IMG/VR virus record: IMGVR_UViG_3300036770_005131
Coordinates: 42,618 to 106,617 of that record
Length of the DNA stretch: 64,000 bases
Source of the DNA: a virus
Strand: one strand, 5' to 3'
The notes below the pieces were generated by a model. That model was not told where the DNA came from. It ran no database searches and saw only the letters and a program-made list of their open reading frames with translations. Positions 1 through 64,000 of this stretch are shown in pieces (positions within the stretch are counted from its first letter, which is position 1; each line of letters opens with the position of its first letter). A program made the position numbers and the translations under genes.

Positions 1-786
1 AAAAATAAATCAGCGTATAAACTTAAAAACTTTGGGCCAATATATTACTTAAATCTTGATGGGCAACCAGAAAGAAAAGAGTATATGGAAGAACAATTTA
101 AATATTGGGAAATTGAAAACTATACTCGCATCTCTGCATATGATGGAAGAGATGATGATTTGAGTGATATTATAAAAGGTAGATATCCAGATTTTATGAC
201 TTCTGGTGAAGTTGGTTGTGTGACATCTCACCTAAAGGCAATTCAGCATTGGTATACAACTTCAAACTCTCCATATGCTGTAATTATGGAGGATGATTGT
301 AGTCTTGAGACAGTAAAGTATTGGAACTTTGCTTGGAGTGATTTAGTTGCTAGAGCACCTTATGCTTGGGATGTTTTGCAACTTGCAATTATTTGTACTG
401 GAGATATTGTTGTTCCTATTCACAATCGGTTTGTGAATGATTTTTCAACTGCTTGCTATGTAATTACAAAACACCATGCTGAAAAACTAATCCGAAATCA
501 TTGTAGGGATGGTAAATATAAACTTGATAATGGTGTAAAACCCAGAGCAGTTGCTGACGATTTGATCTATAATTCTGGTTGTACTTATGCTTCTCCATTA
601 CTTCTTTATAAAACTGAACTTGGATCTACTATTCACCCAGATCATGTAGACATGTTCCATCGCAATAGTTATAATGCTATATTTAATTTTTGGCAAACAC
701 AAGGGCATGAATTGACTATAGAACAAATTACAAACTACGATCCATATCTTGGTAGAATTACCGAACCTTCTCAAAAAACCACTTGA
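1..786 (+). CDS. Glycosyltransferase family 25 (LPS-type), 5'-partial
   Basis: The frame is open from base 1, so the true start lies upstream; an internal ATG at 85 is not the likely start because the residues before it (IYYLNLDGQPERKEYMEEQF) are the typical GT25 opening (I-Y-x-INLD-x-x-x-R). A GEVGCVTSHLKAIQ segment and the acidic AVIMEDD motif further support GT25, a family that adds sugars to lipopolysaccharide or protein. In a phage this could modify host surface polysaccharide or a virion glycoprotein; which one is not visible. The TGA stop (784-786) lies inside the -35 box of the next promoter. Confidence 0.8.
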   Translation, partial: KNKSAYKLKNFGPIYYLNLDGQPERKEYMEEQFKYWEIENYTRISAYDGRDDDLSDIIKGRYPDFMTSGEVGCVTSHLKAIQHWYTTSNSPYAVIMEDDCSLETVKYWNFAWSDLVARAPYAWDVLQLAIICTGDIVVPIHNRFVNDFSTACYVITKHHAEKLIRNHCRDGKYKLDNGVKPRAVADDLIYNSGCTYASPLLLYKTELGSTIHPDHVDMFHRNSYNAIFNFWQTQGHELTIEQITNYDPYLGRITEPSQKTT

Positions 787-811
787 CAAACTTCAAATGT
801 GTCTGTATACT
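783..811 (+). promoter_or_regulatory. Sigma70-type early promoter for porin gene
   Basis: TTGACA at 783-788, a 17-nt spacer and TATACT at 806-811. The preceding gene's TGA stop is part of the -35 box. Expected start of transcription is near 818, about 60 nt before the porin ATG. Confidence 0.75.
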
Positions 812-879
812 AAATATTGAGTTGAGAATTCAGTTGTAATTCTTAACACTTGTCGTTTAGTACTAAAACAAACACATAT

Positions 880-2343
880 ATGAAACTTTTTCAACAACTG
901 ATGCTTGCACCTGTTGCTGTTGGTCTGATTGCTCCCGCTGCGACTGCCGCAGAACTCAATATGGAAGGAGTAAATCAGTATTCAACCTCAGAGCAGGTTA
1001 CAAGTATCAACCAATTCTCTGATGTTCAACCTACCGATTGGGCATATCAGGCACTCAGCAATCTTGTAGAGCGTTATGGTTGTGTAGCAGGTTATCCTAA
1101 CGGCACCTTTGGTGGTGGTAAGGCAATGACCCGTTATGAAGCAGCAGCACTCTTCAATGCTTGCCTTGACCGTGTAACTGAAGTCACCGATGAAATTCGT
1201 AAACTTCAGGAAGAATTCAAGGCAGAACTGATTGTTCTTCGTGCCCGTGTAGATGGTCTAGAAGCAAAGGTTGGTGTGCTTGAAGCACAGCAATTCTCCA
1301 CCACTACCAAACTGAATGGTGAGGTAAACTTTGTTCTCGGTGGTGTTCCTGGTTACGAAAGTCGTGGAACTAAGGCAGATGGAACCGCATTCAACTATGA
1401 TGTTCGTCTGAACTTTGATACCTCATTTACTGGTCGTGACCTACTCCGCACCCGTCTTCGTGCTGGTAACTTCAGTGAACTACCTTTTGGTTCAAGTTCT
1501 TCCTTATTCAAACTGGATAAGGCAGAAACCACTGGTGATACTGTAGAACTTGACCGTATCTACTACCAGTTCCCTGTAGGTGACGACTTCACCGTAACCG
1601 TTGGTCCAAAGGTTCGTAACACCGAAATGGCGTGGGTTCCTTCAGCATACCGTTCAGAAATCCTTGATTTCTTCACTACTGCTGGTGCTCCTGGTGTTTA
1701 TAACAAGGCAACTGGTGCTGGTGTAGGTGTTCAGTATGAAAGCAATGGTTTTGTTGCTGGTCTAAACTATGTTGCTCAGGATGGTGATAGCACCGAAACT
1801 GGTATGTTCTCATCCGATGGTGCCCTGAACCTGATGGCACAACTTGGTTATCGTCAGGATAATTGGGGTGTCGGTGTTGGTTATCGTTACGGTTCCGAAG
1901 GCACCCGTCCTCGCACCTACAACGGTTTCCAAGGTGCTAATGGCACTCTGCTAGGTAATCAGGATTCCAATAGTGTTGCTGTAAATGCTTACTGGCGTCC
2001 TACCGAAACTGGTATCATTCCTTCAGTCAGTGCTGGTTATGGTTATAATGCCGTAAGTGGTCGCACTGGTGAAACTGACGCAACCGATTCACAATCTTGG
2101 TTCGTTGGTCTTCAGTGGGATGACGCATTCGTTGCTGGTAATGCTGCTGGTGTTGCTGTGGGTCAACCCGCAAATGCCGAAGGTCTTGCTAACGATGCCC
2201 TGATGCTTGAGTTCTTCTACAAGTATCAAGTTACCGACAATATCAGCATCACTCCTGCTATCTTCTATGTAAGCAACGATGCTGCCCAACGTGGTAATGC
2301 CTCTGAGTGGGGTGGTGTAATCCAAACCAAGTTCAAGTTCTGA
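880..2343 (+). CDS. Cyanobacterial outer-membrane porin (SLH domain + OprB-type beta barrel)
   Basis: A protein of 487 residues starting at ATG 880; an upstream in-frame TTG (850) is rejected because the ATG begins a clean signal peptide (residues 1-24, ending AATA-A). An SLH domain follows at about 46-98 (FSDVQPTDWAYQAL, then GYPNGTF and MTRYEAA), then a coiled coil at about 99-137, then a barrel of alternating strands ending in the outer-membrane-type C-terminal Phe (KFKF). This is the architecture of the major porins of cyanobacteria, in which the SLH domain holds the outer membrane to the wall. The gene has more C/G-ending codons than its neighbours, suggesting host origin. It has its own promoter and a following hairpin, so it behaves as a single-gene unit. 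No Shine-Dalgarno sequence is seen. The role in infection is unknown; it might alter permeability or mask the receptor. Confidence 0.88.
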   Translation: MKLFQQLMLAPVAVGLIAPAATAAELNMEGVNQYSTSEQVTSINQFSDVQPTDWAYQALSNLVERYGCVAGYPNGTFGGGKAMTRYEAAALFNACLDRVTEVTDEIRKLQEEFKAELIVLRARVDGLEAKVGVLEAQQFSTTTKLNGEVNFVLGGVPGYESRGTKADGTAFNYDVRLNFDTSFTGRDLLRTRLRAGNFSELPFGSSSSLFKLDKAETTGDTVELDRIYYQFPVGDDFTVTVGPKVRNTEMAWVPSAYRSEILDFFTTAGAPGVYNKATGAGVGVQYESNGFVAGLNYVAQDGDSTETGMFSSDGALNLMAQLGYRQDNWGVGVGYRYGSEGTRPRTYNGFQGANGTLLGNQDSNSVAVNAYWRPTETGIIPSVSAGYGYNAVSGRTGETDATDSQSWFVGLQWDDAFVAGNAAGVAVGQPANAEGLANDALMLEFFYKYQVTDNISITPAIFYVSNDAAQRGNASEWGGVIQTKFKF

Positions 2344-2358
2344 TTTCCTGATTAGGAC

Positions 2359-2387
2359 TTGACATTAACTCCCCACGGGTGTATGCT
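2359..2387 (+). promoter_or_regulatory. Sigma70-type promoter overlapping a hairpin
   Basis: TTGACA 2359-2364, 17-nt spacer, TATGCT 2382-2387. The -10 box lies in the loop of the hairpin at 2367-2398, and transcription would begin near 2394 in its 3' arm, so the new transcript cannot form that hairpin. Confidence 0.55.
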
Positions 2388-2398
2388 TGTGGGGAGTT
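2367..2398 (+). terminator. Hairpin terminator after porin gene
   Basis: Perfect 10-bp stem AACTCCCCAC (2367-2376) with GTGGGGAGTT (2389-2398), 12-nt loop, then a short U-containing run (TTTCTCT). Confidence 0.65.
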
Positions 2399-2409
2399 TC
2401 TCTATTGCT

Positions 2410-2586
2410 ATGTCCCTCATCTCTCAGCAAGACCGTCAAATGGTCATTGAAGCACTTGAATTTTACATCTATAGAATGGAGCAAGATAACTGCAATGCTG
2501 CAGCAATCTATGCTTATAACACTCTAAAAAACTGGATTGAGCTGGAATATTACAAACACGAACCTCTTGAGGTCAGAGAATCCTAA
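2410..2586 (+). CDS. Hypothetical protein, 58 aa
   Basis: Starts at ATG 2410 just past the promoter/hairpin junction; product begins MSLISQQDRQMVIEAL and is predicted helical and soluble. An earlier in-frame start would lie inside the hairpin. It is followed by a terminator at 2595. Function not recognised. Confidence 0.6.
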   Translation: MSLISQQDRQMVIEALEFYIYRMEQDNCNAAAIYAYNTLKNWIELEYYKHEPLEVRES

Positions 2587-2594
2587 CAATCTCC

Positions 2595-2626
2595 AAGTCA
2601 AGGGCGGTTTCCCCCCTTGACTTTTC
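2595..2626 (+). terminator. Rho-independent terminator
   Basis: Stem AAGTCAAGGG (2595-2604) with CCCTTGACTT (2614-2623), 9-nt loop, then TTCTTC. The 3' arm contains the TTGACT -35 box of the next promoter. Confidence 0.75.
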
Positions 2627-2645
2627 TTCATGTCTCCTATATAAT
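2617..2645 (+). promoter_or_regulatory. Sigma70-type promoter for hli genes
   Basis: TTGACT 2617-2622, 17-nt spacer, TATAAT 2640-2645. It is followed by ACAGTTCGT (2649-2657), which also occurs after a TATAAT in the psbA leader at 6209-6217. Confidence 0.8.
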
Positions 2646-2669
2646 GTTACAGTTCGTTACAATAGGACA

Positions 2670-2864
2670 ATGACTGTTACAACAAATGAGCGTGGGCAGC
2701 AAAATATGTTTGCTAAAGAACCCACTATGTATTATGAAAACTACGGAATGTATACCCCAAACGAAATTAAAGAGCGTACCAATGGTCGCTGGGCGATGAT
2801 GGGGATTATTTCTGGGTTCATTTCTTATGCCATTACTGGCAAATTTTTCTTCGGAATCTTCTAA
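2670..2864 (+). CDS. hli: High-light inducible protein (Hli), 64 aa
   Basis: Single-helix chlorophyll-binding protein of the Hlip/SCP family. It carries the core motif E-R-T-N-G-R-W-A-M-M-G at about residues 41-51 followed by a membrane helix. Hlips bind chlorophyll and carotenoid near photosystem II and quench excess light energy; cyanophages carry them to protect photosynthesis during infection. It is the first of two adjacent hli genes, 12 nt apart, expressed from the promoter at 2617-2645. Confidence 0.93.
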   Translation: MTVTTNERGQQNMFAKEPTMYYENYGMYTPNEIKERTNGRWAMMGIISGFISYAITGKFFFGIF

Positions 2865-2876
2865 GGAGGTATTAAA

Positions 2877-2996
2877 ATGGAAAAAATCTTTACTGAAGCA
2901 GCAGAGCGTCTAAATGGTCGTCTTGCGATGCTAGGATTCGTAGCAGCAGTTGGTGCTTATTTCACCACAGGTCAAGTCATCCCAGGAGTATGGTGA
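2877..2996 (+). CDS. hli: High-light inducible protein (Hli), short form, 39 aa
   Basis: Starts at ATG 2877 with a strong ribosome site AAGGAGGT at 2863-2870 that overlaps the previous stop. The product reads MEKIFTEAAERLNGRLAMLG then a hydrophobic helix, so it has the Hlip core E-R-L-N-G-R-L-A-M-L-G. It is shorter than host Hlips but typical of cyanophage forms. Co-transcribed with the upstream hli. Confidence 0.92.
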   Translation: MEKIFTEAAERLNGRLAMLGFVAAVGAYFTTGQVIPGVW

Positions 2997-3083
2997 GTGA
3001 CTGAATTTTTATTTACAATTACAAGCATCAGTTTTCTGGTGCTTCTATTTCACTCAGTTAACAACTTAGCAGAAACTTACTAA
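2997..3083 (+). CDS. Possible small membrane peptide, 28 aa
   Basis: GTG start directly abuts the hli stop. The peptide has one hydrophobic stretch (FLFTITSISFLVLLF). No family recognised; its position invites a photosystem-associated or holin-like role, but neither is shown. The overlap-type spacing is the main support. Confidence 0.4.
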   Translation: MTEFLFTITSISFLVLLFHSVNNLAETY

Positions 3084-3084
3084 A

Positions 3085-3156
3085 ATGATACTCATAGATA
3101 TCTTTATTGTCTTATGTGTATCTGCGATTATTATTAAAACTTCTTTAAGTTCATAA
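3085..3156 (+). CDS. Possible small membrane peptide, 23 aa
   Basis: ATG 3085 to TAA 3156, product MILIDIFIVLCVSAIIIKTS plus three residues: a single membrane helix. It is the last ORF before a strong terminator, which fits the end of the hli operon. Function unknown. Confidence 0.4.
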   Translation: MILIDIFIVLCVSAIIIKTSLSS

Positions 3157-3162
3157 TAATTT

Positions 3163-3195
3163 ACTCTATCCCTAAATAAGGGGTAGAGTTTTTTT
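3163..3195 (+). terminator. Strong rho-independent terminator
   Basis: Stem ACTCTATCCC (3163-3172) with GGGGTAGAGT (3180-3189, one G.U pair), 7-nt loop, run of seven T. The region also contains CTAAATAA (3172-3179), a motif found upstream of several other genes here. Confidence 0.88.
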
Positions 3196-3199
3196 GTTT

Positions 3200-3346
3200 A
3201 TGCCCAGAAACCAAGTTTCATTAGACGAAATTAAAGTTTTTGTTGAAAAACTGAAGGATGAAGTAGTAAGGGACAACTCTTGTGGAGAGTGTGCTCATAA
3301 ATATTTGAACAAGGTTTTAGACAAACTTAGAGAATACAGGTACTGA
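3200..3346 (+). CDS. Hypothetical protein, 48 aa, with CxxC
   Basis: ATG 3200 directly after the terminator. The product is helical, begins MPRNQVSLDEIKVFVEKLKD and has a Cys-Gly-Glu-Cys motif in its middle. It precedes the endolysin gene by 3 nt, so translation may be coupled. Function unknown. Confidence 0.55.
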   Translation: MPRNQVSLDEIKVFVEKLKDEVVRDNSCGECAHKYLNKVLDKLREYRY

Positions 3347-3349
3347 AAA

Positions 3350-4057
3350 ATGCAGATAGACCTTCATAACTTTTTTAAGTTTTATGATGAAAAAAATCCA
3401 AAGCACGTTGCCGCAGTAGAGCAACTTGAAAAGGATTTGCTTGCGAAAGCATCAGACCTAATGCAGGATGAGGCAAGTTGGGTAATTACTTATAGAACAC
3501 CTAATACTCCTCCACAACCTCAAGGGGTTCTAAATGTTCCTTGGTTTCCACAAACAGATAATTATACTCAACCAGATAGAACCTGCAATTCTTCTTCCTG
3601 TGCGATGTGCCTTGAGTATTTCAAACCAGGCACACTCGTAGGACCGCAGGGAGATGACGCATATATTCGCAAGATTTTCGCAGTGGGTGATACGACAGAC
3701 CATTCGGTTCAAACCCGTGTTCTACAGTCTTACGGAGTTTCTTCTGAGTTTAGGTATAATCTTTCATTTGATGACCTTGACCGTGAGTTATCTGCTGGGA
3801 AACCTGTTTGTATTGGGATACTCCATCGTGGTCCTTTATCTTCTCCTACTGGGGGTCACATACTTGTAGTTAGAGGTAAGACCGCATCAGGAGATTATGT
3901 TGTAAATGACCCTTATGGTTCTCTCAACGATGGTTATACTGGACCTGTAACTAATGGTAGAAGTGCCGTTTATAAGAGGTCTGATTTAGTCCGTAGATGG
4001 ACTGTGGACGGTCCTACTACTGGATGGGGTCGTGTATTTACTGCTGTAAAAAAGTAG
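3350..4057 (+). CDS. C39-like cysteine peptidase (0-frame product of a two-domain endolysin)
   Basis: A 235-residue product. A papain-like fold of the Peptidase_C39_2 type is indicated by DRTCNSSSCAM (probable catalytic Cys79, alternatively Cys84), TGGHILVVRG (His170) and VVNDPYG (Asp187). Such domains cleave peptide bonds and here probably act on the peptidoglycan stem peptide. The N-terminal 50 residues are helical. There is no signal peptide, so release through a holin is expected. The frame stops at TAG 4055-4057, immediately after an A-AAA-AAG slippery heptamer; a -1 shift would fuse this domain to the lysozyme encoded next. The wall-directed function is inferred from the lysozyme neighbour. 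Confidence 0.8.
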   Translation: MQIDLHNFFKFYDEKNPKHVAAVEQLEKDLLAKASDLMQDEASWVITYRTPNTPPQPQGVLNVPWFPQTDNYTQPDRTCNSSSCAMCLEYFKPGTLVGPQGDDAYIRKIFAVGDTTDHSVQTRVLQSYGVSSEFRYNLSFDDLDRELSAGKPVCIGILHRGPLSSPTGGHILVVRGKTASGDYVVNDPYGSLNDGYTGPVTNGRSAVYKRSDLVRRWTVDGPTTGWGRVFTAVKK

Positions 4058-4093
4058 AAGAGGCATCACAAATTCCTCAAAGTGGTGTCTCTT
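4048..4093 (+). promoter_or_regulatory. Programmed -1 ribosomal frameshift signal (slippery heptamer + hairpin)
   Basis: Heptamer A-AAA-AAG at 4048-4054, in phase with codons GTA-AAA-AAG, followed by the zero-frame stop TAG (4055-4057). A 12-bp stem starts at 4058: AAGAGGCATCAC (4058-4069) pairs throughout with GTGGTGTCTCTT (4082-4093), allowing two G.U pairs, with a 12-nt loop. If the two outer A-U pairs melt, the spacer is 5 nt, as in the E. coli dnaX signal, which uses the same heptamer. A -1 shift continues directly into the lysozyme frame. Confidence 0.75.
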
Positions 4094-4530
4094 TAATTAA
4101 AGAATTTGAGGATTTCAGTCCAACCGCATACTACGACCCTCATACGGGAAATTTACCTATCACTATTGGATGGGGAAGTACTCGTAATTTTGATGGAAAA
4201 CCATTCAAGATTACTGATACGATTACTCTTTATCAGGCAAATCTTTTATTTGAACACCAGATTAAAACGGAGTTTCTCCCAGCACTCAGAAGAATTCCTT
4301 ACTGGGATGAGATGAATGAAAATCAAAGAGGAGCACTTCTTTCTTTTATCTATAACTTAGGTGCTGATTTTTATGGTGAGAAAGGATTTGATACTATCTC
4401 TAGAGTATTAAGAGAAAGAAGATGGGATGAAGTTCCTAAGACATTAGAACTTTATAGAAATCCTGGTTCTAATGTTGAGGCAGGATTACTGAGAAGAAGA
4501 AAGGTTGAGGGTGCCTTATGGAAATCATAA
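4054..4530 (+). CDS. GH24 lysozyme (muramidase) domain, -1 frame extension of the peptidase gene
   Basis: About 158 residues of T4-lysozyme-type GH24 muramidase, which cuts the glycan strand of peptidoglycan. LIKEFEDFSPTAYYD gives the catalytic Glu and, nine residues on, the Asp of the E-8aa-D pattern; PITIGWGST matches the family's TIGxG segment. Further family features are the NQRGALLSFIYNLG helix and GLLRRRKVEGALW near the C-terminus. No usable start codon lies just upstream: the only in-frame ATGs (3997, 4024) are inside the peptidase gene without ribosome sites. Expression as the C-terminal half of a 393-residue fusion through the frameshift is therefore the best reading. An indel in a once continuous fusion gene is the alternative. 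Confidence 0.85.
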   Translation, partial: VEEASQIPQSGVSLIKEFEDFSPTAYYDPHTGNLPITIGWGSTRNFDGKPFKITDTITLYQANLLFEHQIKTEFLPALRRIPYWDEMNENQRGALLSFIYNLGADFYGEKGFDTISRVLRERRWDEVPKTLELYRNPGSNVEAGLLRRRKVEGALWKS

Positions 4531-4533
4531 ATA
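4526..4533 (+). promoter_or_regulatory. T4-type late promoter motif CATAAATA
   Basis: One base off the T4 late consensus TATAAATA, ending 18 nt before the ATG of the structural gene at 4552. It overlaps the lysozyme stop. Confidence 0.5.
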
Positions 4534-4551
4534 ACTAAAAAACATAATAAT

Positions 4552-5532
4552 ATGTCTATACCGAATACAACCTATAGAGTTCTTGTAGAAAAAATCGGAG
4601 GTCAAAATCCTTCTCAATTTGTCGGAAATGAAGGAGAAGTATTTTATGATCCTGATTCTCCATCTCCTGTTTTAAAACTATCGGATGGAACAACTCCTGG
4701 TGGTGTTTCTATCGGTGGAACTGGTGGTGGTAATACTGGAAATATTACTTTTTCTGGCGAAAGGATTATTGGCGATATTAATGATGAATTTGCACTTGGA
4801 GCAATTCAACTTACTCCATCATTAGATAATCCAGACTCTGGACAATTATTTGTTACTAATGGACAATATGTAAATATATATCCAACAGTTGCTGATGATG
4901 CTCCACATATTCACATTACTGCCGGAACTTTAAGTACTACTTCTAATTATTATGACCCACTTAATAACTATTATAAAGGTGATATTTTCTTAGGGGATGA
5001 TAGTAATTATTTTTCTGTATTGGGTAATGGAGATGTCCGAATTCAGTCCAGTTCAAATAATGGAGAAATGTCTTTTGGGACAGGTTTGTATGATAGATAT
5101 TCAATTAGTTTTTATTGTGATGGAAATGGAATAAACCTTTATAATCAGGGTTTGGATTTTGATAATGATTATTCTCTTGCTAGTGGTAGAACAGATTATA
5201 TTGGTGTCGCATCAAGCAGCATAATTTATACTAGTAAGGTTTATGACAATGAAGTTGGATCAATGAAACTTTTGGTTCAATGTCAAGGAACTAATAATAA
5301 TTGCCAATTATCTGAACTTTTAATTGTAAGACCTTATAATGGAACTTCAGTTTTTATAAATGAAATTGGAAGAGTCACTGGAATTGGATTAACTGCTCAT
5401 ATTACATTTACTGCTGCTTGGAATGGTAGTTCTAGTGAAATTGAAGTATATGCAGATACTTCAAGTGATCCTGATAATGATCAATGGTCATTTAGAGTTA
5501 TGCCTATTGAACTTCATCAGTATCAGGATTAA
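4552..5532 (+). CDS. Virion structural / fibre-like protein, 326 aa
   Basis: The N-terminal segment (YRVLVEKIGG, then GEVFYDPDSPSPVLKLSDGT and a Gly-rich linker at about 56-66) is of the type seen at the start of phage fibre proteins. The rest is Ser/Asn/Gly-rich with predicted beta structure and no enzyme motif. It follows a late promoter motif and is closed by a strong hairpin at 5581. A minor fibre or surface decoration protein is the likely role; a jelly-roll or lectin-like C-terminus is possible but not shown. Confidence 0.6.
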   Translation: MSIPNTTYRVLVEKIGGQNPSQFVGNEGEVFYDPDSPSPVLKLSDGTTPGGVSIGGTGGGNTGNITFSGERIIGDINDEFALGAIQLTPSLDNPDSGQLFVTNGQYVNIYPTVADDAPHIHITAGTLSTTSNYYDPLNNYYKGDIFLGDDSNYFSVLGNGDVRIQSSSNNGEMSFGTGLYDRYSISFYCDGNGINLYNQGLDFDNDYSLASGRTDYIGVASSSIIYTSKVYDNEVGSMKLLVQCQGTNNNCQLSELLIVRPYNGTSVFINEIGRVTGIGLTAHITFTAAWNGSSSEIEVYADTSSDPDNDQWSFRVMPIELHQYQD

Positions 5533-5580
5533 AACTTAAGTAACTTTCTTCCTTTCTTCGCTGGTCTCCTTATAAACCTA

Positions 5581-5616
5581 AAGACCTCTGCCGGTAATTT
5601 CTTCGGCAGAGGTCTT
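5581..5616 (+). terminator. Hairpin terminator between convergent units
   Basis: Perfect 13-bp stem AAGACCTCTGCCG (5581-5593) with 5604-5616 and a 10-nt loop. It lies between a plus-strand gene ending at 5532 and a minus-strand unit ending at 5638, so it may serve both directions. The T-run on either side is weak. Confidence 0.65.
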
Positions 5617-5637
5617 CTATTTTCTAGAAACATTCCA

Positions 5638-5784
5638 TCATTCGTCAGAAGTCTCATTAGGATTAGAATGAGAAGAAGTTTTTTCCTCATTTTGGTCTAA
5701 GGTGAGAATGTAATAGAGAAAGTATAATACGGTAATTAAACCAAAGATAAGTAGAATATTTACGGACCAAACAGTATCATTCAT
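5638..5784 (-). CDS. Small membrane protein, 48 aa
   Basis: Minus-strand ORF starting at 5784 with an ATGA overlap with the upstream gene's stop. The product starts MNDTVWSVN, has one membrane helix (about 10-30) and a hydrophilic Asn/Ser/Glu-rich tail. The coupling makes it a credible gene; its role is unknown. Confidence 0.6.
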   Translation of the reverse strand: MNDTVWSVNILLIFGLITVLYFLYYILTLDQNEEKTSSHSNPNETSDE

Positions 5785-5978
5785 AGGTTTTCCTTTTCTA
5801 CTTTATGTATCCAAGTCTTCAATTCTGAAACATATTTTCTTAATGTTTCTGCTTTTTCTAGATGCCAAGTATCACCACTCTTGAAGTATTCTTGAGTGTG
5901 ATTATCAATTGCTTTTAGGATATTATGTATCGGAGCATTCCAAGGTTCTCTGATTGGAGTATTCCACTCTCTTGGCAT
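5781..5978 (-). CDS. Conserved-type cyanophage hypothetical protein, 65 aa
   Basis: Product begins MPREWNTPIREPWNAPIHNI, then a charged helix rich in Lys/Glu. It forms a two-gene minus-strand unit with the membrane protein at 5638-5784. Short proteins of this type occur in cyanomyoviruses, but no function is known to me. Confidence 0.65.
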   Translation of the reverse strand: MPREWNTPIREPWNAPIHNILKAIDNHTQEYFKSGDTWHLEKAETLRKYVSELKTWIHKVEKENL

Positions 5979-6019
5979 AAATGAGAAGCGGTTTGAAGTA
6001 TTTAGATTGTAAAGGTTCT

Positions 6020-6027
6020 TATTTATC
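6020..6027 (-). promoter_or_regulatory. Late promoter motif GATAAATA (minus strand)
   Basis: Reads GATAAATA on the minus strand, 42 nt upstream of the ATG at 5978; candidate driver of the minus-strand unit. Confidence 0.35.
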
Positions 6028-6053
6028 GGTGGACACCTGAGTAATTGTCCTTA

Positions 6054-6087
6054 TTGACAGGAAACCCTGACAGTGTTATTATAAATA
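6054..6087 (+). promoter_or_regulatory. Composite early/late promoter of psbA
   Basis: TTGACA 6054-6059, 17-nt spacer, TATTAT 6077-6082. The late motif TATAAATA (6080-6087) overlaps the -10 box, forming TATTATAAATA. The same fused arrangement occurs at 9432-9467. It would permit psbA transcription by host sigma early and by the phage late system afterwards. Confidence 0.75.
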
Positions 6088-6120
6088 CATCAACGGGTTA
6101 AGGAATGTAACAATTCTGAA

Positions 6121-6155
6121 CTCGGTGTCTTGCCCGACCGAGACTAATGGGCAAG
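6121..6155 (+). ncRNA. H-type pseudoknot in the psbA 5' leader
   Basis: Stem 1: CTCGGT (6121-6126) with ACCGAG (6137-6142). Stem 2: CTTGCCC (6129-6135), inside the stem 1 loop, with GGGCAAG (6149-6155). Loops are 2, 1 and 6 nt; every pair is Watson-Crick. It lies in a leader of about 165 nt between the promoter and the psbA ATG. A compact structure at this position suggests a cis-regulator of D1 synthesis; it may belong to the PhotoRC-II RNA motif class reported near cyanophage photosystem genes, which I could not test. Confidence 0.65.
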
Positions 6156-6174
6156 TAAAATCCGTCTCTCATAT

Positions 6175-6195
6175 CCACACTGGAGGGTGGTGTGG
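6175..6195 (+). promoter_or_regulatory. Leader hairpin enclosing a GGAGGG sequence
   Basis: CCACAC (6175-6180) pairs with GTGTGG (6190-6195); the 9-nt loop contains GGAGGG. It is about 57 nt upstream of the psbA ATG, too far to be its ribosome site. A TATAAT at 6198-6203 followed by ACAGTTCGT resembles the hli promoter region but has no -35 box. Confidence 0.4.
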
Positions 6196-6252
6196 AGTAT
6201 AATCTGTAACAGTTCGTACCCCCGGACTCTTATTTACCCTTTAACGAAACAA

Positions 6253-7590
6253 ATGACTGCTACTATTTCACAACAACGTCCCACAAATACCTGGGAACAA
6301 TTCTGCGAGTGGGTTACTTCCACCAACAATCGTCTTTATGTTGGTTGGTTCGGAACTCTTATGATTCCTACCCTTCTTGCTGCTACTATTTGCTTCATCA
6401 TTGCATTCATCGGTGCTCCCCCTGTGGACATTGATGGTATTCGTGAACCAGTTGCTGGTTCTCTAATGTATGGCAACAACATCATCTCTGGTGCCGTTGT
6501 TCCTTCAAGCAATGCAATCGGTCTACACTTCTATCCCATCTGGGAAGCTGCTTCACTTGATGAATGGCTCTATAATGGTGGTCCTTACCAACTTGTAGTT
6601 TTCCACTTCCTCATCGGTGTCTTCTGCTATCTCGGTCGTGAATGGGAACTTTCATACCGTCTAGGTATGCGTCCTTGGATTTGCGTTGCTTATAGTGCTC
6701 CAGTTGCAGCAGCATCTGCTGTATTCCTTGTCTATCCTTTTGGTCAAGGAAGCTTCAGTGACGGAATGCCTCTAGGTATCTCTGGAACCTTTAACTTCAT
6801 GCTTGTATTCCAAGCAGAACATAACATCCTTATGCACCCTTTTCATATGCTTGGTGTTGCTGGTGTGTTCGGTGGTTCACTGTTCTCTGCGATGCACGGT
6901 TCTCTTGTAACTTCTTCACTGGTTCGTGAGACCACTGAAAGTGAGTCACAGAACTACGGTTACAAGTTCGGTCAAGAAGAAGAGACTTATAACATTGTTG
7001 CTGCTCACGGGTATTTTGGTCGCCTTATTTTCCAATATGCCTCATTCAACAACTCTCGTTCACTTCACTTCTTCCTTGCTGCCTGGCCCGTAGTTGGCAT
7101 CTGGTTCACTGCTCTTGGTGTTTCTACGATGGCCTTCAATCTCAATGGTTTCAACTTTAACCAGTCAATCGTTGATAGTCAGGGTCGTGTGCTCAATACC
7201 TGGGCAGATGTACTGAATCGTGCTGGACTTGGGCTTGAGGTGATGCACGAAAGGAACGCTAGATTTGTTGGTGTTCTTGCCTAGTAATAGGCATTAGTAA
7301 AATCGGGTTAAACGGGGAAACTCTCAAGTAGACAATCCCGTACCAAGTCAGAAAGGGTTTAAGTTTTCTGAAAGGTCTAACGACTAGGTAGTGAGTCCCA
7401 ACAATAATCTACCCACGAATGCCCGACTCCTTAATAACCATAAGGATGAAGAGATAGTCTGAACTTACTGGCGACAGTAAGAAGTAAGAAATAAAGAGTT
7501 CTTACGATAACACAATTGCACAACTTCCCACTTGACCTTGCTGCTGCTGAAGCAACTCCCGTTGCTCTCACCGCACCTTCAATCGGTTGA
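6253..7590 (+). CDS. psbA: Photosystem II D1 protein, interrupted by a group I intron
   Basis: Exon 1 is 6253-7260 (336 codons) and exon 2 is 7519-7590 (23 codons plus stop); the spliced product of 359 residues matches D1 length. D1 with D2 forms the PSII core and carries the quinone site and most Mn-cluster ligands. Exon 1 holds the five membrane helices and His332/Glu333 (VMHERNA). Exon 2 begins HNFPLDLA and so supplies the Mn-cluster ligands His337, Asp342 and Ala344 plus the C-terminal extension removed in maturation. Without splicing, the frame reads into the intron and stops at 7284, making a protein lacking these ligands. ATG 6253 matches D1 N-termini ([20 protein letters not shown]); no Shine-Dalgarno is seen. 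Phage psbA replenishes fast-turning-over D1 during infection. Confidence 0.96.
7261..7518 (+). ncRNA. Group I self-splicing intron in psbA
   Basis: The exon 1 end GAACGCT (7254-7260) pairs with the internal guide GGTGTTC (7270-7276), forming P1 with the required U.G pair at the splice site. The intron ends in G (7518). Core P7 strands are visible: CGACTA (7381-7386, within a TCTAACGACTAGG R-type element) and TAGTC (7455-7459, within an AGATAGTCTGAA S-type element). Joining the exons restores the D1 frame exactly. The 258-nt intron contains no long ORF, so any homing endonuclease acts from outside. Group I introns in psbA are known in some cyanophages, such as S-PM2. Confidence 0.93.
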
Positions 7591-7615
7591 TTTAACAACT
7601 GAATAGTGGTATAAT
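7587..7615 (+). promoter_or_regulatory. Sigma70-type promoter overlapping psbA stop
   Basis: TTGATT 7587-7592 contains the psbA stop TGA (7588-7590); 17-nt spacer; TATAAT 7610-7615. Expected initiation near 7622 lies inside the 5' arm of the terminator that follows, so its transcript would lack a full hairpin. Confidence 0.6.
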
Positions 7616-7616
7616 T

Positions 7617-7643
7617 AAGAGACCCCAAAGGGTCTCTTTTTTT
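7617..7643 (+). terminator. Rho-independent terminator of psbA
   Basis: Stem AAGAGACCC (7617-7625) with GGGTCTCTT (7630-7638), CAAA loop, run of nine T (7635-7643, partly in the stem). Confidence 0.9.
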
Positions 7644-7650
7644 ATAAATA
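7643..7650 (+). promoter_or_regulatory. Late promoter motif TATAAATA
   Basis: Exact TATAAATA directly after the psbA terminator, 11 nt before the ATG of the endonuclease gene at 7662. Confidence 0.6.
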
Positions 7651-7661
7651 ATTGGAAAGTT

Positions 7662-8267
7662 ATGAGCAACATTATGGATTTACATAATCTAGTAATAACT
7701 GAATGTGAACGGAGAGGATTAGAACTTATACATCTCCCAGAAAAACTTGTTCGTCGTTCTACTGATGTGGTCGTCAGTTGCCCCTGTACTGGGATAAGAA
7801 ATATGAGTATAAGAAACTTTATTGTGACTTATGAAAAAGGTGGAGAAGCATTCTGCTGTAAAAGAAAGTCAAAAATTGGAAAAAATAATCCTGCCTTTGG
7901 AAAACCAACTTGGAATGCTGGAACTGTTGGAGTATCAAAGAGTTATGGATTTTTTGGTTTTAAGGAAGAGTGGTCGGACAGAGAAGATTACTTATATTTC
8001 ATAGAAACAATCTATGGAACTTATAAAATTGGTAGGTCATTTCACGGAATAAAATATAGGTTTACTGAAACTATAAAAGAACTTGGTGAATGGAAAGCAA
8101 CTCATAAAGAAGTGTTTGATTGTGAACGATATATTCTAGATACATACAAGCACTATCAAAAGAAGATTGATGGTATAATTGGTGGGTCTGAACATTTTAC
8201 AAAAGAATTACCAATTCAAGAAATTGTGGAATATGCAAATCAAAAATTAAGCACTAACACCTATTGA
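7662..8267 (+). CDS. Putative homing endonuclease, GIY-YIG/T5orf172-like with NUMOD3-like motif
   Basis: A 201-residue protein between psbA and psbD. Its N-terminal part carries Cys pairs (SCPC and FCC) that could bind zinc, then [16 protein letters not shown], which resembles the NUMOD3 DNA-binding motif of mobile endonucleases. The C-terminal half starts [16 protein letters not shown] with a following Arg (YRFTET), the pattern of T5orf172/MUG113 members of the GIY-YIG superfamily. The place next to an intron-bearing psbA suggests it cuts intronless psbA or the psbA-psbD junction and spreads the intron. That target is inference; the sequence itself only shows an endonuclease-like protein. 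Confidence 0.65.
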
Positions 8268-8292
8268 CCTCTGTGTTACGGTATGTTAACAT
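8264..8292 (+). promoter_or_regulatory. Sigma70-type promoter for psbD
   Basis: TTGACC 8264-8269 includes the TGA stop (8265-8267) of the endonuclease gene; 17-nt spacer; TAACAT 8287-8292. CATAAATA (8290-8297), a late-like motif, overlaps the -10 region. Confidence 0.6.
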
Positions 8293-8320
8293 AAATATTA
8301 CAAATCTTAATGGAGGATTA

Positions 8321-9382
8321 ATGGTTTCATCTACACTTTCATTACCAAATCAACAAAGGGGGTGGTTTGATGTTCTGGACGACTGGCTTAAGAGAGACCG
8401 TTTCGTTTTTGTTGGATGGTCTGGACTTCTTCTTTTTCCCACTGCTTATCTTGCTCTTGGTGGTTGGCTTACTGGGACAACTTTCGTTACGAGTTGGTAT
8501 ACTCACGGGTTGGCAAGTTCCTATTTGGAGGGTGCAAACTTTCTTACTGCAGCAGTTTCTACTCCAGCAGATTCTATGGGTCATTCTCTTCTGCTTCTCT
8601 GGGGTCCTGAGGCTCAAGGGGATTTCGTCAGGTGGGTCCAACTTGGGGGACTCTGGCCTTTTGTGGCACTCCACGGGGCTTTCGCTCTAATCGGTTTTAT
8701 GCTCCGTCAGTTTGAGATTGCCCGTCTTGTAGGCATCAGACCCTATAACGCAATCGCATTCTCTGGTCCTATCGCAGTATTCGTTTCTGTATTCCTGATG
8801 TATCCACTGGGTCAATCCAGTTGGTTCTTTGCTCCATCCTTTGGTGTGGCAGCAATCTTCAGGTTCCTACTGTTTCTTCAGGGTTTCCACAACTGGACGC
8901 TAAATCCGTTTCACATGATGGGGGTGGCAGGTATTCTAGGTGGTGCTTTACTTTGTGCTATTCACGGTGCTACTGTGGAGAATACACTTTATCAGGATGG
9001 TGAAAAAGCAAACACCTTCAAGGCATTTGAACCAACACAAGAGGAAGAAACTTACTCTATGGTTACGGCAAACCGCTACTGGTCACAAATCTTTGGTATC
9101 GCTTTTAGCAATAAGCGTTGGCTTCACTTTTTTATGTTATTTGTTCCCGTTATGGGTCTTTGGATGGCATCTATTGGTATGATTGGTCTTGCTTTAAACT
9201 TTAGAGCATATGATTTTGTGTCTCAAGAAATCCGTGCTGCTTACGACAGTGAGTTTGAAACTTTCTACACGAAAAACCAGTTGCTTAATGAGGGACTTCG
9301 TGCTTGGATGGCACCTGTAGACCAACCACATCTCAATCTGGTGCTACCAGAAGAGGTATTACCACGAGGAAATGCCTTGTGA
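8321..9382 (+). CDS. psbD: Photosystem II D2 protein
   Basis: 353 residues, full length for D2, uninterrupted. D2 is the partner of D1 in the PSII reaction centre. Conserved segments include [23 protein letters not shown] at the start, [31 protein letters not shown] (chlorophyll/iron ligand region) and the C-terminus ending LPRGNAL. ATG 8321 is chosen because it follows GGAGG (8313-8317) and matches D2 N-termini; an earlier in-frame ATG at 8264 lies in the promoter. A UUCG-loop terminator follows. Confidence 0.97.
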
Positions 9383-9408
9383 TAAAATATAATACCCTGC
9401 GGAAACGC

Positions 9409-9430
9409 AAGACCCTTCGGGGTCTTTTTT
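9409..9430 (+). terminator. Rho-independent terminator of psbD (UUCG loop)
   Basis: AAGACCC (9409-9415), TTCG tetraloop, GGGTCTT (9420-9426), then a T run. Confidence 0.88.
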
Positions 9431-9431
9431 A

Positions 9432-9467
9432 TTGACTTATCGCCCTAACTATGATATTATATAAATA
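9432..9467 (+). promoter_or_regulatory. Composite early/late promoter for the second endonuclease gene
   Basis: TTGACT 9432-9437, 17-nt spacer, TATTAT 9455-9460, with TATAAATA (9460-9467) running on from its last base. This is nearly the same layout as the psbA promoter at 6054-6087. Confidence 0.7.
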
Positions 9468-9492
9468 ATAATATATATTCGTAGTTAGGATA

Positions 9493-10074
9493 ATGGCACT
9501 AAATAGTAAATCAAAACCTTGTGGAGATTTAGTTGGTAAAAATTTTGGAAGATTGCTGGTTGAAAAAGAAGAGGTTATTTTTAGAAGTGGTAAAAAGAGA
9601 ATATTTGCTACTTGTAAGTGTAAATGTGGAGGAACAAAAGTATGCGATAGAACTAGTTTGTTAAACGGTAAAACTACAAGTTGTGGATGTTTTGCCAGTG
9701 AAAAAACAATAGCATTTAATAAAACTAAAACAAAACCTCCTGGAACTAAAAAAGAAGATGATAGAAGATATAAGATGTTTCATAATGCTCAACACAGAGC
9801 AAAGAAAAAAGGAATACCATTCACTATAACTATAGATGATATTATTATTCCAGAAACTTGCCCTTTGCTTGGAATACCTCTTGTATCTACTAACGACAAA
9901 AGAGACCCAAGAAATCCTAGTTTAGACCAGATAGTTCCAGGAAAAGGATATACTCCAGATAATATTTGGGTAATATCCTCAAGAGCAAATTGGATAAAGT
10001 GTGACGCATCCCTACAAGAACTCCAAACATTAGTAGAAAATCTCAAATGTTTATCACTCTCGCATTATTCATAG
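9493..10074 (+). CDS. Putative homing endonuclease, HNH-like with N-terminal Cys motifs
   Basis: 193 residues. The N-terminal part has a zinc-ribbon-like CKCKCGG and SCGCF. The C-terminal region reads CPLLGIPL, then PSLDQIVPGKGYTPDNIWV and ANWIKCD, following the S-x-D-x-I/x-P-x-x-G-Y-x-x-x-N-I-x-x-x-x-x-x-x-N-x-x-K pattern of HNH/EVE-type phage homing endonucleases. A free-standing endonuclease near psbA/psbD targets the psbA intron site in phage S-PM2 (F-CphI); this gene could be its counterpart, but relatedness was not tested. It lies directly after psbD with its own promoter and is unrelated in sequence to the endonuclease at 7662. Confidence 0.7.
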   Translation: MALNSKSKPCGDLVGKNFGRLLVEKEEVIFRSGKKRIFATCKCKCGGTKVCDRTSLLNGKTTSCGCFASEKTIAFNKTKTKPPGTKKEDDRRYKMFHNAQHRAKKKGIPFTITIDDIIIPETCPLLGIPLVSTNDKRDPRNPSLDQIVPGKGYTPDNIWVISSRANWIKCDASLQELQTLVENLKCLSLSHYS

Positions 10075-10115
10075 GTTTCGGTGTAATTCTCTTTCTTCTG
10101 TCCCTTGACTTTTAA
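10047..10115 (+). CDS. Possible small membrane peptide, 22 aa
   Basis: ATG 10047 overlaps the end of the endonuclease gene; product MFITLALFIGFGVILFLLSL plus Asp-Phe is a single membrane helix. The size resembles the tiny photosystem subunits, but no family could be assigned. Its last codons overlap the -35 box at 10105. Confidence 0.4.
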   Translation: MFITLALFIGFGVILFLLSLDF

Positions 10116-10133
10116 CCCTCTTCCTGCTAGACT
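10105..10133 (+). promoter_or_regulatory. Sigma70-type promoter
   Basis: TTGACT 10105-10110, 17-nt spacer, TAGACT 10128-10133; initiation expected near 10140, 19 nt before the next ATG. Confidence 0.65.
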
Positions 10134-10158
10134 AGAGAACTCTTCGCAGACTTCAAAG

Positions 10159-10395
10159 ATGGTTGGAAAACTTGACCCAGAAGAACGAGTGCTTCCCGAA
10201 ACATTCGCACAAACCTCTGATGAACCTTATGTTCGTCACGATTATAAACTTCATTATACAACGAAGAAACCAGAAGTGTTTGATAACTTTGAAGATACCC
10301 AAAGGACTTGGTTTCAAACTCCAAAACAATTTCTAGATTATGTTGAAGTGCTAGATAAGAAACAACCAAAGAATAAAAAAGCAAAAGGGTTCTGA
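10159..10395 (+). CDS. Conserved cyanophage hypothetical protein, 78 aa
   Basis: Start ATG 10159 (MVGKLDPEERVLPETFAQ) is chosen because an upstream in-frame ATG-like start at 10105 would precede the promoter. The protein is charged, with YVRHDYKLHY in the middle and a Lys-rich tail (KKQPKNKKAKGF). I recall similar proteins near the photosynthesis genes of other cyanomyoviruses. No function is known. Confidence 0.7.
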   Translation: MVGKLDPEERVLPETFAQTSDEPYVRHDYKLHYTTKKPEVFDNFEDTQRTWFQTPKQFLDYVEVLDKKQPKNKKAKGF

Positions 10396-10396
10396 A

Positions 10397-10486
10397 ATGG
10401 AAATTGATTGGATTAATTCTCTGATGGGCATTTATCTTATTTGGTTGGGTCTTAACTACGGAAAACCAAAACAGACGGATGATTAA
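10397..10486 (+). CDS. Possible small membrane peptide, 29 aa
   Basis: ATG 10397 one base after the previous stop. The product MEIDWINSLMGIYLIWLGLN and a short polar tail make a single membrane helix with Trp residues near its ends. Spacing suggests translational coupling. Function unknown. Confidence 0.45.
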   Translation: MEIDWINSLMGIYLIWLGLNYGKPKQTDD

Positions 10487-10519
10487 AAAATAAATAAATT
10501 TGAGTTCGGGATACCGTAC

Positions 10520-10756
10520 ATGACACTACAAGAAGGATGTCATTCTCTTAAACTTGAATGTGCATTGAGAGAACTTGGATTCGTTGATATTGGATGGAAA
10601 TGTATTGCTCATGCTGGATTATTTTTCGTTCAACCAGTAGGAATACCTGATGACCCAGAAGGAGACCTTCTGGGATTTTCTGTCTTAAAATCAAATGAAA
10701 TTATCAAATTATCAATATCTGCTAAGAAAGCACTAGATTATGCTCTGTCAATATGA
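10520..10756 (+). CDS. Hypothetical protein, 78 aa
   Basis: Product begins MTLQEGCHSLKLECALRELG and includes IPDDPEGDLLGFSVLKSNE. Compact mixed alpha/beta composition, no membrane helix and no recognised motif. A 33-nt gap separates it from the previous gene. Confidence 0.55.
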   Translation: MTLQEGCHSLKLECALRELGFVDIGWKCIAHAGLFFVQPVGIPDDPEGDLLGFSVLKSNEIIKLSISAKKALDYALSI

Positions 10757-10840
10757 TTAGTTCAGAAACACCTTATAAACTTGCCGAAATACTCCGTGAA
10801 ACTTGGCCAGGAATATATAAGAAACCACACTTTCGTAAAA

Positions 10841-11740
10841 ATGAAACTGAAATATCTTCTGGCATTACTACCACTACTTCTAACAGCATCTTGTACTCAA
10901 GAACCTGAACCCTATGAGATTCATAAGGTTACAAAGAGTAACACAACAATTGACTGTAAGGGTAAAGAATTTAACAACGGAAAAAATACAGAAATTCGTG
11001 TGATTTCTGATATAGAAAATATCACAATTAAAAACTGTTCACTTAAGGGTTCCATTCGGGTTTATGGTCTTGGAATGAATGGTGAAGATGAAAAGGTAAA
11101 AGAATCTTCACATAAGGCAGGGCATACCGAAAGAGTACAGGCAGCAGCACCTTCTAATGTTATTATTTCCAATATGGTCATTGAGGGTATGAATAGAATT
11201 CCTGTTTATCTTGCTCCTGGTGTTACAAAAACAACTGTAGAAAACAATAAGTTTACTGGAACAACTGACTCATCTGTGATTTACTTGGATGCGGAGAGTG
11301 CTTATAATACCATTTACAACAATACCTTTGATGTAAGTGGAAACTTTACACTTCGTCAGTTTAGAATTCGTGAAGTCATCGCAGTAGATGGTTCCGCACA
11401 TAATACCATTTCTGGAAATGATTTTAAAACCGCAGTAGGTGGTGGAGTATATCTCTATCGCAACTGCGGAGAAGGTGGAACCGTTAGACACCAAGAACCA
11501 CAGTATAATGTAATTGAAAATAATAACTTTAATCTATCAGGATTACATATTGGCAATTATGGTATTTGGTTAGGTGCTCGTAATGGAAATCGTTTCTACT
11601 GTAATGCTGATGAAGGTCATAAGTTAGGTAGTAGTATAGATGACCGTGATTTCGCAAACAATAACATCGTTAGAGACAATAAGTTCTCAGGTTCTGACAG
11701 AACTGTAAAGAATGATGGCGAAAATAATGTGGTAAAATAA
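10841..11740 (+). CDS. Predicted lipoprotein with right-handed beta-helix
   Basis: 299 residues. Residues 1-19 form a signal peptide with a lipobox (LLLTAS-Cys), so the mature protein would be lipid-anchored at a cell membrane. The start at 10841 is set by this signal peptide; the longer upstream frame has no good start. The remainder has regularly spaced beta-helix repeats with Asn ladders (VENNKFTG, TIYNNTFDV, TISGNDF, VIENNNF, IVRDNKFSG), as in NosD/pectate-lyase-like proteins. No catalytic residues can be assigned. Since T4-like virions assemble in the cytoplasm, a lipoprotein more likely acts on the infected cell, for example in superinfection exclusion or polysaccharide binding (inference). 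The signal peptide overlaps a short ORF in another frame. Confidence 0.75.
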   Translation: MKLKYLLALLPLLLTASCTQEPEPYEIHKVTKSNTTIDCKGKEFNNGKNTEIRVISDIENITIKNCSLKGSIRVYGLGMNGEDEKVKESSHKAGHTERVQAAAPSNVIISNMVIEGMNRIPVYLAPGVTKTTVENNKFTGTTDSSVIYLDAESAYNTIYNNTFDVSGNFTLRQFRIREVIAVDGSAHNTISGNDFKTAVGGGVYLYRNCGEGGTVRHQEPQYNVIENNNFNLSGLHIGNYGIWLGARNGNRFYCNADEGHKLGSSIDDRDFANNNIVRDNKFSGSDRTVKNDGENNVVK

Positions 11741-11743
11741 ATA
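11736..11743 (+). promoter_or_regulatory. Late-like motif AATAAATA
   Basis: One base off TATAAATA, overlapping the lipoprotein stop and 27 nt upstream of ATG 11771. Confidence 0.35.
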
Positions 11744-11770
11744 ATCAATGTCCCCATTTTGGAGTATTAG

Positions 11771-13129
11771 ATGATGGAAGAAAATCTATTTCTTGAAGAA
11801 ACGCAAAAGAATGTTCTACAATCACAAGATGCTGTAGAGCACGATCCAAACGCAGCACTACGAAATCTTGAAGGTTATACTCCTGTGGGAGGTGCCGAAG
11901 ATAATACACCTACACTAGAAGTTAATCCTAATAATATTGGTGAAGTTTCCGCAACTTCTCCAGTTCCTACCAGACAAGTTTCAGATTTACCTCTTGAAAC
12001 TTATGGTGGAACTGGAGACTTTTTAATTGCTCCTGAGGAAGAAGGAGTAGAAGATAATTCTCAAGAACTAGAATTAATTCCACTAGCAGAAACTCCAAAT
12101 GTTAGGGTTCAAACTCTATCTAATGTTGGTTCTATTCCTGATAATACTAACGATAATCCTGTGGATAGTCAGGAACCGAATGAAGAAGTTGTAGATGAAG
12201 TTCCTGAAGAACCAGCACCAACTCCCCCTACTCCACCAGTAGAACCTCCTGCTCCTGAAGATCCTGAGGAACCACCTGTAGAACCTCCTGCTCCTGAAGA
12301 TCCAGAAGATCCTGAAGATCCTGAAGATCCAGAAGATCCTGAAGATCCTGAGGAACCAGATCCTGAAGATCCAGAAGATCCTGAAGATCCTGAGGAACCA
12401 GATCCTGAAGATCCAGAAGATCCTGAAGATCCTGAGGAACCAGATCCTGAAGATCCTGAGGAACCAGAACCTCCTGCTCCTCCAGAACCTGAAGACCCAG
12501 AAGACCCTGAGGAACCAGAACCTCCTGCTCCTCCAGAACCTGAAGACCCAGAAGACCCTGAGGAACCTGAAGACCCTGAGGAACCTGAAGACCCTGAGGA
12601 ACCTGAAGACCCATCAGGTCAAAATCCAGGAAACAATAAGGATGTAGGAAACTCACCTTTTGATGGTATTACTGGAAATTCTGGAAATAATGGAGATAAA
12701 ACTCCTGGTTCTGGACCTATGGAAGGTGGTGAAGATGATATTGGAGAGCAACCGGGATTTAAAGGAAATGGGCCATCAAATGCTAACGGAAACCAAAATT
12801 CTGATGATGAAAATGATAGTGATGATGGAAGAGGTCAGGGACAAAATTCACAAAGAGATAATGGATGGGGAAATGGAGATGACGATGCTCCAGGTGGTTC
12901 AAGACCAAATAACAACGCTGAAAATGATGAAACTCCATCTGGAAATTATGATGAACTTGTGAGTAGATTTTTAGAAGAAAATCCTGTAACTCCTACTTTA
13001 GATATTTACAACTTTGATGACGATGTTACTTTTGATGAAATTCCTCAAGAATTAATGACTGAATTTCCAGAAATTCCTGAATACGGAATTGGTTATGATG
13101 ATGATTTTTCCTATGATGATGCTGGTTGA
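11771..13129 (+). CDS. Highly acidic Pro/Glu/Asp repeat protein, 452 aa
   Basis: Starts MMEENLFLEETQKNVLQSQ (ATG 11771, or 11774). Residues about 150-280 are an array of (E/D)-P-(E/D) units such as PEDPEDPEEP, with interspersed PAPPEPEDP. The next 100 residues are Gly/Asn/Asp-rich and the C-terminal 60 end in an acidic tail (YGIGYDDDFSYDDAG). The protein is probably disordered and extended, with strong negative charge. No signal peptide or membrane helix. Candidate roles are a DNA mimic, a spacer or a wall-spanning element; none is shown. Its stop TGA (13127-13129) lies in the next -35 box. Confidence 0.75.
   Translation: MMEENLFLEETQKNVLQSQDAVEHDPNAALRNLEGYTPVGGAEDNTPTLEVNPNNIGEVSATSPVPTRQVSDLPLETYGGTGDFLIAPEEEGVEDNSQELELIPLAETPNVRVQTLSNVGSIPDNTNDNPVDSQEPNEEVVDEVPEEPAPTPPTPPVEPPAPEDPEEPPVEPPAPEDPEDPEDPEDPEDPEDPEEPDPEDPEDPEDPEEPDPEDPEDPEDPEEPDPEDPEEPEPPAPPEPEDPEDPEEPEPPAPPEPEDPEDPEEPEDPEEPEDPEEPEDPSGQNPGNNKDVGNSPFDGITGNSGNNGDKTPGSGPMEGGEDDIGEQPGFKGNGPSNANGNQNSDDENDSDDGRGQGQNSQRDNGWGNGDDDAPGGSRPNNNAENDETPSGNYDELVSRFLEENPVTPTLDIYNFDDDVTFDEIPQELMTEFPEIPEYGIGYDDDFSYDDAG
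12240..12615 (+). repeat. Tandem repeat encoding Pro-Glu-Asp units
   Basis: Degenerate 9-nt units (CCTGAAGAT / CCAGAAGAT / CCTGAGGAA) arranged in higher-order blocks; near-identical 54-60-nt blocks recur at about 12310-12450 and 12470-12560. All units keep the frame. Confidence 0.9.
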
Positions 13130-13154
13130 TTTTCCTTAACAAATCTGTTAAAAT
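13126..13154 (+). promoter_or_regulatory. Sigma70-type promoter interleaved with terminator
   Basis: TTGATT 13126-13131 contains the preceding TGA stop; 17-nt spacer; TAAAAT 13149-13154. Initiation near 13161 falls in the loop of the terminator, so the new RNA lacks its 5' arm. Confidence 0.55.
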
Positions 13155-13178
13155 GAGAGGACAAACCTCTCATTTTTT
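13151..13178 (+). terminator. Rho-independent terminator
   Basis: AAATGAGAGG (13151-13160), 5-nt loop, CCTCTCATTT (13166-13175), run of six T that ends at the next ATG. Confidence 0.85.
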
Positions 13179-13481
13179 ATGACTAAAGAAACTTACGGAA
13201 ACCCTTATAGGTCTGGCGAAAGGAATATTGATGATTTGCATAAGTCATTAGTTCAAGACCTTATGCGAACTTCAAAGGAAGAAACCAAATACAATTATGT
13301 GATGAAAGATGTTTTTCAGATTATGAAAGACCTTGGATGGACTGGCGATGATACTTTTGAAGTTCAGGTTGCTGGAACTTTAAATAAAGATAAGTTTATT
13401 GTGATTAAGAATGAAAGTCTTAATCCCCGACCAAATAAGAAAGCACTTCCTCAAGGTCAAGGGAAACCTGTGAATATATAA
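13179..13481 (+). CDS. Hypothetical protein, 100 aa
   Basis: ATG 13179 lies at the end of the terminator T-run. The product begins MTKETYGNPYRSGERNIDDL, is helical in the first half, and ends in a basic/Pro-rich tail. No membrane segment and no known motif. If translated from the promoter at 13126 the leader is under 20 nt. Confidence 0.6.
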   Translation: MTKETYGNPYRSGERNIDDLHKSLVQDLMRTSKEETKYNYVMKDVFQIMKDLGWTGDDTFEVQVAGTLNKDKFIVIKNESLNPRPNKKALPQGQGKPVNI

Positions 13482-13497
13482 TATAAAATTATATTTT

Positions 13498-13593
13498 ATG
13501 GAACCTAATAGTATGCGCCCCCTACTGAATGAGGTAGGGGGATTTATAATAGGAATTCTTACACTTTTAGTTCCTTTAGTTGTGTTACTATGA
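13498..13593 (+). CDS. Possible small membrane peptide, 31 aa
   Basis: ATG 13498; MEPNSMRPLLNEVGGFIIGI followed by more hydrophobic residues. Overlaps the next small ORF by ATGA. The coding DNA contains an 8-bp hairpin (CCCCCTAC with GTAGGGGG, about 13518-13541). Function unknown. Confidence 0.45.
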   Translation: MEPNSMRPLLNEVGGFIIGILTLLVPLVVLL

Positions 13594-13682
13594 GCAAATA
13601 CAGAACCACTTATTATGAACAGTTTTCTTATATTTACATAACACTTAAGGAAACTATAAAAATAATTCTAAATTCTAAATAA
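13590..13682 (+). CDS. Possible small protein, 30 aa
   Basis: Product begins MSKYRTTYYEQFSYIYITLK, rich in Tyr and Ile. ATGA overlap with the preceding ORF supports coupled translation. Its stop is part of a CTAAATAA motif (13675-13682). Confidence 0.4.
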   Translation: MSKYRTTYYEQFSYIYITLKETIKIILNSK

Positions 13683-13701
13683 TTAAAATCGCATTTTTCA
13701 T

Positions 13702-14061
13702 ATGCCTCTATACGCAACTCCAGAAGAGTGTATGTTTAACCTTGAAACATTTTCTTCTAGTGAGGCAAAGCGAAAATGGAGAAAATCAATTAAAGATCAC
13801 TGGGGAGAATGTGCATATTGCGGATCTACTGAAAATCTAACCTTGGATCATATAACACCAAGATCTAAAGGTGGAACTGATAGAATCACAAATGTACTGT
13901 GTGCTTGTCATTCTTGCAATCAATCAAAAGGTCATGAAAAATGGCATGATTGGTATTTAAAACAAGACTTCTTTACAACTGAACGATTAAGTGATATCAT
14001 TGAATGGCAAAAGCAAATCTCTGAAAAAGAATTAGTAGTTTACCGACCAAGAAAAATATGA
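13702..14061 (+). CDS. HNH endonuclease, 119 aa
   Basis: Complete HNH motif with its zinc knuckle: CAYC (Cys37, Cys40), LTLDHITPRSKGG (Asp49-His50), and LCACHSCNQSKG (Cys69/Cys72 and the terminal Asn). HNH nucleases nick or cut DNA with a divalent metal. In phages they act as free-standing mobile endonucleases or in packaging and DNA processing; this size and the absence of a DNA-recognition extension do not distinguish these roles. It overlaps the following glutaredoxin gene by ATGA. Confidence 0.88.
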   Translation: MPLYATPEECMFNLETFSSSEAKRKWRKSIKDHWGECAYCGSTENLTLDHITPRSKGGTDRITNVLCACHSCNQSKGHEKWHDWYLKQDFFTTERLSDIIEWQKQISEKELVVYRPRKI

Positions 14062-14297
14062 AATTTACAGTTTATTCAAAACATGGATGCCCATTTTGTT
14101 CTAAAATTGAACAAGTTCTTAATCTTTCAAACTTAGAACATATTGTATATAAGTTAGATGAAGATTTTACTCGTGAAGAGTTCTATGCAGAATTTGGAGT
14201 AGGATCTACTTTTCCTCAAGTTGTGATGAATGATACCGAGCATCTTGGTGGATGTACTGACACAGTTAAATACCTTCAAGAAAATAATGTTATTTAA
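14058..14297 (+). CDS. Glutaredoxin, 79 aa
   Basis: Thioredoxin-fold redox protein with the active site Cys11-Pro-Phe-Cys14, the cis-Pro segment STFPQVVM and the glutathione-binding LGGCTDT. It probably provides electrons to ribonucleotide reductase or other thiol enzymes during infection, as T4 NrdC does. It starts inside the HNH stop (ATGA) and is directly followed by the gene at 14298, so it belongs to a run of coupled genes. Confidence 0.93.
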   Translation: MKFTVYSKHGCPFCSKIEQVLNLSNLEHIVYKLDEDFTREEFYAEFGVGSTFPQVVMNDTEHLGGCTDTVKYLQENNVI

Positions 14298-14657
14298 ATG
14301 GAAACAACATTTAATGAAGTTTATTATGATGTAGAAAAGGCAATTGACTATGCCTTTCAAGGTAAATTTGTGCTTAAATTTTATGAGTATTTAAAAGTTA
14401 AGGGGACTATAAAAAAAGAAGTAGAGCAATTTTTACAAAGTAAAATCATAAACAACATTAATGAAATTATAATAGATCTGGATGAATATATTGCAGGAGG
14501 TGCTGATAATCAACACAAACAACTTCGTGAAGCATATGGGCATCTTTCAAAACCTCAAGCAAGAAAAATACGAAATTATCTGAGTACAATTATTGAAGAT
14601 GCTGAAAAGTATAATTATGACAAAAGAAAAGGAAGGCGAAAAAGCAAAACTAAATAA
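14298..14657 (+). CDS. Conserved-type cyanophage hypothetical protein, 119 aa
   Basis: ATG follows the glutaredoxin stop with no gap. The product is mostly helical, with KAIDYAFQGKFVLKFYEYLK near the N-terminus and a very basic C-terminus (KRKGRRKSKTK) that may bind nucleic acid. No enzyme motif. The next gene starts within its end. Confidence 0.65.
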   Translation: METTFNEVYYDVEKAIDYAFQGKFVLKFYEYLKVKGTIKKEVEQFLQSKIINNINEIIIDLDEYIAGGADNQHKQLREAYGHLSKPQARKIRNYLSTIIEDAEKYNYDKRKGRRKSKTK

Positions 14658-14829
14658 TTCTCAAGACCTCCAAATTAACCGAGGTTTTGAGTTAATGTTA
14701 AGACATGATAGGAGGGAGAATCAATCGGAACCAAAATCGTTTCAAGTTCATTTTGGTAAGATGATATCTCTCTTTCAAAGGGAGATGCATTTTCAAATTG
14801 ATTTTTGTTTTAATATGAAAAAAAAGTAA
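14617..14829 (+). CDS. Conserved-type hypothetical protein, 70 aa
   Basis: ATG 14617 (MTKEKEGEKAKLNNSQ) is preferred over the ATG at 14593; both lie in the previous gene. The core reads FELMLRHDRRENQSEPKSFQ then VHFGKMISLF. An 11-bp hairpin (14660-14670 with 14681-14691) sits inside the coding sequence. Similar short basic proteins occur in cyanophages; function unknown. Confidence 0.55.
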   Translation: MTKEKEGEKAKLNNSQDLQINRGFELMLRHDRRENQSEPKSFQVHFGKMISLFQREMHFQIDFCFNMKKK

Positions 14830-14846
14830 CTCTCTGGAGAAAATAA

Positions 14847-15083
14847 ATGGAACTATCAATCATTCTCACATTTACTACACTTTTTTGTGTAATGTTTCTT
14901 TTCATAGGACTGATTGGGGGGTGGATATTTAAACAATATCAAATTGAACGAATATATGGAATTCGTAATATACATCCAGAATTTTTTGATGGAAACGGAA
15001 ATTTAGTTCCTGATGAAGTCTTAGCAGTTAGATTTGAAGAAGGATTTTTTGATGATGAGGAGGAAGAAGTTGAAGATGATTGA
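14847..15083 (+). CDS. Conserved-type membrane protein, 78 aa
   Basis: One N-terminal membrane helix (about 3-27, IILTFTTLFCVMFLFIGLIG), then a soluble part with IRNIHPEFFDGNGN and a very acidic tail (DDEEEEVEDD). It follows GGAG (14836-14839). Its TGA stop is embedded in the next promoter. Function unknown. Confidence 0.7.
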   Translation: MELSIILTFTTLFCVMFLFIGLIGGWIFKQYQIERIYGIRNIHPEFFDGNGNLVPDEVLAVRFEEGFFDDEEEEVEDD

Positions 15084-15108
15084 TAAATAATCCGAATTGT
15101 ACTATAAT
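15080..15108 (+). promoter_or_regulatory. Sigma70-type promoter with overlapping late motif
   Basis: TTGATA 15080-15085 contains the preceding TGA stop (15081-15083); 17-nt spacer; TATAAT 15103-15108. GATAAATA at 15082-15089 may be a late element. Confidence 0.7.
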
Positions 15109-15130
15109 AGAATTAACTCATTGAATAATT

Positions 15131-15706
15131 ATGACTGTAACAAAAACAAAGACGGAAAGACCAATTCCAAAACTTCAACCAAATCCCTTTCAATATGAAA
15201 TTTTGGAATTGGCTTCAAAACAAAGAAGTAATGCCAAAAAAGTAGAAGTACTTAAAGATTATCGTAATGATGCTCTTGTGAGTCTTTTAATTTGGAATTT
15301 TGATGAAAGTGTAGTTAGTATTCTTCCTCCAGGGCCAGTTCCTTATGCGGATCCAAATGATCAATCATCTGTAGGGGGAAATCTTACTGATCTAATTGAT
15401 AGTAAATCAAAGAATACTAATTTAAGAAGTGGTGCTTATGCTGGAACCGATGAGGTAATGAACAAACAGCATACTTCACTTCGTAATGAATATAAGAATT
15501 TTTATCTTTTTGTGAAAGGTGGGAATAACGAATTGTCTCAAATTCGTAAGGAAACTATTTTTATCAATATGTTACAAGGTCTTCATCCTCTTGAAGCAGA
15601 TCTTGTTTGTCTTGTAAAAGATAAAAAACTTACTGATAAATATAAAATAAGTTGGGATATTGTTAAAGAAGCATATCCCGACATTCGTTGGGGAGGTCGT
15701 TCATGA
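15131..15706 (+). CDS. Conserved T4-like phage protein (possibly DUF6433), 191 aa
   Basis: Helical protein with ILELASKQRSNAKKVEVLKD, then FVKGGNNELSQIRKETIFIN and LQGLHPLEADLVCLVKDKKL. This pattern is typical of a conserved family of T4-like phages in which a long helical region ends in a short G-W motif (here IRWGG). I associate it with DUF6433 with limited certainty; no role is known. It begins a coupled operon running through speD. Confidence 0.6.
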   Translation: MTVTKTKTERPIPKLQPNPFQYEILELASKQRSNAKKVEVLKDYRNDALVSLLIWNFDESVVSILPPGPVPYADPNDQSSVGGNLTDLIDSKSKNTNLRSGAYAGTDEVMNKQHTSLRNEYKNFYLFVKGGNNELSQIRKETIFINMLQGLHPLEADLVCLVKDKKLTDKYKISWDIVKEAYPDIRWGGRS

Positions 15707-16035
15707 CCCAAGTTGCGGAGAAAGAAATGGCACAATGGACTCCAGAAGAGAAAAAAGAAGTACCATCACAATACGGATGTGAACTTCTATTTGAAAGAAC
15801 TACTCTGCAACAGATTAAAGATCCTTCTTTACCTTCAGATGCATATATTGTTGTGTATCGTGTAAATAATGAGACCTTTATGGATTTATGTAGAGGTAGA
15901 AGAGTGAATATATTTGATATGTATTATGATAAATTTGGCCCTGGATCTGTTCAAAAAATAGATTGGGGATATGGAAAAACAAATCCCAGACTATGGGGAA
16001 ATGCTAAAAAGTCTGAAGGTAAAAAGAAAAAATGA
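15703..16035 (+). CDS. Hypothetical protein, 110 aa
   Basis: ATG 15703 overlaps the previous stop (ATGA). Product begins MTQVAEKEMAQWTPEEKKEV and contains AYIVVYRVNNETFMDLCRG and a Gly/Lys-rich basic tail. Probably soluble; no motif recognised. Coupled to the genes on both sides by 4-nt overlaps. Confidence 0.6.
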   Translation: MTQVAEKEMAQWTPEEKKEVPSQYGCELLFERTTLQQIKDPSLPSDAYIVVYRVNNETFMDLCRGRRVNIFDMYYDKFGPGSVQKIDWGYGKTNPRLWGNAKKSEGKKKK

Positions 16036-16220
16036 GTGAAGGTTTTAACAACAAAATTAAAGTAGAAATTGATCAAAGTGAAGTTGATAAACTACTTAAA
16101 CAATACAAGAAAATAAAAAAATATATGAAATCTCCATTATATCAAGTAAAAAAGATTGATGGAACCGAAAAAGTTGTGTCGGAACTTTTAAGCGAATACT
16201 ACGATAATCCAATTGAATAA
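16032..16220 (+). CDS. Hypothetical protein, 62 aa
   Basis: ATGA overlap with the previous gene and no gap to speD. Helical, Lys-rich (LLKQYKKIKKYMKSPLYQVK). Function unknown; the coupling suggests co-expression with speD. Confidence 0.6.
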   Translation: MSEGFNNKIKVEIDQSEVDKLLKQYKKIKKYMKSPLYQVKKIDGTEKVVSELLSEYYDNPIE

Positions 16221-16547
16221 ATGGGTAAGCACTTTTTATTAAATCTCTATGGATGCTCATTCGTTCTTTTGAACGATGAGCATTTTCTTATTGACCTACT
16301 AGAAAACGCTGCATCTGCTAGTGGGGCAACAGTGTGTCAAACAATTTACAAGAAGTTTGATCCACAAGGAGTCACGGTATTGTGCTTACTCTCAGAAAGT
16401 CATATTAGTATTCATACTTGGCCGGAAGAAGGCAAAGCTGCATGTGATGTTTATACCTGTGGAGATTGCAATCCAAAGATTGGGTGTGACATCATTATTG
16501 AGCAATTATATGCTCAGAGTCATACTATGAGTTACATTGAAAGATAA
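16221..16547 (+). CDS. speD: S-adenosylmethionine decarboxylase proenzyme
   Basis: 108 residues, typical of the prokaryotic SpeD form that self-cleaves before a Ser to generate a pyruvoyl cofactor. The cleavage region is visible as LLSESHISIHTWPE, and the CDVYTCGDC segment supplies the conserved Cys. The enzyme makes decarboxylated SAM for spermidine synthesis. speD is a known auxiliary gene of cyanomyoviruses; polyamines may help DNA packaging or PSII function. It is last in the operon from 15131. Confidence 0.95.
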   Translation: MGKHFLLNLYGCSFVLLNDEHFLIDLLENAASASGATVCQTIYKKFDPQGVTVLCLLSESHISIHTWPEEGKAACDVYTCGDCNPKIGCDIIIEQLYAQSHTMSYIER

Positions 16548-16571
16548 TTGTAACAAATGTTACAAAAATAC

Positions 16572-16600
16572 TTGACTAACTAGAATAAGAGTGTTATGGT
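16572..16600 (+). promoter_or_regulatory. Sigma70-type promoter for riboswitch transcript
   Basis: TTGACT 16572-16577, 17-nt spacer, TATGGT 16595-16600; initiation near 16607, exactly where the aptamer begins. A 7-bp inverted repeat at 16548-16565 upstream may be a weak terminator for speD. Confidence 0.65.
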
Positions 16601-16606
16601 ACTCTT

Positions 16607-16668
16607 ATCGTTCATCTGCTATTTGCGAATAGCAAATAGAGACGGAAGTAGGGAAACCGAAGGAACGC
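16607..16668 (+). ncRNA. Glutamine riboswitch (glnA / Downstream-peptide class)
   Basis: P1 is formed by CGTTC (16609-16613) and GAACG (16663-16667). A P2 hairpin CTATTTGC/GCAAATAG (16619-16626 with 16632-16639) follows. The conserved core GACGGAAGTAGG (16641-16652), a GAAA loop and CCGAAGGAACGC (16657-16668) match the glutamine-binding glnA/Downstream-peptide aptamers of cyanobacteria and marine phages. It sits at the 5' end of the transcript, 31 nt ahead of a short peptide ORF. Confidence 0.88.
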
Positions 16669-16698
16669 ACCTATACCCATAAGTAAAGGAGCAGACCT

Positions 16699-16800
16699 AT
16701 GAAAATCGCTTTCGTTCAATATCTAAAAAATAAGGTCAAAAGAAAAGCAAAACTTCATAATGCCGAACTTAATATGGCAAAAAAGCCACAAGTCGCGTGA
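16699..16800 (+). CDS. Riboswitch-controlled basic peptide, 33 aa
   Basis: MKIAFVQYLKNKVKRKAKLH followed by NAELNMAKKPQVA. It has an AAAGGAG ribosome site (16685-16691) and strong basic charge. It matches the short downstream peptides found behind this RNA class. In cyanobacteria glutamine riboswitches can control small glutamine-synthetase inactivating factors, which are also short and basic; a similar job is a reasonable guess but no specific IF7/IF17 motif is evident. Overlaps the next ORF by GTGA. Confidence 0.75.
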   Translation: MKIAFVQYLKNKVKRKAKLHNAELNMAKKPQVA

Positions 16801-16949
16801 TTGAGGACTATTATCACGAAAAAGACCCAGACGACAGAAAACCTGCCTGCTATCTTTTAACCTATCGTGGTCATAAGTATTGGCACTGTTATGGAATACA
16901 CTTGACGGAGTGGTTTGAGAAAATCTTTAAAGTTGAGAGGGAGGATTGA
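16797..16949 (+). CDS. Hypothetical protein, 50 aa
   Basis: GTG start overlapping the previous stop. The product includes KPACYLLTYRGHKYWHCYGIH, rich in Tyr, His and Cys. It ends inside a terminator stem, and its TGA is the core of the next -35 box. Co-transcribed with the riboswitch peptide. Function unknown. Confidence 0.6.
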   Translation: MIEDYYHEKDPDDRKPACYLLTYRGHKYWHCYGIHLTEWFEKIFKVERED

Positions 16950-16965
16950 CACTCCCTCTTTTTTT
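16936..16965 (+). terminator. Rho-independent terminator
   Basis: AGAGGGAG (16936-16943), 8-nt loop, CTCCCTCT (16952-16959), seven T. The loop holds the TTGACA box of the next promoter. Confidence 0.88.
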
Positions 16966-16974
16966 GTGTAGAAT
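16946..16974 (+). promoter_or_regulatory. Sigma70-type promoter inside the terminator
   Basis: TTGACA 16946-16951 (contains the TGA stop 16947-16949 and lies in the terminator loop), 17-nt spacer, TAGAAT 16969-16974. Confidence 0.75.
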
Positions 16975-16996
16975 GTTGGGAGACAATCAAAACAAA

Positions 16997-17167
16997 ATGG
17001 ACAGAGAAAAAGTAAAACTGATTGTGCGAAATATGGAACTTTTACTTGATGCTTTGAAGCAAGAAGTTCAAGATATTCCCGAATCTCAATCTGACTATGT
17101 AAGTGCATTTCCATATATAGATGATGATGTTGATGAATATTATTCCGAGGAGGAAAACGATGTATGA
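16997..17167 (+). CDS. Hypothetical acidic protein, 56 aa
   Basis: ATG 16997 is preferred since initiation is expected near 16981. The N-terminal half is a helix (MDREKVKLIVRNMELLLDAL) and the C-terminus is acidic (DDDVDEYYSEEENDV). Overlaps the next gene by 8 nt. Function unknown. Confidence 0.6.
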   Translation: MDREKVKLIVRNMELLLDALKQEVQDIPESQSDYVSAFPYIDDDVDEYYSEEENDV

Positions 17168-17351
17168 AAATTTAACTCCTTATGAAAGAGCACTTGCTAG
17201 ATTTGGAGATAAGTGTGCTCTGATTGCTGGTCTTGAAATTGCAGATAAAATTTCACCAGAAGAAGCATATCAGCAGATAAAAGATATGTATAAAGAACTT
17301 AAAAAACTTCGTAAACAAGAAAAAGAAACTTGGGAGATTGAAACTGAATGA
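17160..17351 (+). CDS. Conserved-type cyanophage hypothetical protein, 63 aa
   Basis: ATG 17160 with GAGGAGG ribosome site at 17148-17154. Product begins MYENLTPYERALARFGDKCA and ends in a charged helix. Proteins of this type precede thyX in other cyanomyoviruses as far as I recall. ATGA overlap with thyX suggests coupled translation. Confidence 0.65.
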   Translation: MYENLTPYERALARFGDKCALIAGLEIADKISPEEAYQQIKDMYKELKKLRKQEKETWEIETE

Positions 17352-18100
17352 AACCTATTAAAGCAAAAGACCTTCTAGAATTTGATAAAAACCTGCAGGT
17401 TCAAGTTCTGCAGTGTTATGCTGTTCCGGAGCAAGTCATTTACCAGGCAGCAAAATGCGACTACTCAGAAACCCCCATCCATGAGCAAGAGATTCCAACA
17501 CCCTCTAAGTGTGGTGAGTGGGTCGTAGAGCGTCTCCTGAGCAACGAGAAGGGGCATTGGGGCCCACTAGAGCATCCAGGCATCACATTTTCCGTTTCAG
17601 GGTATGTCCATAATGTAGCGATGCAAGCACGAACTCATCGTGTTGGTGTTTCCTTTGATGTTCAATCTCAACGATATACTGGTAAGCGTGTCGTAAAGGT
17701 TGCAAGTGGAGAACTTAACCCCGAGGATGTATTCTATGTTCGTCCTCCAGGTTTCTATACCAATCGTTATGGTAAGAAGTATGAATGGACACTTGGCGAC
17801 TATCAGGATGAACTAGATTTCATTTACGAAGGTTGTAAGCGTTATGCAGCAAAATACGAAAAAGGAATGTGTGAAGAACACATTAGGGATTATCTTGCAC
17901 AAGCAATTCGTCAGAACTTTGTGGTTTCTTTTAATCTGCGTTCTGTCCTCCATATTATGGATTTGCGAGCAAAGATGGATGCCCAACTAGAAATTCAAGC
18001 ACTTTGCGAACAATTTGTTCCTCATCTTGAAAAGTGGGCACCTCATATTTGGAAGTATTATGAGGAGAAGAGACTACATAAAGCTAGGTTATCTCCATAA
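17348..18100 (+). CDS. thyX: Flavin-dependent thymidylate synthase
   Basis: 250 residues. It has the ThyX signature in the form RTHRVGVSFDVQSQRYTG (RHR-x7-S class), the HIMDLRAKMDAQLEIQ helix that binds dUMP/FAD, and conserved histidines. ThyX methylates dUMP to dTMP with methylene-tetrahydrofolate and FADH2, supplying thymidylate for phage DNA. The codon use is richer in G/C than adjacent genes, hinting at a host-like history. ATGA overlap with the preceding gene. Confidence 0.95.
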   Translation: MKPIKAKDLLEFDKNLQVQVLQCYAVPEQVIYQAAKCDYSETPIHEQEIPTPSKCGEWVVERLLSNEKGHWGPLEHPGITFSVSGYVHNVAMQARTHRVGVSFDVQSQRYTGKRVVKVASGELNPEDVFYVRPPGFYTNRYGKKYEWTLGDYQDELDFIYEGCKRYAAKYEKGMCEEHIRDYLAQAIRQNFVVSFNLRSVLHIMDLRAKMDAQLEIQALCEQFVPHLEKWAPHIWKYYEEKRLHKARLSP

Positions 18101-18105
18101 TTTTT

Positions 18106-18264
18106 ATGAAATCATATTGCATAAAAGATCATTTGACTGGTCATGTCTTTAAAATTCTTTTGACAGAGGATGAATTTCAAGACTTTTTGAAAAGAAATCC
18201 AGACTTGGATGAATGTATTGATTGTGTAGAATGTGATGATGCTCCAAGTATAACTCTAGAATAA
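18106..18264 (+). CDS. Hypothetical protein with CxxCxxxC, 52 aa
   Basis: Starts 5 nt after thyX. Product begins MKSYCIKDHLTGHVFKILLT; the C-terminal part has E-C-I-D-C-V-E-C, a possible metal site, in an acidic context. Function unknown. Confidence 0.55.
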   Translation: MKSYCIKDHLTGHVFKILLTEDEFQDFLKRNPDLDECIDCVECDDAPSITLE

Positions 18265-18267
18265 ATA
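18260..18267 (+). promoter_or_regulatory. Late-like motif AATAAATA
   Basis: 26 nt upstream of the next start codon; one base off TATAAATA. Confidence 0.35.
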
Positions 18268-18292
18268 CCTTATATTTCATGGAGGTTTAATT

Positions 18293-18541
18293 TTGGCCAC
18301 ATATCCAGTAATTAATAAGATCACTGGTGAACAGAAAGAAGTTACAATGAGTGTTCACGAATGGGATCAATGGAAAAAGGATAATTCTGAGTGGGATAGA
18401 GATTGGTCTGATCCTTCTACTTGCCCATCCTCAGCAGAAGTTGGTGAGTGGAAAGATAAACTTGTTAAGAAAAATCCTGGATGGAATGATATTCTTTATA
18501 AAGCATCCAAAGCACCAGGATCAAGAGTAAAACCTATTTAA
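18293..18541 (+). CDS. Conserved-type cyanophage protein, 82 aa, TTG start
   Basis: TTG 18293 preceded by GGAGG (18281-18285). Product MATYPVINKITGEQKEVTMS, then HEWDQWKKDN and DWSDPSTCPSSAEVGEWKDK. The Trp-rich short protein is of a type I recall next to phoH in cyanomyoviruses. No function known. Confidence 0.65.
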   Translation: MATYPVINKITGEQKEVTMSVHEWDQWKKDNSEWDRDWSDPSTCPSSAEVGEWKDKLVKKNPGWNDILYKASKAPGSRVKPI

Positions 18542-18547
18542 TTTTAT

Positions 18548-19312
18548 ATGGCAAGAAAAAGAAGAGCACCACAAGACAATCCAATTGGAGTAGGATTAAC
18601 TGCTAGACAACTAAAACGCAGAAAACCAATCAATTCAGATTTACTTTTAAATATTGATCCTCTTACAGATAATCAGACAAAACTTTTTGAATCTTATGAT
18701 GAAGGAAAAAATATAGTTGCCTATGGTGCAGCTGGAACAGGTAAAACCTTTATTGTTCTTTATAATGCTCTAAGAGATGTTCTTGATCAAAGAACTCCAT
18801 ATGAAAAAATTTATATTATTCGTTCTTTAGTTCAAACAAGAGAAATAGGATTTCTCCCTGGAGGACATGAAGACAAGAGTGCTCTTTTTGAAATACCATA
18901 TAAAAATATGGTAAAGTATATGTTCCAACTTCCATCCGAAGAAGACTTTGAAATGCTCTATGGCAATCTAAAAACTCAAGGAACCATAAGTTTTTGGTCT
19001 TCTTCTTTCTTAAGAGGTACGACTTTTGATAATTGTATTCTTATTGTGGATGAATTTCAGAATATGAATGGACATGAGCAAGATTCAATCATTACTCGTG
19101 TTGGCGAAAACTGTAAGATTATGTTTTGTGGCGATGCTTCTCAGAGTGATTTGGTTCGCCAAAATGAAAGAAATGGAATTCATGATTTTATAAAAATTCT
19201 TCAAATCATGCCATCATTTGATTTTATTGAATTTGGTATTGAAGATGTATGCCGTAGTGGATTGGTTAAAGAGTATCTTATTGCAAAGCACACCTTAAAT
19301 ATTACAATATAA
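18548..19312 (+). CDS. phoH: PhoH-like ATPase
   Basis: 254 residues. Walker A GAAGTGKT (about 60-67), Walker B LIVDEFQN and a sensor segment MFCGDASQSDL mark the PhoH P-loop ATPase/helicase family. phoH is almost universal in cyanomyoviruses; its function is uncertain (phosphate stress link or RNA-related helicase). The basic N-terminus (MARKRRAPQ) may bind nucleic acid. The following nuclease gene starts right after the stop. Confidence 0.94.
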   Translation: MARKRRAPQDNPIGVGLTARQLKRRKPINSDLLLNIDPLTDNQTKLFESYDEGKNIVAYGAAGTGKTFIVLYNALRDVLDQRTPYEKIYIIRSLVQTREIGFLPGGHEDKSALFEIPYKNMVKYMFQLPSEEDFEMLYGNLKTQGTISFWSSSFLRGTTFDNCILIVDEFQNMNGHEQDSIITRVGENCKIMFCGDASQSDLVRQNERNGIHDFIKILQIMPSFDFIEFGIEDVCRSGLVKEYLIAKHTLNITI

Positions 19313-19978
19313 ATGTTCACACATATTGATTTGAATCTCCCAGAACTTAAAAGGGAAAGTATAGATGGAATTCGTTATTACACAATTAACGGAAAAAATA
19401 AAAAACTAGTTGCAATTACTTCTGTCATTAGTCACTATAATAAAGAAAAGTTTTCTAAGTGGCGTGAAAAAGTTGGTGAAGAGGAAGCAAATAGAATCAC
19501 CAAAAGAGCAACCAGTCGTGGAACTGATACTCATACTCTTATTGAAAACTATTTGTTAAATCAAGAACTTCCAACAGTTCAACCAATCTCCGAGCATTTA
19601 TTTAAAATAGCGAAGTCAACTCTTGATCGTATAAATAATATTCACTGCCTTGAAACTTCTCTGTATAGTGAAGTATTGGGTGTTGCAGGGTCTGTAGATA
19701 CCATTGCAGATTTTGATCAAGAACTTTCAGTCATAGACTATAAAACTTCAAAAGAACCAAAACCCAGAGAATGGATTGAAGGATATTTTGTTCAAGCCAT
19801 GTTTTACGGAATGGCACTTTATGAGATGACTGGTATTGAAATTAAGAAACTTGTAATTATCATGACTTGCGAAAATGGTGAATGTGTCGTTTATGAAGAA
19901 CGAGATCTAAAGAAATATATGAAACTTGTAGTTCAGTATATTAGAAAATTTGTAAACGATAAATTGCTTGACATTTGA
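19313..19978 (+). CDS. PD-(D/E)XK exonuclease, RecB/Cas4-like
   Basis: 221 residues. RATSRGTDTHTLIENYL is the helix typical of RecB-family nucleases, GVAGSVDTIADFD supplies the first Asp, and SVIDYKTSK the D/E-x-K metal-binding motif; EGYFVQAMFYGMAL is the Q-x-x-x-Y segment. Probably a DNA exonuclease for recombination or host DNA breakdown. It is encoded with phoH, upstream of gp33-gp59-gp32. Its last codons form the next promoter's -35 box. Confidence 0.85.
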   Translation: MFTHIDLNLPELKRESIDGIRYYTINGKNKKLVAITSVISHYNKEKFSKWREKVGEEEANRITKRATSRGTDTHTLIENYLLNQELPTVQPISEHLFKIAKSTLDRINNIHCLETSLYSEVLGVAGSVDTIADFDQELSVIDYKTSKEPKPREWIEGYFVQAMFYGMALYEMTGIEIKKLVIIMTCENGECVVYEERDLKKYMKLVVQYIRKFVNDKLLDI

Positions 19979-19996
19979 GGACTAAACTCCTATAAT
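19968..19996 (+). promoter_or_regulatory. Consensus sigma70 promoter (TTGACA-17-TATAAT)
   Basis: TTGACA 19968-19973, 17-nt spacer, TATAAT 19991-19996: a perfect match. It drives the gp33-gp59-DUF1825 unit. Confidence 0.9.
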
Positions 19997-20022
19997 CATA
20001 TAATCTTGGTAATTTAATTATT

Positions 20023-20313
20023 GTGTCTCTTACTCTCATTCAATTAATGAATCCCGATATAACTGGAGAATTAGAAAAAATATTAGAAGAGAAGTTTTTC
20101 TGTCCATCAAGATTTGCTCAGGAAATTGAGAAACTTGTATTGGAAGAAGGCATTTCTTATATTGATGCTGTCATTGCCTTTTGTGAGATGAACAAAATTG
20201 ATTTGGAATCAGTTCCGAAACTTCTTTCAAAACCTTTGAAAGAGAAAATAAAATATGAAGCAATGGAACTTAACTTTCTTAAAAAAACTTCTAAAGCAAG
20301 ATTAGTATTTTGA
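20023..20313 (+). CDS. 33: Late transcription coactivator, gp33-like
   Basis: 96 residues from GTG 20023. The sequence (LIQLMNPDITGELEKILEEK, then FFCPSRFAQEIEKLVLEEG and a C-terminal KTSKARLVF) matches the proteins annotated as gp33 in cyanomyoviruses. T4 gp33 bridges the sliding clamp and RNA polymerase at late promoters (TATAAATA), which agrees with the late motifs in this window. TTGA overlap with gp59. Confidence 0.8.
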   Translation: MSLTLIQLMNPDITGELEKILEEKFFCPSRFAQEIEKLVLEEGISYIDAVIAFCEMNKIDLESVPKLLSKPLKEKIKYEAMELNFLKKTSKARLVF

Positions 20314-20903
20314 AATTGGAACCTTATCAAGCATATACTACTTACCTTTCTCTAAAGAATCATTTTACAAATAAAAAATATAATTACTTTACTTACAACG
20401 GAAAGGTAAAGGCAAATATTCAATCTTTCTATAAGCGCAAAGATAGATTTTATTTTGAGAAAATGTCTCGTCAAAAAAGTGATGAAGAAATAGTTAATTT
20501 TTTTGTGTCCAATTTTGCTTCTTGCGATGATCCTCAGTCGTTGTGGATTGGTGAGATTATCAAAGAAGGAGAGAATAATTATAAGAATTGGATGCGTAAA
20601 ACACAATCACTTTCATATCTTTTTAAAGAAGAAGTTAGTATTTTAAATTCAAAAAACTTTGATGAGATGTTTAAAATTGAAGGAAATAAGCATCCTAAAA
20701 TTTTAAAAGAATACTTACAAAGTAAGTTATCATTAGAAACAATGATAATCTTGAATAACATACTTGGGTATAAAAAGCAGTTTGATAAAAAACTTCAAGA
20801 TCCTGTGTGGGAATTCGTATCAATGAAGATTGAAAAATATGCCCCATTCCTACATATTGATAATAGTAAATTTAAATTAATTTTAAAGGAGTGTGTGTTG
20901 TGA
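20310..20903 (+). CDS. 59: Helicase loader, gp59-like
   Basis: 197 residues, TTG start overlapping the gp33 stop. YQAYTTYLSLKNHFTNKKYN, then YNGKVKANIQSFYKRKDRFY fit the T4 gp59 family, which binds forked DNA and loads the gp41 helicase onto gp32-coated strands. Place between gp33 and gp32 supports the call. GTGA overlap with the next gene. Confidence 0.85.
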   Translation: MKLEPYQAYTTYLSLKNHFTNKKYNYFTYNGKVKANIQSFYKRKDRFYFEKMSRQKSDEEIVNFFVSNFASCDDPQSLWIGEIIKEGENNYKNWMRKTQSLSYLFKEEVSILNSKNFDEMFKIEGNKHPKILKEYLQSKLSLETMIILNNILGYKKQFDKKLQDPVWEFVSMKIEKYAPFLHIDNSKFKLILKECVL

Positions 20904-21244
20904 GTTTCTTTAACTCTGATCTAGTTCGTGCAGAGATGACAGAAATCTCTATGCTGCAGGATGACATTTACCGAAATGTCTTTTCTTTTCCTATGATGTC
21001 AATGGAAGAGAAAAAATTTCATGTTTCTCTTCTTGAAAAACTTTTAAATAAGCAAAAGATTCTTTATACTCGTTTAAGTTTATCTGATGATCCTGAAGCA
21101 ATTGAAATGAAAGAAAGGATCATGGAATCTGCTCAACTTATGGGAATGCCACCTAATGTTGATATGAATGTTATATTCAATAATATGTCTAAGTTAGTTG
21201 AGATGATGAAACAAGAACTTGACATTTCTGATGAATTAGAATAA
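20900..21244 (+). CDS. DUF1825 family protein (cyanobacterial-type)
   Basis: 114 residues from GTG 20900, with AAGGAG at 20886-20891 as ribosome site. FFNSDLVRAEMTEISMLQDD, then NVFSFPMMSMEEKKFHVSLL and LYTRLSLSDDPEAIEMKERI are the hallmarks of DUF1825, a family conserved in cyanobacteria. It lies between gp59 and gp32 and is co-transcribed with them, suggesting a link to replication or recombination, but no biochemical role is known. Confidence 0.85.
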   Translation: MSFFNSDLVRAEMTEISMLQDDIYRNVFSFPMMSMEEKKFHVSLLEKLLNKQKILYTRLSLSDDPEAIEMKERIMESAQLMGMPPNVDMNVIFNNMSKLVEMMKQELDISDELE

Positions 21245-21247
21245 TAT
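21219..21247 (+). promoter_or_regulatory. Sigma70-type promoter for gene 32
   Basis: TTGACA 21219-21224, 17-nt spacer, TAATAT 21242-21247. An overlapping TATAAT (21245-21250) would have a 20-nt spacer. The leader of about 55 nt lacks a Shine-Dalgarno and contains GGATGATCC, room for a regulatory structure. Confidence 0.65.
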
Positions 21248-21308
21248 AATTATGGGCTGGATGATCCCTTAAGCTAAATCGCAAAGGCCAAATCCGTACT
21301 TAACTAAC

Positions 21309-22277
21309 ATGTCATTTGAATCTCTAAAAAAACAATCAAAACTTGGTTCTCTTACCGACAAACTGGTAAAAGAAGTAGAAAAAATGAGCAGTACATCTGG
21401 AGGAGCAGATGAGCGATTCTGGAAACCTACCATGGGTAAAGGAGATGTAGGTTCTGCAGTTATTCGCTTCCTCCCTGCACCCGAAGGTGAAGATCTTCCT
21501 TGGGTAAAGATGTATAATCATGCTTTCCAAGGTAGCGGTGGTTGGTTGATTGACAACTGCCTCACTACACTAGGTCAAAAGTGTCCTGTATGCGCCGCCA
21601 ACAGTGAACTTTGGAACTCAGGTAATGATCGGGATAAAGATATTGTTCGCCAGCGTAAGCGCAAACTATCTTATTATTCCAACATCTATGTAATCAAGGA
21701 TCCTGCAAATCCTGAAAACGAAGGTAAGGTATTTCTCTTTAAGTTTGGTAAGAAGATCTTTGATAAGATTCTGAATGCAATGCAACCAGAATTTGAAGAT
21801 GAAGCACCCATCAATCCTTTTGATTTCTGGCAAGGTGCTAACTTCCGCCTGAAGATTCGTAAGGTAGAAGGATATTGGAATTACGATAAGTCTGAGTTTG
21901 ATTCTCCTGAAGCACTTCTTGATGATGACGATGCTCTAGAAGCAATTTGGAAGAAAGAATACTCACTGTCTGCAATCGTTGCACCAGATCAATTCAAGTC
22001 TTATGATGATCTTGAGAAGCGTCTAAATTCAGTTCTTGGTATTGGTAAAGTTGCTCCTAGAGCATCTACCGCTGACGAAGAAGATCAGTATGAGTCTTAT
22101 TCTCCCCAGAGAACTGTTGAAGAGAATGTGATGGAAGAACTTGAAGCATCTTATCGTAAGAGTAAGTCTGCCCCTCCAGTTCCTGATGATCTTAAGGCAC
22201 AGTTAAATAGTCTATCATCTAGCGATGATGAAGACGATGATGCTCTTTCTTATTTTCAGAAACTTGCAGGTGAATGA
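21309..22277 (+). CDS. 32: Single-stranded DNA binding protein gp32
   Basis: 322 residues. T4 gp32 layout: N-terminal cooperativity segment (SFESLKKQSKLGSLTDKL), OB core with the zinc ligands His (YNHAFQG), Cys 13 residues on (DNC) and CPVC, and an acidic C-terminal tail (SSSDDEDDDALSYFQKLAGE) for partner binding. gp32 coats ssDNA in replication, recombination and repair and recruits gp59. The codon choice suggests strong expression. It ends base-to-base against the convergent gp53 gene with no terminator between. Confidence 0.96.
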   Translation: MSFESLKKQSKLGSLTDKLVKEVEKMSSTSGGADERFWKPTMGKGDVGSAVIRFLPAPEGEDLPWVKMYNHAFQGSGGWLIDNCLTTLGQKCPVCAANSELWNSGNDRDKDIVRQRKRKLSYYSNIYVIKDPANPENEGKVFLFKFGKKIFDKILNAMQPEFEDEAPINPFDFWQGANFRLKIRKVEGYWNYDKSEFDSPEALLDDDDALEAIWKKEYSLSAIVAPDQFKSYDDLEKRLNSVLGIGKVAPRASTADEEDQYESYSPQRTVEENVMEELEASYRKSKSAPPVPDDLKAQLNSLSSSDDEDDDALSYFQKLAGE

Positions 22278-23402
22278 TCAGTAATATAATCTAATATTAT
22301 CTGCTCTCTTTAAGGTGGGGTTCACATACTGATCCCCACCTGTTTTGTATGTCATGATATCTTCTATATCATCAAAGACTATATTTAAATATCTTGGTTT
22401 AAGAATAAAAATATTTCTCTTTTCTTCTTCAATTTGATTTTCATATTCAAAGTTTGTTACTTCTCTAATAAAGTTTATTGAAGGAACTTGCACTAATTGT
22501 CCTAAATCAGAATCATAGTATTCATAATAATATGCATATAAACTTTTAATCGTAGATTCTTCTACCCAACTGTATCCATTATAAATCCATATTTCTCCAG
22601 TTTCTGAATCAGTTATTATATCTCCGGATATTGCATTGGGAAATTCATCTTGTAACAGTTGATCTGATGGATCTGATATAACTCCAATTAATTTAGATGG
22701 GTCATCATTTATTATAAGTAAAACTTTAGGATCTATTAGTGTTGGATTTGAATTTCTTGGTTCTGATGTAAGTTCATAAGTAAATTCTTTATCAAACACT
22801 GAGGTTACTAAGAATTTTCCATTATAGTCTCTTACAGATATTCCATCAATAACTACTTGACTATTGACAAACATTCCAGGAATATTATCTTTTATACCAA
22901 CTCTTACAGTTTTTCCGGTAACAGTTATACTTGTAATTTTGGAGTTTATTGATTTAATAAAATTTCCATTTGTTTCCCAGGTTGGATTAATTTCCAATCC
23001 TTCTTTTAAAACAATGACCCCAGATGAATTTTTAATTTCTTCAGTTTCATAATGGTGAATACCTGCATAAAAATTCTCATAAGAACCATATTTTTCTAAC
23101 ATGACTTTTTCAAAGGTTCTTTGAGTCATAGGCCATTCACTGTAGATATTGAGAATATTATTTGAAATGAGAACAACCCAATCTAAACTTTCATCTCCAT
23201 AAACTTTGAATGCAACATTATCTGGTCTTTCATCACCAATAATTGAGTATTTTTCAAAGAATGCTAAATTACCAAAAATATCTTCTCTTAACTTTCCTCT
23301 TTTAAAAAGATTTTTTACAGGAACATAATCAGAAATATTTTTTTCATTTGGATTCCTGGAAATGTATTCAAAATTTGGAACTCTTCTGAAATAATTTGAC
23401 AT
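22278..23402 (-). CDS. 53: Baseplate wedge protein gp53, with extra domain
   Basis: 374 residues. The N-terminal 110 residues (YFRRVPNFEYISR, then LREDIFGNLAFFEKYSI and LDWVVLISNNILNIYSEWPM) are gp53, which binds wedge ends and links them around the hub. The protein is about twice the length of T4 gp53. Residues about 150-215 contain a beta module (VRDYNGKFLVTSVFDKEFTY) that recurs in the fibre proteins of this window. First of the two genes behind the minus-strand late promoter's gp48; only 2 nt separate it from gp48. Confidence 0.88.
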   Translation of the reverse strand: MSNYFRRVPNFEYISRNPNEKNISDYVPVKNLFKRGKLREDIFGNLAFFEKYSIIGDERPDNVAFKVYGDESLDWVVLISNNILNIYSEWPMTQRTFEKVMLEKYGSYENFYAGIHHYETEEIKNSSGVIVLKEGLEINPTWETNGNFIKSINSKITSITVTGKTVRVGIKDNIPGMFVNSQVVIDGISVRDYNGKFLVTSVFDKEFTYELTSEPRNSNPTLIDPKVLLIINDDPSKLIGVISDPSDQLLQDEFPNAISGDIITDSETGEIWIYNGYSWVEESTIKSLYAYYYEYYDSDLGQLVQVPSINFIREVTNFEYENQIEEEKRNIFILKPRYLNIVFDDIEDIMTYKTGGDQYVNPTLKRADNIRLYY

Positions 23403-23404
23403 TT

Positions 23405-24871
23405 TTAGTAACCTATGTGAGTATCAGCATTTCCATTTGGAACATTACGAGTATAATCATCATCATAGATTGGTTCAAGTTCTGTGAATGTTAAACTGAG
23501 ATCATATTGCGTCATTGCACCATCAGTAAATGTTGCATAACTTCCTGCTGGTGTATAATTGACACTACAATTTGTTAAAGCACATGTTTTAAAAGTATTC
23601 AACCAAGGATGAACTTCATTTTGTCCATTTCCTCTGTAAACATATTTAATATCAAAAACATGTGGAGTTTTTAAAAACAATGAAGACTCTGCTCTTTTAA
23701 CAGACATTCCTTGTTTAAAAAATCTTATAATTTGTTTTATTGTTACTGCTTCGCTTTGTTCTCTTGCTGACATAGTAAATGTGAAATTAAATGAACGAAG
23801 AGATGGCCCAGTGAAAAGAAGTTCTAAGTTTGGATTAAGAACTGCTCCAGTTGTTCTTGTAAAAAGTTGTTGACCTTCTCCTCCTGCAGCTTCTCCAGCA
23901 AGATATTTTCCTATAAATTCTCTAAGAGCATTACGAGATTGCTGATCTTGGTTTGTTTTAGAATCTGATGAACCTTCAAGATTAGTATTTCCTTCAATAA
24001 GACTGGATGCAAAAGAACCTACAGCTGCTTGAAATGGATTAATTGTTTGATCATTCCAAACTACTGCATTTGAATCTGAAATTGTAGGTTGAATTGGTAA
24101 AGTTACTCTTCCTCCAGATACTTTTGCTTGACCTGCTCGTATAGATTTAGATCTATCTCCAAGGAAAGATTCTTGAGATATTCCACTTTCCAATTGTTGT
24201 ACTACATTTGTATTTAATTGTTTTGGCACATATTCACTCATTGTAAATTGAATGATATCTTGTCTGCTTGATTCTAGATCTGTTGGATATACTAAATTTT
24301 GATATTCAGTTGGTTTTCTTATATCAGATCTACCAATTACTAAATTATTTAATTGTTGTTGTGTTACTTTTGGATCTGTTGATCCAGCTCCTGCAGTAGA
24401 AGTATTGGATGCATTTCCGGTGTTTTCTTCATTTTTTGCAGTATTTTGATTCAGACCTGTTGCTTTGTTAGCATCTTGTTTTGTATTCTTATTTACTTCT
24501 CCTGCAGGAACACCTTGTAAAGGAGCTCCCAGTGCAGTAGTAATATTATTATTTAAATTTTTGTTTAATAATGAATTTTGATTTGATAAAGTTTTTTGTA
24601 AGTCTGATCCAGCAATAGGTTTTCCATCTGCACCTTGAGTAAATGTCCAAGGTTCTCCTGCTTTTCTTGTTGCTACTGTTTTAAAATCAGTTCCAAGAGG
24701 AGAAAATGTTGTATCATATAATCTTAAACTAGTTACAGCACTTCCAGGTACATACTTTCCATTTGCATCTCTTTGAACTTCTGTGGAGGTTCCAAGATAT
24801 AGAAGTGTACCATCACTAGTTCTATAAGGTTGTTTTACTGTTATTATTGGTGAATTTCTTCTTTCTGCCAT
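23405..24871 (-). CDS. 48: Baseplate tail-tube junction protein gp48-like
   Basis: 488 residues. The C-terminal part (about 340-470: RSFNFTFTMSAREQSEAVTI, KQIIRFFKQGMS, YTPAGSYATFTDGAMTQYDL, SLTFTELEPI) has the tail-tube-like fold segment shared by gp48, gp54 and gp19. The first 200 residues are Asn/Gln/Thr-rich and probably flexible. gp48 starts tube polymerisation on the hub. Adjacent to gp53 and gp4 as in other cyanomyoviruses. Discrimination from gp54 rests on context. Confidence 0.75.
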   Translation of the reverse strand: MAERRNSPIITVKQPYRTSDGTLLYLGTSTEVQRDANGKYVPGSAVTSLRLYDTTFSPLGTDFKTVATRKAGEPWTFTQGADGKPIAGSDLQKTLSNQNSLLNKNLNNNITTALGAPLQGVPAGEVNKNTKQDANKATGLNQNTAKNEENTGNASNTSTAGAGSTDPKVTQQQLNNLVIGRSDIRKPTEYQNLVYPTDLESSRQDIIQFTMSEYVPKQLNTNVVQQLESGISQESFLGDRSKSIRAGQAKVSGGRVTLPIQPTISDSNAVVWNDQTINPFQAAVGSFASSLIEGNTNLEGSSDSKTNQDQQSRNALREFIGKYLAGEAAGGEGQQLFTRTTGAVLNPNLELLFTGPSLRSFNFTFTMSAREQSEAVTIKQIIRFFKQGMSVKRAESSLFLKTPHVFDIKYVYRGNGQNEVHPWLNTFKTCALTNCSVNYTPAGSYATFTDGAMTQYDLSLTFTELEPIYDDDYTRNVPNGNADTHIGY

Positions 24872-24953
24872 TAGAACTCCCTCCTAACCGAGAATGTAAG
24901 AATCCAAGTTGTTTTCTTTTTATCCAACATTAAAATAGAAGTTCTTTATTCTT

Positions 24954-24961
24954 TATTTATA
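24954..24961 (-). promoter_or_regulatory. Late promoter TATAAATA (minus strand)
   Basis: Exact late consensus reading leftward, overlapping the gp4 stop and 83 nt upstream of the gp48 ATG; drives gp48-gp53. Confidence 0.65.
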
Positions 24962-25406
24962 ACTGTAATTCTCGTTCTGTGATAATTTTGAATTCCATCA
25001 TTCTATCTTTACACCATTCTTCAGCCGCTTTCCATTTTGCACAATTTTTTTCGTAGGTAAGTGCTTCGGTAATTAAAGTTTGCTTTTTCTTTTTACCTGG
25101 AACTGGTGGTTTTGTTTGACGAAGTGGTTTAATTTCAATAATATATTTTTTAATATTTCCACTAGATTCTTTAACTTTTACATAAGCATCTGGAAAATAC
25201 CTTCTAATTTTTCCAGTAGTATGATCAAAGTATGGAATAAAAAATTCTTCAGATCCATATTCTAAAATATTCTCATTACGATCACACCATTGAAGAAACT
25301 TTAATTCCCAAGAAGATCTGTAAATAATATTGTTTACATCTCCTTTATATTTTTCTGGATTTCTTGGGCGAAATCTTCCTTGATGATATTTCCCTTCTTT
25401 CGCCAT
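24957..25406 (-). CDS. 4: Head completion protein gp4-like (nuclease fold)
   Basis: 149 residues. GRFRPRNPEKYKGDVNNIIY, then RSSWELKFLQWCDRNENILE, YGSEEFFIPY and YIIEIKPLRQTKPP match T4 gp4 (also called gp50), which completes filled heads before tail joining. The E-x-K element (IIEIKP) fits a TnsA/PD-(D/E)XK-like fold. Divergent from the gp54-like gene at 25439, with 32 nt between them. Confidence 0.92.
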   Translation of the reverse strand: MAKEGKYHQGRFRPRNPEKYKGDVNNIIYRSSWELKFLQWCDRNENILEYGSEEFFIPYFDHTTGKIRRYFPDAYVKVKESSGNIKKYIIEIKPLRQTKPPVPGKKKKQTLITEALTYEKNCAKWKAAEEWCKDRMMEFKIITERELQL

Positions 25407-25434
25407 AAATATTTTATAATCAACGAATATTTAG
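25404..25434. promoter_or_regulatory. Divergent late-type promoter region
   Basis: CATAAATA (25404-25411) faces right toward ATG 25439; CTAAATA on the minus strand (25434-25428) faces left toward the gp4 ATG at 25406. Confidence 0.45.
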
Positions 25435-25438
25435 TTAG

Positions 25439-26380
25439 ATGTCTAGTGTAGCATCATCAAATGGCATAAATGTTAGAGGTATAAGAGAAAAATTATTAAG
25501 ACCTGCTCTTACTTCTCATTATCTTTGTAATTTTAAGATTCCTGGAGGATCAGATAGTGGGTTTATAAATTCAAGATTACAGATAAATCCATTGAAAACA
25601 TCTGATTTTGTATCACTTGCTTGTTTTGAAGCTTCTTTACCAGGATCAACATTGGCAACTCATGACATTAATAATGATTTTACTGGAGTTTCCGAAAAAC
25701 ATGTATATCGTCGTTTATATGATGATAGGGCAGATTTTAGTTTTTATGTGGATGCTAGAGAATATTATGTAATAAGATTATTTGAGGCATGGATGGGACT
25801 TGCTGCTAATGAACAATATGAAAATATAAGAGATAAAAATTATTTTTATAGAGTTAGTTATCCTGATACTTATATTACAAGAGAGGGCATTTCAATTACT
25901 AAGTTTGAGAGAAGTATCCCTAGTCCACAACTCACATATAATTTTGTGAATGCATTTCCAATTAGTATAAACTCAATGCAAGTTTCTTATGATAGTTCTC
26001 AATTGTTAAAATGTACTGTTTCTTTTGCATATACCCGCTATTGGATTAGTGGTACTCAAGTACCCAATACTCCTTCTACTCCCCCCACAACTTCTGTTCC
26101 TAATACAGAACCAAGACAATCTACTCCACCAGGAGTTCCAACACCAAATGCTCCATTAAATCCACAACAACAAGCTAATTTTAATTCTCAACTTCTTAGA
26201 AACCAATCTCCAAATACTCTTAATCAATCTGCAAATACTCAACTTAATACTCCAAATCCAACTAGAGAACCTCGCCTTTGGAATAGTTCATATTTAGGTG
26301 GTGATGGTACAAATGGTGGAACTAGACAACCTCGCCCTTGGAATAGTTCAAATCTAAGAAATCCAACACCTCTATTTTAA
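25439..26380 (+). CDS. 54: Baseplate / tail-tube-fold protein, gp54-like
   Basis: 313 residues. The first 210 residues (LLRPALTSHYLCNFKIPGG, DFVSLACFEASLPGSTLATH, YDDRADFSFYVDAREYYVIR, SINSMQVSYDSSQLLKCTVS) have the tube-fold pattern shared by gp54, gp48 and gp19. The C-terminal 100 residues are Pro/Asn/Gln-rich with a duplicated REPRLWNSS / RQPRPWNSS motif. gp54 initiates tail tube assembly on the hub; assignment relies on fold and position. Confidence 0.65.
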   Translation: MSSVASSNGINVRGIREKLLRPALTSHYLCNFKIPGGSDSGFINSRLQINPLKTSDFVSLACFEASLPGSTLATHDINNDFTGVSEKHVYRRLYDDRADFSFYVDAREYYVIRLFEAWMGLAANEQYENIRDKNYFYRVSYPDTYITREGISITKFERSIPSPQLTYNFVNAFPISINSMQVSYDSSQLLKCTVSFAYTRYWISGTQVPNTPSTPPTTSVPNTEPRQSTPPGVPTPNAPLNPQQQANFNSQLLRNQSPNTLNQSANTQLNTPNPTREPRLWNSSYLGGDGTNGGTRQPRPWNSSNLRNPTPLF

Positions 26381-26383
26381 CCC

Positions 26384-26391
26384 TATAAATA
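26384..26391 (+). promoter_or_regulatory. Late promoter TATAAATA
   Basis: Exact consensus, 28 nt upstream of the gp26 ATG, which also has a GGAG ribosome site (26412-26415). Confidence 0.65.
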
Positions 26392-26419
26392 AAGTATCTG
26401 AGTTTATTATAAGGAGATT

Positions 26420-27139
26420 ATGCCTTTACCTAAAATTGCTACCCCAACATATGAGTTGGAATTGCCATCAACAGGAGAAACTATAAAGTATAGACCATTC
26501 CTAGTAAAAGAAGAAAAACTTTTAGTCATTGCATTAGAATCAGAAGATACAAAACAGATTACTAATGCGATTAAAACTGTGATTAAAAATTGCATAGAAA
26601 CAAAAGGAATTAAAGTAGAAACACTTCCTACTTTTGACATTGAGTATCTATTTTTAAATATTCGTGCCAAATCAGTTGGAGAAGAAATTGAAGTCAACAT
26701 AATTTGTCCAGATGACAATGAAACTAATGTATCTGTAAAAATTAATGTTGATGACATTAAAGTTAGAAAAAATGATGATCATGATAACAAGATTAAACTT
26801 GATGATAGTTTAATGATGGAAATGAAATATCCTTCATTGGATCAATTTATCAAGAGTAATTTTGATATTTCAAATAACAATGCATTAGATCAATCATTTG
26901 ATCTCATTGCTTCTTGTGTTGATAAAATTTACAATGAGGAAGAAGTATGGGCAACTGCTGATGTGACTAAAAAGGAATTGATGGAATTTTTGGATCAAAT
27001 GAATACCAGTCAATTTAAGCAAATTGAAAAATTCTTTGAAACCATGCCTAAATTATCTCACACTATTAAAGTGAAGAATCCAAACACTGATGTTGAAAGT
27101 GAAGTAGTTATAGAAGGGTTATCCAGTTTTTTCGTCTAG
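26420..27139 (+). CDS. 26: Baseplate hub assembly protein gp26-like
   Basis: 239 residues. TYELELPSTGETIKYRPFLV, then KEEKLLVIALESEDTKQITN and CIETKGIKVETLPTFDIEYL are characteristic of the T4 gp26 family, needed for baseplate hub assembly; the later HTIKVKNPN and IEGLSSFF also fit. It starts the plus-strand hub gene series driven by the late promoter at 26384. Confidence 0.85.
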   Translation: MPLPKIATPTYELELPSTGETIKYRPFLVKEEKLLVIALESEDTKQITNAIKTVIKNCIETKGIKVETLPTFDIEYLFLNIRAKSVGEEIEVNIICPDDNETNVSVKINVDDIKVRKNDDHDNKIKLDDSLMMEMKYPSLDQFIKSNFDISNNNALDQSFDLIASCVDKIYNEEEVWATADVTKKELMEFLDQMNTSQFKQIEKFFETMPKLSHTIKVKNPNTDVESEVVIEGLSSFFV

Positions 27140-27141
27140 CA

Positions 27142-27327
27142 ATGATCCATATGGATCTTGAAAATTATTTTCGTCTAAACTTTTCGTTAATGCAATATCA
27201 TAAATATTCATTAACTGAGATTGAAAACATGATGCCTTGGGAAAGGGATGTTTATGTCCTACTTTTGAAACAACATTTAGAAGAAGAAGAAACCAAACAA
27301 AAACAACAACAAAGTAATGGCTGGTAA
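27142..27327 (+). CDS. Small baseplate hub assembly protein (gp51-like position), 61 aa
   Basis: Begins MIHMDLENYFRLNFSLMQYH (ATG 27142 or 27151), with IENMMPWERDVYVLLLKQHL and a Glu/Gln-rich end. Short proteins with M-P-W-E-R-(D/E)-x-Y directly after gp26 are tail assembly chaperone-like; the T4 order would suggest gp51. Overlaps the next gene by 11 nt. Homology to gp51 is not established. Confidence 0.5.
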   Translation: MIHMDLENYFRLNFSLMQYHKYSLTEIENMMPWERDVYVLLLKQHLEEEETKQKQQQSNGW

Positions 27328-30073
27328 TCCAGGAAGTATTAACAAAGAAACTATTGATGGAGTAATTATTAGATTACTCAATTTGAAGGTTGGTACTGAA
27401 ATGGACTACCAGACTTATTTTAAAAATATTTTAAATAGGTTAGCAATTGATGGGATTGGAGGAAAAAAACTTCCAGCAGAAGAAAGCAAACTTTTAAGAG
27501 ATGAACTTAAAAGAATTAAAAAATTAATAGATAAAGGTAGATTTAAAATAAATCAGAAAAAAGCAAAAGTTTCTTCTCCTCCACCACCATCTGGAGGGCC
27601 TACTGGTGCTGGAGGAGGAGCACCTCCAAAAACAGGATCAATTGTTAAATCTAAAAAAGGAAAAATAACAGCAGATAAATTTTTCTATCAGAATTATGTT
27701 CAATCTGTAAATGTAAAAGATATTACAGAGAAAGTTTCTAAGAAAAGTGATCCATTAGATAGAATTATAGAAAGATTAGATTCTATTATTCAAACTCTTA
27801 CTGATTTAAATAAAGAAAATAAAAAAGAAAGTGAAAGGCAAAAGAAAGGTGCAGAAAATGCGAGAAGAAAAAAGAGAGAAGAATCTTTAGAATCCAAAGT
27901 ATTTGATGGAATTAAGTCTGCCGTCAAAAAAATGATGGCACCATTCCAATCAATTTGGGATTATATTTTAAATTTTTTGTGGAATGTTTTTCTTGGAAAG
28001 GTTGTTTTAAAACTTCTTGATTGGTTTTCTGATCCAAAAAACAAAGATAAAATTAGTAGTATTGTTCGGTTCTTCAAAGATTGGTGGCCGACAATGTTGG
28101 CTGCTTATATTATTTTTGGAACATCTTTTGGTAAACTAGCAAGAACAGTAGTTAAAATTGCTCTTAAAGGTGCAATTGGTTTTGGAAAAATCATTGCCAA
28201 ATTAATTGCTGCTATTGCAAAAGGTAAAGGTTTAAAGACAGCAGGAGCACTTTCTGGAGGAAGAAAAGGTGGTGGATGGAAAGGTGCTTTATTAAACACT
28301 GGATTGGCAGTTGGAGGAACTTTACTAACAGGATTTGCTATTGATAAAGGTATTGATTCCTTAATGGGTGATGATAAAGAAGATACTCAATCACTAAATC
28401 CTGTTAATATTGATGTTCCTGATGAACCAAAATTCTCAACATTGAATGCCGCTGGGGGTGGTTTAGCAGATCTTGGTAAACTTTTAGGTAAAGTTGGAAT
28501 GGGGGCATTAGGCCCACTTGGACTATTGATGAGTATGGGAATGGGACAGGTTCCTAAAATGTTCCAAGGATTGGTGTCTGGTAAAAAAGGAACTGACAAA
28601 GTACCAGCAATGCTTACTGATGGTGAGTTTGTAATGTCAAAAGGTGCTGTTCAAAAATATGGTGTGGACACTTTAGAATCCATGAATGCTGCTGGTGGAG
28701 GAACTAATGTACCTAAAATTGTACAAAATGTTCAACATCGTGCCGGTGGTGGATTAGTAAGTAATTCTCCAGAATTTTGGAAATTGGCTGCGCTATCTGC
28801 TAAAGAAGATGCTCAAAATCCTCAAGGTCAAGCAGATGTTGCTCAGTCAATTTATAATAGAGCAGCAACTGGTGCTTATCCTGGGGGGAAATCTATTAGT
28901 GGAATTATAATGGGTAGAGATGCCTCTGGTGCATGGCAATATCAACCAGTAAGAGATAATTTTGGTGCTTTTTCTGCAATAAAAGATCAAAAATCTGCAG
29001 AAGCTGCTGTTGGTAAAGATAAACTGAATATGGCAGTCAAATCTATAACAAACCCAGCATTACAGCAAAATGCAAAAGGTTTTGTTGGTGGTAGAACTGA
29101 TTTTATGGGTGAAAGTCAAAAACCTTACATGAAACCTGATAAGGGTGATATTACAAGAGGAAAGAATTATAATTTTCATGGATGGTTTTATAATGCAAAA
29201 TTAAATTCTCCTGCTCCAACACCAAATGTAGTATCTCAAGTTTCTAAACAAACTTCAAATACAACTAAACCTTCAGGTAAAAATAAACCTTCAGGTAAAA
29301 ATAAACCTTTACCTAGTTTGTGGGGCCCTAATTTATTCCAGTTTCAGGATGGAGGGCAACTTAGTCCAATGAGCATAGAAGAATTGAGAAGAAGGGCAAG
29401 AGCCCTAGTTGAACGGGAATTTCCTAGGACTTATAGGGAATATATGGAACAGCAAAGACAGCAAGGAGATGGAACCACATTAATAAGTCCTCCAACTCCA
29501 GATCAAATTGCAAAGGCAAAGGAACAAGCAATAGCGAGACTGGTTGATAATGCCTTAAGAAGCCAAAGAATGATCCCTAATGGAATAATTGGAAAGAATA
29601 GTGGATCTAAAATTGGTCCAAATGGTGAACAATTATCTGGACCAGATAATCTGTATATTCCTCCTTCTCCTTCCAAAAATCCAGGAGAAATTTATCCTCC
29701 ATTTCGTGTTCAAGAAGGAGAAGAAATTATTCCAGGAGAAAAAAAGATTCAAATAATTCCAAAAGATCAAATAATTCCAAAAGATCAAAATGATCAAATG
29801 AATTTGAATTCAAGTTTTAATCCTGTAAAAGGAGGATATGAAAATAAATTACCTCAATTGTCAAGAAATCAAACTAGGAATTCCCCAGTAAATCCTCCAT
29901 CATCAAGACCATCTATTACAGTATCTTCAATGGTAACTCAACCACCAAAAAGTTCTAATGGTGGAGGAAGTGGAAATGTATCTATGGGTAAACTTCCACC
30001 AGTTTCTGCTTCAATTCCCGGTTCATCTGCACTGGCACAATCAAAAAGACAATTGGGTATTAATGTAACATGA
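27317..30073 (+). CDS. Tape-measure-like virion protein with SleB-type cell wall hydrolase
   Basis: 918 residues. Charged N-terminal helices lead to hydrophobic helices at about 215-340. TDGEFVMSKGAVQKYGVDTL (about 435-454) is a motif common in tape-measure proteins. Residues about 485-640 form a Hydrolase_2/SleB-like domain: FWKLAALSAKEDAQNPQGQA, DVAQSIYNRAATGAYPGG, then GAWQYQP, with Glu496 the likely catalytic residue. SleB-type enzymes cut peptidoglycan glycan strands, here probably at DNA entry. The C-terminal 250 residues are Pro/Asn-rich. First of three tandem large paralogue-like genes; overlaps the next by 4 nt. Confidence 0.7.
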   Translation: MAGNPGSINKETIDGVIIRLLNLKVGTEMDYQTYFKNILNRLAIDGIGGKKLPAEESKLLRDELKRIKKLIDKGRFKINQKKAKVSSPPPPSGGPTGAGGGAPPKTGSIVKSKKGKITADKFFYQNYVQSVNVKDITEKVSKKSDPLDRIIERLDSIIQTLTDLNKENKKESERQKKGAENARRKKREESLESKVFDGIKSAVKKMMAPFQSIWDYILNFLWNVFLGKVVLKLLDWFSDPKNKDKISSIVRFFKDWWPTMLAAYIIFGTSFGKLARTVVKIALKGAIGFGKIIAKLIAAIAKGKGLKTAGALSGGRKGGGWKGALLNTGLAVGGTLLTGFAIDKGIDSLMGDDKEDTQSLNPVNIDVPDEPKFSTLNAAGGGLADLGKLLGKVGMGALGPLGLLMSMGMGQVPKMFQGLVSGKKGTDKVPAMLTDGEFVMSKGAVQKYGVDTLESMNAAGGGTNVPKIVQNVQHRAGGGLVSNSPEFWKLAALSAKEDAQNPQGQADVAQSIYNRAATGAYPGGKSISGIIMGRDASGAWQYQPVRDNFGAFSAIKDQKSAEAAVGKDKLNMAVKSITNPALQQNAKGFVGGRTDFMGESQKPYMKPDKGDITRGKNYNFHGWFYNAKLNSPAPTPNVVSQVSKQTSNTTKPSGKNKPSGKNKPLPSLWGPNLFQFQDGGQLSPMSIEELRRRARALVEREFPRTYREYMEQQRQQGDGTTLISPPTPDQIAKAKEQAIARLVDNALRSQRMIPNGIIGKNSGSKIGPNGEQLSGPDNLYIPPSPSKNPGEIYPPFRVQEGEEIIPGEKKIQIIPKDQIIPKDQNDQMNLNSSFNPVKGGYENKLPQLSRNQTRNSPVNPPSSRPSITVSSMVTQPPKSSNGGGSGNVSMGKLPPVSASIPGSSALAQSKRQLGINVT

Positions 30074-33000
30074 AACTTTTAGATTCCAATATTAATAAAA
30101 ATAATCAAATTATAAAAGCAGATAAATTTTTTTCTGCAAAAAATAATATTGGAAAGAAAACTACTAAGATTAAATCAAATGAATCAAATGTAGTTTTAAA
30201 AATTGAAAAAAGAGTTATTAAGATTGATGATTTATTAAAAAGTTTTTTAACATTTAAAAAGAATGAAAATAAGAAGAAAATAAGATCTAGCGAAATTGAT
30301 AGATTTAGAAAAAAAGAAGAAAATTTAGAAAAGAAAAAACCAAAAAAAGAAAAAAATAAGAACATCATTCCAATAAAACCTAAATTGGGGATATTTGGAT
30401 GGTTGACTAATTTCATTACTAATGTTGTTCTTGGATTTATTTTTGTTCGTCTAATTGATAACTTACCAACACTTGCTAAGTTGATTCCAATAATCAATGG
30501 AGTAATGGATGGTATTATTGATTGGGGTGGAAAACTCTTAGATGGATTAGTTACTTTTATTGATTGGGGATATTCAGCATACGATAATACTGTAAAAGTC
30601 TTTGAAAAAATTGGTGGTAAAGATACTGCCAAAAAGTTTGAAGATTTTATGGGTAAATTCCAAGATATGATACAATATACCCTTATTGCGGGTATGTTGT
30701 TCGCTGATCTTGCATTAAGTGGTGGTGTGGGAGGTTATGATACTGATATTCCTCAAGGCATTAAAGGAAAACCAAGTGGTGTACCTAGTACATCTAATCA
30801 AGCAGCAAGAAGATATGCTCAAAGATTTGGAAAAGATGCTGCAATAAAAAGATTTGGTAGAGAAGGAGTTCGTTCTTTAGGTGGTAAGTATGCAAGATCT
30901 GGTGCTACTAATTTAGCAAGAAATGCATTTGTTGGTCTTGCGGGAAAAGGTGGAGCAAAAACAACTCTTAAGTTTTTAAAACCATTTACTAAGAAACTTC
31001 CAATTATTGGTGGTTTATTGGACTTTGGACTCTCTGTTGCTTTAGGTGAAGATCCAGGTAGAGCGGCATTTAAGGCAATAGGTGCTACACTATTAGGTGC
31101 AGTTGGTGCAGCATTGGGAGGACCTTTTGCACTATTAACTGGATTTGCCGGTGGTTGGTTAGGAGATCAAGCCGGTGGCGCATTATATGATGCTCTATTT
31201 AAAAATAAAGGAACAAAAAGTTCTTCTCAAAATAAATCTAAAGGTTTATTTGGATGGAATAGTGGAGGAGTAATTAGAGGTTATGTAAGTGGTGGAACAA
31301 CTCGTGGGGGTCAATATCAAAGTGAGATACCAAAAAGAGAACTAAAAATTAAAAAACCAAAAAGAAGAGTAATACCAAAACCTGCAAAATTAAGGCAGGG
31401 AAGTATTACTGGAGGTACTAAACAAATTAAAAAAGTTTTTCCAGAACCATCAGACATAAGATCTCCTGAAGGAACTGGACCACAGAAAAAAGAAGAGACA
31501 ATGAATTCTTTTGGATTTTTGTCTCATAGTTACTATCGTTTTGCGAGTGTTCCTTTCATTGGTCCATTATTGGCAATGCCATTGAAAGTAATGATGGGTG
31601 ATACTGTAGATTATGGTTATTATAAAAGTATTGGTCAAGGATTTGATTCATTTTTAAATAAAGCTTATGATGAAGGTGCATTTTCTGATGACTTTAAGAT
31701 AGAAAAATTTGACATTGAAAAAATAGTTTCAAAATCTGTTGAAGAACTTACGACAAAAGAAATGTCTAAGATCAGATCAGATCTTATGCAACAGTTGATG
31801 TTGGAAAAAATAAAATCTACTGGTGGTAGTACAAAAACTGAGGGTGATGATTGTATTTGTCCCGAGGACACTGGAGGATCTGCAAATATTCAAGGAGGCA
31901 GTGCAGATTTTTGGACACTTGTTGCTGTTGCTTCAAGGGAAGATGCAGATCCACAAGGATCTGCTGATGTTGCACAGTCAATTTATAATCGTGTTGCTTC
32001 TGGGGCATACTCGGGAAGAACTATAAAGGATTTAATTACTGCAGCATGGCAATATGAACCAACATGGCGATATCCGAGTATGGGTTCTAGAGGTAGACCA
32101 AATAGACAGTGGTTTACAATTACAGATGCTGCTTCTGCAGCTGCTGCATCTGGGTTATCGGTAGAAACTATGAAAAGTGTCGCTGCTACATTGTTAAATC
32201 CATCTAGACAAGCTAGTGCTAGAAGTTTTATTCAAGGAAGAACAGATTTTAAGGCGCAAGGTCAAGGAGTTTCTGGAATTAGCAGAAGTTCTAGATCAAA
32301 TGTTTTTGGATGGCATTATAATTATAAAGGAACTAAGGTTGCTCCAGTTCCTAATTTTGGAGCATCGTCAAGTCCTTCTAATGCATCTCCAACAACTTTA
32401 GCATCATCCTCTCCCGCAGGAAGTGTATCTGATTGTTCTTGTGATGATGATAATATTCCGGATCCTAATGGAATAAACACTCCAACAAATCCAGAAGCAT
32501 TAGGTCCCGTTGGTAAAAAAGGTAAAATCTATTTACACTGGAATGCTGCGGCTAGAAATAATCCATATGGATATGAAAGAAAATATCATGCTATTTTTAC
32601 TGAGGATGGAAAAAAATATCAAAGAACACCATATAGTCAATTTAATACACCAGAAGGACACACTGCATATAGGAATAGTTTAGGAGTTGGATTGGCTGTA
32701 GCAGGAATGGGAGGCGCGGGTGTTGATCTCAATAATTATGGATCACAGACTCCAACTCAAAGGCAATATGAAGCAATGGCACAAGAAGCTGCTAATCTTG
32801 CAAAAGCCTGGGGATGGTCGCCATCAATGGTTAATGTTAGAAATGTTGCAACTCATGCTGAAGTGGGTTCAATGAAAGATGGAATAAAAAATAGTCCAGC
32901 ATTATGGTCTCAAGGTGCTAAGTCAGATCCTGATAATCACGGACCTGTTGCTTGGGGTGGCGATGGATCTAGATGGGATTTATTTAAGTTAAGACAAGGT

Positions 33001-33411
33001 GATTCACCTGGAAGTGGTGGTGATAAAATGCGTAATATGATTAAACAAAAAATGGGATCTGCTGGTAAGTTTGGTGGAGGTCCAGTTAATGAAGGACTAA
33101 CAAAAGTACATCCAGGAGAATTTATAATTGATAAAGACTCTGTAGACACTTTTGGAATAAATTTTATGGATATTATCAATGAAGTGGAAAACAAGTCTCA
33201 GTTGTCAAATGCAAAACAATCATTAATTAAAATACTGGAAGAAATTGTACCTGAATATTCTGAAAATGCTCCTGATAAAGTAGTTTACAATTATATTCCT
33301 AGACCTTCTTCAGGTGGAATGAATGTTGTTCAAAAATCTACGAGTATAATTAATATGCCTTCTAAAAAATCTTACGGTAATCCGGTTATAGATTTATTGT
33401 CTGTGGGGTAA
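30070..33411 (+). CDS. Large virion protein with SleB-type hydrolase and amidase-like domains
   Basis: 1113 residues. After a Lys-rich N-terminus, residues about 105-175 form a hydrophobic block (LIPIINGVMDGIIDWGGKLL) almost identical to the next gene. A Gly/Ala-rich membrane-like region follows (about 300-380). Residues about 611-756 are SleB-like (FWTLVAVASREDADPQGSAD, VAQSIYNRV). Residues about 818-972 look like an N-acetylmuramoyl-L-alanine amidase: KIYLHWNAA, YHAIFTEDGK, VATHAEVGS and RWDLFKL supply zinc-type His residues. HPGEFIIDKDSVDTFG near the end parallels the other two paralogues. Thus one protein may carry two lytic activities. Confidence 0.7.
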   Translation: MKLLDSNINKNNQIIKADKFFSAKNNIGKKTTKIKSNESNVVLKIEKRVIKIDDLLKSFLTFKKNENKKKIRSSEIDRFRKKEENLEKKKPKKEKNKNIIPIKPKLGIFGWLTNFITNVVLGFIFVRLIDNLPTLAKLIPIINGVMDGIIDWGGKLLDGLVTFIDWGYSAYDNTVKVFEKIGGKDTAKKFEDFMGKFQDMIQYTLIAGMLFADLALSGGVGGYDTDIPQGIKGKPSGVPSTSNQAARRYAQRFGKDAAIKRFGREGVRSLGGKYARSGATNLARNAFVGLAGKGGAKTTLKFLKPFTKKLPIIGGLLDFGLSVALGEDPGRAAFKAIGATLLGAVGAALGGPFALLTGFAGGWLGDQAGGALYDALFKNKGTKSSSQNKSKGLFGWNSGGVIRGYVSGGTTRGGQYQSEIPKRELKIKKPKRRVIPKPAKLRQGSITGGTKQIKKVFPEPSDIRSPEGTGPQKKEETMNSFGFLSHSYYRFASVPFIGPLLAMPLKVMMGDTVDYGYYKSIGQGFDSFLNKAYDEGAFSDDFKIEKFDIEKIVSKSVEELTTKEMSKIRSDLMQQLMLEKIKSTGGSTKTEGDDCICPEDTGGSANIQGGSADFWTLVAVASREDADPQGSADVAQSIYNRVASGAYSGRTIKDLITAAWQYEPTWRYPSMGSRGRPNRQWFTITDAASAAAASGLSVETMKSVAATLLNPSRQASARSFIQGRTDFKAQGQGVSGISRSSRSNVFGWHYNYKGTKVAPVPNFGASSSPSNASPTTLASSSPAGSVSDCSCDDDNIPDPNGINTPTNPEALGPVGKKGKIYLHWNAAARNNPYGYERKYHAIFTEDGKKYQRTPYSQFNTPEGHTAYRNSLGVGLAVAGMGGAGVDLNNYGSQTPTQRQYEAMAQEAANLAKAWGWSPSMVNVRNVATHAEVGSMKDGIKNSPALWSQGAKSDPDNHGPVAWGGDGSRWDLFKLRQGDSPGSGGDKMRNMIKQKMGSAGKFGGGPVNEGLTKVHPGEFIIDKDSVDTFGINFMDIINEVENKSQLSNAKQSLIKILEEIVPEYSENAPDKVVYNYIPRPSSGGMNVVQKSTSIINMPSKKSYGNPVIDLLSVG
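30472..30510 (+). repeat. 39-nt exact repeat shared with 33826-33864
   Basis: Identical DNA in the two paralogous genes, within a longer block of about 110 nt that is nearly identical. Confidence 0.85.
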
Positions 33412-33417
33412 AAGAAA

Positions 33418-36400
33418 ATGGCAATTAATAGCAGCAAACTTCTAGCATTACCTCCATCTAGATCATCTTCTCTTACTGTCAGTAAAATATTTGAATCCCC
33501 AAAAGAAAAACTAAACAATCCAAATAAAGTTAAAATTGACAATCGTTTAATTACTATTGAAAAAAAAGTTATTACAATTGACAAATTATTAAAAGACTTT
33601 CTTTTAATTGAAAGAAATAAATTTAAAATAAGATCAAGGAATCAAGAAAAAAAGACTCGTGAAGATAAAGAAAATGAGTTAGAGAAAAAAGTCAAAAAAC
33701 CATCTGGAGTTAAACTGCCAAAATTACCCACACCTAAATTAGGATTGTTTGATTGGATTAAAAATTTTATATCAAATGTAATATTAGGGTTTATTGCTGT
33801 TAGATTGATAGATCAACTTCCTCAACTTGCTAAGTTGATTCCAATAATCAATGGAGTAATGGATTTTATTATTGATTGGGGAGGAAAACTTTTAGATGGA
33901 TTAGTTACTTTTATTGATTGGGGATATAAAGCAGTAGATGCAAGTAGAACATTTGTATCTAATGTTTTTGGTGAAAGTGGTGCAAAGGCATTTGATGATT
34001 TTTCAAATAAGTTTAATGATATAATCAACTATTCATTAATCGCAGCAATGTTAATTGCTGACACTGGTGATAGTATTATAGGTGGTTTTGGTAAAGGTAA
34101 ACCAGATATTGATTTAAGAAAAGGAGGATTAGATAAGGGAATAAAAAAACCACAAAATGATGTATTAAAACGATACTTCCAAAGATATGGAAGAGATGCA
34201 TTTGTTCAAAGATTTGGTCAAGAAGGTTTAAAGAGATTACCAGGAGGAATGCAAAGAGGAGCACTTCAAAGAGGTGCTCGTAGTGCATTTACTGGAGTTC
34301 TAGGAAAAGGTGGAGCAAAGCAAGTTCTTAAATTTGTTCGTCCTTTTACAAAACGACTTCCAATTATTGGAGCATTACTTGACTTTGGATTGTCAATTGC
34401 TCTTGGAGAATCTATTGGTAGGGCCGCATTTAAGGCAATTGGTGCTGGTCTTCTTGGTGCAATTGGAACTGCTGTTGGTTCTGTAATACCAGTTGCTGGA
34501 AATATCATTGGAGGAATAGCAGGAGCTGCACTTGGAGATTGGGCTGGTGGAGCATTATATGATTTGTTTTTTGAAAATAAATCTAGTAAAACACCAACTC
34601 AATCATCTGAAAAAATTGAAAAATATGCAGGAGGTGGAGCAACAACTAGAGGTGGAAAATATATTTCATCTGAACCCGAAAGAAAACTAAAGGTAAAAAA
34701 GGTAACAAGAACTATAACCCCACAACCAACTTCATTACAACCTGGAAGAAGTGTATCTGGAAACATTAAATCTGAATCTGATCCATCAAAAACATTAATT
34801 GAAACTTATTATCCAAATAATACTGGTAAGAATGAAGTTAAACCATACAGTTATTTAAAATCGTCACATCAAACTTTAAGTAAAATTTCTTATCTTGGTT
34901 CTTTGTTTGGTTTAGTTACTAAAACTATTTTTGGGGATAAACCATCTCCAATTGATTACATGAATGTTTCTGCTGGATTAAATTCCTGGATTAATTATAT
35001 TTTGGATAAATTGACCTTTGGATATGCAAATGGTGGTTTAGTAACAGATGAATCTACAAATCAAGATTTAAGAAATTGGTTAGCAATTAATATTCAAAAT
35101 ACAGTTAATCCAAGAATTAATCAAATTATTAATGATTTAATGAAACAATTATTATTAAAACCAGTTTCTGGTAGTGGTGGCCCAAGTCCAGCTCCTCCTG
35201 GGGGAGGAGGTGCAACACAACAAACTGATCCAAATGCACAGTTCCAAGGTCAAGCAGATTTTGTAATTGGTGATAATATCGCTCATGGATTTGCAGGAAG
35301 AACTGGAGATGGTTCTGATACTGGTGACACTAAGAAAGGAAGAAAACCCGCAGAAGTCTTAGCAATTCTTAAATCAAAAGGTGATGCTCTTAAAGGAAAA
35401 CTGGTTGATTTATCAACTGGTATTGCACATTCAAAAGATGATTGGTCAACAGTTGAAGAGCAATTAAAGTATCTTCAATCAATGGGGGCAAGAGTTAGAT
35501 TACTTGGTGTAGGAAAGCAGTGGGATTTTAGTAAAGGTGGAGGTCAAGTTAATTCAAAACTTCAACAACTTGCAGGTCAATATGGTGCTTATTTTTATGG
35601 AGGACATGATGCAAGTGGAGATAAAGAATTAGGTCTTCAAGGTTCTCCTGCTGGATATGGAGAACTTAAAGAAAGATTAGAATCAACTAAAGTTTCTGAA
35701 GGAGCAATTTCACCTGGAGATGGTAAATTTATTCAAGGTAATTCTGGAAGATCTGGAGGTGTTCATTTTCATATTGGTACAAACAATCCTGGAGATGGTT
35801 CTGGTGTTGCAACTGCAGGATTAAATGTAGTTAAACATTTCTTAGGAAAAAAGTCAATTTATGTTGGTAGATCTGGAGAAACTATCCCTACAGGAGCAAA
35901 TGATCAACAAATAAAAGGATATATTGCAAGAGGTCAAGCAGCACATAGACAAACAGAACTAGATCTTCAAATTGGCGGAACTGGTGCTGGAAATAAAGTT
36001 GCTTTTCCTTTGGCTCTTAAAAATATGAAATATAGCGCAACAGATGGATATGGTGTATCTGCTGATATTGTTGGAACAAATGCTTTTGTCGGGCATGGTA
36101 GATATAAACCGGATGGAACTCTTGCTCCACAACAAAAATTAGTATTGAATTCAGGTGCTCCTGATTTTTATGCATTCCATGGAAGATATATTACCGAAAA
36201 TGAATCACAACTCATTAAAACTCACGATGGAGAATATGTAATTGATAAAGATTCAGTTGATGCTTTTGGGTTTGAATTTATAAAATTGATCAATCAAATA
36301 GAAAGTAAAAGTCAACTAAAAAGTAATATAGATACAATTATGAGTATGCTTGATTATGAAGATCAAAGACCTCGTACAACTTTTGTGAATGTATTTGTTG

Positions 36401-36501
36401 ATGAACCATCTACAAATAATACATACATAGTAAATAAAGAAACTATTTTAATGTCTTCTTCCAAAGAAGATGGATTATCTTACATTTGGGACTATGTTTA
36501 A
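33418..36501 (+). CDS. Large virion protein with SGNH-like esterase and M23-like region
   Basis: 1027 residues, paralogous to the preceding gene in its N-terminal 400 residues and in its C-terminal HDGEYVIDKDSVDAFGFEFI. The middle differs: residues about 611-757 (QADFVIGDNIAHGF, LVDLSTGIAHSKDDW, YFYGGHDASGDKELGL, SPAGYGEL) resemble an SGNH/GDSL hydrolase in which GDS is replaced by GDN, so the nucleophile is uncertain. Near residue 780 SGGVHFHIGTNNPGDG recalls the G-V-H-x-H core of M23 peptidases. A role in piercing the envelope is inferred. Confidence 0.6.
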   Translation: MAINSSKLLALPPSRSSSLTVSKIFESPKEKLNNPNKVKIDNRLITIEKKVITIDKLLKDFLLIERNKFKIRSRNQEKKTREDKENELEKKVKKPSGVKLPKLPTPKLGLFDWIKNFISNVILGFIAVRLIDQLPQLAKLIPIINGVMDFIIDWGGKLLDGLVTFIDWGYKAVDASRTFVSNVFGESGAKAFDDFSNKFNDIINYSLIAAMLIADTGDSIIGGFGKGKPDIDLRKGGLDKGIKKPQNDVLKRYFQRYGRDAFVQRFGQEGLKRLPGGMQRGALQRGARSAFTGVLGKGGAKQVLKFVRPFTKRLPIIGALLDFGLSIALGESIGRAAFKAIGAGLLGAIGTAVGSVIPVAGNIIGGIAGAALGDWAGGALYDLFFENKSSKTPTQSSEKIEKYAGGGATTRGGKYISSEPERKLKVKKVTRTITPQPTSLQPGRSVSGNIKSESDPSKTLIETYYPNNTGKNEVKPYSYLKSSHQTLSKISYLGSLFGLVTKTIFGDKPSPIDYMNVSAGLNSWINYILDKLTFGYANGGLVTDESTNQDLRNWLAINIQNTVNPRINQIINDLMKQLLLKPVSGSGGPSPAPPGGGGATQQTDPNAQFQGQADFVIGDNIAHGFAGRTGDGSDTGDTKKGRKPAEVLAILKSKGDALKGKLVDLSTGIAHSKDDWSTVEEQLKYLQSMGARVRLLGVGKQWDFSKGGGQVNSKLQQLAGQYGAYFYGGHDASGDKELGLQGSPAGYGELKERLESTKVSEGAISPGDGKFIQGNSGRSGGVHFHIGTNNPGDGSGVATAGLNVVKHFLGKKSIYVGRSGETIPTGANDQQIKGYIARGQAAHRQTELDLQIGGTGAGNKVAFPLALKNMKYSATDGYGVSADIVGTNAFVGHGRYKPDGTLAPQQKLVLNSGAPDFYAFHGRYITENESQLIKTHDGEYVIDKDSVDAFGFEFIKLINQIESKSQLKSNIDTIMSMLDYEDQRPRTTFVNVFVDEPSTNNTYIVNKETILMSSSKEDGLSYIWDYV

Positions 36502-36504
36502 AAA

Positions 36505-37806
36505 ATGTTAGAAAGAATTAAAAGAAGTAATAATAATATTACAAAACTTGATATATTTCCAAATGATGGAGGCGAATCCATTTCATTGCTCAGAGGTATA
36601 ACTGAAATCTATTATTATGAAAATGTTTTGTCTCCAACAATTAATGTTCAAATTGCAGTCGTAACAACTGGATTTGATGCTGATGATGGTGCTGGAGCAA
36701 AAATCAATTTTGCAGATAAGATAAAATCTGGAGCAGGAGAAAAAGTTTTTTTTGAATTTGAAGATGGATTAGAACAAAAAATATCTTTTGCATCAGATGA
36801 TAGATGTTTGAGATTGAATCATAACTATAAATTACCAGAAACTGCAAAGGCTGCTCCATATATTATGGACTTAGTTTCTGAAGAATATTTGACAAATGAA
36901 TCATCAAGAGTGCTTCAAAGATATGATGGCCCAATATCAGACTCAGTATCAGCGATATTTCAAACTGTATTAAAAACTAAAAAAGCAATAGATGTTGAAC
37001 CTACACAAAATCTTTTTTCATTCATAGGAACAAACAAAAAACCATTTTGGGTAATTACTTGGTTGGCAAAACAATCTGTTCCTAATATTGGAGGTGCTTA
37101 TGGAAAAACTGCAGGATATTTCTTTTTTGAAACCAGAACAGGATTTAAGTATAAGTCTATAGATACCTTATTTGATAGCAAATTATATAAAAGATTAATT
37201 TATAATAATACAGCGTCTATAGAAATTCCTGTTGGATATGATGGAAAAATTTTAGAATATGATGATACTGATAATGGAGATTTAAAGGAGCAACTTAAGA
37301 TAGGTGCATATAGTTCAACTACAGATCTTTTTAATCCATTTGAAAGTTCTTATATTTGTAATAATTTAAGTTGGTTTGATCAAGCTGGTGTAGTTAAGTC
37401 TTTAGGTGTAGATTATGGAAGTGACATTAATCAAATGTTTACCAATGTTCCATATACTAGAATTTTTCAGACTAACATGAATATTGGAAGTATGTTTCCT
37501 ATTGGTCAATCAAAAGAACCTGTAATAGAAAAAGAAAAAATAACAGCGCAATCAAATTCAAGATACAATCAAGTTTTTAAAGTCACATTAAAAATTAAAA
37601 TCGCTGGAGATTTTTCATTACAGGCTGGAGACTTAATTTATTGCGATTTTCAAGAAATATCTTCAAAGAAAACACCAATACCAAATACTAGATTAAGTGG
37701 ATTATATATGATTTCAGCTTTATGTCATCATATAAATAGAGATCCTAAAGAAACTATTACTTCTTTAGAACTTGTAAGAGATTCTTACGGAAGAAAACCT
37801 AAATAA
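36505..37806 (+). CDS. 27: Baseplate hub protein gp27-like
   Basis: 433 residues, close to T4 gp27 (391). ISLLRGITEIYYYENVLSPT, then VEPTQNLFSFIGTNKKPFWV, ITWLAKQSVP and the C-terminal LSGLYMISALCHHI match cyanophage gp27, the trimeric hub that forms the start of the tail channel and holds gp5. Follows the large hydrolase gene by 3 nt. Confidence 0.85.
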   Translation: MLERIKRSNNNITKLDIFPNDGGESISLLRGITEIYYYENVLSPTINVQIAVVTTGFDADDGAGAKINFADKIKSGAGEKVFFEFEDGLEQKISFASDDRCLRLNHNYKLPETAKAAPYIMDLVSEEYLTNESSRVLQRYDGPISDSVSAIFQTVLKTKKAIDVEPTQNLFSFIGTNKKPFWVITWLAKQSVPNIGGAYGKTAGYFFFETRTGFKYKSIDTLFDSKLYKRLIYNNTASIEIPVGYDGKILEYDDTDNGDLKEQLKIGAYSSTTDLFNPFESSYICNNLSWFDQAGVVKSLGVDYGSDINQMFTNVPYTRIFQTNMNIGSMFPIGQSKEPVIEKEKITAQSNSRYNQVFKVTLKIKIAGDFSLQAGDLIYCDFQEISSKKTPIPNTRLSGLYMISALCHHINRDPKETITSLELVRDSYGRKPK

Positions 37807-37828
37807 TTAACAATATTTTTGTTCGTAT

Positions 37829-38044
37829 ATGGACAGGACACTTCAACAACATATTAATGATGATTATAATGAATTAGATAGTCCTACTATCAGTGGTCAG
37901 CGTCGTCGTCACTTGGAAGGTGAATTGCATGATCTTGAAAGATATCAGGAAAATCATCCAAATGATAATCATGATCCAACTGCTTTGGAACTTTACTGTG
38001 ATTCACATCCAGATGCCCTAGAGTGTAGAATGTATGATGATTAA
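37829..38044 (+). CDS. Hypothetical protein, 71 aa
   Basis: Hydrophilic, rich in His/Asp/Glu (MDRTLQQHINDDYNELDSPT, then RRRHLEGELHDLERYQENH). Lies between gp27 and gp5, 2 nt before gp5. A CTAAATAA motif (37799-37806) precedes it by 22 nt. Function unknown; chaperone-like is possible. Confidence 0.55.
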   Translation: MDRTLQQHINDDYNELDSPTISGQRRRHLEGELHDLERYQENHPNDNHDPTALELYCDSHPDALECRMYDD

Positions 38045-38046
38045 TT

Positions 38047-40974
38047 ATGTCTGATCAATTAACTGGTGGATTGTTTGAATCCGGTACTTTTATGAGTCCT
38101 CCCTGGTGGTTAGGGAGAGTAGAATCTAAAGAGACTTGGCAAGATAATATAGAAGCACAAACATTTACTAATATTGCCGGAATTGAAGGGTGGGGGTATC
38201 GCTATAAAGTAAGAGTTTTTAATTGGCATACTGGAGATTTAGCTACACTTCCTCCAGATCAAATGGCTTTTTGTCAAGTCATTATGCCCGTTACTGCAGG
38301 ATCTGGTCATGGTGGTGCATCAGTAACTCCATCTATAGAATCTGGATCCGTAGTATTTGGATTCTTCATGGATGGAATGGCGGGTCAAGAAGGATATATT
38401 GTAGGAGTTCTTGGCAATTCAAATAATAATGTACCAAAGGTAAGAGGAGCAGCTGCACCAAACCAAACTGCAGTAGCACCTTCTTTATCTGGACCTATAC
38501 TTTCAAATCCTCCTGCTCCATCTATTGGCCCAGGCAGTCTGGCTAATTTACCATTGCCACCAAATGTAGATCAATTAAGTTCAGATCAATTAAAAAAACT
38601 TCTCAATCCAGCAAGAACTCCAAGTAGAGAAGAATTTTCTGCAGCTTCAAAGGCAAGATCTGAAGCAAAATTAAAAGGTCTTCCCTTACCAGAAATTGAA
38701 AGACAAGTATTAATTGCTACAGTAAAAGCATCAAGACTTCCTGGAGCATCTTCACCAGTTCCATTTCTCTGCAATCAAGGTTATCAACAATTTAATGACA
38801 CTTTTAGTGACTCAAATAAAGCGCCAGCATATGTTCCAGATAACTTAAATGTTTATAATATTCCTCTTCAAATTACAGAAGGACTTCATTTAAAGACATT
38901 AGCATGGGATATTCAGGATCAAGATAAAAGAGTACAAAGACCTCTAAGAAATGCATGTAAGAAAGTTGATTCTGATGTTCAAGGAATTGCAAAAGTTCTT
39001 AATAATTTAATTAAAGATTCTAATAATATAGCAAAAATAGCAGGAGAAGTATCTGTAGCGGCAAGTTCAATTCAATCTCAAACTTCAAGTTTAATTCAAA
39101 CAGCTGCTCAATTTGCATCTTCATACATGATTAATATATTAACTCGTGTATTAGAAGAATTGCAAATTTTAATAACAGAAGAATTGCAAAAGAGGGTAAT
39201 ACCAAATCTTTTTCCTAGCGAAATTCCAACTTATAATAATATAGTTTCTGAGGCGCTTGAAATTCTTTCTTGCTTGTTTAGAAATATAATGCAAGCTCTC
39301 GTACCAACATTTGTAAAACTTCTTACTGACTTGTTAGCAAATTTAGTTAGTGGTCCAATTTGTGCGGTTCAGCAACTTATCTCTGACTTTTTAAACCCTA
39401 TTCTCGGACAAATAAGTTCTGCACTATCATCAGTTTTGGGTACTATTGGAAATATTGCAGGTTTAGTTGCAAGTGCATTTTCTTTATTAAGTGGAATTTT
39501 GAATTTTTTCAAATGTGATGAGCAGCAACAATGTCCAGGTTACGATCAGATAGATTTAGCAGGACCAGCTAAACCAGCAATAGCAATAGGAAATTTTTCT
39601 TCAGGAATTCTTAATAGTCTTAATCAAGCAAATAGAGGAGGAACAACAGGAAGTGGTTCTAGAATTAATTGTAATGTTGAACCTGTTTTTTGTGGTCCTC
39701 CTAAAGTTAATTTCTTTGGGGGAAATGGTTCTGGAGGACAAGCAAATCCAATAGTTAGTAATAGTTCATCAATTATTGGTTTTGATATTGTAAATCCAGG
39801 ATCGTATACATCTGCGCCAATCGTTACTCTTGAGGATCCTTGTGGAAATGGATCTGGTGGAGCATTTGAAGCTATAATGGAACCTGATGAAAATAATCCT
39901 GGAAAACTCAAAATAAAAAATATTTTGGTAAAATCTCCTGGTACGGGTTATTTACAAAAACCCAATGGTAGTATGGGAGGAGATGGATTTGTTTGGAAGG
40001 AACCAGATGAGGGTTATATTAGGAGTTGCAATGGGGAATTTAAAGTTGTCAGAATCAATAAACCAGTAGAACTAAATCCTGGAGAAACTTATTATCCCCC
40101 AAATGGTAAACCAGAAACTCTTTCCGTAAAATACACAAAATATAAAGTAAATATACCTCAAAATGTATCATCAAAAAATTGTCCTGCTAAAATAACTATA
40201 ACTAACACACAAGGAAGATCTAGAAAATATTATGGATTTATTAATAACGATACTTTATCTTTAAATACTATTCCAAATAATATTGTAAAAGGTGGATCTT
40301 CAGTTGAGGGTTTAAACATTGCTGAAGGTACAATTATAGTTCTTGATATAAATCAAACAGGAATTGGAACCACTGCTGCCGCTGGTATTGGAACCACTAC
40401 TACTGCTGGTATCGGAACTACTACTCCAGGTGGCCCTGGTATTGGAACTACTACTGGTTCTGGTACTACTATTCCAAATGAAAATCTATCTGATCCAGAA
40501 TCTGAGGATACCCGAATTATAGAACTTCCGCTTCTCCCAGTAAATCCAATAAATATACCTGTTGTTGATGATTTTGCTATAGTAAACCAAAATGCACAAA
40601 ATGATCAAACTATTCAAGATCAAGAAAGATTATGTTACAAAGCAGTGTTATGCGTAGAAGAAATACAAGTTATTCAAACAGGATTTGCATATAGACCTGA
40701 AGATGAGATTGTTATTACTCCTAGTAATGGTATGGTAGTAAAACCAATAATTAATGAATTTGGTCAAATTACAGAAGTTAAAGTCTTAAGTGGTGGTTGC
40801 GGTTTTGACGACATTCCGGAAATTAAAACAAATTCTCCTACTGGATTCAATGCTTTACTTGTACCAATAATCACAGTTAAGAGAATATGTGAAAATGGAG
40901 AATTTGATGTTCCAAAGGATTCAAAGGTTATTAATGTAGTTGATTGTACTGGTTGTATAAAATGTAGGAGGTAA
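38047..40974 (+). CDS. 5: Baseplate central spike protein gp5-like (OB fold, no lysozyme)
   Basis: 975 residues. The N-terminus (about 1-125: FMSPPWWLGRVESKETWQDN, GWGYRYKVRVFNWHTGD, LATLPPDQMAFCQVIMPVTA, GQEGYIVGVLGNS) is the gp5 OB fold. T4 gp5 next has a lysozyme domain, which is absent here. Instead a long helical/hydrophobic region (about 280-480) is followed by Gly-rich beta repeats and GIGTT units (about 775-810). The end has a Cys-rich DCTGCIKCRR. Hydrolytic activity appears to have moved to the neighbouring large proteins. Confidence 0.75.
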   Translation: MSDQLTGGLFESGTFMSPPWWLGRVESKETWQDNIEAQTFTNIAGIEGWGYRYKVRVFNWHTGDLATLPPDQMAFCQVIMPVTAGSGHGGASVTPSIESGSVVFGFFMDGMAGQEGYIVGVLGNSNNNVPKVRGAAAPNQTAVAPSLSGPILSNPPAPSIGPGSLANLPLPPNVDQLSSDQLKKLLNPARTPSREEFSAASKARSEAKLKGLPLPEIERQVLIATVKASRLPGASSPVPFLCNQGYQQFNDTFSDSNKAPAYVPDNLNVYNIPLQITEGLHLKTLAWDIQDQDKRVQRPLRNACKKVDSDVQGIAKVLNNLIKDSNNIAKIAGEVSVAASSIQSQTSSLIQTAAQFASSYMINILTRVLEELQILITEELQKRVIPNLFPSEIPTYNNIVSEALEILSCLFRNIMQALVPTFVKLLTDLLANLVSGPICAVQQLISDFLNPILGQISSALSSVLGTIGNIAGLVASAFSLLSGILNFFKCDEQQQCPGYDQIDLAGPAKPAIAIGNFSSGILNSLNQANRGGTTGSGSRINCNVEPVFCGPPKVNFFGGNGSGGQANPIVSNSSSIIGFDIVNPGSYTSAPIVTLEDPCGNGSGGAFEAIMEPDENNPGKLKIKNILVKSPGTGYLQKPNGSMGGDGFVWKEPDEGYIRSCNGEFKVVRINKPVELNPGETYYPPNGKPETLSVKYTKYKVNIPQNVSSKNCPAKITITNTQGRSRKYYGFINNDTLSLNTIPNNIVKGGSSVEGLNIAEGTIIVLDINQTGIGTTAAAGIGTTTTAGIGTTTPGGPGIGTTTGSGTTIPNENLSDPESEDTRIIELPLLPVNPINIPVVDDFAIVNQNAQNDQTIQDQERLCYKAVLCVEEIQVIQTGFAYRPEDEIVITPSNGMVVKPIINEFGQITEVKVLSGGCGFDDIPEIKTNSPTGFNALLVPIITVKRICENGEFDVPKDSKVINVVDCTGCIKCRR

Positions 40975-40983
40975 TTATAAAAA

Positions 40984-41577
40984 ATGACATCAAAAAATTA
41001 TGAAACTAAAGATATAAGAACTAAAGATGGTGCCTTAAGATTTGGTCACATTCATTTAGATCAAGTTAAATCATCAATTCTTCTTCAAGGGCAAGGTGGT
41101 CTTGAATATATTACTATAGATCAAACTGATCCAAGGCCTGGATGGATTACAAATAGATGTAGGGGAAGATATCAAATTAAATGTGGTGATAATGTTCAAA
41201 AAGGTCAACCTGCATTTTGGTTAGATTCTGCAAGTGGTGATATAGTAATTACCACTCGTGGTAGAATCCGAATGGAGGCAGAAAATATTGATATAATTGC
41301 ATATGGCCCTGATAATAATAATGGTAACATAAATTTAGTTGCTTCCCAAGAACTAAATATGGAGGCTAAACAAATAGAACTTAATGGAAAACAATCCACA
41401 AGTTTGTATACAAATGGTTCAATGCAAATGACTGCTACAAATATAATGAGAATGTATGCTGGAGAGATGCAAAATGTAACTTCTATGAGTGCAATTAAAC
41501 CTCCAATTGATTTTGATATTGGAAATGGGCAGTTTTGGCAAAGAGCATTATTAGGTTTCTTTAATTTAATCGCATAG
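40984..41577 (+). CDS. Spike beta-helix protein (gp5 C-terminal-like)
   Basis: 197 residues. Repeating short strands with Ile/Val-x-Ala/Gly turns (DIVITTRGRIRMEAENIDII, NLVASQELNMEAKQIELNG, SLYTNGSMQMTATNIMRMYA) resemble the three-stranded beta-helix of T4 gp5C. Encoded separately 9 nt after the gp5-like gene, suggesting that the needle is a separate chain. Ribosome site AGGAGG at 40966-40971 lies close to the previous stop. Confidence 0.65.
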   Translation: MTSKNYETKDIRTKDGALRFGHIHLDQVKSSILLQGQGGLEYITIDQTDPRPGWITNRCRGRYQIKCGDNVQKGQPAFWLDSASGDIVITTRGRIRMEAENIDIIAYGPDNNNGNINLVASQELNMEAKQIELNGKQSTSLYTNGSMQMTATNIMRMYAGEMQNVTSMSAIKPPIDFDIGNGQFWQRALLGFFNLIA

Positions 41578-41588
41578 AGAGAATATTT

Positions 41589-42380
41589 ATGGCAAGTTTT
41601 GATAACATTTATGTAAAAGGTCAATTTTTTAATGTAAAAGATCCTGTAGGTCCTGAAATTTTGGGAAGAGGCCCATTAAGAATACGAGGTTCTTCATATA
41701 CACAAGGTCCAGCACTTATTGGAAATCATGTAACTTTTCCAAATGTTTGGGCAACATGTATGATTGCTCCTCTAACAAATAGCGAGTCTCCTCTTCCATT
41801 TATTCCTGGAATTCTTCAAACATGTATTCCTATAAATAATTCTCCATATTCTCTTGCGGTAATAGGAGATGCAGCTATTTTTGATAACTTAGATGTTAAT
41901 CTAAGTGTCAATGCTGGTCTTTCCGTAAGAGCAGGGGTGTTAGTTGCATCTCAAGGAGATGTTTGGGCTTTTTGTGGTGCTCACAGATTATCCGCAAAGA
42001 AGAACTTTGATATTCCTCACCCAACAAAAGAAGGATGGAGATTGAGGCATACCTGTCCAGAATCTCCATCCAATGATGTATATGTTCGCGGAAGAGTTAC
42101 AAATAAAACTGTCATTCAACTTCCAGAATATTGGAAAACATTTGTAGATACTCAATCAATTACAGTGTCGTTAACTCCTGTTGGTGCTCATCAGGATGTA
42201 ATTGTAAAAAGAATTGATAAAACTCAAATTCACCTTCAAGCAAAAGGTGGAATGCCCATTGATTGTTTTTATCATGTTTATGGAACAAGAACTGATGGTG
42301 AAGATCTGATTCCAGAATATCAAGGCTTGACACCAGACGACTATCCAGGCGATAATAGTGAGTATAACATAAACACATAA
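41589..42380 (+). CDS. Virion structural protein, 263 aa
   Basis: MASFDNIYVKGQFFNVKDPV opens a beta-rich protein; residues about 155-175 read LRHTCPESPSNDVYVRGRVT followed by IQLPEYW and ITVSLTPVGAH, a segment found in the C-terminal parts of many phage fibre and tip proteins. Directly after the spike gene, so a baseplate tip or short fibre component is likely. No enzyme motif. Confidence 0.6.
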   Translation: MASFDNIYVKGQFFNVKDPVGPEILGRGPLRIRGSSYTQGPALIGNHVTFPNVWATCMIAPLTNSESPLPFIPGILQTCIPINNSPYSLAVIGDAAIFDNLDVNLSVNAGLSVRAGVLVASQGDVWAFCGAHRLSAKKNFDIPHPTKEGWRLRHTCPESPSNDVYVRGRVTNKTVIQLPEYWKTFVDTQSITVSLTPVGAHQDVIVKRIDKTQIHLQAKGGMPIDCFYHVYGTRTDGEDLIPEYQGLTPDDYPGDNSEYNINT

Positions 42381-42381
42381 T

Positions 42382-43050
42382 ATGAGAATTCATGAGGTCT
42401 TTCCAATATTAGTTGCTCAAGATACAGTAAAAGTACATCAAGAATTTAAAGATCAATACTTTGACGAATTAAAAACTTTATGGTTTAATGGTTATGAGAA
42501 TGAAACTCCAGAAAATTCTGGAAGATGTTCTTTACATTTAAATTCTAATTATCACATTCTTTTCAAATCTTTAAAAGAAAGTATATGTAATTACTTGGAT
42601 TTATTAGAAATAGACCATAATAAATTAAATATTAACTTTATAAAATCGTGGGTTGGATATCATAATAAAGATATTCCCCAATTACAACCTCACATACATA
42701 ATGGATCAGATATTTCTTTTTGCTATTATTTGTCTTCTGATGATACTTCAGATAAGTTTTGCGTTCATAGTTCAAATAATCTAAATGAAGTATCAGGAAA
42801 TATTTTTGAACCAAGTAATAAATATAATTTGATTAAAAAGTTTAATAAGTATAATTGCGGGAATTATACAATAACACCTCATGAAGGAACAGTTGTTATA
42901 TTCCCAAGTAATCTATCACACTCTACTTTGAAAAAAGAAAATTTAAGTGATAGATATGTAATTGCTGGTGATGTTAAATTATGTTTAAAACCAGAATATA
43001 ATCTACATCATCAATCTATGCCTCATCCAAGTCTTTGGTTATCATTATAG
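42382..43050 (+). CDS. 2-oxoglutarate/Fe(II)-dependent oxygenase
   Basis: 222 residues. Iron ligands are suggested by QPHIHNGSDISFCYYL (His-x-His region) and the distal His in IFPSNLSHST, with the 2-oxoglutarate Arg in DRYVIAGDVKL. This matches the putative 2OG-Fe(II) oxygenase family (TIGR02466-type) common in cyanophages. Substrate unknown; modification of protein, DNA or metabolite is possible. It is embedded among structural genes and therefore likely expressed late. Confidence 0.8.
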   Translation: MRIHEVFPILVAQDTVKVHQEFKDQYFDELKTLWFNGYENETPENSGRCSLHLNSNYHILFKSLKESICNYLDLLEIDHNKLNINFIKSWVGYHNKDIPQLQPHIHNGSDISFCYYLSSDDTSDKFCVHSSNNLNEVSGNIFEPSNKYNLIKKFNKYNCGNYTITPHEGTVVIFPSNLSHSTLKKENLSDRYVIAGDVKLCLKPEYNLHHQSMPHPSLWLSL

Positions 43051-43060
43051 GAGATTAAAA

Positions 43061-43357
43061 ATGGCCGTTGGTGCAGCTACAACTGAAATTATTGGTCCTG
43101 AGTTTACTCCCCAGGAACCACCTGAAATGCCAGAAAGCAATGATCCATTCGTTTTTAATGAGGATGGAACTGTTGATTTAGATTTAAGTGGTAAACTAGA
43201 TGTAAAAAAAAGAGCAAAGTTTGATGATGATGTTACAATTGATGGTATATTAACTGTTCAAGGGGTGGATATCTTACAAGCAATTGAAGATTTAAATGCT
43301 GCTATTGGGGCACTACAAACCGAAATCGGAGCAATTCAAACAAGTTTACAGTCTTGA
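43061..43357 (+). CDS. Small structural protein with trimerising coiled coil, 98 aa
   Basis: GGAG site at 43050-43053. N-terminal Pro/Glu-rich region, then DLDLSGKLDVKKRAKFDDDV and a heptad-like AIEDLNAAIGALQTEIGAIQ at the C-terminus. Fits a fibre-associated or adaptor protein. Its TGA stop is part of the next -35 box. Confidence 0.6.
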   Translation: MAVGAATTEIIGPEFTPQEPPEMPESNDPFVFNEDGTVDLDLSGKLDVKKRAKFDDDVTIDGILTVQGVDILQAIEDLNAAIGALQTEIGAIQTSLQS

Positions 43358-43382
43358 CACCTTAGACAAAATTTGCTAAGAT
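43354..43382 (+). promoter_or_regulatory. Sigma70-type promoter
   Basis: TTGACA 43354-43359 with embedded TGA stop (43355-43357); 17-nt spacer; TAAGAT 43377-43382. Initiation would be very close to the next ATG (43386), so the mRNA may be nearly leaderless. Confidence 0.6.
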
Positions 43383-43385
43383 ACA

Positions 43386-43592
43386 ATGAATCCATACAAA
43401 ATAACATACAACGATTTGAAACTAGAACGAGTAAAAACAACACCAGAAAATGTAAGAGAAGCGAATGAAGGTTTGTTTCATTCAAAGATGAATTTACCTC
43501 AAGCTGCCGAACATTGCGGAATGTCACATAAGGAAATGAGGTTGACATTCTTTGAATATCTGAAGTATAATCCTCCTACATACGAATCTTGA
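43386..43592 (+). CDS. Conserved-type hypothetical protein with helix-turn-helix-like segment, 68 aa
   Basis: MNPYKITYNDLKLERVKTTP, then EGLFHSKMNLPQAAEHCGMS HKEMRLTF. The LPQAAEHCGMSHKEMRLTF portion resembles a helix-turn-helix of AraC/Fis size. A DNA-binding role is possible, and it sits just ahead of the tRNA promoters. Not proven. Confidence 0.6.
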   Translation: MNPYKITYNDLKLERVKTTPENVREANEGLFHSKMNLPQAAEHCGMSHKEMRLTFFEYLKYNPPTYES

Positions 43593-43600
43593 AGACTCAC

Positions 43601-43629
43601 TTGACAATCTGAGATTTAGGTCTTATGAT
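43601..43629 (+). promoter_or_regulatory. tRNA promoter 1 with inverted-repeat arms
   Basis: TTGACA 43601-43606, 17-nt spacer, TATGAT 43624-43629; initiation is expected about 1-2 nt before the tRNA. GACAATC (43603-43609) and GATTGTC (43627-43633) form an inverted repeat across the promoter. Confidence 0.8.
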
Positions 43630-43637
43630 TGTCTCAT

Positions 43638-43719
43638 GCCCCTGTGGTGAAACGGTAAACACAGTTGACTCAAAATCAACCGCCTACGAGGCTTGTCAGT
43701 TCAAATCTGACTAGGGGCA
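43638..43719 (+). tRNA. tRNA-Leu(CAA)
   Basis: Acceptor GCCCCTG with TAGGGGC (one G.U), anticodon stem GTTGA/TCAAC with loop CTCAAAA (anticodon CAA), long variable arm, T arm GTCAG-TTCAAAT-CTGAC, discriminator A73. CCA is not encoded. Confidence 0.93.
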
Positions 43720-43720
43720 C

Positions 43721-43749
43721 TTGACAATCTGGGGTTTATACCTTATGAT
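43721..43749 (+). promoter_or_regulatory. tRNA promoter 2, near-copy of promoter 1
   Basis: TTGACA 43721-43726, 17-nt spacer, TATGAT 43744-43749, exactly 120 nt after promoter 1, with the same GACAATC / GATTGTC arms. Drives tRNA-Ile and probably tRNA-Leu(UAA). Confidence 0.8.
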
Positions 43750-43760
43750 TGTCTCACTTC

Positions 43761-43834
43761 GGAAATGTAGCTCAACTGGTTAGAGCACACGCCTTATAAG
43801 CGTGAGGTTCTGGGTTCAATCCCCAGCATTTCCA
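43761..43834 (+). tRNA. tRNA-Ile(UAU)
   Basis: Acceptor GGAAATG/CATTTCC, D stem GCTC/GAGC, anticodon stem CACGC/GCGTG with loop CTTATAA (anticodon UAU, codon AUA), T stem CTGGG/CCCAG, discriminator A. CCA not encoded. Confidence 0.92.
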
Positions 43835-43856
43835 CTAGATCCTTAAGGATCTTATT

Positions 43857-43942
43857 GGGCGAGTGATGGAATTGGTTAGACATCTCAGACTTAAAATCTG
43901 ACGGGCATTGTGCCCATGCGAGTTCAAGTCTCGCCTCGCCTA
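43857..43942 (+). tRNA. tRNA-Leu(UAA)
   Basis: Acceptor GGGCGAG/CTCGCCT (one G.U), anticodon stem TCAGA/TCTGA with loop CTTAAAA (anticodon UAA), long variable arm GGGCA-TTG-TGCCC, discriminator A. A palindrome AGATCCTTAAGGATCT (43837-43852) separates it from tRNA-Ile. No promoter of its own is visible. Confidence 0.93.
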
Positions 43943-43976
43943 CTTTTAAGGTAAAATTCTAGAGGTAAAAATAAAA

Positions 43977-43984
43977 AATAAATA
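43977..43984 (+). promoter_or_regulatory. Late-like motif AATAAATA
   Basis: 21 nt upstream of the ATG at 44005. Confidence 0.35.
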
Positions 43985-44004
43985 TAAGATACTGATGAAT
44001 TCTA

Positions 44005-44283
44005 ATGAAGTATCTAATCACCTTTTCTTATAATTGGTATAATACTCAAGATGGAAAATATATTATAAAGACATACTACATTAATAACATTCCTTTTACA
44101 TTTGATGATATTCCTGAAATTGCTCAGAATGATCCTGAAATAATTGAAAAAGCAAATCAACAACTTACAATGACTCCTGAAATCTTTTATCAAAAATCTT
44201 TCTATCTTATAGACGAAGAAGTGCATCCATGTTTATTTCCTGTTGAACTTGAGAATCCAGAAGTGCTTGACGAAATTCTCTAA
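44005..44283 (+). CDS. Hypothetical protein, 92 aa
   Basis: MKYLITFSYNWYNTQDGKYI, then FDDIPEIAQNDPEIIEKANQ and an acidic C-terminus. Probably a small soluble alpha/beta protein. Its last codons contain the -35 box of the tRNA-Thr promoter. Function unknown. Confidence 0.6.
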   Translation: MKYLITFSYNWYNTQDGKYIIKTYYINNIPFTFDDIPEIAQNDPEIIEKANQQLTMTPEIFYQKSFYLIDEEVHPCLFPVELENPEVLDEIL

Positions 44284-44295
44284 ATACCTTATAAT
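44267..44295 (+). promoter_or_regulatory. Sigma70-type promoter for tRNA-Thr
   Basis: TTGACG 44267-44272, 17-nt spacer, TATAAT 44290-44295; initiation near 44302, about 4 nt before the tRNA. Confidence 0.8.
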
Positions 44296-44305
44296 GATTT
44301 TATTC

Positions 44306-44377
44306 GCCCCTTTAGCTCAGTGGTAGAGCACTCGCCTTGTAAGCGAGCGGTCGTCAGTTCAAATCTGACAAGTGGCT
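44306..44377 (+). tRNA. tRNA-Thr(UGU)
   Basis: D stem GCTC/GAGC, anticodon stem CTCGC/GCGAG with loop CTTGTAA (anticodon UGU), T arm GTCAG-TTCAAAT-CTGAC. The acceptor GCCCCTT with AAGTGGC has one C-U mismatch at pair 4-69. Discriminator is T; CCA not encoded. Confidence 0.87.
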
Positions 44378-44395
44378 TAAGTTCATAAAAAGATT

Positions 44396-44563
44396 ATGAA
44401 AATCAATCTCTGGTGGTGCGAGTCTATGAAGCAGTGGAGATGGACATTGACTGATGATCATAGACCAATTATACGACAGGAATCTGGACAAAGACCTGAA
44501 CTGAGGGATGCTATGAATGATATTGCAAATACTGTAGAGTATCTTATTCAGAACAAAATATAA
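44396..44563 (+). CDS. Conserved-type hypothetical protein, 55 aa
   Basis: MKINLWWCESMKQWRWTLTD, Trp-rich, followed by a helix (LRDAMNDIANTVEYLIQNKI). Short proteins of this kind occur next to structural genes in cyanomyoviruses as far as I recall. Function unknown. Confidence 0.55.
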   Translation: MKINLWWCESMKQWRWTLTDDHRPIIRQESGQRPELRDAMNDIANTVEYLIQNKI

Positions 44564-44585
44564 ATTGAAGGGGAAGTTTCTTATG

Positions 44586-44593
44586 AATAAATA
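44586..44593 (+). promoter_or_regulatory. Late-like motif AATAAATA
   Basis: 30 nt upstream of the ATG of the giant fibre gene at 44623. Confidence 0.4.
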
Positions 44594-44622
44594 AATGATA
44601 AGGAACTTATAGTGTAATAAAG

Positions 44623-47600
44623 ATGGGTCTTTCCAGATTAGAAGCATTTTTGAAGTCTGTTCGTGGCAACCTACTTCATGTTGATCCAAATGCTTTAGAT
44701 TCTACAGATAGCATTGAGAATGACGGAAGCAGTCAAATGGTTCCGTTTAAAACTTTAAACAGGGCACTAGCAGAAGCAGCGAGATTCTCATATCAGGCAG
44801 GTTTAGATAATGATAGATTTGGTAGAACAACAATATTAATATATCCAGGACAACATCTTGTTGATAATCGCCCTGGAGCATTCATAGATGATACTGGAAG
44901 TATAAAACTCAGAAGTGGAGCAAATACTACAATAACACCATGGTCTTTAGATACTGTTTATGATATAACATCTGCAACTAATGATCTTTATAAATTAAAT
45001 TCTGTTCATGGTGGTTTGATTCTTCCTCGTGGTGTAAGTATTGTAGCAAAGGATCTTAGAAAAACTGTAATCAGACCCTTATATGTTCCAGATCCAACTA
45101 ATAATGCTATAGAAAGATCTGCTATTTTTAGACTTACTGGAGCATCATTTTTATATGGATTTTCAGTTCTTGATGCAGATCCAAATGGACTTGCATATAA
45201 AGATTATACAACATTAAAGCATACACCAACATTTTCACATCACAAGTTAACTTGTTTTGAATATGCTGATGGGGTTAATGATGTTGCTATCACTGATATT
45301 TTTAATCAGTCCATATCAACATCAAGAACTGATCTTGAAATGTACTATGAAAAAATATCTCTAGTATATGGAGATTCTTCTGGTAGACCAATTGATGATG
45401 TAATATATTCAACTGGCGCTGCAGTAGATATTCAACCAGTTGTAGATGAATTTAGAATTGTAGGATCAAGAGGAAAAGATTTCCAAATCTCCGAGATAAG
45501 AGCAGGAAATGGATTCACTCCAACCAATATAATCACAGTAACAACTACAGAACCTCTTGAAGGAATCAGTGTTGATACTTCAATCCAGGTTTCTGGAATT
45601 AATGAGTCTGGATATTCTGGACAATTTACTGTTTTTAGAGTATTAGGAACAAATCAATTCCAGTATAAGTCAAGTATTGTACCTCAAGTTGCTTCCCCTG
45701 AAATATTTGGAGCAAACATTAGTATTGTAACCGATACAGTATCTTCTGCTTCTCCATATGTCTTCAATGTATCATTGAGATCCGTTTATGGAATGTGCGG
45801 ACTTCATGCTGATGGAAGTAAGGCAGATGGATTTAAGAGTATGGTTGTTGCCCAATTCACTGGAATTGGTATTCAAAAGGATGATAATGCTTTTGTTTTA
45901 TATGATAAAAATACTGGGGTATATAGAGATTCTGTTGCAGTTCCAAATCTCTACAAAAACTCAAGAGCAAGATTTAAACCTGAATATGAAAACTATCACA
46001 TCAAGGTATCTGAAGGTGGTTTCTGTCAACTTGTAAGTATCTTTGCTATTGGATTTGCTAACCAATTCCTTGCGGAAAGTGGTGGAGACTATTCAATCAC
46101 AAACTCTAACTCAAACTTTGGATCTAAAGCACTCGTATCTGATGGATTTAGTAGAGATGCTTTTCCTAGAGATGATGTAGGATTTATCACTAAAATAATT
46201 CCTCCTAGAGATATAGAGTCCCAAAAAATAACTGTTGAGTTTAATTCTATTGATGTTGGATTAACTACAACTAGTGCGGCTGGAGCTGCTACAACTACAA
46301 GATTATACTTATACGATGAGAAGGACTTTAACAATCCTCCAAGAACATTATTAGATGGATATAGAGTAGGCGCTGCCAAAAATGAAACTCTTTATTTGGA
46401 AAATTCAACAGCATCTGTTGTAATTCCAGATACAACTACTTCTTATGAAAAATCATTTAATGTTGCAAGAATCAACAATAATACTGAAAATAGTATCTCT
46501 TCAGGAATAATAAACTTTACTCAAACTGACACTTTCCAAACCGGGGAAAAAGTAAGAGTAGTTTCTGATAATGGGTATCTTCCTGATGGAATTGAGGATA
46601 AAATTTATTATGCTATTGATGTAACTACTGGAGGAAATAATCAAATTAGGTTAGCAGAAACATTTGATTCTGCTTTGAATAATGTATTTGTAAATCTCAA
46701 TACAAAAGGTGGAAACCTAAGAGTTGTTAGTAGAGTTTCTGATAAAAATGTTGGAGAAATAGGTCATCCTGTTCAGTGGGATTCTATTAAGTCTAATTGG
46801 TATATAACAGTTGCACCAAATAGTACTTTATATACTCATCTCTTATCTAAAACTGGAGTAGAAACTACCAACAAAACTTATATTGAAAGAATTCCAGATA
46901 GAAGAAATATAGAAGATACCATTTATAAATTTGAATATGTTATTCCAAAAGATTCCTCTGTTGTAGCAAGACCTCCTGTTGATGGATATGTTTTACAAAA
47001 AAGTAATAAGAATCTACTTGGAGAAAATGAAATTGATATTTACTTTGGAGATGAATCTTTACAGAATGTAAACGATTTAAGAAGTCCAAAATATATTTCA
47101 AATGCAACTTGGAATGCGGGTGAAGCGATAATAACTAGTGAATTAGATCATGAACTGCTTGTTGGATCAAAAGTAAAAATAGAAAATGTAGTTCCCGATG
47201 GATATAATGGAACTTACACTGTAAAGAGAATTACTAATTCTAAGCAATTTGTAGTTGATATTATAATTAATCCTGGTTTATTTTCTAACAATACTACAAC
47301 AAGAGATTTAAATCTTCCATATTTCCAACCAAAAGAAACTGTAAATACTTACAAACTCTATACAATTGAAACTATTCAAGAATATATTCCAGAAAAGCAA
47401 GACGGAATTTATGAATTGATCATTTTAAATAATTCAGTCTCTCCTATTGCATCACCTTTCAATAATATTAAATTATCTCAACCAATTAAAAATCTTTATC
47501 CTCAAACTGATAGAGATAATCCATCATCAGATCCAAAAGAAGCAGTTTCATTTGCTAAGTTGGATATTATTGGTGAAGTAACTCTTGATAGTTCAGAAAA

Positions 47601-50600
47601 TAGCATTACAAAAGAAACTTTAACCAAATTCATTAGCGACTTTAATGTTGGATTTGGAGTAACTGCAATAGTTTCAGATTCAGTAGGAACTTCTCATACA
47701 ATTTACACAACTATAGATCATGGTCTTTCACAGATTAATTCCTTTAGCATAGTAAGTGCTGGATCAAGTTATGTTCCTGGAACTTATTATGGTGTGGATT
47801 TACAGGGATCTGCTACTGGAATTGGTGCTAAAGTAGCAATTGATGTAAATTCAACTGGAAATATTTCTTCCGTTCAAATTATGGATGGTGGAAGTTGCTA
47901 TGCAGTTGGTAATACATTATCAATTCTTCCTAGATCTGGTATTGGAACAACTACAGGATTTGTACCAGCAACGATATCTGTAACTTCTATTAGTAATAAT
48001 ATTAATGAAGTAGTAAGTCTTTCTGGATACACTGGAATTAATACTGGATATAATAATCTTTATAGAATTACATCTATTCCTGCAAATAATAGAATAGTAG
48101 TTTCATCTGCTGGAATAGTTACTAATTTTAGTACATCTTTAGTATCAAGTGATTCTACAGCAGTTGTAACTGGAATAGCACTTACAGTTTCTAATTTTAC
48201 TTATGATAGAATAGTTGGAATTGCAACTGTTACGACTTTATCTTCTCATGATTTAAATCTAAATCAAAAAATTAGACTTGATGGATTTACACAATCTTTT
48301 TATAATAAAGATGTATCAGTCAGTAAAATTCTCTCATCAACATCATTTGAAATTGTAGGAATTGGAACTTCAACTACAACTCCAGCAACAACTGGAACTA
48401 GAATTGTACATCCATATGGTTATAATACTTCTCAAAGAGGTAATGATAGAGGTAGATATATCTATGATAAACTTATTTTAACAAACAATAGTTTAGTATC
48501 ATCTAGTTCTGATATAATTTCAATTACAAATGCTCAAAATACTGGACTAAAAATAGGGGATTACCTCAAGATTAATCAAGAAGTATTAAGAGTAAAATCT
48601 CCAGTTGTCAATAGTAATGTTTCTGTTTATAGAGCACAATTTGGAACTGTTAGATCAAGTCACTCATCTGGATCTGTAATTCAAAGAATTAAACCTATTC
48701 CAATTGAATTTAGAAGAAATACAATTATTCGTGCTTCTGGGCACACCTTTGAATATGTCGGATTTGGCCCTGGTAATTATTCAACTGCATTCCCCGAAAG
48801 ACAAGATAGAAAATTATCTGATACTGAAAAAATATTATCACAATCTTTAAAATATAATGGTGGTGTTGTTTACTATTCTGGAACAGATGATTCTGGAGAT
48901 TTTTATGCTGGAAATAAGAAAACTACTTCTGCAACTGGAAAAGAAGAAGTTTTTGATACTCCAATTCAAACTTTTGCCGGGGATGAAAGTTCTACAAATG
49001 AAATTGTAAAAACAAATGATGTTGTAATTGATAGATCTATTAGAGTTGGTGGTGGAAAAAATAACAATGTGGTATCAGAATTTAATGGCCCAATTGTTCT
49101 GAATGAAAAATTAACTTCTTATTCTCCTGAAGGAATTGAAGTACCTTCTATATTCTTACAGGGTGATCAAGAAATTTCTAGAAGATATTCTATTTCTAAT
49201 GAAGAACCATCTATTTCAGGAAATTATGGTGATATAATTTATCGTGCTTCTCCAAATGAAGGCGAAAATATTGGTTGGGTTTATACGACAAATGATCGTT
49301 GGAAAACTTGGGGATATGTTGGAGATTTAGGAACTCAAATATCAATTTATTCAGGTGTAGAAAATGGATCAAACATTCTTGAAGGAGTTGTAGACAAACT
49401 AAAATTTGTTGGAGATCCTAACGGATTTGGTATTGATGTTGATATTGAAATAGATCCAACAGTTGGATTTGGAACTATTGTTCTCCGAAATCCAATTGAT
49501 ATTATTAATTTTGGAACCAGCACTTTAGGAACAAATGCTCCAACATTTACTACTAGAAGTAACGGAACCAGAATAGTATATTATGATTCTTTAGATACTA
49601 ATAATGTTGATTATGCTGTTGGTATTGGTAGTAATATTCTATGGAATTCTATTCCAAAAAATGAAAGTGGATTCTCCTTTAAATGGTATGGAGGACAAGT
49701 TGAATTAATGTCCTTGAGCGGATCTGGACAACTTACAGTTTCTAATGGAATTATAGGTGTACTAAATGGTGATGTTAATGGAAATGCAACTACTGCAACT
49801 ACTGCAATTAATCTTACTAGATCAGTAATCGCTGGTGTTGGATTAACTGGTGGAGGAATTTTAAATAATCAAAATGTAACTTTAAGTGTTGGTCAAGGTA
49901 GTGGTATTACTGTGAGTGGTACTACTGTTGGTATTAATACTGATGTAGTTGTCACAAGATCTGATAATCAAAGTATTAGTGGAATTAAAACTTTTACTAA
50001 TACAATTCAAGGTACAATAACTAATGCAATAAATGCATCTACATCAACTACTTCCACTAATCTTAATAGATCAGTAATTGCTGGTAATGGATTAACTGGT
50101 GGGGGAATTTTAAATGGTCAAGATGTAACTTTGAATATTGGTCAGGGTAGTGGTATTACTGTTAATGCTGATTCTATTCAAGTAGATTCAACTGTTGTAA
50201 GAGATTCTGGACCCCAAACTATTGGTGGAGTTAAAACTTTCACTAGCACAATTTCTGGTAGTATTACTGGTAATGCTGGTTCTGTTACTAATGGAGTTTA
50301 TACAGTAGGAGATCAGAGTATCAATGGAATTCTAACTGTCAATGATTTATTTGTAGGGACAGATGTTGGTGATCCAGCTGCAAATGCAGGTAATACCAAC
50401 GCATCAAGATTAGGAGATGGGGTATTTTCTATTAACCGAATTGATGAGGTTCCAGTTCGTATTGGTAGAAGTAATAATGGAGCTTTAATTTGGTGGTTTA
50501 GAAATGGGAATAATGAGGGTACTATTAGTAATGCAGGAGGAACTATATCTTATGGAACTTTCTTAGGTACTCACTGGGGTCGTTTTGAAGATGGAAGTAA

Positions 50601-51138
50601 ACCTGATGTTTTGCCGGGAACTATTTTAGAAACGGTAAATAAGTTGATTGAATGGAAAGTTGCAGTATTTAATGTAAATGGAGAAGAAAAAATCTCGGCA
50701 TATGAGGGGTCATTAAAAGCAGGAGATACTATACAAATTGGATATGAAGGAAATATTTATGATGCAATTATTAAAAATGAAGAAGAAATTCCTTATGATT
50801 TAAATAAACATGTTTGTGTAAAAATTAGTGACACTCCAGCATCTAAGAAGGTCTTTGGTGTATTTCTGGGATGGGATGATAATGACATTCCTGAAAAAAT
50901 GGTTAATACTTGGAATGATATGAATTGTGCTGCTATTGGTAACTATTTTATTCGTATTGCATCTGGACAAACTTTAGAAATTGGCGATCTTATTGAATCT
51001 GATGGTAATGGTTGTGGAAGAGTTCAAGATGATGATATTATTAGATCAAAAACAGTTGGTAAAGTTACTAGCACTATTCCGCAAAGAGTATATGATGATG
51101 GATCATTCTTAGTCACTGCAGTTTTATATTGTGGTTAA
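44623..51138 (+). CDS. Giant tail-fibre/baseplate-type structural protein, 2171 aa
   Basis: Starts MGLSRLEAFLKSVRGNLLHV, the opening seen in a conserved very large cyanomyovirus virion protein. Residues about 40-480 are a pectin-lyase-like beta-helix (PFKTLNRALAEAARFSYQAG, TILIYPGQHLVDNRPG, QLVSIFAIGFANQFLAESGG). Several copies of a beta module (about 300-355, 830-885, 1190-1240) are followed by duplicated repeats near 1730-1850 (SVIAGVGLTGGGILN and SVIAGNGLTGGGILN). The C-terminal 180 residues (GDTIQIGYEGNIYDA, VGKVTSTIPQRVYDDGSFLV, ends LYCG) match the ends of other cyanophage fibres. Host binding is likely in the C-terminus. Confidence 0.75.
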   Translation: MGLSRLEAFLKSVRGNLLHVDPNALDSTDSIENDGSSQMVPFKTLNRALAEAARFSYQAGLDNDRFGRTTILIYPGQHLVDNRPGAFIDDTGSIKLRSGANTTITPWSLDTVYDITSATNDLYKLNSVHGGLILPRGVSIVAKDLRKTVIRPLYVPDPTNNAIERSAIFRLTGASFLYGFSVLDADPNGLAYKDYTTLKHTPTFSHHKLTCFEYADGVNDVAITDIFNQSISTSRTDLEMYYEKISLVYGDSSGRPIDDVIYSTGAAVDIQPVVDEFRIVGSRGKDFQISEIRAGNGFTPTNIITVTTTEPLEGISVDTSIQVSGINESGYSGQFTVFRVLGTNQFQYKSSIVPQVASPEIFGANISIVTDTVSSASPYVFNVSLRSVYGMCGLHADGSKADGFKSMVVAQFTGIGIQKDDNAFVLYDKNTGVYRDSVAVPNLYKNSRARFKPEYENYHIKVSEGGFCQLVSIFAIGFANQFLAESGGDYSITNSNSNFGSKALVSDGFSRDAFPRDDVGFITKIIPPRDIESQKITVEFNSIDVGLTTTSAAGAATTTRLYLYDEKDFNNPPRTLLDGYRVGAAKNETLYLENSTASVVIPDTTTSYEKSFNVARINNNTENSISSGIINFTQTDTFQTGEKVRVVSDNGYLPDGIEDKIYYAIDVTTGGNNQIRLAETFDSALNNVFVNLNTKGGNLRVVSRVSDKNVGEIGHPVQWDSIKSNWYITVAPNSTLYTHLLSKTGVETTNKTYIERIPDRRNIEDTIYKFEYVIPKDSSVVARPPVDGYVLQKSNKNLLGENEIDIYFGDESLQNVNDLRSPKYISNATWNAGEAIITSELDHELLVGSKVKIENVVPDGYNGTYTVKRITNSKQFVVDIIINPGLFSNNTTTRDLNLPYFQPKETVNTYKLYTIETIQEYIPEKQDGIYELIILNNSVSPIASPFNNIKLSQPIKNLYPQTDRDNPSSDPKEAVSFAKLDIIGEVTLDSSENSITKETLTKFISDFNVGFGVTAIVSDSVGTSHTIYTTIDHGLSQINSFSIVSAGSSYVPGTYYGVDLQGSATGIGAKVAIDVNSTGNISSVQIMDGGSCYAVGNTLSILPRSGIGTTTGFVPATISVTSISNNINEVVSLSGYTGINTGYNNLYRITSIPANNRIVVSSAGIVTNFSTSLVSSDSTAVVTGIALTVSNFTYDRIVGIATVTTLSSHDLNLNQKIRLDGFTQSFYNKDVSVSKILSSTSFEIVGIGTSTTTPATTGTRIVHPYGYNTSQRGNDRGRYIYDKLILTNNSLVSSSSDIISITNAQNTGLKIGDYLKINQEVLRVKSPVVNSNVSVYRAQFGTVRSSHSSGSVIQRIKPIPIEFRRNTIIRASGHTFEYVGFGPGNYSTAFPERQDRKLSDTEKILSQSLKYNGGVVYYSGTDDSGDFYAGNKKTTSATGKEEVFDTPIQTFAGDESSTNEIVKTNDVVIDRSIRVGGGKNNNVVSEFNGPIVLNEKLTSYSPEGIEVPSIFLQGDQEISRRYSISNEEPSISGNYGDIIYRASPNEGENIGWVYTTNDRWKTWGYVGDLGTQISIYSGVENGSNILEGVVDKLKFVGDPNGFGIDVDIEIDPTVGFGTIVLRNPIDIINFGTSTLGTNAPTFTTRSNGTRIVYYDSLDTNNVDYAVGIGSNILWNSIPKNESGFSFKWYGGQVELMSLSGSGQLTVSNGIIGVLNGDVNGNATTATTAINLTRSVIAGVGLTGGGILNNQNVTLSVGQGSGITVSGTTVGINTDVVVTRSDNQSISGIKTFTNTIQGTITNAINASTSTTSTNLNRSVIAGNGLTGGGILNGQDVTLNIGQGSGITVNADSIQVDSTVVRDSGPQTIGGVKTFTSTISGSITGNAGSVTNGVYTVGDQSINGILTVNDLFVGTDVGDPAANAGNTNASRLGDGVFSINRIDEVPVRIGRSNNGALIWWFRNGNNEGTISNAGGTISYGTFLGTHWGRFEDGSKPDVLPGTILETVNKLIEWKVAVFNVNGEEKISAYEGSLKAGDTIQIGYEGNIYDAIIKNEEEIPYDLNKHVCVKISDTPASKKVFGVFLGWDDNDIPEKMVNTWNDMNCAAIGNYFIRIASGQTLEIGDLIESDGNGCGRVQDDDIIRSKTVGKVTSTIPQRVYDDGSFLVTAVLYCG

Positions 51139-51197
51139 TCATATAAAAATAAAAATCATCTAAATAATAAAAAAGGGGATAGTGAACCTTAAGTAAA

Positions 51198-54100
51198 ATG
51201 GGTATAAACAAGAATTTTGTCGTAAAAAATGGTCTTGAAGTTGACGAAAATCTAATTTATGCCGATGGGGTTGCGGATAGAGTTGGTATAGGAACCACTA
51301 ATCCCCAAAGTACTTTAGATGTTGCGGGTGATGGTATATTTGAAGGTGATTTAGATGTTGAAGGATTAGTAAATTTCTCTAACACTCAACAATCAACTTC
51401 AACAACTACTGGATCTTTAGTAGTTGGTGGTGGTATAGGACTAGATGGAAATTTAAATGCATCTGGATCTGCTAGTATTGGAAATGATCTTACTGTAGCA
51501 AATGATGCTACAGTTGCAAGTAATATTTCCGTAGGAAATAGTGTTACTGTTGGAAGTGATATTTTTGTACAAAATAATGCTGTAGTTGAAGGATCTCTTG
51601 AAGTTTCTACTACAGGTTTATTTGGCGGAAGTGTATCTGCTCTTGAATATTTTGGAGATGGTATAAATTTAGCAGGAATTGTAACTCAGATTGTTCCTGG
51701 AATAGGTGTTCAAATTGATGCATCACAAGATCCTGGAAAGGGAATAGTTACTGTAGATGCATATAAACCTACTGGAAAAACTATATTTGTTACTCAAAAT
51801 GGTGATGATACTAATACAGGATTGTCTGAAAATCATTCAAAAAGAACGATTAAAGCCGCAGCTCAAATAGCAAACTTTGGTGATACTATTAAAGTATATC
51901 CTGGTGTCTATGTAGAAGAAAACCCCATAGTTTTGAAAAAGACAGTTTCTGTTGAAGGAACAGAATTAAGAAATTGTGTAGTAACTCCAAGATTTCCAGA
52001 TCTAGATTTATTCTATGTAAATAATGGATGTCATATTACTGACATGAGTTTCATTGGGCCTGAAATGACCAATGGATCTGCTATCGTTTCATTTGAACCT
52101 CTTGAAGGTGTTCAAGTAGATAGATTTTTTGATGGTGCAAGAATGATTCGTTTGAATCTTGATTATATTGCAAAAGAATCAGTTGGATTTTTAACAAGTG
52201 GATTTAGTGGATTTGCAGGAAATCATAGAGAACAAGATGCTGCAAGACTTATAGACTTAAATCTAGATTATATTGCATCAGAAACTATTGGATTTCTCAC
52301 TTCTACAGATTATAAGTCTCCAGCATTTGTAGTACCTACTGTTCCTGGAGATTGTGAGGATGATATTAAAGATATTCTTCGTTCAATTTCTTATGATTTA
52401 AAGGCAGGAAGTAATAAGAAATCTGTTGGTGCTGGATTATCTTACTATGATAATGCCGGAGCACTTCAGCATATTACAGGGACTGATGTAAATGGTTATA
52501 GTGTTCGTCAGGCAACTATAGATGCTATTGAACATGCAGTTGGTATTGTAACCTTCGTAATTAATAATGAGTCTTATCCAGATCAATATACTTCTTTAAC
52601 TCAAGATATTAGTAGTTATTCTCCAATTCTAGTTCCTGGTGGTTGTGGAGATACAATTGTAAGAATTGAAACTCTTGCAGGAATTGTTACTAGTATTGTT
52701 GGATTAGGAACTGAACAGGCACCTTCAATTGAATTTGGTGTTACTCTTGAAAGTCAAGACTGTGCAGATGATGTAAAAGATATTTGGAGAGCAATCTGTT
52801 TTGACATTACAAGAGGAGGTAATTTTCGTTGTGTGAGAGCAGGAGAAATTTACTATGATGAGGATTGGAATTTAATACCTCAAATTTTAAAGAATCCTGG
52901 AGAAGTTGAGCAAACTATTGCAACTTTAGACTATTCCTTCAATGTTGCTCGTTCAGTAGTTAATAACTGCACTTGGGGAGGTTATCCTGTAGGAGTTGCT
53001 ACTGATGTAATATTTGCTGATTATGATAATGTTACTGGAGTTGCAACAATTACAGCAGAAAATCATAATCTTAATCAAAATGATGCAGTAAAAATTGTTG
53101 GATTAGGTTTTACTTGCCCTTCCGATGGAGGAGTTCTTACTTTAACTTATCCAACTGGTGCTTATGGATATGTATTTAATGTTTTAGATGTAATAGACTC
53201 TGACAGTTTTGAAGTTGTTGTAGGTCAATCAACATTACCTCACACTTATGTTTCTGGAGGAACTGTACAAAAGTACACAAGTTTCCAAAATGAATTCTAT
53301 CAAGTAAAAGATTTGGGAATGCAACCTGATTTTGAAACAGGATTTAACAATGCAATCAATGGATGTTCAAATGTAGTTTCTGCAATTCGTTCTTGTGTAG
53401 GAGTTGTTACCACGATTGTTGGACTTGGATCTGAATCTGGAATTACAACTTCTTATCCTGGAAACAGTGGAATCGGTTTTACTGGAAAGATTCAAATTAC
53501 TGATGCTCCTTATGATGAACAAACTGGAGAAATAACTATTATACCAGCATCACCATTAAATGTTAAAAAAGGTGATATAATTGAAGTAAGAGATTTGCTT
53601 TATACTTATTTACTTGATACTCCGGTTATTAAATCCTATACTACTGATCAACTTGGTTATGATTATTATGTTGATAGAATGAACGAGGATAATTCTATCG
53701 TTATCAATATTGGAATATCAACAATTGCTCGCCAATATGTATCTGGAACAGGGTATGTAGTAAATCGTTCAGTTTCTGTTGATAATGCAATTTATGATCA
53801 CACATCAGGAATTACTACAATTACTGCTCCAGGTGCATATGTAAGAGTTGGTGATGTAGTTACTTTGAGAGATCTGGAATTTAGTTGCACAAGTGGTGCT
53901 GGAACAACTACAATATATCCAACTGGAAATGAAGGTTATAAATTCAGAGTCACTGATGTTATAGGTGCAGGAACAACTTTTGTGGTAAAAGTTGGGCCTT
54001 CTACTATTCCTCATACTTATGTTGATGGAGGATATGTAAAACCACCTTATTCACCTGGAGTTGGACCAATTACTCAAGGCCCTTATGTAAGAAACTGCAC

Positions 54101-55187
54101 TAACTTTGTTCCAGGTAGTATTGGAATGAAGGTTAATGGATTTGAAGCAGAACCTGGAGATCAAATTGATATTGGTGTTACTGGTTCTATGAGTGTTGAC
54201 TCTTATACTCAGTATAATCAAGGTGGTATTGGAGTTTCTATTACAAATGGTGCTTACTCCCAGTTAGTTTCAATTTTTACCATCTGTAATGATATTGCAA
54301 TCTTTACTGGTTCTGGTGGTCAGTGTGATATTACAAACTCCAACTCATCTTTCGGAAGACTTGGATTAGTTGCTGATGGTGTTGGTGATAATACTTCAAA
54401 ATCAATTTACAGATATACTGGTGTAGTAGAACAAAATGCTGCTGTTGAACAAGATACTGTAATTATATCTGGAATAGGTTCTTATCGTCCTTATGATGGT
54501 CAGGCACTTTATTTTGGAGAATTATTCTATATTGTTCAAACAATTGAAGTAGATAATCCAGGAGGAGGATATTCTGATTTAAATCCACCATTGGTAACAA
54601 TAGATGCACCTCCTCCTGATGCATTTGGAATTCGTGCAGAAGCATCTCCTAATGTTGTAAATGGAAAGGTAGTTTCTATTGATGTAATTGCTACTGGAAG
54701 TCAGTATAGAACTGCTCCTTCTATTACAATTGCTCCACCTCCACCAGGACCAAATGCAGTTCAAGCAACTGCTCAGGCTACAGTATATCCAACATATTAT
54801 ACAATTGAAAGTGCCACATTACCTTCTGCGGGAGTCTCTACAGTAGTTCTTCAACAAAATCTAAATAATACAGTAAGTGCAGGAACAACAGTTTACTTTA
54901 GTCGTTTAAGTTTACAAATCACATCTTCTCACTCATTTGAATGGGTTGGAACTGGAAATAATATCAACACCGCAAAACCTGCTTTAGGTGGTGTATTAAT
55001 TCCAGAAAATGAGGTTGTAAAACTCAATGGTGGTGAAGTTGTTTATACCAGTACTGATCAGGCAGGTAACTTTAAAATTGGTGATGATATTGTTATTAAC
55101 CAGATTACTGGAACTATTAGTGGTAGAGCATTTAGTCAAAGTTTGTTAAATACAGTAACACCATTAATCCTAGGAATAAGTAAGTAA
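51198..55187 (+). CDS. Large tail-fibre structural protein with beta-helix modules, 1329 aa
   Basis: The N-terminal part (about 1-170: ADRVGIGTTNPQSTLDVAGD, then repeats of LTVANDATVASNISVGNSVT type) is a trimeric fibre shaft. Next a beta-helix (TIKAAAQIANFGDTIKVYPG) and three copies of a module ending (S/T)-x-x-P-H-T-Y or ARQY (near 670, 835, 930). TQYNQGGIGVSITNGAYSQL and FTICNDIAIF recur in the gene at 61735. CTAAATAA (51160-51167) lies 30 nt upstream. Receptor-binding or distal fibre role inferred. Confidence 0.7.
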   Translation: MGINKNFVVKNGLEVDENLIYADGVADRVGIGTTNPQSTLDVAGDGIFEGDLDVEGLVNFSNTQQSTSTTTGSLVVGGGIGLDGNLNASGSASIGNDLTVANDATVASNISVGNSVTVGSDIFVQNNAVVEGSLEVSTTGLFGGSVSALEYFGDGINLAGIVTQIVPGIGVQIDASQDPGKGIVTVDAYKPTGKTIFVTQNGDDTNTGLSENHSKRTIKAAAQIANFGDTIKVYPGVYVEENPIVLKKTVSVEGTELRNCVVTPRFPDLDLFYVNNGCHITDMSFIGPEMTNGSAIVSFEPLEGVQVDRFFDGARMIRLNLDYIAKESVGFLTSGFSGFAGNHREQDAARLIDLNLDYIASETIGFLTSTDYKSPAFVVPTVPGDCEDDIKDILRSISYDLKAGSNKKSVGAGLSYYDNAGALQHITGTDVNGYSVRQATIDAIEHAVGIVTFVINNESYPDQYTSLTQDISSYSPILVPGGCGDTIVRIETLAGIVTSIVGLGTEQAPSIEFGVTLESQDCADDVKDIWRAICFDITRGGNFRCVRAGEIYYDEDWNLIPQILKNPGEVEQTIATLDYSFNVARSVVNNCTWGGYPVGVATDVIFADYDNVTGVATITAENHNLNQNDAVKIVGLGFTCPSDGGVLTLTYPTGAYGYVFNVLDVIDSDSFEVVVGQSTLPHTYVSGGTVQKYTSFQNEFYQVKDLGMQPDFETGFNNAINGCSNVVSAIRSCVGVVTTIVGLGSESGITTSYPGNSGIGFTGKIQITDAPYDEQTGEITIIPASPLNVKKGDIIEVRDLLYTYLLDTPVIKSYTTDQLGYDYYVDRMNEDNSIVINIGISTIARQYVSGTGYVVNRSVSVDNAIYDHTSGITTITAPGAYVRVGDVVTLRDLEFSCTSGAGTTTIYPTGNEGYKFRVTDVIGAGTTFVVKVGPSTIPHTYVDGGYVKPPYSPGVGPITQGPYVRNCTNFVPGSIGMKVNGFEAEPGDQIDIGVTGSMSVDSYTQYNQGGIGVSITNGAYSQLVSIFTICNDIAIFTGSGGQCDITNSNSSFGRLGLVADGVGDNTSKSIYRYTGVVEQNAAVEQDTVIISGIGSYRPYDGQALYFGELFYIVQTIEVDNPGGGYSDLNPPLVTIDAPPPDAFGIRAEASPNVVNGKVVSIDVIATGSQYRTAPSITIAPPPPGPNAVQATAQATVYPTYYTIESATLPSAGVSTVVLQQNLNNTVSAGTTVYFSRLSLQITSSHSFEWVGTGNNINTAKPALGGVLIPENEVVKLNGGEVVYTSTDQAGNFKIGDDIVINQITGTISGRAFSQSLLNTVTPLILGISK

Positions 55188-55188
55188 A

Positions 55189-55548
55189 ATGGCAAAAATT
55201 GCATTAAATAAATTTAGGACAATAAGAGTAGGAATAACTACCGAAATGGTAGGAATCTATACCTGTCCTATTGGAGTAGCATCTATTGTGATACTCTCGC
55301 AAGTTACAAATGTTTCTTCCGGTGCTTCACTAGGTTCTTATAAAGTAACTGCAGTTCATTCTAGATCAGTTGAAAGTCCTGCTGATTATAAATTTGCAAA
55401 TGAAATTTCAATTCCTCCAAATGATGGAATAAATCTCATTCCTGATGGTAGATTAGCATTGGAAACAAATGATGTAATTAAAATAAAAGCAAATCAGAAT
55501 AATACATTAGAACTAGTTTTGAGTGTTTTAGAAACAGCTAAGCAGTAA
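55189..55548 (+). CDS. Small fibre-associated structural protein, 119 aa
   Basis: MAKIALNKFRTIRVGITTEM, beta-rich (VASIVILSQVTNVSSGASLG), starting one base after the preceding stop. Likely a fibre tip, cap or adaptor encoded within the fibre series. No motif recognised. Confidence 0.55.
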   Translation: MAKIALNKFRTIRVGITTEMVGIYTCPIGVASIVILSQVTNVSSGASLGSYKVTAVHSRSVESPADYKFANEISIPPNDGINLIPDGRLALETNDVIKIKANQNNTLELVLSVLETAKQ

Positions 55549-55550
55549 AA

Positions 55551-58500
55551 ATGACAAAGTACATTTCAGGAAGAGTTAAAAGATTTGATCAATCAGGAAT
55601 AACAACTGATAGATACGAATATCTTGGGTTAGAACAAGCAGAACCAGACTTAGGCGATCCTCTTGTTGGAGTTTCCTCTATAGGAAATAATCCATTTACC
55701 CCAGGACAACCTGTTCCTGTAGAACATTATGTTTTAATTGCAGCTGAAGGATATACTGGTGAAAGATTTTGGGTTCCTTCATTAGACATTACGACTCAGG
55801 GAATTCAAGGAACTCAAGGAACTCAAGGTCTTCAAGGATTCCAAGGTGTTCAAGGAACACAAGGATTACAAGGAACACAAGGATTACAAGGAACACAAGG
55901 TTTACAAGGTACACAAGGTTTAGCAAATCAAGGTGTTCAGGGATCTCAAGGAACTCAAGGTACACAAGGTTTAGCAAATCAAGGTGTTCAGGGAACACAA
56001 GGTCTTCAGGGAAATCAAGGTACTCAAGGATTATCAAATCAAGGTACTCAAGGTACTCAAGGTACTCAGGGAACACAAGGCACTCAGGGAACACAAGGTT
56101 TAAGTAATCAAGGTGTTCAAGGTACTCAAGGGCTTCAAGGTACTCAAGGGATTATTGGACAAGGAATTCAAGGATCAGCAGGACAAGCAACAGTAATTAT
56201 AGGATATGTTGAAGATGCGAATGTTGATCCTCCAAACGACCCTCAAATATTATTAAATACAGAATTTCCTAGTGCAGAAATTGGAAATGCTGTTTTAGAT
56301 GATGCTTTAAATGAACTTTGGGTTTATAGTGGTGGTGGAACTTGGATTAATGTCGGAAACATTAGTGGCCCCCAAGGAACTCAAGGTACACAAGGTTTAG
56401 CAAATCAAGGTGTTCAGGGATTACAAGGAACTCAGGGTACACAAGGATTACAAGGTACTCAAGGTCTGCAAGGATCCCAAGGGTCTCAAGGATTGCAAGG
56501 GAGACAAGGTACTCAAGGATTATCAAATCAAGGTGTTCAAGGTACTCAAGGTACTCAAGGATCACAAGGTACTCAAGGTACTCAAGGATTATCAAATCAA
56601 GGAACAACAGGATCTCAAGGGACAATAGGTTCTCAAGGTTTTCAAGGTGTTCAGGGATTATCAAATCAAGGTATTCAAGGAAATCAAGGTTTACAAGGAA
56701 CTCAAGGATTACAAGGAACTCAAGGATTACAAGGTAATCAAGGTGTTCAAGGTAATCAAGGTTTACAAGGGAGTCGGGGAGATCAGGGAACACAAGGATT
56801 GCAAGGAGGACAAGGGACACAAGGAACTCAAGGTAGACAAGGTGTTCAAGGTTTAAGTAATCAAGGTGTTCAAGGTAATCAAGGTACATCAGGATCTCAA
56901 GGTTTACAAGGTACTCAAGGATTATTTGGTGGTGTAGGTGGACAAGGTACTCAAGGATCTCAAGGTACTCAGGGAACACAAGGTTTAAGTAATCAAGGTG
57001 CTCAAGGTACTCAGGGAACGCAAGGTTTAAGTAATCAAGGTGCTCAAGGTACTCAGGGAACGCAAGGTTTATTTGGTGCCGTTGGTGGGCAAGGTGCTCA
57101 AGGTATTCAAGGTAATCAGGGCAATCAAGGTCTTCAAGGCCTATTAGGAAATCAAGGTTCTCAAGGACTAAGTAATCAAGGTGTTCAAGGAACAATTGGT
57201 ACTCAAGGAAATCAAGGTCTATTTGGCGCAGTTGGTGGTCAAGGAGATCAAGGTGTTCAAGGAACAATTGGTTCTCAAGGTAGACAAGGCACTCAAGGTT
57301 TATTTGGTGCTGTTGGTGGTCAAGGTGCTCAAGGATTGCAGGGTAATCAAGGTACTCAAGGAAATCAAGGTCTATTTGGTGCCGTTGGCGGTCAAGGTAC
57401 TCAAGGTTCTCAAGGAACAATAGGTATTCAAGGTAGACAAGGCACTCAAGGTTTATTTGGTGCCGTTGGTGGTCAAGGTGCTCAAGGTGTTCAGGGAACA
57501 ATTGGTTCTCAAGGAAATCAAGGTTTATTTGGTGCTGTTGGTGGTCAAGGTACTCAAGGTTCTCAAGGAACAATAGGTATTCAAGGTAGACAAGGCACTC
57601 AAGGTTTATTTGGTGCCGTTGGCGGTCAAGGTACTCAAGGTGTTCAAGGAACAATAGGTACTCAGGGAACACAAGGTTTATTTGGTGCTGTTGGTGCTGT
57701 TGGTGGTCAAGGTACTCAAGGTTCTCAAGGAACAATAGGTTCTCAAGGAATCCAAGGTCTATTTGGTGCAGTTGGTGGTCAAGGTACTCAAGGTTCTCAA
57801 GGAACAATAGGAATTCAAGGTAGACAAGGTACTCAAGGTTTGAGTAATCAAGGATCTCAAGGATTAGCTGGTCAAACACAAGGAACTCAAGGAAATCAAG
57901 GACTATCTGGATCTGTAGGATCTACAGGCCTTCAAGGTGCAGTAGGTTCTCAAGGTATTCAAGGTACTCAAGGAAGACAAGGAACCTCAGGAGCACAAGG
58001 AACCTCAGGAGCACAAGGAACAATCGGAACATCAGGTTCTAATGGTTCTCAAGGTTCTCAAGGCACTCAAGGTATTCAAGGAACTTTTGGTACTCAAGGA
58101 AATCAAGGTGTAGTCGGATCTTTTGGATTTCAAGGTTCTCAAGGTACTCAAGGTTCTCAAGGAATAATAGGTACTCAAGGAAATCAAGGTGTTCAAGGAA
58201 TAGCAAATCAGGGTGTTCAAGGATCCAATAATGGAGGTCTTACAATTTCAGATGATACTACTACTGCTGCATCAAGGTATTTAATTTTTGATGATGCTAC
58301 TTCTGGAGTTATAACTCAAGCAAATGTATCATCTTCAAAACTATTTTTCAATCCTTCAACTGGCACTCTATCCGCAACTATCTTTAATTCATTGTCAGAT
58401 GAAACTCAGAAAACAAACATAAAAACCATTGAAAATTCCATTGACATTGTAAAACAATTAAGAGGAGTTAGATACAATTGGATAGATAATAATTTACCTT

Positions 58501-58664
58501 CAATTGGTGTTGTTGCTCAAGAATTGGAAAAGGTTATTCCAGAAGTTGTACAAGTGAATTCAAATGGATTAAGATCAGTTTCTTATGGAAACTTAGTAGG
58601 AGTTTTAATTGAAGCAATTAAAGAACAGCAAGTAAGAATTGAAAATTTAGAAAATAAGATCTAA
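55551..58664 (+). CDS. Collagen-like tail fibre with C-terminal peptidase S74 chaperone domain
   Basis: 1037 residues. After an 80-residue N-terminal domain (YISGRVKRFDQSGITTDRYE) comes a Gly-x-Gln repeat region (about 82-890), broken by a non-collagen insert at about 205-268 (TVIIGYVEDANVDPPNDPQI). Triplets are mostly G-T-Q, G-L-Q, G-V-Q, G-N-Q, with LFGAVGGQ spacers and almost no proline. The C-terminus (about 945-1037) is the S74 intramolecular chaperone: LSDETQKTNIKTIENSIDIV, KQLRGVRYNWID, IGVVAQELEKVIPEVV. The Ser-Lys pair in SDETQK would self-cleave after trimer folding. A long flexible host-recognition fibre is the expected role. Confidence 0.85.
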   Translation: MTKYISGRVKRFDQSGITTDRYEYLGLEQAEPDLGDPLVGVSSIGNNPFTPGQPVPVEHYVLIAAEGYTGERFWVPSLDITTQGIQGTQGTQGLQGFQGVQGTQGLQGTQGLQGTQGLQGTQGLANQGVQGSQGTQGTQGLANQGVQGTQGLQGNQGTQGLSNQGTQGTQGTQGTQGTQGTQGLSNQGVQGTQGLQGTQGIIGQGIQGSAGQATVIIGYVEDANVDPPNDPQILLNTEFPSAEIGNAVLDDALNELWVYSGGGTWINVGNISGPQGTQGTQGLANQGVQGLQGTQGTQGLQGTQGLQGSQGSQGLQGRQGTQGLSNQGVQGTQGTQGSQGTQGTQGLSNQGTTGSQGTIGSQGFQGVQGLSNQGIQGNQGLQGTQGLQGTQGLQGNQGVQGNQGLQGSRGDQGTQGLQGGQGTQGTQGRQGVQGLSNQGVQGNQGTSGSQGLQGTQGLFGGVGGQGTQGSQGTQGTQGLSNQGAQGTQGTQGLSNQGAQGTQGTQGLFGAVGGQGAQGIQGNQGNQGLQGLLGNQGSQGLSNQGVQGTIGTQGNQGLFGAVGGQGDQGVQGTIGSQGRQGTQGLFGAVGGQGAQGLQGNQGTQGNQGLFGAVGGQGTQGSQGTIGIQGRQGTQGLFGAVGGQGAQGVQGTIGSQGNQGLFGAVGGQGTQGSQGTIGIQGRQGTQGLFGAVGGQGTQGVQGTIGTQGTQGLFGAVGAVGGQGTQGSQGTIGSQGIQGLFGAVGGQGTQGSQGTIGIQGRQGTQGLSNQGSQGLAGQTQGTQGNQGLSGSVGSTGLQGAVGSQGIQGTQGRQGTSGAQGTSGAQGTIGTSGSNGSQGSQGTQGIQGTFGTQGNQGVVGSFGFQGSQGTQGSQGIIGTQGNQGVQGIANQGVQGSNNGGLTISDDTTTAASRYLIFDDATSGVITQANVSSSKLFFNPSTGTLSATIFNSLSDETQKTNIKTIENSIDIVKQLRGVRYNWIDNNLPSIGVVAQELEKVIPEVVQVNSNGLRSVSYGNLVGVLIEAIKEQQVRIENLENKI
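55795..58235 (+). repeat. Collagen-like triplet repeat tract with long internal duplications
   Basis: 9-nt units such as GGTACTCAA/GGTTCTCAA in tandem. Blocks of about 80 nt recur exactly, for example near 57390-57470 and 57543-57622. A non-repetitive insert lies at about 56160-56370. Confidence 0.92.
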
Positions 58665-58692
58665 TACTAAATAATTAAAAATCCCGGTTCTT

Positions 58693-59055
58693 ATGGCAGT
58701 TGCTGTAGTCAATTTAGTACTTGAAAAAGGAACTGACTTTGATGCAAAATTTAAAGTTCTTCAGTCGGATTCATCAAATTATGTTTTTTCTCAGTATTAT
58801 TCTGGGAAAGCAAAGATAAGAAAATATCCATCTTCTCCAAAATTTCAAGAGTTTACAGTTGAGATTATTGGTGCCACTGGAGAAGTTGTAATTTCTATGG
58901 CAAAAACTACGACAGAACTATTAGAATCTGGAAGAAATTATTTTGATATTTTAGTTACTGGGCCAACTCAAAATCCAAATGGAATTGGAGTTACATTTTT
59001 AACTAGAAAGGTCGTTGAAGGATCAATTATTGTTTCTGACACCGCATCATTATGA
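58693..59055 (+). CDS. Structural protein, 120 aa (fibre-associated)
   Basis: MAVAVVNLVLEKGTDFDAKF, then beta strands (KIRKYPSSPKFQEFTVEIIG) and LLESGRNYFDILVTGP. This pattern resembles small baseplate-upper-type domains that handle fibre attachment. CTAAATAA (58667-58674) lies 18 nt upstream. ATGA overlap with the next gene. Confidence 0.55.
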   Translation: MAVAVVNLVLEKGTDFDAKFKVLQSDSSNYVFSQYYSGKAKIRKYPSSPKFQEFTVEIIGATGEVVISMAKTTTELLESGRNYFDILVTGPTQNPNGIGVTFLTRKVVEGSIIVSDTASL

Positions 59056-59357
59056 CCGATTTTAATGTAAGATTAAGTTCTCAAAATTCCTTTAAAGTAG
59101 TATCAACTATAGGAGGTCTTCAAGTGCCTGCAAAACTGCAAGATCTTATTGATGTTGGCATTACAGAAACTGATAAGAAGGATAAGTATGTTGTTATGTA
59201 TGATTCCTCAACTGGATTATATAAATTAGTAAATCCAGATGAAGTTCTTTCTGCAGCTACAAGTGAACCGATTCAACCAGGATTGCCTGCTAATTTTACT
59301 AATCAACTAGATATTGATTTAGATAATAAAATTGATGTTGATGCTGGAGAATTTTAA
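59052..59357 (+). CDS. Hypothetical structural protein, 101 aa
   Basis: MTDFNVRLSSQNSFKVVSTI, then LQDLIDVGITETDKKDKYVV and MYDSSTGLYKLVNPDE, a pattern found near the N-termini of fibre proteins. Coupled by ATGA overlap to the preceding gene. An adaptor role is possible. Confidence 0.55.
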   Translation: MTDFNVRLSSQNSFKVVSTIGGLQVPAKLQDLIDVGITETDKKDKYVVMYDSSTGLYKLVNPDEVLSAATSEPIQPGLPANFTNQLDIDLDNKIDVDAGEF

Positions 59358-59359
59358 GA

Positions 59360-59367
59360 AATAAATA
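59360..59367 (+). promoter_or_regulatory. Late-like motif AATAAATA
   Basis: Lies in the 98-nt gap before the ATG at 59456. The rest of the gap holds AT-rich sequence and AAAGGAAA near the start; nothing else seen. Confidence 0.4.
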
Positions 59368-59455
59368 TTAGTAATGATGTTTTTTAATTTGCTCATATTA
59401 ATAATTTGATGTGAATTTTTGTACTAGCTAGTCAAATTATCAATCAAAGGAAAAT

Positions 59456-61387
59456 ATGGCATCTCCAACACTTCAGTTTAAGAGAGGTCTGTTTGTAAAT
59501 CTTCCTGGTCTTCGTGCTGGAGAGCCAGGTTTTACAACAGACAAGTACGACCTTTATGTAGGTCTTTCATCATCCACAGAAACAAACCAATTCTTCGGTT
59601 CTGCTCGTTATTGGACTCGTGAAAATGGAACTGATGCAGCACAATTTAAGCTTGTAGATAAGGATGGTACTAGCGGAGTTTCACTTCGCGCTCCAGCAAC
59701 AGTATCCACTCCTGTAACTTATACTCTTCCTCAGGGTGGAGGTACTACAGGACACTTCCTCAAATTAGGTTCAGCTGGTGTTCTTGAGTGGGCATCAGTT
59801 ACCAGTGGAGCATCTTTTGATAGTGTTACAATCAGTAACTCCACTTTTACAGGCATTTCAACCTTCAGTGGTCTTATTGAGGCCGATGGAGGTATTGATG
59901 TTACTGGAAATGCAGAATTTGATGATATCAATGTTTCTGGTGTAGGCACTATTGCTACTGCCGACATTAACGGTGGTAATATTGATGGCACTGTAATTGG
60001 TGCTTCTTCAGCTGCTGCAGGTACTTTCACAGAACTTGCTTACGATAATTCAACAACCTCTGGTATTTCTACCGTAGGCGAACTTTATATTGGAACAACT
60101 CAAGTTCTTTATGACAATGGCGGTTTAATTACTCTTGCAGGTATTCAAACCGTTGATGCTACTACAATAGCAACTCTTGAAGATCTTCTTTCATTAGATC
60201 CTAACGATTTTGATACCCTTAATGTAACAGGTATCGGCACCATTGGCGGTCTTCTTAATGCTGATGGTGGTTTAGATGTTACTGGACTTGCAGAATTAGA
60301 TACTGTTAATGTTTCTGTTGCTGCAACTTTCGCAAGTGCTACTGTTAGTGATTTAACTTCTGGCAGAGTAGTTCTTGCTGGTACTGGTGGAGAACTTGAA
60401 GATAGTGCAAATCTAACTTTTGATGGCACTTCTCTTACAGTGGGAACTGGAGTAGGTATTACTCAATTTTCTGCATCAGTTTCTACAGGAACTTCAACTT
60501 CTTCAGTTCCAACTTCATCTGCAGTTATTGATTATGTTGCAACACAAATCAATGCTATAGATCAAGATGATGATCTAGGTATTGCTGGTGATAGTGGAAC
60601 AGGAACAATTGATCTTGATACCCAAAGTCTTACTATTGCAGGTACTGCAAATGAAATAAGAACTTCAGTATCAGGACAAACAGTTACTGTTGGACTTGCA
60701 ACTGATGTGACAGTTGCTGGAACATTAACAGTTGGTGGAAATGAGATTTATGCTTCTGATGGAGCTTCTGCAATAACTCTTACTGATACAACTGGAGATG
60801 TTACTCTTGCAAATGATCTTACTGTTATCAATGATTCATATGTAGATGGATCTTCATATGTTACTGGTACTTTATATGTTGACGCCATTGCTCACTATGA
60901 TGGAATATCTCCTGGATCTAATGCAATAACTATTGATTCAAGTAGCAATGTAGGTGTTTCAACCAATCTTACTGTTTCCAATAATCTTACTGTTCAAGGT
61001 GATCTTTTTGTAAATGGTGCTACAACTACTGTAAATACAGAGACCCTTCTTGTCAAGGATTCTCTAATTGAAGTAGGTCTTGTAGATAACAGTGGTAATC
61101 TTGTTCCTCCATCAAGCGATGCTAACATTGATGCTGGTTTAATATTCCACTACTTTGATACTTCTGCTAAAAAAGCAGCAGTATATTGGGATGATAGTGT
61201 TGGAAGAATCAAGGTTGCTAGTGAAGTAACTGAAGCAAGTAGTATTCTTACTGCTGTTACTAATGGTTCTCTTGAAATTGGTGGACTTTATGTTGCTGGT
61301 TGTGGTGCAAATCCAGTAGAAGTCATTGGTTGTGTAAATAGTGAAGTTACTATTACTAATGCTATAATTGATGGTGGTACTTTTTAA
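59456..61387 (+). CDS. Tail-fibre-like structural protein, 643 aa, probably abundant
   Basis: MASPTLQFKRGLFVNLPGLR, then AGEPGFTTDKYDLYVGLSSS opens a fibre type common in cyanomyoviruses. Residues about 120-340 are repeating ADGGIDVTGNAEFDDINVSG type shaft motifs, and the C-terminal 250 residues include SLTIAGTANEIRTSVSGQTV and LFVNGATTTVNTETLLVKDS. Codon choice has more C-ending codons than adjacent fibres, as in strongly expressed genes. Its own late-like motif and terminator (61411) make it a single-gene unit. Confidence 0.7.
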   Translation: MASPTLQFKRGLFVNLPGLRAGEPGFTTDKYDLYVGLSSSTETNQFFGSARYWTRENGTDAAQFKLVDKDGTSGVSLRAPATVSTPVTYTLPQGGGTTGHFLKLGSAGVLEWASVTSGASFDSVTISNSTFTGISTFSGLIEADGGIDVTGNAEFDDINVSGVGTIATADINGGNIDGTVIGASSAAAGTFTELAYDNSTTSGISTVGELYIGTTQVLYDNGGLITLAGIQTVDATTIATLEDLLSLDPNDFDTLNVTGIGTIGGLLNADGGLDVTGLAELDTVNVSVAATFASATVSDLTSGRVVLAGTGGELEDSANLTFDGTSLTVGTGVGITQFSASVSTGTSTSSVPTSSAVIDYVATQINAIDQDDDLGIAGDSGTGTIDLDTQSLTIAGTANEIRTSVSGQTVTVGLATDVTVAGTLTVGGNEIYASDGASAITLTDTTGDVTLANDLTVINDSYVDGSSYVTGTLYVDAIAHYDGISPGSNAITIDSSSNVGVSTNLTVSNNLTVQGDLFVNGATTTVNTETLLVKDSLIEVGLVDNSGNLVPPSSDANIDAGLIFHYFDTSAKKAAVYWDDSVGRIKVASEVTEASSILTAVTNGSLEIGGLYVAGCGANPVEVIGCVNSEVTITNAIIDGGTF

Positions 61388-61410
61388 TAATTAATATTTA
61401 AGTCTTTATA

Positions 61411-61437
61411 CGAGGAGGAGAAATCCTCCTCTTTTTT
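61411..61437 (+). terminator. Rho-independent terminator
   Basis: GAGGAGGA (61412-61419), GAAA loop, TCCTCCTC (61424-61431), six T. Confidence 0.92.
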
Positions 61438-61470
61438 ATGTCTCTAAATAGGATAGAAATTTTAATTGAA

Positions 61471-61680
61471 ATGAACGAACAAGAAATTAAAAATCTTCTC
61501 TCAGTATACCAACAAAAGGTAAGTGATTTAACCGCACAAACAATTGCACTTGAAGCAAGATTAATGAATTCAAATCAACTAATTGAAGCATTAAATAGAA
61601 AAATTAATGATTTAAATGAAGAAATTGAAAAAATGAAGAAGTCTAAAAAGGTATCAAAGATAGAAGAAGATTTTTCATAA
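61471..61680 (+). CDS. Coiled-coil protein, 69 aa
   Basis: MNEQEIKNLLSVYQQKVSDL continuing in heptads (IEALNRKINDLNEEIEKMKK). ATG 61471 is preferred; ATG 61438 also lies in frame but is directly at the end of the terminator. Similar short coiled-coil proteins sit among fibre genes of cyanophages; possibly a fibre chaperone. Function unproven. Confidence 0.6.
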   Translation: MNEQEIKNLLSVYQQKVSDLTAQTIALEARLMNSNQLIEALNRKINDLNEEIEKMKKSKKVSKIEEDFS

Positions 61681-61683
61681 ATA
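61676..61683 (+). promoter_or_regulatory. Late promoter motif CATAAATA
   Basis: Overlaps the coiled-coil gene's stop and precedes a terminator hairpin; 51 nt upstream of ATG 61735. Confidence 0.4.
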
Positions 61684-61686
61684 ATA

Positions 61687-61710
61687 AAAACTCTTACATA
61701 AGAGTTTTTT
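61687..61710 (+). terminator. Rho-independent terminator
   Basis: AAAACTCTT (61687-61695), ACAT loop, AAGAGTTTT (61700-61708), T run to 61710. Confidence 0.82.
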
Positions 61711-61734
61711 GAAGGTAAATACCAATAAGATAAT

Positions 61735-64000
61735 ATGGCGGCACCTATTATCCGCATAAAGCGGTCATCAGTTCCTGGAAAAAAACCCACGGTAGATCAG
61801 TTGCCTTTGGGGGAGTTAGCTTTAAATACAAATGATGGCGAGCTTTTTATTGCAAGAGAAAGAGCGGGAATAGGAACTGATATTGTTTCCATTGGTGCAG
61901 GTATAACTGTTACTAATATTCTCTATGTAACTCAAGATGGAACTGACACAAACACAGGAAAAAAACTCGGAGACGCAAAAAGAACAATCGGAGCAGCACT
62001 TACAGAAGCAAGAACAGGAACAATTATTAAAGTTAGTGCTGGATCTTATGTAGAAAATAACCCTCTTGTTATTCCCGAACAGGTATCTATTGTTGGAGAA
62101 AGTTTAAGAGAAGTATCAGTTTCTCCACAAAATGCAAATGAAGATTTATTTTATGTTTCAAATGGAAATTATGTGGCAGAAATGTCTTATACTGGAACTT
62201 TAAATCCAGGTAAGGCAATTTTTGCTTTTAATCCAAATCAAATTGGATATTTTAATCAATCACCTTATATACAGAACTGCACTAACTTTATTCCAAATTC
62301 AATTGGATTAAAAATTGATGGTTCTAAAGCAATAGGGCCTCTTAAATCTATGGTTCTTGATTCATATACTCAATATAATCAAGGTGGGATTGGTTGTTCA
62401 ATTACCAATGAAGGTTATGCTCAATTGGTATCCATGTTTACAATTTGTAATGATATTGCAGTTTTTTGTGGAACTGGAGCTGCTTGTGATCTAACTAATT
62501 CTAACTCTTCTTTTGGCAATTTTGCTTTAGTTTCTGACGGAGTAGGCCCTTTAAAATATACAGGTTCTGTTGCACAAGCAGAAGATGCAAATGCATTTGA
62601 GTTTGCCATAGATTTAAACACTCCAACTTTAAACATAACATCAGCAACTTATGATAATGCTACTGGTATTTTAACTGCAACTACAGACTCTGCTCATAAT
62701 TTCTCAGTTGGAATGGGTGTGTCAATTGTAGGATTGGCATTTACTTGTCCTTCTGGCCCAGGAATTGTAACTTATCCTTCAGGAAATAAAGGATATGTTT
62801 TTCAAACTGTTACGGTTGCTCCAGGTAGGTATGTAGATTCTTATAATTTAATTCAGGCAAATAGAAGAGAAATACAAGATAAATCATTGGCAGCCATTGC
62901 AGTAGAATATCCAGATTTTTATTTTAGAGGTGATAGTCAAACAAATACCAGATCAAGATATTATGATGCATATCGTTTGATTATAAAAAACAAGAGTGTT
63001 ATTGTTGATACTGCATGGACTAATACTAGTAATGCTTATCCTGGCATATCCACTACAATAAACAAGTGTAAAAGAGACCTTGGATATTTTGTAGATGCAA
63101 TCGCCACAGATGTATTTACTGGAGGCAATAGATATTCAAGACAATTCGTAAGGCAATATTTTGATGGTGCTGGAGTACCAATTACGAATGGATTAGTTGG
63201 TGAAGAAACAGAATCAATTTATGCTTTCTCGGAAGCAAAAGAATTGATGAAAGATGCGATTACAAATACTCTTTCTGGTGCAGTATACACTGATTTAACA
63301 ATTACTGCAGATCCATTGACTGGTAGTAATACTGATCCAAATTCTTGTGCAGATGTTCAAAGTAATATTGATAACTTAGTTGGAATTGTAACATCAGTTA
63401 TTTCTCAAGGTTCGTTAAGTTCTATTTCAAGTGAGGATAATTATGGAACTTTGACTGAAGGAGGATCAAAATGTTTAAGAGATATTGGTTATATTGTTGA
63501 TGCTGTTTCTACAGATGTAAGAGATTTTACTTCTAAGAATATCATTGAAACTACTAGATCTTATTTCAGTTATGATGGATCGTCATTAATTGTTGGAATT
63601 TCAAGTGAAATTCCTCAAACAATTGTTGGATTTACTACGGCAAGAGAATTGATGAAACTTGCCATTACAAATAATTTGAATAATAAAGATTTAACAATTG
63701 CCGCAGATCCATTAACTAATTCTAATACAGATCCATCTTCTTGTGCAGATGTTCAATCATTTATTGATAATCTTGTAGGAATTGTTACTTCAAGATTGAA
63801 TGCTGGTAACATTAGCGGTGCAAATGCTCTTCCTGCTGTTTCTGCTGCTAGTACTACATTTAGTGTTTATGTTGGAACATCTACTTTACCGCATACTTAT
63901 AATTCTGGAGGAACTGTAAAAATTAATGTAGTTCGTCCTTTTGATGGTCAAGTGGTTTATTTTGATAGACTTTTTTATAGTATAAATGGTATTAGTATTA
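61735..64000 (+). CDS. Large tail-fibre/structural protein with beta-helix, 3'-partial
   Basis: Open from ATG 61735 to the window end (at least 755 codons). N-terminus IIRIKRSSVPGKKPTVDQLP, LGELALNTNDGELFIARE is a fibre attachment domain common in T4-like phages. A beta-helix follows (TIGAALTEARTGTIIKVSAG, then SYVENNPLVIPEQVSIVGES). TQYNQGGIGCSITNEGYAQL and FTICNDIAVF are near-identical to the gene at 51198, and VGTSTLPHTYNSGGTVK near the window end repeats its module. An internal duplication is seen: TADPLTGSNTDPNSCADVQ and AADPLTNSNTDPSSCADVQ, about 130 residues apart. Confidence 0.75.
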   Translation, partial: MAAPIIRIKRSSVPGKKPTVDQLPLGELALNTNDGELFIARERAGIGTDIVSIGAGITVTNILYVTQDGTDTNTGKKLGDAKRTIGAALTEARTGTIIKVSAGSYVENNPLVIPEQVSIVGESLREVSVSPQNANEDLFYVSNGNYVAEMSYTGTLNPGKAIFAFNPNQIGYFNQSPYIQNCTNFIPNSIGLKIDGSKAIGPLKSMVLDSYTQYNQGGIGCSITNEGYAQLVSMFTICNDIAVFCGTGAACDLTNSNSSFGNFALVSDGVGPLKYTGSVAQAEDANAFEFAIDLNTPTLNITSATYDNATGILTATTDSAHNFSVGMGVSIVGLAFTCPSGPGIVTYPSGNKGYVFQTVTVAPGRYVDSYNLIQANRREIQDKSLAAIAVEYPDFYFRGDSQTNTRSRYYDAYRLIIKNKSVIVDTAWTNTSNAYPGISTTINKCKRDLGYFVDAIATDVFTGGNRYSRQFVRQYFDGAGVPITNGLVGEETESIYAFSEAKELMKDAITNTLSGAVYTDLTITADPLTGSNTDPNSCADVQSNIDNLVGIVTSVISQGSLSSISSEDNYGTLTEGGSKCLRDIGYIVDAVSTDVRDFTSKNIIETTRSYFSYDGSSLIVGISSEIPQTIVGFTTARELMKLAITNNLNNKDLTIAADPLTNSNTDPSSCADVQSFIDNLVGIVTSRLNAGNISGANALPAVSAASTTFSVYVGTSTLPHTYNSGGTVKINVVRPFDGQVVYFDRLFYSINGISI

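Follow-up and report, generated by a model that had tools for sequence, protein, structure and literature searches.

Three adjacent large genes of a T4-like cyanophage, here called ORFs A, B and C, probably encode tail-borne entry lysins with exchangeable wall-cutting domains, or warheads; C would carry a circularly permuted M23 peptidase, and the third protein stems from a gene duplication. We assign this reading a probability of about 0.6. The genes lie in the 64,000-nucleotide stretch of DNA analysed here (the window), which belongs to a 106,617-base IMG/VR virus record. The finding points to a probable location in T4-like cyanophages for the entry lysin that gp5 provides in T4, and the gene slot concerned shows hydrolase warheads being swapped and multiplied through duplication. 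More broadly, we incline to the view that cyanophage tail proteins hold a natural circularly permuted M23/LAS metallopeptidase, unrecognised by Pfam and NCBIfam, on a scaffold encoded by a second-slot gene that undergoes repeated tandem duplication, adding wall-cutting domains.

Two Photo_RC genes of the psbA/psbD type in the record (48951–49823 and 51022–51891; approximately 6334–7206 and 8405–9274 in the window) indicate that the virus infects a cyanobacterium; the Photo_RC-bearing stretches span window positions 6187–7284 and 8264–9382. The tail genes match those of Kyanoviridae. Around A–C we found gp53-like and gp48-like genes and a head-closure gene on the minus strand, then the tail tube, after which the order is gp26, a short gp51, A, B, C, a gp27-like gene and gp5 (Table 1). 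A gene for a 2OG-Fe(II) oxygenase (window 42382–43050; phrog_81, E 2e-24) follows soon after gp5. The three tandem genes of the original prediction are present and adjacent at the coordinates given there, and the peptide quoted for the end of each protein occurs in A, B and C, respectively. The slot that they occupy holds two large ORFs in the sequenced Kyanoviridae examined, or one in S-WAM2, and two proteins in related viral contigs wherever it is readable whole. The exceptions are the window and contig L009, the slot proteins of which match A, B and C over their full lengths in an identical arrangement. In contig L050, two second-slot genes stand in tandem close to the contig end, so that there are probably three slot proteins in all.

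Table 1. Features of the three-gene slot and its neighbours, in window coordinates
Feature	Position	Strand	Basis or detail
Short gp51 (baseplate hub assembly catalyst), overlapping the start of A	27142..27327	+	phrog_634, E 6e-24; sequence read
ORF A, first-slot protein, 918 aa	27317..30073	+	Same-slot homologues in most related contigs
A: DGEFVMSKGAVQKYG motif, aa 435–449, mid-protein; type seen near the end of tape-measure proteins	28619..28663	+	
A: SleB-like (Hydrolase_2) stretch, aa 501–574, Glu retained	28817..29038	+	Pfam; PDB profile
ORF B, second-slot protein, copy 1, 1113 aa	30070..33411	+	Paralogy with C; tree
B: SleB-like stretch, aa 629–684	31954..32121	+	Pfam; PDB profile
B: Amidase_2, aa 829–932; candidate zinc ligands LHW, THAE, RxD	32554..32865	+	Pfam; relatives' alignment
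B: PGEFIIDKDSVDTFG motif, aa 1015–1029, near C terminus	33112..33156	+	
ORF C, second-slot protein, copy 2, 1027 aa	33418..36501	+	Paralogy with B; tree
C: SGNH-like region, aa 614–736 (block V after, to about aa 741)	35257..35625	+	Motif comparison
C: M23-like domain, rotated order, aa 762–921	35701..36180	+	His783, His785 (HxH), His843, Asp849, His893
C: DGEYVIDKDSVDAFG motif, aa 937–951, near C terminus	36226..36270	+	
gp27-like tail protein (phrog_350), closing the slot	36505..37806	+	PHROG match
gp5-like hub protein, 975 aa, Gp5_OB domain	38047..40974	+	Pfam

The three proteins had been described as sharing paralogous ends around different middles, a description that suits B and C and not A. 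Alignment marks B and C as true paralogues that share both ends, with 45% identity over residues 19–614 of B and 39% over its C-terminal stretch (1009–1100). The N terminus of A is only weakly related to that of B (27% identity, E 1.8e-5), and its GEFV motif, at residue 435 of 918, precedes the SleB domain. In a tree of 31 second-slot proteins, with L009 representing the window, B and C are sisters (support 95/85) and the two L050 copies group elsewhere (100/99), which implies two independent tandem duplications. By this phylogeny, the third protein is the product of a lineage-specific tandem duplication of the second-slot gene. The L050 duplication (366–6875) has likewise left copies that differ in content: one has a rotated M23-like domain, and the other has intact SGNH-like catalytic motifs together with a weak Amidase_2 match.

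Profile searches lend partial support to the SleB domains proposed for A and B. Pfam Hydrolase_2 is matched at E 0.0016 (19.4 bits) in A and E 1.5e-4 (22.7 bits) in B, both short of the curated cut-off of 27 for PF07486, but SleB structures are the best PDB matches (4f55, E 0.009; 4fet, E 0.025) of a SleB-like profile built from six phage relatives, the Glu of which aligns with the Glu of these structures. The amidase proposed for B passes its curated cut-off (PF01510, E 6.4e-6; 27.0 bits compared with 26), and its candidate zinc ligands, His, His and Asp, are invariant in four phage sequences; a search of PDB sequences with the B amidase returned no match on which to map these ligands.

The last domain of C had been called M23-like. 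All five of the metal-binding and catalytic residues of M23 are indeed kept, but in a rotated order and with no Pfam match. The domain runs from GNSGxSxGxHFH through a His and an Asp to YG...HG, whereas canonical M23 domains run from H..D through YG...H to GxTGxSTGxHLH, so that HxH..H..D..H stands in place of H..D..H..HxH. In the M23 signature, the HxxxD motif lies ahead of HxH (PMC8416486); in the rotated family, the His–Asp pair comes after HxH and is spaced by 5 to 11 residues, unlike HxxxD. The domain of C shares with M23, LytM and lysostaphin (LAS peptidases) the HxH in its GNSGxSxGxHFH context, a further His, the Asp and a second catalytic-type His, and differs from them in the rotated order, an insert of about 50 residues with two helices between the halves, a His–Asp spacing longer than that of HxxxD and the lack of a PF01551 match.

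The rotated domain occurs in 29 viral-contig loci and in S-CAM3, the one isolate known to have it, and the five residues, His783 and His785 included, are invariant across 22 distinct aligned sequences from the window, S-CAM3 and viral contigs. Among distant relatives, a ‘muramidase’ of S-T4 also keeps all five in rotated order, and in the S-WAM2 branch the first His of HxH is missing, but its second His, the Asp and HG are retained. Contigs L033–L036, which reach 258,362 bp, bear the domain, and their sizes indicate very large genomes in some relatives. Bacteria and archaea yielded no relative in a genome scan that depends on short conserved peptides. Searching the literature for circularly permuted M23 peptidases, we came across only a review that applies the phrase to relatives of NlpC/P60.

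No profile library recognises the domain: PF01551 gave no Pfam match for the domain, its halves, its 22 relatives or the record, and a first profile of the domain had only chance matches among PDB sequences. We compared the two halves separately (hhalign) with a profile built from 79 M23 domains of phages, canonical sequences gathered by DNA pattern, using shuffled sequences as the null. The first half matches the C-terminal motif of M23 (P 1.3e-6), and none of 400 shuffles did as well. When the set included S-T4 and S-WAM2, the second half aligned weakly but end to end, and in the expected register, with the N-terminal part of M23 (P 0.019; 13 of 397 shuffles as good). For the window's family alone it falls within the null (89 of 500 as good), and for the S-WAM2 branch it reaches P 0.0032, with 5 of 500 shuffles scoring better. 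The AF2 model of the domain is confident (pLDDT 87, pTM 0.85). Foldseek, which aligns in sequence order only, placed no M23 structure among the PDB matches listed for two AF2 models, and confirmation by fold thus failed; on a viral library it links the window's model to S-T4 (E 3e-9) and S-WAM2 (E 2e-4).

These comparisons make it likely that the domain of C is a circular permutation of M23. Alternatively, it may be a metal-binding or structural domain with no kinship to M23, its likeness in the GNSGxSxGxHFH stretch having arisen by convergence, which would fit the missing Pfam match, the lack of M23 among the PDB matches listed for both models and the shuffle-level score of the second half in the window's own family. 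We consider convergence a serious but unlikely explanation, given the first-half match, the match of the S-WAM2 branch and the way in which the remaining conserved residues (H, D and the HG after YG) follow the order that rotation predicts, even in the distant S-T4 protein. If the permutation is true, it gives this intensively studied group of wall peptidases a new topology, and it would account for the failure of profile libraries to recognise lysins in many cyanophages, both marine and freshwater.

As the original prediction held, the gp5-like gene of the window lacks a lysozyme: Pfam finds only Gp5_OB. The Pfam lysozyme domain is absent from every gp5 tested, six from Kyanoviridae and that of the window, and same-slot proteins of relatives bear varied hydrolases (SleB and Amidase_2 in Syn33, Amidase_2 in S-WAM1, glucosaminidase and VanY in S-SCSM1, and M15 in S-H38). 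Lytic domains outside gp5 accordingly look like the rule in Kyanoviridae. The proposal that lytic activity was moved out of gp5 and diversified is supported, but not as a peculiarity of this phage; judging from these domain matches, it appears general to T4-like cyanophages, in which varied tail lysins are ordinary. Any adaptation to the cyanobacterial envelope, which the original prediction tentatively suggested, would be conjectural. The slot proteins of S-SCSM1, Syn33 and S-CREM2 (ORF208/209) resemble those of the window in gene slot and length, and several have wall-hydrolase domains, but they number one or two rather than three and mostly bear other warheads. This phage stands out by its third protein, the outcome of a duplication specific to its lineage, and by the unusual warheads of C; the new points are that third protein, an SGNH-like region that is probably dead and, most of all, the rotated M23-like domain missed by profile libraries. 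In contigs L012, L013 and L015, the gp5-like gene, downstream of the gp27-like gene, is split into an OB-side and a C-terminal ORF; it is a single ORF in the window.

We infer that all three proteins belong to the virion, in its tail or hub, and that these tape-measure-like scaffolds also serve as entry lysins in place of the T4 gp5 lysozyme. When the tail contracts, they would enter the periplasm, where their exchangeable warheads would cut peptidoglycan: B would use SleB plus a zinc amidase, A a warhead of SleB type, and C a permuted M23-type zinc peptidase behind an SGNH-like domain without catalytic residues. The second-slot gene was duplicated in tandem to give the third protein, the copies having since diverged in their warheads. 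The supposed role, local cutting of peptidoglycan at entry, is that of T4 gp5, whereas the gp5 of the window keeps only the OB and later parts, with lytic domains on separate large proteins.

The scaffolds, of about 1000 amino acids, have a charged N-terminal stretch, hydrophobic and glycine-rich segments and a GE[FY]V-type motif. Partial PHROG tape-measure matches occur in A, around its GEFV motif, and in C; a scan of ten neighbouring ORFs yielded no other tape-measure candidate. Tape-measure proteins with lytic domains in SPbeta- and Arthrobacter-type phages are likewise large tail proteins with a wall hydrolase, and by PHROG match have the GEFV-type motif in common with the slot proteins, which differ in being split into two or three proteins and in their T4-like hub gene order. 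Among cyanomyoviruses, the longest tail on record (about 418 nm) is that of S-CREM2, which also has, before its spike genes, tandem ‘endolysin’ ORFs of about 1565 and 1456 amino acids by coordinates (PMC10665884); such a long tail and such long ORFs would be in keeping with a tape-measure role.

Both slot proteins of S-SCSM1 were found in the proteome of purified virions (PMC9602691), and the two tandem ‘endolysins’ of S-CREM2 (ORF208/209) were detected in virions with about 70 unique peptides each (PMC10665884). As the authors of the S-SCSM1 study point out, proteins of this kind may stay in suspension after CsCl purification, making carry-over possible (PMC9602691), and some homologue records are named ‘endolysin’; A, B and C could then be endolysins for lysis from within that stick to purified virions. 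This seems improbable considering the many peptides from each S-CREM2 protein, the conserved position of the slot within the hub gene block, and the large scaffolds with their hydrophobic segments and tape-measure-like motif.

The SGNH-like label given to the region of C ahead of the rotated domain holds at the level of motifs. Neither C as a whole nor its parts matched a hydrolase in Pfam, NCBIfam or the PDB sequences, and the region has no significant profile match (the best, to Pfam GDSL in S-H38, has E 0.22). If the region is SGNH, it is probably inactive in this phage, as the catalytic Ser, Asn and His are replaced by Asn620, His671 and Gln741. That it is an active esterase using other residues is very improbable on account of these replacements and the motif-level assignment, even with its other positions well conserved in L050 (63%) and S-H38, relatives that themselves keep GDS, Asn and His.
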